IMG/VR virus record: IMGVR_UViG_3300013131_000270
Span: 1 to 22,342 of that record
Direction: 5' to 3' (one strand)
Source of the DNA: a virus
DNA length: 22,342 nt
Shown: piece by piece, positions 1 through 22,342 of the stretch
Layout of the letters: every line of letters begins with the position of its first letter
Numbering within the stretch: the stretch's first letter is position 1
Position numbers and translations under genes: made by a program
The notes under the pieces: model-generated
Told to the model about the DNA's origin: nothing
The model's input: the letters and a program-made list of their open reading frames with translations, nothing else
Databases searched by the model: none

Positions 1-428
1 AAATGGTCAAGCGCCACCTGAAGCTGCGTTACGTCCGCTACGTCGACGACATGGTAATGGTCCACTCCGACCCCAAGGTGCTGCTGGCCGCCACTGACGC
101 GATACGGGCGCACCTGGCCGGCCTCGGCCTGCGCCTGGCTGAGAGCAAGACCTTCGTGGCGCCGGTCGAGAAGGGCGTCGATTTCGTCGGCCACGTCATT
201 CGCCCGCATCGGCGCTCCGCCCGGCCGAAGACCCACCGCGTCGCCCTGGCGCGGATCTCCACCATGCCGAAGGCCGCGGTACCCGACAGCGCCACGTCCT
301 ATCTCGGCCTGTTCCGCCATTCCGGCAGCCGCGCGCAGATCTCCGCCATCGGCCGTGTCGCTGTTCGGCGTGGGTTCCGGGTGGACCGGGATCTGACCAA
401 GATAACCATCAAGCCCAGGAGAGGCGCC
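1..428 (+). CDS. Reverse transcriptase, C-terminal part (5' end outside window)
   Basis: This is the end of an RNA-directed DNA polymerase whose start lies before the window. The reading frame has its first full codon at base 3. The catalytic motif YVDD is encoded at 39-50 (context RYVDDMVMVHSDP). It is followed by the thumb-side block GVDFVGHVIRPHRR and then SYLGLFRHSGS. That order is typical of phage and chromosomal RTs related to diversity-generating retroelement enzymes. The QG/SQ motif that separates DGR from other RTs would lie upstream and cannot be seen. There is no stop codon after the RT domain: the frame continues straight into gemA and ends at 878, so the true product may be an RT-GemA fusion. 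No template/variable repeat pair is visible in the window. RT identity is firm; DGR assignment is inference. Confidence 0.8.
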
Positions 429-878
429 ATGAGCAGCCGCAACCCCATGCTGGCCAAGGTCCATATCGCCAAGAAGGAACTGGGCCTCGACGACGAGACC
501 TATCGCGACATCCTGGTGCGGGTCACCGGCAAGAGCAGCTCGGCCGGCCTGTCCGACCGCCAGCTCGACGCCGTGCTGGCCGAGTTCAAGCGCCTGGGAT
601 GGAAGCCCAAGAAGTCGGCGGCGCCGCACCGCCCGGCCTCCGCCAAGCCGCACGTCCGCAAGGTGTTCGCCATCTGGGAGGACATTTGCCGCCAGGGCAT
701 CCCCGTCATCGCCAACCGGGCCGGCCTCTCCGCCTTCGTCCAGCGCATGACGAAGACCGAGCAGCGGCCCGCCGGCCTGTCCGACCCCGAATGGCTGTCG
801 CCCGCCGAGGCCAACCGCGTCATCGAGGGCCTGAAGGCGTGGCGCGCCCGCGAGCTGGCCAAGCGAGGGCGGCAATGA
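429..878 (+). CDS. gemA: GemA-like (Mu gp16 / DUF1018) early regulatory protein
   Basis: This 149-residue protein matches the GemA/DUF1018 family of Mu-like phages. The N-terminus MSSRNPMLAKVHIAKKELGL and the following DDETYRD, LSDRQLDAVLAEFKRLGW and WLSPAEANRVIEGLK segments are characteristic. In Mu, GemA modulates host gene expression early in infection. The start at 429 is chosen because a good Shine-Dalgarno (AGGAG, 417-421) lies 7 bases upstream and because family members begin at this point. The same frame is open upstream through the reverse transcriptase, so the protein may be made both as a free form and as the tail of an RT fusion. Its stop overlaps the next start (ATGA, 875-878), indicating translational coupling. 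Confidence 0.85.
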   Translation: MSSRNPMLAKVHIAKKELGLDDETYRDILVRVTGKSSSAGLSDRQLDAVLAEFKRLGWKPKKSAAPHRPASAKPHVRKVFAIWEDICRQGIPVIANRAGLSAFVQRMTKTEQRPAGLSDPEWLSPAEANRVIEGLKAWRARELAKRGRQ

Positions 879-1060
879 GGGGGCCGGGCAAGGGCTGCAA
901 GCGCAAGGGTGACGTCGCCACCACCCAGATTGTCGTTCGGTTCGACGACGACACCTTCGCGCAGATCCGGGAGCGTGCTCTCGCCGACGAGACCAGCATC
1001 GCGGAACAGATCCGCACCCTGGTCGAGTGGGGACTGGAAGCGGAGCGGCAATCACAATGA
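875..1060 (+). CDS. Small ribbon-helix-helix DNA-binding protein
   Basis: This 61-residue basic-to-acidic protein has a lysine/arginine-rich N-terminus (MRGPGKGCKRKGD). A predicted beta strand (TQIVVRF) and two helices (DDTFAQIRERALADE and SIAEQIRTLVEWGLEAE) follow. That is the Arc/MetJ ribbon-helix-helix pattern, in which the strand would contact the DNA major groove as a dimer. It overlaps gemA by four bases and the activator gene by four bases, so it belongs to one tightly coupled early operon. It probably represses or tunes phage transcription. Its target is unknown; the dyad motifs at 1536, 9106 and 20599 are one possibility, although the Mor-like protein is the more natural candidate. 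Confidence 0.7.
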   Translation: MRGPGKGCKRKGDVATTQIVVRFDDDTFAQIRERALADETSIAEQIRTLVEWGLEAERQSQ

Positions 1061-1464
1061 CCGAGATCGTCCTCGATGGCGTGCTGGGAGAGATCCAGGC
1101 GGTAGCGGGCCTCGCCGCCTCCCTGCAGATCTGCGCCGTCAAGGGCGGCGGCCCGGCCTATTTCTGCTCGGAGGAGCGGCTGACCGAGGACAACTGGCTT
1201 GTGCAGGCGGTGGGCTGGGAGGCGGCGCGGCTGCTGGCCCGCGAGTTCGGCGGCCGGGCCAACCCTCAGCTCAAGATCCCGCTCGGCCCCGCCGGGTCGC
1301 GGCGCAAGCAGTGGGCCGCGATCCGCAAGATGCTGGCCGAGGGCAAGTCAGCCATCGAGATCGCCCGCACCCTGGGTGTGGACGAAAAGACGGTGCGTCG
1401 CCACCGCACCGGCAAGAGCGGCAAGAACCGCCCTTCCGACCCGCGCCAGGGGTCGTTCCTGTAG
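1057..1464 (+). CDS. Mor/C-family middle/late transcription activator
   Basis: This 135-residue protein fits the Mor transcription activator family of Mu-like phages. Its C-terminal half has the family order: AARLLAREFGG, then a short strand with a proline (LKIPLGPAG), then a helix-turn-helix (AEGKSAIEIARTLGVDEKTV, with RRHRTG after it). The N-terminal half would be the dimerisation domain. In Mu, Mor and C bind dyad-symmetric sites and recruit host sigma-70 polymerase to middle and late promoters. The start at 1057 (ATG overlapping the previous TGA) gives the tight spacing seen across this operon; a GTG-type start at 1027 would overlap much more. The first copy of the conserved dyad motif lies 72 bases after its stop, so it is the leading candidate to bind all three copies. 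Confidence 0.8.
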   Translation: MTEIVLDGVLGEIQAVAGLAASLQICAVKGGGPAYFCSEERLTEDNWLVQAVGWEAARLLAREFGGRANPQLKIPLGPAGSRRKQWAAIRKMLAEGKSAIEIARTLGVDEKTVRRHRTGKSGKNRPSDPRQGSFL

Positions 1465-1535
1465 GGGACTTGACCGCAGCCTCGGTTCCCCCGATCCTCT
1501 CAACACCGTTCCATACATCCCCTGAAGGTCCGCGA

Positions 1536-1557
1536 CGGGCATTTGCCCGGATAAAAA
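1536..1557 (+). promoter_or_regulatory. Conserved dyad promoter motif, copy 1 (lysis/packaging block)
   Basis: The site reads CGGGCATTTGCCCG (1536-1549), a perfect 6-bp inverted repeat around a 2-base centre. One base later comes ATAAAA (1551-1556). Two other intergenic sites share the same arrangement (9106 and 20599). It lies 53 bases before the endolysin start, in the only gap between the activator gene and the lysis/packaging genes. I infer that it is a phage late promoter or its activator binding site; ATAAAA may be the -10 element. Confidence 0.7.
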
Positions 1558-1577
1558 CCCGCACGCGGACACGGCAC

Positions 1578-1604
1578 CTTCGCTGGAGATTTCCACCAGC
1601 GAGG
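1578..1604 (+). promoter_or_regulatory. 5'-leader hairpin covering the endolysin ribosome binding site
   Basis: CTTCGCTGG (1578-1586) can pair with CCAGCGAGG (1596-1604), giving nine pairs with one G-U and a 9-base loop. The 3' arm includes the likely Shine-Dalgarno GAGGG (1601-1605) for the ATG at 1610. Such a structure could delay translation of the lysis gene. The pairing is seen in the sequence; the regulatory role is inference. Confidence 0.4.
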
Positions 1605-1609
1605 GCCAC

Positions 1610-2029
1610 ATGTCGGACGCCACCAGAGCCCCATACACCTTCTCCCAGCGGTCGCTCGACCGCCTCGCCAACTGCGACGAGCGGCTGCGGCGGGTGATGA
1701 CGGCCGCCCTGGAGGGTGCGCCGTCCGACTTCACCATCCTGTGCGGCCACCGCACCGAAGCCGAGCAGGCCGCCGCGTGCGCCGCCGGCAACAGCAAGAC
1801 CCCCTGGCCCAAGTCCAAGCACAACTGCCTGCCGGCGCGGGCGGTGGACGTGGCCCCCTATCCCATCGACTGGAAGGACACCGAGCGGTTCCACCGGCTG
1901 GCCCAGCACATCATGGAGGTGGCGGCCGAGATGGGGGTGCGGCTGCGCTGGGGCGGCGACTTCAACATGAACGGCAAGGCCGACGACAAGTTCGTCGACA
2001 TGCCGCATTTCGAGCTGCTGGAGGGCTGA
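1610..2029 (+). CDS. M15-family peptidase endolysin (L-alanyl-D-glutamate peptidase type)
   Basis: This 139-residue protein is a cell-wall-degrading phage endolysin of the zinc peptidase M15 family. Visible motifs are the arginine-containing GHRTEAEQ segment, the first zinc ligands in SKHNCLPARAVDVAPYP (His and Asp), and the final ligand in DMPHFEL. The WGGDFNMNG segment is also typical. Length matches compact phage M15 endolysins. There is no signal peptide, so export to the periplasm would depend on a holin, consistent with the membrane proteins encoded next. It opens the lysis block directly after the dyad promoter motif, and its ribosome binding site is GAGGG at 1601-1605. Confidence 0.88.
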   Translation: MSDATRAPYTFSQRSLDRLANCDERLRRVMTAALEGAPSDFTILCGHRTEAEQAAACAAGNSKTPWPKSKHNCLPARAVDVAPYPIDWKDTERFHRLAQHIMEVAAEMGVRLRWGGDFNMNGKADDKFVDMPHFELLEG

Positions 2030-2031
2030 CC

Positions 2032-2307
2032 ATGTCCGCCATCCTTATCCGTCACGCCTGGATCTTGGCCGCGCTGCTCGTCATCGCGGTGGGAAGCCTG
2101 GGCTATTTCGTGCCGCGTGCCGGCGCCGTCACCGCCGCCCTGCTGGCGGGTCTCGGCTTCACCATCCTCGGTGCCGGGTGGTGGATCGGGCGCAACGCCA
2201 GTCTCGACAGCAGCGAGGGCTTCACCGCCCTGGCCATGATCGTCGTGGCGGGCGGCCTGATCGTCCTCGGTGCGGTGGCGGGCGTCGCCGCCTGGATCGG
2301 CTGGTGA
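2032..2307 (+). CDS. Small three-helix membrane protein, candidate holin/lysis protein
   Basis: This 91-residue protein starts two bases after the endolysin stop. It is almost entirely hydrophobic, with three likely membrane segments: around residues 9-27 (ILAALLVIAVGSLGYFV), 33-52 (TAALLAGLGFTILGAGWWIG) and 64-90 (ALAMIVVAGGLIVLGAVAG). A charged stretch (RNASLDSSE) separates the last two. I do not recognise a specific family. Size, topology and position between an endolysin and a second membrane protein suggest a holin or holin partner. It overlaps no neighbour and is followed by a seven-base gap. Confidence 0.65.
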   Translation: MSAILIRHAWILAALLVIAVGSLGYFVPRAGAVTAALLAGLGFTILGAGWWIGRNASLDSSEGFTALAMIVVAGGLIVLGAVAGVAAWIGW

Positions 2308-2314
2308 GGTGACC

Positions 2315-2842
2315 ATGGACCCGATTAGCGCAGCCCTGGGCCTCGTTTCGTTCGCCGCTCCCTATGTGGGGAAGTGGCTGTTCGGCGACGAGGGCAAACA
2401 GGTCGCCAAGCAGGTGGTCGACACCGCCCAGAAGATCACCGGCACCAGCACGCCCGAAGCCGCCGAGGCGGCGATCCGCGCCAACCCCGAGCTGCTGGCC
2501 CAGTTCCAGACCCATCTGGCCAGCATCAACGCCGACCTGGAGAAGGCGTATCTGGCCGACCGCCAGAGTGCCCGCGCCCGTGACGTGGAACTGGCCAAGG
2601 CCGGGCGGAGCAACCATCGAGCCGACCTGATGGTCGGCGCCGTGGTCGTCGGCCTGATCGCCTGCATCGGCGTGCTCGCCTTCTACCGCCAGAGCGTGCC
2701 CGGCGAGGTGGTCGGCATCCTGTCCACCATCGCCGGCATCTTCGGTTCCTGCCTCAAGGATGCGTTCGCCTTCGAGTTCGGCAGTTCGCGCGGGAGCAAG
2801 GAAAAGGACGATCTGCTGGCCAAGGCTCTGGGGGGAAAGTGA
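2315..2842 (+). CDS. Holin-like membrane protein (GTA_holin_3TM type)
   Basis: This 175-residue protein resembles the 3TM holin family known from gene transfer agents and alphaproteobacterial prophages. It has an N-terminal segment with FAAPYVGKWLFGDEG, a helical soluble region (VAKQVVDTAQKITGTSTPEA and NPELLAQFQTHLASINADLE), and two C-terminal membrane helices (LMVGAVVVGLIACIGVLAFY and VVGILSTIAGIFGSCLKDAF). Residue-level order fits that family's usual length. It would permit endolysin release or host membrane permeabilisation. It is coupled to the next gene by a GTGATG overlap at 2839-2844. The start at 2315 follows GAGGTGACC, an acceptable ribosome binding site. Confidence 0.75.
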   Translation: MDPISAALGLVSFAAPYVGKWLFGDEGKQVAKQVVDTAQKITGTSTPEAAEAAIRANPELLAQFQTHLASINADLEKAYLADRQSARARDVELAKAGRSNHRADLMVGAVVVGLIACIGVLAFYRQSVPGEVVGILSTIAGIFGSCLKDAFAFEFGSSRGSKEKDDLLAKALGGK

Positions 2843-3195
2843 TGGACGTCGCACTCACCGATATCAAGGACATGGCCGCCGTGGTCGCCGGTGTCGGCGG
2901 CCTGGTCGCCTCGGCGGTGCTGTGGCGGCTCAAGGGGGAGTTCGCCACCAAAGCCGACATGAAGGCCACCCAGGACCGCCTGGACGAGGTCGAGACCGAC
3001 GTCGCCGAGATCAAGGTCCGCATGACCACGCTGCCCGACCACGAGGACATGACCGAGCTGAAGACCCGGCTGGCCAGCGTCGAGGGCAGTGTCCGCGTCG
3101 TCTCCACCGAATTGGCCGGCCTGCGGGAAGTGATGGAGCGCATCGAGCGCCCCCTCAACCTGCTGGTCGAGCACCACATGAAGGGGGATCGGTGA
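2842..3195 (+). CDS. DUF2730-like small membrane/coiled-coil protein
   Basis: This 117-residue protein has one N-terminal membrane segment (AAVVAGVGGLVASAVLWRL) followed by a long heptad-patterned helix (FATKADMKATQDRLDEVETD and on to VSTELAGLREVMERIERPL). This matches the DUF2730 proteins found in Mu-like phages between lysis and packaging genes. Their function is not established; a link to lysis or head assembly is possible. The ATG at 2842 overlaps the holin stop. Another protein of similar design is encoded at 15401. Confidence 0.7.
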   Translation: MDVALTDIKDMAAVVAGVGGLVASAVLWRLKGEFATKADMKATQDRLDEVETDVAEIKVRMTTLPDHEDMTELKTRLASVEGSVRVVSTELAGLREVMERIERPLNLLVEHHMKGDR

Positions 3196-3494
3196 TGAGC
3201 TTCCGCGACGACTGGATCGCCTCGCGCCGGCTGTTCGTGCTGCGGCTGCTAGTCGAGGTCGGCGGCGAGGCCAACGAGGGCGTCATCTACAAGGCGATCA
3301 CCAAGGGCGGCTTCGCCCAGGACAGCCGCGACGACCTGCGCCAGGATCTCGATCATCTGAAGAAGACCGGCTGCACCACCGAGGAATGGCTCAACGACAG
3401 CCTGCGGGTGGTGAAGGTGACCGAACGCGGCGAAGACGCCGCCTATGGCCGCGTCGACGTCGCCGGGGTCGAACGCTCGCGCTGGGACCGCTGA
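3195..3494 (+). CDS. Mu gp26-like phage protein (VpaChn25_0724-type)
   Basis: This 99-residue protein has a winged-helix-like pattern: RRLFVLRLLVEVGGEANEGV, then YKAITKGGFAQDSRDDLRQD, then LDHLKKTGC, and a C-terminal strand-rich part LRVVKVTERGEDAAYGRV. Short proteins of this type are regularly found before the terminase genes of Mu-like phages. The fold would be a small DNA-binding domain, but its role is unknown. The start at 3195 overlaps the previous stop by one base (TGATG). The next gene begins four bases after its stop. Confidence 0.65.
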   Translation: MSFRDDWIASRRLFVLRLLVEVGGEANEGVIYKAITKGGFAQDSRDDLRQDLDHLKKTGCTTEEWLNDSLRVVKVTERGEDAAYGRVDVAGVERSRWDR

Positions 3495-3498
3495 CGCT

Positions 3499-4047
3499 AT
3501 GGTCAAGCCATCCAGCATCGACCGGCTGCCCCAGGAAGTCCGCGACGAGATCGGCAAGCTGCGCCGTCAGGGCCGCACCATTGACGAAATCCTGGGCAAG
3601 CTGCGCGAGCTGCTGCCCGAGGATCAACAGCCATCGCGCTCGGCGCTGGGACGTCATGTCAAGAGGGTCGAGGTTCTGGCCGAGCGGATCAAGGTCGCCG
3701 ACGCCATGGCGGATCGCCTGGTCGGAGACCTGAAGGACGATGGCGGCGACAAGATCATGCGCGCCAACGCGCGGCTCTTGGGCAGTGCCGTCTTCGACCT
3801 GCTGTCGGCCGTCGAGGACGGCGAGGCGGTGACGCTCGACCCCAAGGACGCGAAGGCGCTGTCCGAGGCGCTGCGCAACATCTCGACCGCGCAGAAGAAC
3901 CATGCCGAGTTCGCCTCCCAGATCCGCGCCGCCGCCCGCAAGGAAGCGGAAGAGGAGATGCGTCGCAAGCTGGACGAGGCTTCGGCCAAGGGCGGCTTCG
4001 ACGCCGAGGCGGCGGAGGAGGCCCGGCGCATCCTCGGGTTCGGCTGA
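3499..4047 (+). CDS. DUF3486 protein (Mu gp27-like), probable terminase small subunit
   Basis: This 182-residue protein belongs to the DUF3486/Mu gp27 family. It has an N-terminal helix-turn-helix-like region (SIDRLPQEVRDEIGKLRRQG, then TIDEILGKLRELL and SRSALGRHVKRV). A central helical domain with LDPKDAKALSEALRNISTAQ and a basic/acidic C-terminal helix (RKEAEEEMRRKLDEASAKG) follow. The gene lies directly before the large terminase, and DNA recognition for packaging is the accepted inference for this family. I chose the ATG at 3499 because homologues start near the SIDRLP motif; an ATG at 3445 would overlap the previous gene by 50 bases. Confidence 0.78.
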   Translation: MVKPSSIDRLPQEVRDEIGKLRRQGRTIDEILGKLRELLPEDQQPSRSALGRHVKRVEVLAERIKVADAMADRLVGDLKDDGGDKIMRANARLLGSAVFDLLSAVEDGEAVTLDPKDAKALSEALRNISTAQKNHAEFASQIRAAARKEAEEEMRRKLDEASAKGGFDAEAAEEARRILGFG

Positions 4048-5528
4048 TGGCCGACGAGACCGCTCCCCTCATCAACTTCCTGCCCTATCAGCGGCGCTGG
4101 CTGGAGGACAAGGCCCGCTTCAAGATCGGGATGTTCTCGCGCCAGTCGGGCAAGACCTTCACCACCTGCGCCGAGATCGTCGACGACTGCATCCAGGCCG
4201 AGATCAAGGGGCAGCGGATGCGGTGGGTGATCCTGTCGCGCGGCGAGCGCCAAGCCGCCGAGGCGATGGACGAGGCCATCAAGCCGTTCTGCAAGGCGTT
4301 CTATTCGGTCTATGAGAGCCTGCTGAGAGGCAAGCGGGCGCCCGAGTTCTCGACCGAGGAATTCGTCGTCGCCCAGGCGGACGGCCCGCCGGTGATCTAC
4401 AAGGCGCTGGAGGTGCGGTTCCCCTCGGGATCGCGCATCACGGCGTTGCCGGCCAACCCCGACACAGCGCGCGGCTATTCCGCCAACGTCTTCCTCGACG
4501 AGTTCGCCTTCCACAAGGACAGCAGGGCGATCTGGAAGGCGCTGTTCCCGGTGATCTCCAAGGCCGGCCTGCGCCTGCGCATCACGTCCACGCCCAACGG
4601 CAAGGACAACAAGTTCTACGAGTTGTGGACGGCCCGGGCGGCTTCGCCGCCGAACTCAAACAATAGCGCGCAAGGCGCGCGGGACGAGACCTGGAGCCGG
4701 CACGAGGTTTCCATCCATCAGGCGGTGGCCCAGGGCCTCGACCGCAACATCGACGAGCTGCGCTCCGCCCTCAACGACGAGGACGCCTGGGCGCAGGAAT
4801 ACGAGCTGCAGTTCCTGGAAGAGGCGTCGGCCTGGCTGTCCTACGACCTGATCATGGCCTGCGAGCACACGGACGCCGGCCGTCCCGAGTTGTACCAGGG
4901 CGGCGACGTCTACATCGGCAACGACATCGCCCGGCGCCGCGACCTATGGGTCGCCTGGGTGTGGGAGATGGTCGGCGACGTGCTGTGGACGCGCGAGATC
5001 GTCGAGGCCAAGGGGATCAGCTTCGCCGAGCAGGACGCCATCCTGGACGAGCTGGAACGCCGGTATCGGATGCGCCGGGTGGCGATGGATCAGACCGGCA
5101 TGGGCGAGAAGCCGGTCGAGGACGCGCAGCGCCGCTACGGCGCCCACCGGGTCGAGGGCGTGCTGCTGACCGGCGCCACCCCCTTGAACGTCGCCACCTT
5201 CGCCCGCCAAGCATTCGAGGACCGCCGCGTCCGCATCCCCGCCGGCAACGTCGTGTTGCGGGCCGACCTGCACAAGATCAAGAAGGTGGTCGGCGCCACC
5301 GGCGCGCCCCGCCTGGTCGCCGACCGCGACGGCGATGGCCACGCCGACCGCGCCTGGGCCTGCTTCCTCGGCATCGCCTCGGCCGACAGCGGCATCCAGC
5401 CGCCGGCCGGCGCCTCGGTCGAAGCCGACGAGGACACCTATCGCCCCGACCGTCCAGGCCCGCAGGCGGCCCTGCTTGGCCGGCCTAATTTCGGCATCAG
5501 CAAAGGAGGCCCGCGATGGGCAAGATGA
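4047..5528 (+). CDS. Terminase large subunit (Mu gp28-like)
   Basis: This 493-residue protein is the DNA-packaging motor and nuclease. The ATPase part shows Walker A SRQSGKT (residues 31-37), Walker B VFLDEF (148-153) and the coupling motif TSTPNGK (180-186). The nuclease part begins near residue 288 with VYIGNDIARRRDLW; a second acidic block is VAMDQTGMGEKPVEDA. Residues about 198-212 (AASPPNSNNSAQGAR) have an odd composition. They look inserted between YELWTAR and DETWSRHEV, which I would expect to be close together in relatives; the DNA there is one of the twin-hairpin repeats. The start overlaps the previous stop by one base (TGATG), and the 3' end overlaps the portal gene by 13 bases. 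Confidence 0.9.
   Translation: MADETAPLINFLPYQRRWLEDKARFKIGMFSRQSGKTFTTCAEIVDDCIQAEIKGQRMRWVILSRGERQAAEAMDEAIKPFCKAFYSVYESLLRGKRAPEFSTEEFVVAQADGPPVIYKALEVRFPSGSRITALPANPDTARGYSANVFLDEFAFHKDSRAIWKALFPVISKAGLRLRITSTPNGKDNKFYELWTARAASPPNSNNSAQGARDETWSRHEVSIHQAVAQGLDRNIDELRSALNDEDAWAQEYELQFLEEASAWLSYDLIMACEHTDAGRPELYQGGDVYIGNDIARRRDLWVAWVWEMVGDVLWTREIVEAKGISFAEQDAILDELERRYRMRRVAMDQTGMGEKPVEDAQRRYGAHRVEGVLLTGATPLNVATFARQAFEDRRVRIPAGNVVLRADLHKIKKVVGATGAPRLVADRDGDGHADRAWACFLGIASADSGIQPPAGASVEADEDTYRPDRPGPQAALLGRPNFGISKGGPRWAR
4637..4680 (+). repeat. Twin-hairpin palindromic element, copy A (inside terminase gene)
   Basis: The first hairpin is GGCGGC-TTC-GCCGCC (4637-4651). A 14-base A-rich linker ending ACAATA follows, then GCGCGC-AAG-GCGCGC (4666-4680). 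It encodes the odd stretch at terminase residues 198-212. Its linker and second stem resemble copy B (7348). Copies in the same architecture lie at 7348, 8849, 9507 and 16391. Confidence 0.55.
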
Positions 5529-7039
5529 GCCTGTGGCGGCGCGCGGGGGCCGCCCTGTCGGTCCTGTGGCGCGGCATGGAGCCGGCCGCCGAGCCGAAGG
5601 ACCGCCCGGGGGCGTTCCGCGAGGCGGTGGGCGTGTCCATCGACGCCGACGAGGCCGATTGGCGTCCGCTGACCGGCGACGAGCGGCGCGACCTGTCGCC
5701 CCTGTCCAAGGCGCGGATGCGCGAGATCGCCTATTACCTCTGGCGGGCCAACCCGCTGGGCAACCGCACCGTCGAGCTGCCGCTGGCCTATCTGCTGGCC
5801 GAGGGCATCAAGCTGGTGGTCGAGGACGAGGCTGCGCAGGGCTGGCTCGACGCCTTCTGGCGCGACCCCATCAACAAGATGGGGACCAACCTGCCCAAGA
5901 TGATGCGCGAGCTGGCCATGTACGGCGAGCAGTGCTGGCCCACCTTCGTCAACGAGATCTCGGGCGCGGTGCGCCTGGGCTATCTTGATCCCGGCATGAT
6001 CGCCACGGTGTTGCGCGATCCCGACAACGGCCGCCAGCCCATCGGCGTGGTGACCAGGCGGGACGCCAAGGGGCGGGTGAAGAAATACCGGGTGATCGTC
6101 AACGGCATCGACGACGAGCTGTTCTCGAAGCGCACCCGCGAGATCCGCGCCAACGACTTCCGCGATGGGGAGTGCTTCTACTTCACGGTCAACGACCTGC
6201 AGAATGGCGACGGCCATTCCGATCTGCTGCCGCTTTCGGACTGGATCGACGGCTACGACCAGTTCCTGTTCGGCGAACTGGAGCGCACGCTGTCATCGCG
6301 TGCCTTCGTGTGGGATGTGACGCTGAAGGGGGCGACACCGGAAGAGGTCAACGCCCGCGCGGGCAAAATCACCCCGCCCAAGCCGGCCAGCGTGCGAGTC
6401 CACAACGACAGCGAAATCTGGGACACCGTCTCCGCCGATCTGAAGGCGTCGGACAGCACCGAGATCGGGCGGCTGTTCCGCAACCACGTCCTGGGCGGCG
6501 GCACCATCCCCGAGCACTGGTACGGCGGCGGCAGCGACGTCAACCGCTCGACCGGCGACAGCATGTCCGAGCCCACCTTCAAGATATTCTCGATGCGCCA
6601 GCAGGTCATCAAGGCGATCCTGGAGGAGATCGGCACCTATGTGGTGCGCAGCCGCCTGCTGGCCGAAAGCGGCAAGGAACCCGATCCTGCCGACGCGGCC
6701 TACCACGTCAAGGCCGAGTTCCCCGAGATGGTGGCGCGGGACACCACCCGCTATGCCAGCGCCCTGCAGCAGGTGGTGGCCGCCGCCGTGGGAGCCTCCG
6801 ACCGGGGCCTGATCACCGAAGAGCTGGCGGTGCGGCTTATCCAGAGCGTCGCCTCGCGTCTGGGCGTGGACTTCGACGCCAAGGCCGAGCTGGAGGCGGC
6901 CCGACAGGAGGCCGAGACCAAGTCCGAGCGCGACCTGTTCGCCGATCCGCCGCCGCCCCTTGGCAAGCAGGCCCAGGCCAGCAGGGCGGGTGCCGGAGCC
7001 GCCGAGCAGCCCGAGGATAATGGCCAAGCCGGGGCCTGA
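5516..7039 (+). CDS. Phage portal protein
   Basis: This 507-residue protein follows the terminase and precedes MuF, the position of the portal, the dodecameric DNA channel of the head. It has the portal-type N-terminal segment YYLWRANPLGNRTVELPLAY and a central mixed region with ECFYFTVNDLQNGDGHSDL. It then has a helical stem/wing region ending in STGDSMSEPTFKIFSMRQQV, which resembles portal C-terminal domains. The tail after residue 460 is glutamate- and alanine-rich. The start at 5516 is supported by a strong ribosome binding site AAAGGAGG (5502-5509). I see no clear DUF935 signature, so it may be a portal family different from Mu gp29 despite the Mu-like neighbours. Confidence 0.85.
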   Translation: MGKMSLWRRAGAALSVLWRGMEPAAEPKDRPGAFREAVGVSIDADEADWRPLTGDERRDLSPLSKARMREIAYYLWRANPLGNRTVELPLAYLLAEGIKLVVEDEAAQGWLDAFWRDPINKMGTNLPKMMRELAMYGEQCWPTFVNEISGAVRLGYLDPGMIATVLRDPDNGRQPIGVVTRRDAKGRVKKYRVIVNGIDDELFSKRTREIRANDFRDGECFYFTVNDLQNGDGHSDLLPLSDWIDGYDQFLFGELERTLSSRAFVWDVTLKGATPEEVNARAGKITPPKPASVRVHNDSEIWDTVSADLKASDSTEIGRLFRNHVLGGGTIPEHWYGGGSDVNRSTGDSMSEPTFKIFSMRQQVIKAILEEIGTYVVRSRLLAESGKEPDPADAAYHVKAEFPEMVARDTTRYASALQQVVAAAVGASDRGLITEELAVRLIQSVASRLGVDFDAKAELEAARQEAETKSERDLFADPPPPLGKQAQASRAGAGAAEQPEDNGQAGA

Positions 7040-7041
7040 TC

Positions 7042-8664
7042 GTGGCCGGGCCGATGGAACCGTTCGAGCAAAACGCCCACGCGGTCTGGAACGAGGCCGT
7101 GGCGATCCAGGTGGACACGGCTGGCGAGATCGTCCGCCAGCTCAAACTCACGCTGGAGCGCATTGACGCGCTGACCGCCGCCCAGCCCACCGACTGGCAG
7201 CAATGGTATCTGCCCCAACTCCGCCGCGAGGTGGAGCAGGCCATCGTCCAGTTCGGGGAGAAGAGCGGCGACGTCATGGCGGCCGGCGCCGAGGCGAGCT
7301 GGGCCAAGGGCGTCGAGCTGGTCGACCAGCCCCTGGCCGAAGGCCCTGGCGGCTCTGCCGCCAATCTGAACAATGGCGCGGGACGCGCGGGCGGCAGTAA
7401 GCCGGGCATCCGGCTGGAGGGCATGGTGCCGCGCCTCGACCGGGGCCAGTTGCTCGCCATGCAGCACTTCATGACGTCCAAGATGAAGGACGTCTCGACC
7501 GTGGTGGCCAACCGGGTCAACCAGGAGCTGGGGCTGGTGGTGACCGGCCTCAACACGCCGGCCGAGGCCACCACCGCGATCCAGGGGCTGTTGGGCGGCG
7601 CCGTTCGCCGCCGGGCGCTGACCATCGTCCGCACCGAACTGGGCAGGGCCTTCTCGACAGCCACTCAGGGACGCATGGAGCAGGCCAGGAAGGCGGGTGT
7701 CTCGGGCCTCAAGAAGCAGTGGCGCCGGTCGGGCAAGCTCCATTCCCGGCGCACCCACGACCTGGCCGACGGCCAGATCCGCGAGGTCGACGAGCCGTTC
7801 CTGGTCGGCGGCGAGAAGATCATGTTCCCCCGCGACCCCAAGGCCAGCCCGAAGAACACCGTCAACTGCGGCTGCACCCAGCTCCCCTACATGGATCACT
7901 GGCAGGTGACCCATAAGGGCGAAAAGCCCTTCACCGACGACGAGCTGGCGGGCAGCCGGGCCAAGCGGGACATCCAGCAGATCCGCGATATGCCGGCTCT
8001 GGCCAGCGGCGGTGGCGCTGAAAAAGGAAGCGGCTGGCAGACGGCGCCGCGCCCCGTCATGGCGCCCGAGGATCTGGCGCTGCGCACCCAGGTACTGGCC
8101 GCCGCGTCGGCCGATGGATCGGCCGGCGAGCACCTGGCCGCCCGCAATCTGGTGGACGGGCGGGAGTGGCCGCCGGTCACCTCGGGCATGCGCTATCGGG
8201 TGACCCTGCCGGCGGACCTGAAGTTGGTGGTGGAAAAGGCGGACGCCCAGGTCCACATCCATCACGACCATCCCGACAGCACATCCTTCAGTTCCGCCGA
8301 CATGGGGGTGCTGCACGATTTCCCCGGCATCGCAACCAGCTATGTGCATGGGCATGACGGGACGGTCTTTTCGGCCGCCAGGACGGAGGGACGCTACACC
8401 AAGGCGCTCGATACGGAAGTCGCCGAGGCGGTGAAGCAGTCTCTGGCCAGCGCGGTGAAGGCCGGAAGGCTGTGGTCGCGGGAGGCGTCGGAGTTCCGCC
8501 GCCATGCCATCAACGAGGCGATGGCCCGAGCGGGCGTGTTGGACTACAATGTGCAGTGGAGCCCCGACGTGGAAGTGCGGTGGAACTCCGCCAGGATCGT
8601 GATCGAAGGTGCCATCGATGCCGGAAAACAAGCAGCACAAGAATGGATCGGCGGTGGACGATGA
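7042..8664 (+). CDS. MuF-like head morphogenesis protein with C-terminal JAMM/HNHP-type domain
   Basis: The N-terminal two thirds (to about residue 285) are a SPP1 gp7/MuF minor head protein. Visible blocks are RALTIVRTELGRAFSTATQG, the RRTHDLADGQ motif and the closing NTVNCGCTQLPY. After a flexible region (about 315-345) comes a separate domain. It holds H408-x-H410-P with S417 and D420 (context HHDHPDSTSFSSAD), matching the JAMM-like zinc motif HxHP-x5-S-x2-D. A possible catalytic Glu363 (GEHLAARN) lies 45 residues upstream. Such C-terminal fusions are known in MuF polymorphic toxins of temperate phages; toxin activity here is inference. The start is GTG 7042 or ATG 7054; neither has a strong ribosome binding site. 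A twin-hairpin element sits at 7348. Confidence 0.82.
   Translation: MAGPMEPFEQNAHAVWNEAVAIQVDTAGEIVRQLKLTLERIDALTAAQPTDWQQWYLPQLRREVEQAIVQFGEKSGDVMAAGAEASWAKGVELVDQPLAEGPGGSAANLNNGAGRAGGSKPGIRLEGMVPRLDRGQLLAMQHFMTSKMKDVSTVVANRVNQELGLVVTGLNTPAEATTAIQGLLGGAVRRRALTIVRTELGRAFSTATQGRMEQARKAGVSGLKKQWRRSGKLHSRRTHDLADGQIREVDEPFLVGGEKIMFPRDPKASPKNTVNCGCTQLPYMDHWQVTHKGEKPFTDDELAGSRAKRDIQQIRDMPALASGGGAEKGSGWQTAPRPVMAPEDLALRTQVLAAASADGSAGEHLAARNLVDGREWPPVTSGMRYRVTLPADLKLVVEKADAQVHIHHDHPDSTSFSSADMGVLHDFPGIATSYVHGHDGTVFSAARTEGRYTKALDTEVAEAVKQSLASAVKAGRLWSREASEFRRHAINEAMARAGVLDYNVQWSPDVEVRWNSARIVIEGAIDAGKQAAQEWIGGGR
7348..7389 (+). repeat. Twin-hairpin palindromic element, copy B (inside MuF gene)
   Basis: GGCGGC-TCT-GCCGCC (7348-7362) is followed by the 12-base linker AATCTGAACAAT and by GGCGCG-GGA-CGCGCG (7375-7389), which pairs at five of six positions. 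It is 42 bp, an exact 14 codons, and encodes GGSAANLNNGAGRA. Its peptide and layout closely match copy D at 9507 (GGSAANPFDGEEFA). Confidence 0.6.
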
Positions 8665-8908
8665 GCCGGTGGCGTTCGTCGAGACGCCAGGGCCGTTCGA
8701 CCCCATCGACGAGCTGCGCGCCTTCCTGGCCGACCTGCCCGGCATGGGCCTGTCGCCCCGTCAGGAGGCGGAGGCCCGCGAGGAGGTCGAAGACGCTCTC
8801 GCCTTCCGGCTGGCCAACCCACTGCCCGGCGATCCGGCCGTCGCCGCCGTCGGCGCAGCCGACAGACCAAATGATGGCGGCTTCGCCGCCGACCACGCAG
8901 CCGAATAG
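8618..8908 (+). CDS. Small acidic protein downstream of MuF, unknown function (possible immunity partner)
   Basis: This 96-residue protein is not one I recognise. It is acidic, with DDEPVAFVETPGPFDPIDEL, a helical middle (LRAFLADLPGMGLSP, then QEAEAREEVEDALAFRLANP) and a low-complexity C-terminus encoded by a twin-hairpin element. It overlaps the end of the MuF gene by 47 bases. Genes placed like this after polymorphic-toxin ends often encode an immunity protein, so I mark that as a hypothesis only. A GTG at 8609 is an alternative start. The second half keeps the frame open through two perfect hairpins. It is the last gene before the control region at 8909. Confidence 0.6.
   Translation: MPENKQHKNGSAVDDEPVAFVETPGPFDPIDELRAFLADLPGMGLSPRQEAEAREEVEDALAFRLANPLPGDPAVAAVGAADRPNDGGFAADHAAE
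8849..8890 (+). repeat. Twin-hairpin palindromic element, copy C (end of small ORF)
   Basis: GTCGGC-GCA-GCCGAC (8849-8863) is followed by the 12-base linker AGACCAAATGAT and by GGCGGC-TTC-GCCGCC (8876-8890). All twelve stem positions pair. At 42 bp it is the cleanest copy, and its first stem has a sequence seen in no other copy while still pairing perfectly. It encodes VGAADRPNDGGFAA. Confidence 0.6.
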
Positions 8909-9015
8909 CCGTCAACCCTCCCCTTTTTCCGGTCTCGCGCTACCGCGTTCAGGGAACGCCATATCCCTTCGGGGCGCCCCTATCCCCGCCGAGATAGCCT
9001 GAAAGGGCTGCTGGG

Positions 9016-9044
9016 GCCTCTTACGGCCTCTTATGCGCCTCTTA
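9016..9044 (+). repeat. Three GCCTCTTA iterons at helical spacing
   Basis: The octamer GCCTCTTA occurs at 9016-9023, 9026-9033 and 9037-9044, with starts 10 and 11 bases apart. One turn of DNA separates each copy, so the repeats face the same side of the helix. They lie about 60 bases upstream of the dyad promoter motif. A multi-site regulator binding region is the likely reading. Confidence 0.55.
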
Positions 9045-9105
9045 GAACCGGGGTCTCGACCAAGGTCTAAATCGGACGCCGGATGTCGGGGGAAGGATAC
9101 GACAG

Positions 9106-9127
9106 CGGGCATTTGTCCGAATTAAAC
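9106..9127 (+). promoter_or_regulatory. Conserved dyad promoter motif, copy 2 (capsid/tail block)
   Basis: The site reads CGGGCATTTGTCCG (9106-9119), an inverted repeat with one mismatch, and ATTAAA (9121-9126) follows after one base. It matches copy 1 at 12 or more of the aligned positions and copy 3 equally well. It ends 72 bases before the first start codon of the capsid/tail block. Confidence 0.7.
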
Positions 9128-9198
9128 AGACCATCCGCTTCGTCCAGTCTCGCGATCATCACCCAGCGCGGTGATCGACGCAACAGCGAGGACGAACG

Positions 9199-9447
9199 AT
9201 GGCCAAGGCCCCGACCAAGGGCGGCGAGGACGCCGCCGATCCCCAGAACGAGGTGAAGCAGCCGGCCGAGGCGCCCAAGCCCGAGGCCAAGCAGCCCGAC
9301 CCGCAGCATGGCGAGGCCGTCACCGACGCTGCCCAGGCCGCCGCTCTGGTGGGCATCGCGCCCGACCAGGTGTTCGCCTTTCGCCTCTTCGAGACCAAGG
9401 TCGTGGTGGTGACCATCGCCGGCCAGAAGCTGGAGGCCGCGCTGTGA
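9199..9447 (+). CDS. Small phage protein of unknown function before the protease-capsid gene
   Basis: This 82-residue protein has a disordered, proline/lysine/glutamate-rich N-terminal half (KPEAKQPDPQHGEAV). A short ordered C-terminal part follows (VGIAPDQVFAFRLFETKVVV, then VTIAGQKLEAAL). I do not recognise a family. It is the first gene after the second dyad promoter motif, has a ribosome binding site (GAGGA upstream of 9199), and overlaps the next gene's GTG start by four bases (GTGA). That makes it translationally coupled to the protease-capsid ORF. It could be a head-associated or scaffold-helper protein. Confidence 0.65.
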   Translation: MAKAPTKGGEDAADPQNEVKQPAEAPKPEAKQPDPQHGEAVTDAAQAAALVGIAPDQVFAFRLFETKVVVVTIAGQKLEAAL

Positions 9448-11807
9448 ACTGGGCGACGATCAAGGCGCTGCTGGAAGCGGCCGGCGTCAATGGCGTGCCG
9501 CTGACCGGCGGCTCCGCCGCCAATCCCTTTGATGGCGAAGAATTCGCCGAGGCCAAGGGCGACATGCTGGCGCTGGCCCGCCTGGTACGCGGCGCCCTGG
9601 AGAAGAAGTACGAGGCCGAGGGCCGCCGCGACACCTGGGCCGATCTGGAGGCGCTGTTCGCCGACCGCGTGGTGGCCCGCGAGGACGGCAAGCTGGTGGC
9701 CTATCCCTTCACCGTCGGCGACGACGACAAGGTCACCCTGGGCGCCGCCCAGCCGGTCGAGCAGACCTTCGCCATCGCGGCGCCCGCCACTCCCGCCAAC
9801 CCGCCGGCCCCTCTGCCGACCGGCGCCATCATCGAGGCGGTGGCCGCCAAGGACGGGGAGGCCGGTACCCGCTTCAAGGTGCGGATCGTGCAGGCCGGTT
9901 TGTCGGGCAACGCCAACTTCTACTCCGATATCGTGCTGCGCGAGGCCGCGCCGCTGTTCGAGGGCGTGCGCGTCTTCGTCAAGGCCGACCAGGAGCATCT
10001 GGCCCGCGCCGCCACCGGCAAGGACGTCCGCAACCTGGTCGGCAAGATCACAGACGTCACCTTCGTCGAGGGTTCCGCCCCCGACACCGGCGAGTTGCAG
10101 GGCGTGCTGCACGTCCTCGACGCCGCCGGTGACATCGCGGCGCGCATGACCGAGGCGGTCAGCCGCAACATGGCCGACGTGTTCGGCCTGTCCATGGATG
10201 CCGACGGCACCGCCCGCATGGGCAAGGTCGGGGCCAAGCCGGCCCGCATCGCCACCAAGATCCTGAAGGTCCGTTCGGTCGACATCATCGTCGAGCCCGG
10301 GGCCGGCGGGGGGATCATCAACCTTATCGAAGCCCAGGAGGATCAGCTCTTGAACCGTGAACAGATCATCGCCCTGCTGGAGGCCAAGGGCCTGCTCGCG
10401 GGCAAGAACCCGGCCCAGATGTCGGAAGCCGACCTGACGGCCATTCTCACCGAGGCCGTCGGCACCAACCCGAACGGCGGCGAAGGCACCCGTGCCCTCC
10501 AAATCCCCGACGCGGCGGCCATCGCCCGCCAGGTGGACGCCCTGGTCGATGCCCGCGTCTATCTGCGCGAGGCGGTCGGCACCTCGCGCCTGCCCAAGGC
10601 GGCGCAGGACCGCGTGATCGCCCTGGTCGAGGCCAAAGGCAGTTTCACCCGTGCCGACGTGGACGCGGCGATCAAGGCCGAGCGCGAGTATGTGGCCGCC
10701 TTCACCGAGAGCGGCCGGGTGACCGGCCTGGGCGGCACCGCCCGCATCGAGGCCGGCGAGACCCGCGCCGAGAAGATCTCGGCCATGTTCGACGCCTTCT
10801 TCGACACCTCGCATACCGACCACCGCCATGCCCGGTCGTTCCGGGCCTGCTACGTGGAAGCCACCGGCGACGTCAACGTCACCGGACAGCTTCAGGACTG
10901 CGATCCGGTGCGGCTGTCCGAGGCGCTGAACTCGGCCAGCTTCGCCGAGGTGCTGGGCAACGCCATGACGCGGCGGATGATCGCCGACTACCGCGCCAAG
11001 TCCAATTACGACGTCTGGCGGCTGCTGACCGGCGACCCGGTCCCGATCAGCGACTTCCGCACCCAGGAACGCACCCGCTTCGGCGGCTATGGCGACCTGC
11101 CGGCGGTGGGCGAGAGCGATCCCTACATGCCGCTGACCTCGCCGTCCGACGAGAAGGCGGAGTACGCGGTGTCCAAGCGGGGCGGCACCGAAGAGCTGAC
11201 GCTCGAAATGATCACCAACGACGACGTGGGCGCGGTGCGTCGCATCCCGACCAAGATGTCGCGGGCGGCCAAGCGCACGCTTGCCAAGTTCGTACTCGAT
11301 TTCCTGCGCACCAACCCGACCATCTACGACGGCAAGGCCCTGTTCCACGCCGATCACGGCAATTTGGGCGCGGCGGTGCTGGCGTCGGCACCCCTGGCTG
11401 CAGGCCGGCTGGCCATGCTCAAGCAGGCGGAGATGGACAGCAACGACCCGCTGGGCATCGGGCCGAAGTACCTGTGGGTGTCGCCCGACAACGAGGAGAC
11501 CGCTGTCGATCTGTTCCGGCGCACCACCGAGAACGACAAGAACTTCCAGCAGTCGCTGGCGCTGGAAGTGGTGCCGGTCTGGTACTGGAGCGACGTCAAC
11601 GACTGGTGCCTGTCGGCCGACGTGATGGACATCCCGGTGGTCGAACTGGGCTTCCTGAACGGGTCGGAGGAGCCGCAGCTCTTCATTCAGGACAATCCGT
11701 CGGTGGGCTCGATGTTCACCCACGACAAGGTGACCTACAAGATCCGCCACATCTACGGCGGCAACGTGCTGGACTATCGCGGCCTCTACAAGGGTGTGGT
11801 GGCGTAA
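9444..11807 (+). CDS. Prohead protease / scaffold / major capsid fusion protein
   Basis: This 787-residue ORF joins three functions that most phages encode separately. Residues about 1-110 are a helical N-terminal region containing twin-hairpin copy D. Residues about 150-290 look like a capsid-maturation serine protease, with FYSDIVLREAAPLFEGVRVF, a likely catalytic His184 (ADQEHLA) and Ser near 249 (FGLSMDADG). Residues about 300-440 are helical and scaffold-like. Residues about 450-787 are the major capsid protein (NSASFAEVLGNAMTRRMIAD, DGKALFHADHGNLG, LWVSPDNEETAVDLFRR). The GTG start at 9444 overlaps the previous stop. Such protease/capsid fusions are a known prophage arrangement. An internal AGGAGG plus in-frame TTG at 10350 could yield a separate scaffold-capsid product. 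Confidence 0.88.
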   Translation: MNWATIKALLEAAGVNGVPLTGGSAANPFDGEEFAEAKGDMLALARLVRGALEKKYEAEGRRDTWADLEALFADRVVAREDGKLVAYPFTVGDDDKVTLGAAQPVEQTFAIAAPATPANPPAPLPTGAIIEAVAAKDGEAGTRFKVRIVQAGLSGNANFYSDIVLREAAPLFEGVRVFVKADQEHLARAATGKDVRNLVGKITDVTFVEGSAPDTGELQGVLHVLDAAGDIAARMTEAVSRNMADVFGLSMDADGTARMGKVGAKPARIATKILKVRSVDIIVEPGAGGGIINLIEAQEDQLLNREQIIALLEAKGLLAGKNPAQMSEADLTAILTEAVGTNPNGGEGTRALQIPDAAAIARQVDALVDARVYLREAVGTSRLPKAAQDRVIALVEAKGSFTRADVDAAIKAEREYVAAFTESGRVTGLGGTARIEAGETRAEKISAMFDAFFDTSHTDHRHARSFRACYVEATGDVNVTGQLQDCDPVRLSEALNSASFAEVLGNAMTRRMIADYRAKSNYDVWRLLTGDPVPISDFRTQERTRFGGYGDLPAVGESDPYMPLTSPSDEKAEYAVSKRGGTEELTLEMITNDDVGAVRRIPTKMSRAAKRTLAKFVLDFLRTNPTIYDGKALFHADHGNLGAAVLASAPLAAGRLAMLKQAEMDSNDPLGIGPKYLWVSPDNEETAVDLFRRTTENDKNFQQSLALEVVPVWYWSDVNDWCLSADVMDIPVVELGFLNGSEEPQLFIQDNPSVGSMFTHDKVTYKIRHIYGGNVLDYRGLYKGVVA
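9507..9548 (+). repeat. Twin-hairpin palindromic element, copy D (N-terminus of protease-capsid gene)
   Basis: GGCGGC-TCC-GCCGCC (9507-9521), the 12-base linker AATCCCTTTGAT, and GGCGAA-GAA-TTCGCC (9534-9548) make up 42 bp. The second stem differs from the other copies yet pairs at all six positions, which looks like covariation. It encodes GGSAANPFDGEEFA. Confidence 0.6.
10336..10352 (+). promoter_or_regulatory. Internal Shine-Dalgarno and in-frame TTG start inside the protease-capsid ORF
   Basis: A perfect AGGAGG (10336-10341) lies 8 bases before TTG (10350-10352), which is in frame with the fusion ORF. Starting there would give a 485-residue scaffold-capsid protein (LNREQIIALLEAKGLL onward) without the protease. 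The phage already uses TTG with a strong ribosome binding site for its tape measure gene at 16447. Internal initiation is inferred. Confidence 0.5.
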
Positions 11808-11822
11808 GTCCGTTTCCTGATC

Positions 11823-11848
11823 CCCGGGCGGCTTCTCCGCCGCCCGGG
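11823..11848 (+). terminator. Strong GC-rich hairpin after the capsid gene
   Basis: CCCGGGCGGC (11823-11832) pairs perfectly with GCCGCCCGGG (11839-11848) around a 6-base loop, 15 bases after the capsid stop. There is no T-run. It may be a partial terminator, or a structure that protects the capsid mRNA end and lowers expression of downstream genes. Confidence 0.45.
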
Positions 11849-11877
11849 ATGCTTCCACAGCCAGTCGAGGTTCCGTC

Positions 11878-12249
11878 ATGTCCACCAACGTCCCCTCCGT
11901 CGCCACTCCCGGCGTCCAGGTCATCCCGATCCAGATCTCGGGCCAGGTCACCGCCGACACAGCCGGTGTGGCCCGGCTCAAGCTGCCCTTCGCCGCCAAG
12001 CTGCTGGGGGTCTCGGCCGCCGCGCGCGCCTCGGGCGGCACCACGCCGACGCTCACCGTCGATCTGAAGGCCGGCGCCAGCTCGCTGCTGTCGGCGCCGA
12101 TCGCCGTCACCGCCGGCCAGGTGGCCGAGGGGGCGGTCGCCACGCCGGCCATCGCTGACGAGACCGTACTGACCGTCGATCTGGTCATCACCGGCACCAA
12201 CCCGACCTGGAACGACATCACGGTGCTGCTGACCGTCGTGCGGGTCTGA
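11878..12249 (+). CDS. Small beta-rich protein after capsid, probable head decoration protein
   Basis: This 123-residue protein is rich in Thr, Val, Ala and Gly and is predicted to be mostly beta strands (VQVIPIQISGQVTADTAGVA, ARLKLPFAAKLLGVSAAARA, TVLTVDLVITGTNPTWNDIT). I do not recognise a named family. Its position right after the major capsid gene, its size and its strand-rich make-up fit a head decoration or head-fibre protein, but this is inference from context. The ribosome binding site is GAGG about 8 bases upstream. It lies after the hairpin at 11823. Confidence 0.65.
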   Translation: MSTNVPSVATPGVQVIPIQISGQVTADTAGVARLKLPFAAKLLGVSAAARASGGTTPTLTVDLKAGASSLLSAPIAVTAGQVAEGAVATPAIADETVLTVDLVITGTNPTWNDITVLLTVVRV

Positions 12250-12262
12250 CCGGACAAGGGTC

Positions 12263-12940
12263 ATGGTGCTCCAGGACTTCCAGACGCTGGTGGACCGCAT
12301 GGTCCGCGCGGACGCCTCCTCGGTCACCACCAGCGACCGGGACGAGGCGATCCGCGCGGCCGTGGCCCGCTATTCCAAGGACCGGCCCCTCCTCAAGGTC
12401 GAGGACGTCGCCGCCGTCGGCGGACGCTTCCTCGGCCTGCCGGCGGGGTGGGCCGAGGGATGCGCCCTGGTGGAACTGGAGCACCCCATCGACGCCGATC
12501 CGCCGGCCCTCCTGACGACGGCGGAAGTGGCGGTCGAGACCGTACCCTCCGGTCAGCGGTTCCGGCTGCTGTTCTCGCTGAGCCCGGGCGACCAGGTCCG
12601 CGTGCGCTACACCGCGCCCCATGTGGTGGACGCCGACACCGACACCGTGCCGGCGGCCGACCGCGAGGCGGTTGCTGCCTGGGCCGGAGCCCATCTGCTC
12701 GACCAGCTCGCCGCCGAGAAGAGCGGCGACATCGACGCTTCCATCGGCGCCGCCAATGTCAGCCGCGCCACCCCCGCCCAGGAATATGCCGCGCGGGCCA
12801 AGGAATTGCGGCGGCGCTACCTGAACGGCCTGGGCATCGACCCCAACCGTGTGCCGCCGGCCGGCGCCGTGGTCGCCCTGCCGCCCAGCACCGACAACCT
12901 GGGCCGTCCGCGCCTCCTGCATCCCAGGGGGCTCAGATGA
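12263..12940 (+). CDS. Head-tail connector / adaptor-like protein
   Basis: This 225-residue protein has an N-terminal helical part (LQDFQTLVDRMVRADASSV, then SDRDEAIRAAVARYSKDRPL). A strand-rich middle that includes LLFSLSPGDQVRVRYTAPHV follows. A C-terminal helical part (ADREAVAAWAGAHLLDQLA and RATPAQEYAARAKELRRRYL) comes last. Helical proteins with this layout between capsid and gp10-like tail genes usually close the portal as head-completion adaptors. I assign the role from pattern and position, not from a firm family match. Its TGA overlaps the next ATG (12937-12940). Confidence 0.7.
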   Translation: MVLQDFQTLVDRMVRADASSVTTSDRDEAIRAAVARYSKDRPLLKVEDVAAVGGRFLGLPAGWAEGCALVELEHPIDADPPALLTTAEVAVETVPSGQRFRLLFSLSPGDQVRVRYTAPHVVDADTDTVPAADREAVAAWAGAHLLDQLAAEKSGDIDASIGAANVSRATPAQEYAARAKELRRRYLNGLGIDPNRVPPAGAVVALPPSTDNLGRPRLLHPRGLR

Positions 12941-13449
12941 GCAAGGCGTTCTCGGCCACCGTCGACGGCGGCGACATCCGCCGTCTGGCGGAGATCATCC
13001 GCCAGGCGCCCGAGCTGGTGGAGGAGGAGCTGGCCGCCGGCATCTGGGAGGCGGAGCTGCTGCTGATGCGCGAGGCCCGCGAGCTGGCGCCGCGCACCGC
13101 CGGCACCCTGGCCGACAGCATCATCGCCCAGGCTCCAGAGCGCCAGGGCGGAACCGTGCTGGGCGTCGTCGCCTCGCCGCTGTCCTATGCCGCGCCGGTC
13201 GAGTTGGGCAGCAAGCCGCACATGCCGCCGTTGCAGCCGCTGATCGATTGGGTCGAGGCCAAGCTCGGCATCAAGGGGCCGAAGGGCGAAGAGGTGGCCC
13301 AGGCCATCCGCTGGAAGATCAAGGCCCACGGCACCAAGGGGCACTTCATGTTCAAGAGGGCGCTGGAAGGCAATCTCGACCAGATCCGTGCGATCCTCGG
13401 CAACCACGCTCGCGACGCCCTGGTCAAGCTCGGACTGGAGCCGATGTGA
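12937..13449 (+). CDS. HK97 gp10-like head-tail joining protein
   Basis: This 170-residue protein fits the HK97-gp10/tail-component family. The key signatures are LMREARELAPRTAGTLADSI and the strand-turn LSYAAPVELGSKPHMPPLQP followed by LIDWVEAK. A C-terminal helix (HFMFKRALEGNLDQIRAILG) closes it. Members bind at the neck between head and tail. Both ends overlap neighbours by 1-4 bases, so it is translated within a coupled chain of connector genes. Confidence 0.82.
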   Translation: MSKAFSATVDGGDIRRLAEIIRQAPELVEEELAAGIWEAELLLMREARELAPRTAGTLADSIIAQAPERQGGTVLGVVASPLSYAAPVELGSKPHMPPLQPLIDWVEAKLGIKGPKGEEVAQAIRWKIKAHGTKGHFMFKRALEGNLDQIRAILGNHARDALVKLGLEPM

Positions 13450-13904
13450 TGGCCACCCTCGCCCAGATCCGCGCCGCCCTCGTCGCCAAACTGGAAGCCG
13501 TGCCCGGGGTGGGGCGCGTCCACGACCACCAGCCCTTTCTCAAGACAGAGAGCAAGCTGCGTGATCTGTACGTGGTCGACGGCAAGCTCCTGGGCTGGCA
13601 CATCCGCCGGGTCGGCACCCGCGAGACCGCGCCTTTCGTGAGCCGCACCGTCGAGCGTCACCGCTGGCTGATCCAGGGCTTCATGGCCTTCGATGACACC
13701 GGCGCCTCCGAGCTGGCCTTCGACGACCTGGTCGAGGCGATCCGCGCCGCCTTCCGGGGCGACGAAAACCTGGGCGGGGTCGTCGCCGGCACCGCCGACG
13801 ACGAGGCGGCCGGCGTGCAGGTCGAGGACAGCCTGCCCGTCATGTTCTGCGGCGTGCTGTGCCATTCCGCCCGCCTGATCCTGACCACCGAGAGCTATCA
13901 CTAG
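13449..13904 (+). CDS. Tail terminator / neck protein (minor tail U-like)
   Basis: This 151-residue protein begins MATLAQIRAALVAKLEAVPG, a start common in tail terminator proteins. Strands and a short helix (SELAFDDLVEAIRAAFRGDE) follow, then a closing beta strand region (VMFCGVLCHSARLILTTESY). Location immediately before the tail tube gene supports a role in capping the tail tube and joining it to the head. No catalytic motif is expected. The ATG overlaps the previous stop by one base. The assignment rests on position plus overall pattern. Confidence 0.7.
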   Translation: MATLAQIRAALVAKLEAVPGVGRVHDHQPFLKTESKLRDLYVVDGKLLGWHIRRVGTRETAPFVSRTVERHRWLIQGFMAFDDTGASELAFDDLVEAIRAAFRGDENLGGVVAGTADDEAAGVQVEDSLPVMFCGVLCHSARLILTTESYH

Positions 13905-13913
13905 GAGCCGCCC

Positions 13914-14159
13914 ATGACGAAGATCACCGGAGGAGGCCGCTACGTGCTGACGGGCGGCAAGCTTGAACGGGTGGAAGACCCAACCCGGCCGCACGAGCAG
14001 GGCGACGCGCCCCGCGACGCGCGCGGCTTCCGCCTCGACCGTCCGACGTCAACCAGTTCGGGCGCGGCCGCCCCGCCAGCCCCGCGCCCCGCCGCCGCCG
14101 ATCCGGCGCCGGTGACCAAGACCACCACCAGGAAGAAGGGAGGCGGCGATGCCGCTTAA
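13914..14159 (+). CDS. Small basic/disordered protein before the tail tube gene, unknown function
   Basis: This 81-residue protein has a short ordered N-terminus (GGGRYVLTGGKLERVEDPTR). A proline/alanine-rich disordered part and a lysine-rich end (KTTTRKKGGGDAA) follow. I do not recognise it. The ribosome binding site is AGGAG (upstream of 13914), and its 3' end overlaps the tail tube start by 11 bases. Those last codons also carry the tail tube gene's ribosome binding site (AAGGGAGG), so translational coupling is likely. Confidence 0.65.
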   Translation: MTKITGGGRYVLTGGKLERVEDPTRPHEQGDAPRDARGFRLDRPTSTSSGAAAPPAPRPAAADPAPVTKTTTRKKGGGDAA

Positions 14160-15390
14160 GTTCCGCGACAAGACGCTGCTGGCCAAGGTCGAGACCGCCT
14201 ATGGCCAGGACGCCGCCCCGACCGGCGCCGCCAACGCCATCCAGGTCATGGACGTCACCATCACGCCCCAGGACGGCGAGACGGTCACCCACGACTATGT
14301 GCGCCCCGACCTCGGCGCCCGCCCTCAGATCCCGGTCAACACCCATGTCAGCATGGAGTTCTCGGTGTCGGTGGCCGGTTCCGGCGCCGCCGGCACGGCG
14401 CCGGCCTACGGCCCGCTGCTGCGCGGCTGCGGCATGGCCGAGGTGATCTCGGCGTCCGCCTCCACCCAGGCAAGCCCGGCCACCAACGTCGGCACGCCGA
14501 CCGGCACCTTCACCTATGTGGCCGCCGGTGCGTTTGCCGGCGTGGTGCCGCGCACGGTCCAGCTTACCTGCACCACCGGCGGCGGATCAGGGGTGGCGGC
14601 CTTCACCGTGTCGGCCCCGGCCGCTGGCCCCCACGCCGCCATCAACCAGACCGGCGTGGTGATGACCGACGCCACGCCTTTCGCCCTGGCCAACGGCGCC
14701 ACCATCACGCCGACGGTGGGGACCAATTTCCAGGTTGGTGACACCTACACCATCGCCCTGGCCCCGGCCCATGTGAGCTACCAGCCGGTGGGCGAGGACG
14801 AGGAGAGCCTGACGCTCTACTTCAACATGGCCGGCAACCGCCACAAGGTGCTGGGCGCACGCGGATCAGTGGCCCCGGAATTCCAGGCCGGCCAGTTGCC
14901 GCGCTTCCGGTTCAAGGTCACCGGCCTCTATGTCGGCCCCGACGCTTCCGCCCAGCCGACCGTCACCCTGACGCCGTTCAAGGAGCCGGTGCCGGTCAAC
15001 AACGCCAACACCCCCGACTTCACCATCCACGGCTATTCGGCGGTGCTGCGCTCGCTCACCCTTGATCTCGGTGTCCAGGCCCGCCACCGCGACTATCCCA
15101 ACTCGGCGGCGGTGGTGATCGCCGACCGCGTGGGATCGGGCTCGGTGGTCATCGAGGCGCCGGCCATCTCGGACAAGGACTTCTTCGCCGCCGCCCTGCC
15201 GCCGGTGACCCTGGCGCCGCTGGCCCTGGTGCATGGCATCAGCGCCGGGAACATCGTCGCCGTCGTCGCGCCCAAGGTGCAGGTGATCAAGCCGCGCTAC
15301 GGCGACGACCAGGGCATCGCCACGCTGGAGATGGACCTGGTGCCGACGCCCGACGCCGGCAACGACGAACTCGTCATCACGGTGATGTAG
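14149..15390 (+). CDS. Major tail tube protein
   Basis: This 413-residue protein resembles siphovirus tail tube proteins. It is almost all beta (VMDVTITPQDGETVTHDYVR, THVSMEFSVSVAGSG, VLRSLTLDLGVQARHRDYPN, GSGSVVIEAPA). It is larger than simple tubes because of an inserted Gly/Thr/Ala-rich stretch around residues 100-205 (TFTYVAAGAFAGVVPRTVQL and TCTTGGGSGVAAFTV). That insert looks like an Ig-like or other surface domain. A strong ribosome binding site precedes 14149. The following chaperone and tape measure genes fit a long non-contractile tail. Confidence 0.82.
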   Translation: MPLKFRDKTLLAKVETAYGQDAAPTGAANAIQVMDVTITPQDGETVTHDYVRPDLGARPQIPVNTHVSMEFSVSVAGSGAAGTAPAYGPLLRGCGMAEVISASASTQASPATNVGTPTGTFTYVAAGAFAGVVPRTVQLTCTTGGGSGVAAFTVSAPAAGPHAAINQTGVVMTDATPFALANGATITPTVGTNFQVGDTYTIALAPAHVSYQPVGEDEESLTLYFNMAGNRHKVLGARGSVAPEFQAGQLPRFRFKVTGLYVGPDASAQPTVTLTPFKEPVPVNNANTPDFTIHGYSAVLRSLTLDLGVQARHRDYPNSAAVVIADRVGSGSVVIEAPAISDKDFFAAALPPVTLAPLALVHGISAGNIVAVVAPKVQVIKPRYGDDQGIATLEMDLVPTPDAGNDELVITVM

Positions 15391-15400
15391 GGGGAACGCC

Positions 15401-15691
15401 ATGTCGCTGCTGACCATCTTCGGCGCTCTGCTGACCCTGACCACCTTCATGCTGCTGGTGCTGAGCATCATCGTCCGCCTTGGGCGTCGCCAGCTCTCCT
15501 CGCGCATCGAGGAGATGGAACACCGGCTGGACATGGGCGCCGCCCAGGCTCGCGAGGCCCTGGCCGCCTACAAGCTGGAGGTGGCCAAGAGTTACGCCAC
15601 CGTTGGCCTGGTCAAGGATAGCGAACGCCGTCTCACCGAACACCTGGTGCGCATCGAGGTGAAGCTCGACGCCGCGCGCCAGCCCAACTGA
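15401..15691 (+). CDS. Membrane-anchored coiled-coil protein inside the tail operon, unknown function
   Basis: This 96-residue protein has one N-terminal membrane segment (LLTIFGALLTLTTFMLLVLS) followed by a basic patch (VRLGRRQ) and a long coiled-coil-like helix (SSRIEEMEHRLDMGAAQAR, then YKLEVAKSYATVGLVKDSER). I do not recognise a tail function for it. The design is like the DUF2730-type gene at 2842 but the sequences are not close. Its place between tail tube and chaperone genes is unusual, and a host-interaction, spanin-like or exclusion role is conceivable. It starts 10 bases after the tail tube stop. Confidence 0.65.
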   Translation: MSLLTIFGALLTLTTFMLLVLSIIVRLGRRQLSSRIEEMEHRLDMGAAQAREALAAYKLEVAKSYATVGLVKDSERRLTEHLVRIEVKLDAARQPN

Positions 15692-15712
15692 CCCCACACC
15701 CGGAGACTTTCG

Positions 15713-16042
15713 ATGCTGAAGCTGAAGACCGACCATTCCTATTCCTGGCCCGTCGTCGTGCAGATCCCGGCCGACGGCGGCAAATTCACCAAGGCCACCT
15801 TCGACGCCACCTTCAAGGTCATTCCCCAGGACCGCATCGACGGCATCCTGCGCGGCGGCAACGTCGACGCCGAGCTGCTGCGCGAGGTGACCGAGGGCTG
15901 GAAGGGCATCCAGGACGAGGACGGCAACGACCTGCCCTACAGCGAGGAGGCCCGCGAGAAGCTGCTGTCGGTGCCCTACGTGCGGGCGGCCCTGGTCGAG
16001 GCGTATCTCGACAGCCTTTCGGGGGCGCGGAGAAAAAACTGA
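15713..16042 (+). CDS. Tail assembly chaperone, upstream frame (lambda gpG-like)
   Basis: This 109-residue protein is the short product of the tail chaperone pair. It has an N-terminal strand (YSWPVVVQIPADGGKFTKAT), a helix-rich end (DRIDGILRGGNVDAELLREV, YSEEAREKLLSVPYVRAALV, EAYLDSLSG) and a basic tip, RRKN. It precedes the tape measure gene, where gpG-type proteins bind and solubilise the tape measure. The last codons form an A-AAA-AAC slippery site (16033-16039) immediately before the TGA. A minus-one shift would extend it into the next ORF, making a 229-residue fusion. The start at 15713 has CGGAG upstream. Confidence 0.85.
   Translation: MLKLKTDHSYSWPVVVQIPADGGKFTKATFDATFKVIPQDRIDGILRGGNVDAELLREVTEGWKGIQDEDGNDLPYSEEAREKLLSVPYVRAALVEAYLDSLSGARRKN
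16033..16039 (+). other. Programmed -1 ribosomal frameshift site (A-AAA-AAC)
   Basis: The heptamer A-AAA-AAC is in the correct phase of the upstream frame (codons AGA-AAA-AAC-TGA). After a -1 slip, translation continues CTG-ACC-CTG-GTG into the DUF1799 ORF with no stop. A possible stem, GGCCGG (16062-16067) with CCGGCC (16076-16081), lies downstream but is further away than usual. This is the standard G/GT arrangement of lambda-like tails. Confidence 0.85.
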
Positions 16043-16047
16043 CCCTG

Positions 16048-16401
16048 GTGGCGCGCGCCTGGGCCGGGCAACGATCCGGCCGGGACGAGCGCGAGGAGGA
16101 TCTGCGGGCCTTCGGGTTGCCCGAGGAGGAGATCGAGGGATGGCTTGGCCGGACGAGCGAGGAAGAGTGTATCGGCGTCCTGCCCTGGTGCTTTCCTTCC
16201 GTCGAGGTCTTCCTCGCCCTGTCCACCCAATGGCGTCGCGCCGGTCTTGCCGGCGTCGCCGTCGGCCTCGACTACGCCGCCGTGGCCCCGACGCTGTGGA
16301 TGATGGGGCGGCGGCTGCCGCCTGCGCAGCGCGCCACCCTGTTCGAGGATCTGCAAGTCATGGAAGGGGCCGCCCTTGAGGTGATGTCCCGGCGCGGGTA
16401 A
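16048..16401 (+). CDS. Tail assembly chaperone, frameshift extension (DUF1799-like, gpT part)
   Basis: The 117-residue frame contains a DUF1799-like core: SVEVFLALSTQWRRAGLAGV, then GLDYAAVAPTLWMMGRRLPP, then LFEDLQVMEGAALEVMSRRG. Members of this family follow gpG-like genes in many prophages. It probably has no independent start. The GTG at 16048 has no ribosome binding site, while the -1 shift at 16039 leads into the frame directly as LTLV. The fusion would contact the tape measure during tail assembly. Its stop codon TAA (16399-16401) lies in the loop of twin-hairpin copy E. Confidence 0.8.
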   Translation: MARAWAGQRSGRDEREEDLRAFGLPEEEIEGWLGRTSEEECIGVLPWCFPSVEVFLALSTQWRRAGLAGVAVGLDYAAVAPTLWMMGRRLPPAQRATLFEDLQVMEGAALEVMSRRG

Positions 16402-16434
16402 CGCGCCAGACTTTAAGGGGGCGGCGGAGCCGCC
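16391..16434 (-). repeat. Twin-hairpin palindromic element, copy E (between chaperone and tape measure)
   Basis: On the plus strand: GGCGCG-GGTAA-CGCGCC (16391-16407), a 12-base linker AGACTTTAAGGG, and GGCGGC-GGA-GCCGCC (16420-16434). Read on the minus strand it has the same stem order as copies A, B and D. It covers the stop codon of the chaperone extension and ends just before the tape measure ribosome binding site (GAGGAGGG). It might also influence termination or translation at this junction. Confidence 0.55.
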
Positions 16435-16446
16435 GAGGAGGGACGG

Positions 16447-19400
16447 TTGAGCGACGTCGGCTACGGGATCAGGCTGAAAGGCGACGCCAACGGCTTCGTG
16501 GCGGAAAGCACGAAGGCCGAGAAGTCGCTGACCGGCGTCGCCCAAGCCGCCGAAAAGACCAGGAAGGTGGTCGAGGACGCGGCCGAAGCGGTGTCCGACC
16601 TGGCGACCGAGGCCGGCAAGGCGGCCACCGCCTCCGAGCAACTCGGCAAGGCCGAGGCCGGCGCGGCGGCGGCCGGCGAGAAGGCCGCCACCGCCACCAG
16701 GAAGACGGCGGAAGCGGCCAATGCGGCGGCCATCGGCACCCGCGACGCCTCGAAGGCGGTCGAGGTGCTGGGCAAGAGCCATGCCGTCACCGCCGTCGAG
16801 CAGCAGAAGGCCAACAGCGGCCTCCAGGAGCTGGGGCAGAGCCACGCCCTGGTGGTCAGGCGCACCGAGGCCACCACCACCGCCGTCAAGCTGCAGGCCC
16901 ATCAGGTCACCAACCTGGGCTACCAGCTTCAGGACATGGCCGTCCAGTTGGCCGGCGGCCAGAGCCCGTTCCTGGTGATGATGCAGCAGGTGCCCCAAGC
17001 GGCCGGCGCGGTGGGCGGCTTCTCGACCCTGTTCCGCCTGGCCTTCAGCCCCGCCGTCCTGGGCGTGGTCGCGCCGCTGGCGCTGGTGGCGGGCGGGCTG
17101 TTCCTGGTGGGCCAGCGGGCGTCGACCATCAGCACCCAGACCCGCGAGCTGACCCAATCCCTGCGGGCGATGGGCAACGTCGCCGGGGTCAGCGCCGCCC
17201 AGCTCCGCCAGATCAGCATCGAGGCCGCGAACCAGGGGCCGTTCTCCCGCGACGAGAGCTATGCCGCCACCAAGGGGCTGCTGACCCACCGCCGGATCGC
17301 GGGCGACATGGTGCGCCAGGTCATGAACCTGTCGGTGGATTTCTCCGCCGCGACCTCGCAGGAGCTGGCCAAGGGAACCGAAATGCTGGCCCAGGCCCTG
17401 GAGAAGGGCTACGCCGGCATCAAGCAGCTCGACGAGCAGTTCGGCTCCCTGACCGAGGAGGAGATGCGGCAGATCCGCACGATGGCCGAGCATGGCCGCC
17501 AGGCCGAGGCCATGCAGATCGCCGTCGACGCCCTCAACCGCCGCTTCCAGGGTGCCGCCCGCGAGGGCATGAGCGAGGCCGCCAAGGCGCTGCACGATGT
17601 CGCCACCGCCTGGAACGACCTGCTCGACCGGCTGGCCAACTCCGACATCGTCCAGACCACCGCCCGGGGCATGGCCGCCACCGTCCAGTGGCTGTCGCGC
17701 CAGACGAAGGACGAGCAACCCGATATCGGCGCCCAGGTGGCGACGAAAAGCCGCCAGTTGATCGCGGCCGAGGCGCGGCTGGCAGAGCTGCGGTCGGGCC
17801 AAGGGGGCTGGAGCGCCGGCTACGGCATGCGCACCGACCTGGAGCTGCGCGAAACCCAGGCCACCGTCGAGCGGCTGCGGAAGGAAATCGACGACCTGGT
17901 CGACCGGGGCCGCGCCCAAGTGGCCGAACTGGAAGCCAGCGCGGTCAGGGCGCAGGCCGATGCCGGCAAGGCCGCCACCCTGCAGTCGGCCAAGGCCCTC
18001 GGCGACCTCAAGGATCAGATGGACAAGCAGCGCGCGGTCCTGGCGGCGCCGGCCCCCACCCGCGACCTGGTGCGCGCCCGCCAGCAGGCGGATGAGTTCG
18101 TCGGGGACAAGCAATTGGTTGGTGACGATGTACGGCAGGCCCAGTCCCTGATCGTCGGCGGGGCATCGGCGCAAGTATCCGCCGGGGCGCGCGACGCGGC
18201 CATCGCCGCCAAGCTGCAGGCCGATGCGCAAGCTGCCCTGGCCAAGGCCGCCGGCCAGTCGGCCGAGGCAGTGCGCCGTACATCCGTCGAGAACAAGATT
18301 GCCGCCTTCGCCTACCAGTATGCCGGCGCCGGGGTGAAGGAATATGCCGCCCAGCTCTGGCGCAGCTTTGATGCCGAGGAGGCGATGCGCCGGGCCGAGT
18401 GGACGCGCCAGGTCGATGCCCAAGTCACCGCCAACGACAATCTGGCCAAGGCGTATCGCGCCGGCACCGTCGCCGCCCTCGACAGCGCAGAACGGGAGAA
18501 CGAGATCCGCGAAGTGATGGAGCGCACCGGAGCCGCCTACGAGCAGGCCGCCCAGGGCGTCGACCGCTTGCGCGTCTCCCGCAAGGCTCTCGACGCCGAG
18601 CGGGCGCTGTCCAGCCTCAAGCGCGATGTCGAGGACGCCGAGGCCCTGACCGGGGCGCTTCGCACCGCCGACCCGGCCGCCTCCCGTCGCGCCCAGATCG
18701 AAGCAGGGGCCCGCCGCTTCGCCAACGACAACCGGCTGTCCAACAACGACAACAAGGTCGCCGAGTTCCGCTCGCTGAAGGAGCGGGAGTACGCCGACCA
18801 GGTCAAGCGCTCGGCCATCGAGACCAACCGCGCCCAGGACGCCACTTTCCGGTACCGCGAGGCGATGGCCCAACTCAACGAGCAGCGGGCCACCGGCCTG
18901 CTGAGCGAAGACGCCTATGCCAAGCAGTGGACGCAGATCGAGCGCGAGAAGCTGGACGCCAGCAAGGAATTCGCTGACGGCGCCAAGCGCGCCCTGATGG
19001 ACTATGCCGACGAGGCCGGCAACGCCGCCAAGCGGGCCGAGCGGGTGTTCTCGGGCGCCTTCCGCTCGATGGAGGACGCCCTCGTCCAGTTCGTCAAGAC
19101 CGGCAAGCTGGACTTCGCCTCTCTCGCCGACAGCATCATCACCGACCTGATCCGCATGCAGGTGCAGGCCCAGATCACCGCGCCGCTGTCGGGGATGGCG
19201 AGCAGCTTCTTCGGCAGCCTGTTCGGAAACCAGGGGGTGCAGGTCTATGGCAGCGCCGCCGAGGTCGGGCCGTTCATGAGCGAGATGGCGCCGGCCGGCG
19301 TCAACCACACCGGCGGCATCGTCGGACGGTCCACCGTCACCCGGCACATCGACCACGCCATCTTCAACAACGCCGCCCGCTACCATGTCGGCGGCATCGT

Positions 19401-19731
19401 CGGCCTGAAGCCCGGCGAGTTCCCGATCATCGCCAACCGCAACGAGGAGGTGCTGACCGAGGACAACCCGCGCCACATCTTCAACGTCGCCCGCCAGCCC
19501 CGCATGGCGACGGGCGGAGGCGGCGGCGAGGTCAATCTCAGCGTCCAGGTGATCGACCAGCGCGGTTCCGACAGCCCGCCGGTGCAGGTCAGCCGCGAGC
19601 GCGGACCCGACGGCACGGCGCTGCTGCGCATCCTGATCCCGGCGATCCGCAAGGACGCCGCCCAGCGCGGCGACCTGTCGCAGGTGCTGGAGGGCACCTG
19701 GGACATCAGCCGCAAGAGGGGGCCGCGCTGA
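16447..19731 (+). CDS. Tail tape measure protein (lambda gpH / TMP type)
   Basis: This 1094-residue protein sets tail length and is carried inside the tube. It begins with a helical, alanine-rich stretch. The lambda-type tail-length block follows (YQLQDMAVQLAGGQSPFLVM, with LAFSPAVLGVVAPLALVAGG as a hydrophobic segment near residue 200). Long helical regions continue, and the typical C-terminal block is FRSMEDALVQFVKTGKLDFA with SLADSIITDLIR near residue 870. The end has TGGIVGRSTVTRHIDHAIFN and GGIVGLKPGEFPIIANRNEE, common to such proteins. The start is TTG at 16447, chosen because a strong ribosome binding site GAGGAGGG lies about 6 bases before it and no other good start exists. Its stop overlaps the next gene. 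Confidence 0.9.
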   Translation: MSDVGYGIRLKGDANGFVAESTKAEKSLTGVAQAAEKTRKVVEDAAEAVSDLATEAGKAATASEQLGKAEAGAAAAGEKAATATRKTAEAANAAAIGTRDASKAVEVLGKSHAVTAVEQQKANSGLQELGQSHALVVRRTEATTTAVKLQAHQVTNLGYQLQDMAVQLAGGQSPFLVMMQQVPQAAGAVGGFSTLFRLAFSPAVLGVVAPLALVAGGLFLVGQRASTISTQTRELTQSLRAMGNVAGVSAAQLRQISIEAANQGPFSRDESYAATKGLLTHRRIAGDMVRQVMNLSVDFSAATSQELAKGTEMLAQALEKGYAGIKQLDEQFGSLTEEEMRQIRTMAEHGRQAEAMQIAVDALNRRFQGAAREGMSEAAKALHDVATAWNDLLDRLANSDIVQTTARGMAATVQWLSRQTKDEQPDIGAQVATKSRQLIAAEARLAELRSGQGGWSAGYGMRTDLELRETQATVERLRKEIDDLVDRGRAQVAELEASAVRAQADAGKAATLQSAKALGDLKDQMDKQRAVLAAPAPTRDLVRARQQADEFVGDKQLVGDDVRQAQSLIVGGASAQVSAGARDAAIAAKLQADAQAALAKAAGQSAEAVRRTSVENKIAAFAYQYAGAGVKEYAAQLWRSFDAEEAMRRAEWTRQVDAQVTANDNLAKAYRAGTVAALDSAERENEIREVMERTGAAYEQAAQGVDRLRVSRKALDAERALSSLKRDVEDAEALTGALRTADPAASRRAQIEAGARRFANDNRLSNNDNKVAEFRSLKEREYADQVKRSAIETNRAQDATFRYREAMAQLNEQRATGLLSEDAYAKQWTQIEREKLDASKEFADGAKRALMDYADEAGNAAKRAERVFSGAFRSMEDALVQFVKTGKLDFASLADSIITDLIRMQVQAQITAPLSGMASSFFGSLFGNQGVQVYGSAAEVGPFMSEMAPAGVNHTGGIVGRSTVTRHIDHAIFNNAARYHVGGIVGLKPGEFPIIANRNEEVLTEDNPRHIFNVARQPRMATGGGGGEVNLSVQVIDQRGSDSPPVQVSRERGPDGTALLRILIPAIRKDAAQRGDLSQVLEGTWDISRKRGPR

Positions 19732-20087
19732 TGGCGACCATCGTCTGGCCGGCCGATCTGCCGCAGGAAGTGCTGTTCGACGGATACGACGAGCAGCTTC
19801 CCAACGTCATGCTGCGCACCACGATGGATGCCGGCCCGGCCAAGGTGCGCCGCCGCTTCACCGCCGCCATCCGCACCATCAGCTTCAACATCGAGATGAC
19901 CCGGGCGCAGGTGGTGCTGTTCGAGACGTTCTTCAACGACACTTTGAAGGGCGGTTCACTGGCCTTCGATTGGGTGCATCCGCGCACCCAGGCGGCCTGT
20001 ACCTATCGCTTCACCCAGCCGCCGGGCATCCAGCTCGTCACCGGGGCGCTGTGCAAGGTGGCCTGCAAGATGGAGATCCTGCCGTGA
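19731..20087 (+). CDS. Distal tail protein (lambda gpM-position)
   Basis: This 118-residue protein starts in the TGATGG overlap with the tape measure stop. It is strand-rich (LRTTMDAGPAKVRRRFTAAI, then RTISFNIEMTRAQVVLFETF, then LAFDWVHPRTQAACTYRFTQ, VACKMEILP). This fits the short distal tail proteins encoded straight after the tape measure in lambda-like prophages, which begin the tail tip. I cannot name the exact family. It overlaps the next gene's GTG start by four bases (GTGA at 20084-20087). Confidence 0.75.
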   Translation: MATIVWPADLPQEVLFDGYDEQLPNVMLRTTMDAGPAKVRRRFTAAIRTISFNIEMTRAQVVLFETFFNDTLKGGSLAFDWVHPRTQAACTYRFTQPPGIQLVTGALCKVACKMEILP

Positions 20088-20581
20088 GCCGGCAACTTTC
20101 CCAGGCCGCCCGCCGGGCCGTCTTCGCCCAGGAGACCGAGGAGGTCTTCACCCTGCTCGCCACCATCAGCCACGACGAACTGGCCGAGCCGATCCGGGTG
20201 GCCAACGACGTGGTGCCGGAGGACGCCAACGGGGCGAGACTGATCCCGAGCCGGGGCGCCAACTTCGTCTGCTACCCGTTCGACGTAGACCTGCCGGCCG
20301 ACGACGGGGAAAGCATTTCCCAGGTGACGATTACCATCGACAACGTGGACCGCGAGATCATCCAGAAACTGCGGGCCATCCATAGCCCTTGCGCGGTGCG
20401 GCTGGAGGTGGTGCTGACGTCCAGTCCTGACATCGTGGAGGCCGGGCCTTTTGAGATGACCTTGAAGCAGGTCGAATACGACGCGCTGGTGATCTCGGGC
20501 ACGCTGGCCTTCGAGGACTTCCTGACCCAGGCGTTTCCCGCCGACACCTACAACCCGGCGGATTACCCCGGCGTCCACTGA
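20084..20581 (+). CDS. DUF1833-like minor tail protein (lambda gpL-position)
   Basis: This 165-residue protein matches the DUF1833 phage family. Typical blocks are RRAVFAQETEEVFTLLATIS, then DELAEPIRVANDV, then FVCYPFDVDLPADDGESISQ, VTITIDNVDREIIQKLR, and the aromatic C-terminal end FPADTYNPADYPG. It is a tail-tip component. The GTG start at 20084 (overlapping the previous TGA) is preferred; the frame is open further upstream, but that part is not family-like. It is the last gene of the second block; the third dyad promoter motif follows 18 bases after its stop. Confidence 0.82.
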   Translation: MSRQLSQAARRAVFAQETEEVFTLLATISHDELAEPIRVANDVVPEDANGARLIPSRGANFVCYPFDVDLPADDGESISQVTITIDNVDREIIQKLRAIHSPCAVRLEVVLTSSPDIVEAGPFEMTLKQVEYDALVISGTLAFEDFLTQAFPADTYNPADYPGVH

Positions 20582-20598
20582 CCCCAGCCGGCGGCAAG

Positions 20599-20620
20599 CG
20601 GGCAAATGTCCTGATTAAAC
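20599..20620 (+). promoter_or_regulatory. Conserved dyad promoter motif, copy 3 (tail-tip block)
   Basis: The site reads CGGGCAAATGTCCT (20599-20612), followed after one base by ATTAAA (20614-20619), the same spacing as copies 1 and 2. It ends 75 bases before the start at 20695. A 14-bp perfect palindrome (GCCGCAGCTGCGGC, 20655-20668) lies between it and the gene and may form a hairpin or protein site in the leader. Confidence 0.7.
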
Positions 20621-20694
20621 GGGCGGCGGCTTTCAGGAAGGATGCCCTTATCCAGCCGCAGCTGCGGCCTGGTGTCAAGCAGCCGAGGCGCCCT

Positions 20695-21111
20695 GTGACC
20701 CAAGTTCCCGAGTGGACCGCCGACTATATCGGCCTGCCCTTCCGCGAGAAGGGGCGGGACCGTGACGGCCTGGATTGCTGGGGGCTGGTGCGGCTGGTGC
20801 TGGCCGAGCAGTTCGGCGTTCTGCTGCCGTCCTACGCTGACGACTACGCCTGCACGCTGGAGGTCTCTGAAAATGCACGTCTGATCTCCGGCCGGAAGGG
20901 TGACTGGTCAGAGGTGCCCGCCGGTGAAGAGCGTGCCGGAGACGTGCTGCTGCTGCGGATGGCCGGCCATGAATGTCATGTCGGCATCGTGGTCGCGCCG
21001 GGGATCATGCTGCACATCGAGGCCGGTCATGATGCCGTGTGGGATCGCTACCACGGTTTGCGGTGGAAGAACCGCGTCGTCGGTGCTTATCGCTGGGCGG
21101 CGGCACGATGA
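20695..21111 (+). CDS. NlpC/P60 tail assembly peptidase (lambda gpK-like)
   Basis: This 138-residue protein is a NlpC/P60 cysteine peptidase of the kind found in tail tips, which cuts peptidoglycan cross-links during DNA entry. The catalytic residues are visible: Cys28 in GLDCWGLVRLV, His95 in ECHVGIVV and His107 in LHIEAG. Length fits the single-domain form. The start is GTG at 20695. An ATG at 20642 is out of frame, so GTG is the only reasonable start here. Its last 25 bases overlap the convergent minus-strand lipoprotein gene. Confidence 0.87.
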   Translation: MTQVPEWTADYIGLPFREKGRDRDGLDCWGLVRLVLAEQFGVLLPSYADDYACTLEVSENARLISGRKGDWSEVPAGEERAGDVLLLRMAGHECHVGIVVAPGIMLHIEAGHDAVWDRYHGLRWKNRVVGAYRWAAAR

Positions 21112-21482
21112 CCCGCAGGCGTTCGTCCACACGCTGCAAGAATATTCCAGGCGGTCTCGCCCTGGGGCACGCCGAAAGCCGTCCTCACGCTACGCATCAC
21201 GACGACCCCACCGGCGGGTGTTTCCTGGTGCAGAGTAGCCTCGTACAGGGGGAAGCGCGTCCAACCATCTTGATGGATGCCGGTGAGTGTGGCCGTTTGG
21301 GTCGCTTGGTCGACGATGAGGGTCGGTGCCGGACTGTTCGAGAAGGCACGGACAGTGCAGGAAGCGACGTCGATGTAGTTTCCAACGAATTGGCCGGAAA
21401 ACACGGGGGCGGCACCTCGCATCTCCTCCATCGAGGTACATGCCCCCAACATGATCAGCAAGATCACAGCCAACCGTCTCAT
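21087..21482 (-). CDS. Small lipoprotein on the minus strand (moron; possible superinfection exclusion)
   Basis: This 131-residue protein starts MRRLAVILLIMLGACTS: a signal peptide with lipobox LGAC, so it would be lipidated at Cys15. The mature part is strand-rich (FVGNYIDVASCTVRAFSNS, VDQATQTATLTGIHQ, GWTRFPLYEATLHQ, GETAWNILAACGR) with two further cysteines that may form a disulfide. The start at 21482 is chosen because GAGGAG lies 6 bases upstream of it on the minus strand; an ATG at 21488 has no spacing for it. It is the only gene against the phage direction. It is convergent with NlpC/P60 and divergent from the tip gene. Reverse-oriented lipoprotein genes in prophages often block receptors, as in phage T5 Llp; that is inference here. 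Confidence 0.75.
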   Translation of the reverse strand: MRRLAVILLIMLGACTSMEEMRGAAPVFSGQFVGNYIDVASCTVRAFSNSPAPTLIVDQATQTATLTGIHQDGWTRFPLYEATLHQETPAGGVVVMRSVRTAFGVPQGETAWNILAACGRTPAGHRAAAQR

Positions 21483-21509
21483 GGTCATCTCCTCGCGCGA
21501 CACGCGACA

Positions 21510-22342
21510 ATGGTAACGCCTTCGGTCGTGGGCGGTCCATCCATCCGATTGGTTGCCGCCCCCCATCCCTTTTCCTCAGGGTGCATCGACGTGATCCTGT
21601 CGGCCGGCGGTACGCTGGCCGACATACTGGCGGTCGCACAGCCCGACCAGCACCTGCGCCGCCATGCCAACATCTTCATTGGAGATCACAAGATAGCGCC
21701 TTGCTATTGGCGTAGCGTGCGGCCAAAGGCTGGGCAGGTGATCACCATTCGTGTGGTGCCGACCGGCGGCGGGGGGGGCGGCGGCGGGGGTAAGAGCCCG
21801 CTGAGGACCGTTTTGACAATTGCCGTGATGGCAGCCTCCATGGCCTTCGGCGCTGCACTCGGGGCGGCTATTCTCGGCGAGAGCCTCGCCAGCACCACTC
21901 TTTTCAGCCTCGGCGCATTGAATGTAACTGTCGGAAGCCTTGTCGGCGGCGCGATCATCAGCGTTGCCGGCACCCTGGCCATTAACGCCATTGTGCCGCC
22001 GCCGAAAGCCAGCGCGACCGACATGGGACGGCTGGGAGGCGGCATGGACCGCGCCAGCCCGGCACTGTCGATCACCGGCAGCTCCAATCAGCTCGACCCC
22101 TACGGCGTGGTGCCGCGCGTCTATGGACGGGTGCGGATGTTCCCGAAGAAGGCGGCCCGCGAATACACCGAGGTGGTGGGAAGCGACCAGTACCTGCGCT
22201 GCCTGTTCGATTTTGGATACGGCCCGCTGGATCTGTCCGAGATGCGGATCGGCGCCATCCCCATCGAGCAGTACGAAGGCGTCGAGCTGGAGGTGCGCCA
22301 GGGCTGGCCCGATGACGAGCCGGTCGGGCTTTACGCCAACAC
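21510..22342 (+). CDS. TipJ/J-like tail tip (host specificity) protein, N-terminal part
   Basis: The frame is open from 21510 to the end of the window and continues beyond. The N-terminal part (IRLVAAPHPFSSGCIDVILS, GTLADILAVAQ) is followed by a nine-glycine stretch (residues 86-94). A hydrophobic region comes next (TVLTIAVMAASMAFGAALG). The J-like core then begins: SITGSSNQLDPYGVVPRVYG, RVRMFPKKAAREYTEVVGSD, QYLRCLFDFGYGPLDLSEMR. That last block is highly typical of TipJ-family proteins. The start could be ATG 21510 or GTG 21591; I prefer 21510 because VRLVAAPHPF-like segments start these proteins, but neither has a good ribosome binding site. The start lies only 27 bases from the divergent lipoprotein start. 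Confidence 0.82.
   Translation, partial: MVTPSVVGGPSIRLVAAPHPFSSGCIDVILSAGGTLADILAVAQPDQHLRRHANIFIGDHKIAPCYWRSVRPKAGQVITIRVVPTGGGGGGGGGKSPLRTVLTIAVMAASMAFGAALGAAILGESLASTTLFSLGALNVTVGSLVGGAIISVAGTLAINAIVPPPKASATDMGRLGGGMDRASPALSITGSSNQLDPYGVVPRVYGRVRMFPKKAAREYTEVVGSDQYLRCLFDFGYGPLDLSEMRIGAIPIEQYEGVELEVRQGWPDDEPVGLYAN
21771..21778 (+). repeat. G8 homopolymer run in the tip protein gene
   Basis: Eight consecutive G bases fall inside the nine-glycine codon stretch, and a G5 run follows at 21786-21790. The tract is prone to slippage and could shift the frame early in the tail-tip gene; it may also form a G-quadruplex on the coding strand. Confidence 0.6.

Follow-up and report, generated by a model that had tools for sequence, protein, structure and literature searches.

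The window analysed here, that is, the whole 22.3-kb stretch of an IMG/VR virus record (68.5% GC), comes from a Mu-like phage or prophage. According to Pfam, its gene content includes Mu Gp27, a large terminase, a Mu gpF-like head protein, a protease-capsid fusion, DUF1799 and a tape-measure protein. The genes that concern us lie on the plus strand, namely, the large terminase gene (4047-5528; Terminase_6N and Terminase_6C); the Mu gpF-like head gene (7042-8664; Phage_Mu_F); an open reading frame of 99 amino acids with no Pfam match (8609-8908), taken from the list of reading frames and with a homologue in the related contig L003; the protease-capsid gene (9444-11807; Phage_capsid_4 and Mu-like_gpT on 9447-11807), whose GTG start codon at 9444 is our own reading of the sequence; and the DUF1799 gene (16048-16401). 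DNA similarity between the window and GenBank phage records is almost nil, with a single 92-bp match, and the best protein identity to GenBank phages is around 60%, for instance to a Rhodovulum phage; a prophage on an Azospirillum plasmid is similarly related. The closest relatives are L003 and L096, two contigs from one metagenome, the former showing about 86% nucleotide identity with the window across most of its length. A scan of genome contigs with the gpF protein returned one remote match.

A sequence-only reading of this DNA had claimed five twin hairpins of common design, and all five are present at the positions it gave. First, copy A (4637-4680, plus strand), in the large terminase gene, is identified by its fold, a gap in L003 and a covariance-model match of 48.1 bits; it is a 45-nt in-frame insertion with a linker of 14 nt, and is translated as RAASPPNSNNSAQGA. 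As a small correction, the terminase does not translate this copy in the GGSAAN frame but in the element's alternative open frame (AASPPNSNNSAQGA). Second, copy B (7348-7389, plus strand), close to the N-terminal end encoded by the Mu gpF-like head gene, and third, copy C (8849-8890, plus strand), in the C-terminal tail of the 99-residue open reading frame, are each identified by fold, alignment and model match, and are translated as GGSAANLNNGAGRA and VGAADRPNDGGFAA, respectively. Fourth, copy D (9507-9548, plus strand), close to the N-terminal end encoded by the protease-capsid gene, is identified by its fold, a gap in L003 and a model match of 44.8 bits; it is a clean 42-nt insertion translated as GGSAANPFDGEEFA. 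Fifth, copy E (16391-16434, minus strand), identified by fold and model match, overlaps the 3' end of the DUF1799 gene, running across its stop codon and the spacer that precedes the tape-measure gene. Two further small corrections concern copy B, whose second stem has 5 bp (GCGCG-GGA-CGCGC), and copy E, whose second loop has 5 nt.

The consensus of the element reads GGCGGC-TTC-GCCGCC / AGAYTCAATGAT / GGCGCG-GAA-CGCGCC. Its first sense frame yields peptides of the GGSAANPFDG or GGSAASSNDGAGRA types and its second frame those of the AASPPDSMMARNA type; a stop codon occurs in the third frame only, and genes use both open frames. Element length is 42-45 nt in 19 of the 20 tabulated copies and 40 nt in the other one, and the inserts at the three clean sites described below have 42 or 45 nt, lengths divisible by three. 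G directly follows the element in 18 of these 20 copies, and GG in 15; this right-edge G is already present at the known empty sites. No target duplication was seen at the empty sites beyond 3-4 bases, which are ambiguous because flank and element share them. Covariation between stem partners reached 0.230, as compared with 0.082 in shuffles (0/500) and no more than 0.075 after sliding the partners, in an alignment that was fitted to the structure and hence leans towards pairing. In the raw sequences, stems can be seen to change while pairing is kept, as in GTCGGC/GCCGAC and GGCGAA/TTCGCC. Such retention of pairing had been taken to suggest selection or copying of the structure, a proposal that the present analysis supports.

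GC-rich stems form easily, and chance twin hairpins occur both in shuffled sequences and in unrelated loci, so that the structures could simply result from the GGC/GCC codon bias of genes with high GC content, a caution that the sequence-only reading itself had raised. We defined the twin hairpin as a first stem of 6 bp with a loop of 3 nt, a linker of 12-14 nt, and a second stem of 5 bp or more with a loop of 3-5 nt. Under this definition there are five distinct loci in the window, against a mean of 0.96 (maximum 3) in synonymous shuffles; with 6-bp stems there are four, against a mean of 0.33 (maximum 2). Codon-order shuffles gave a mean of 0.33 (maximum 2). The frequency is therefore not equalled in codon-preserving shuffles, the observed counts being reached in none of 120 shuffles of either kind (synonymous within genes, or codon-order), and this answers the caution. 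Given also the precise insertions relative to related sequences, we regard the probability of an artefact of codon bias as negligible; for copies A and D, as for the copy of contigs L136 and L139 introduced below, this explanation is refuted.

Comparison with related contigs provided both filled and empty sites. First, the terminase copy corresponds to an in-frame gap of 45 nt in L003 when aligned with the window. At this site the window has 21 residues, as compared with 6-8 in 56 of 61 aligned terminases; a longer stretch is found in four other rows too, of which the two covered by sequence comparison, L013 and L021, are unrelated in sequence. Second, the protease-capsid copy corresponds to an exact 42-nt in-frame gap in L003, between CTGACC and GAGGCC. 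Third, the gpF copy lies within a net insertion of 60 nt with respect to L003 (the element plus 18 nt), and copy C lies within a C-terminal tail of variable length, with a net gain of 30 nt over L003. L003 in turn has its own copy at 10782-10826, missing from the window (GCCGGC-GGC-GCCGGC-AAAGGTGGACAT-GGCGGG-CCTGCG-CCCGCC), as well as a half-copy at 9193-9224 near the end of the terminase gene, consisting of linker and second hairpin (AACAGCATTGGCGCGGGACGCGCC), which the window does not have. Extra length changes adjoin copies B and C and L003's own copy. Fourth, in both L136 and L139 the Pro/Gln-rich tail of one phage protein contains an insertion of exactly 42 nt, which is absent from the 13 orthologues that complete this 15-member family, three of the 13 sharing the IMG genome number of L136. 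Among the relatives of the L136 gene is contig 637000155_000004 (L149), whose IMG number may be that of Magnetospirillum magneticum AMB-1.

The copies in L136 and L139 are one inherited event. As judged from the alignments, the independent clean events with an empty site number three, namely, the terminase, the protease-capsid and the L136/L139 copies, and L003's own copy appears as a fourth event, with 9 nt of extra change. It had been anticipated that homologues running through the element without any insertion boundary would speak against the family; boundaries are clear in the terminase, in the protease-capsid gene and in the 15-member phage gene family. At the level of these alignments, then, the copies are shown to have been inserted at new sites in phage genes. 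In the case of copy E, a counterpart twin hairpin with different stems is found at the same place in L096, and because L096 carries this counterpart no empty site was seen. Copy E would thus be old, or its site would have been used repeatedly.

These comparisons also bear on the idea that the hairpins are conserved regulatory signals of RNA or DNA, such as terminators or elements of mRNA stability or processing, kept for their function. Pairing that is retained while sequence changes would fit such signals, as would the position of copy E at a gene boundary and its presence in both relatives. However, most copies interrupt coding sequence at places where close relatives have none, and no Rfam match above the gathering score was obtained in the window, so that we give this explanation a very slim chance.

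The family extends to other phages. A covariance model built from seven copies (R1), together with pattern scans, led to three further settings: G002, L132, and L136 with L139. The refined version of the model (R2) gave matches at E<0.01 in the window, L003 and L096 only when run over 91 related loci (1.29 Mb), and in a second set of 98 loci it gave matches in G002, L132, L136 and L139, plus one weak match in L180. A covariance-model search had been advised at the outset; run over phage contigs, it recovered the element from unrelated ones. L132 holds one copy, as identified with the covariance model. G002 (IMGVR 3300029893_000401; 39.8 kb) is a different Mu-like phage with a Mu transposase and DUF3164, and has ten model matches at E<=0.001. 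Among these are an in-frame copy in the Mu transposase (GGSAASSNDGAGRA), one at the N-terminus of DUF3164 and others in variable regions of further genes. The transposase gene (34300-36579, minus strand; L234 14500-16779) has two copies near its C-terminus, one in sense at residues 687-701 and one in the opposite orientation at approximately residues 738-752, both of them open. G002 also contains a tandem array of the element at 28031-28150 (L117 3377-3496), with a period of 39 nt, or 13 codons, and a half-copy first.

Other searches were less productive. Patterns for the first hairpin and for the second half recovered real relatives among chance matches, and DNA patterns modelled closely on the window copies gave chance matches only in IMG/VR. 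BLAST of the element against plasmids and phages returned short or weak matches only, which we read as chance. No element was found in 60 genomes from the phylum of the remote gpF match, a weak negative, as scoring covered just 106 candidates in each genome. Within the window, some stretches were considered and rejected as copies: a 42-nt stretch at 9247-9288, present in the window and not in L003, is a repeat coding for a KQPAEAPKPEA-type peptide and has no twin hairpin; the 63-nt stretch at 16775-16837, within the tape-measure gene, is a tandem duplication missing from L096; and a model match at 18976-19020 on the minus strand is weak (E 0.06).

Separately, a 30-nt palindrome, GGGCGCGGGGCTGGCGGGGCGGCCGCGCCC, occurs at 14060-14089 of the window (minus strand) and at 11714-11744 of L003 (plus strand), about 97% identical in two unrelated genes and in opposite orientation. 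Elsewhere in the 2.5 Mb searched it had one weak match only. It is possibly a second mobile palindrome family.

Among known systems, the palindromic elements of Rickettsia (RPE), reportedly described by Ogata et al. in 2000, are similar in being dispersed palindromic DNA that sits in frame within conserved protein genes and is translated as part of the protein. RPE measure 105-146 bp and form one long stem-loop (PMC2229807), whereas the element described here has 40-45 nt and two separate short GC-rich hairpins, and occurs in Mu-like and other phages. The Rickettsia likeness noted from the sequence alone consequently stands for in-frame palindromic insertion in protein genes, but not for length and architecture. 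Protein-coding palindromic repeats of Wolbachia are also cited in PMC2229807. Double-hairpin and repetitive hairpin-forming elements, reported as intergenic in sponge mitochondrial genomes (PMC2800124), likewise have two hairpins as one dispersed unit, and differ in showing no sequence link with the present family.

Another possibility is that the copies belong to the GTAG or CGTC superfamilies of REP elements, with nothing unusual about them, and are mobilised by TnpA-REP. These are palindromes of 20-40 bp, often dimers and sometimes intragenic, where they encode 20-30 residues (PMC3733652), and intragenic GTAG/CGTC repeats and REP dimers or REPINs (PMC3733652, PMC3116915, PMC8266576) share with our element short palindromes, paired units with a spacer and some in-frame intragenic positions. 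However, the twin-hairpin element has no GTAG or CGTC tag at the stem foot: GTAG is present in none of 20 copies with 12-nt flanks, and CGTC in two left flanks only, off the stem foot. Its two hairpins are unlike each other and come in fixed order with a fixed linker of 12-14 nt, and neither a Y1 transposase nor a TnpA-REP gene was found in the eight phage records searched. We therefore see only a slim chance that these are ordinary REP elements.

Elements of the IS200/IS605 type have a subterminal hairpin at each end, insert by a short fixed motif and leave no clear target duplication. The twin-hairpin element may resemble them, in that it has two hairpins, usually G or GG at its right edge and, at the empty sites, no target duplication beyond the 3-4 ambiguous bases. 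It differs from these elements and their non-autonomous derivatives (PMC6006769, PMC8266576) in that a transposase gene is present neither in the element nor in the eight phage records. No description of the twin-hairpin family was found in the open-access literature searched, nor was a paper on palindromic repeat elements of Magnetospirillum found there. The best reading is that the family is new, and that it works like RPE and intragenic REP dimers while lacking the tested defining features of either.

Overall, we interpret the five structures as belonging to a single dispersed family of non-autonomous mobile DNA, with a probability of roughly 0.8. Against this reading, no Y1 transposase was found in the eight phage records, and the independent clean events dated by an empty site are only three. 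The unit consists of some 42 nt, with two GC-rich hairpins and a linker of 12-14 nt, and carries no gene. With two of its three sense frames open, it leaves the host gene readable while adding 14-15 residues; the places of insertion are tolerant ones, namely, a variable loop, a terminus or a Pro/Gln-rich tail. An enzyme supplied in trans, probably from the host, would recognise the hairpins, frame- or protein-breaking copies would then be purged by selection, and the element may act as selfish DNA that persists as short peptide inserts. Among the routes of movement we infer that an HUH-type single-strand route fits best, because the ends are hairpins instead of long terminal repeats and the insertion adjoins a short fixed motif. 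By analogy with IS200/IS605 or TnpA-REP, it is tempting to suggest such a hairpin-recognising route, albeit tentatively.

Hairpins provoke template switching, and the main rival to a mobile family is that the copies spread with no mobilising enzyme, by recombination or by template switching from one GC-rich hairpin to another during replication. The 39-nt tandem array in G002 and the half-copies in L003 and G002 also fit copying of this kind, and count against the mobile interpretation. However, it is one conserved unit, with a conserved G or GG at its right edge, that occurs at unrelated sites and genes, and the flanks share only a few bases, with no homology to guide the exchange. Template switching is for these reasons unlikely, even if it deserves more attention than the other alternatives. 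Going one step beyond a mobile DNA family as such, the element might represent a new class of minimal mobile DNA, a suggestion that we put forward with reserve: a twin hairpin of 42 nt that a putative hairpin-recognising enzyme would move in trans. A length of 14 codons and two open sense frames would make it fit for coding DNA, and it would travel among phages, Mu-like and other, and their hosts in the form of in-frame peptide inserts.

In-frame palindromic inserts have so far come mainly from Rickettsia, Wolbachia and some REP-rich bacteria. The 42-nt family occupies genes central to a phage, such as those for Mu transposase, terminase and capsid precursor. Close relatives provide both filled and empty sites, and a single 40-kb contig has about ten copies. 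A conserved protein can in this way gain a new peptide loop in one step. If the element is still mobile, its movement and the cost of the peptide inserts could both be tested directly in a cultured phage that has it.
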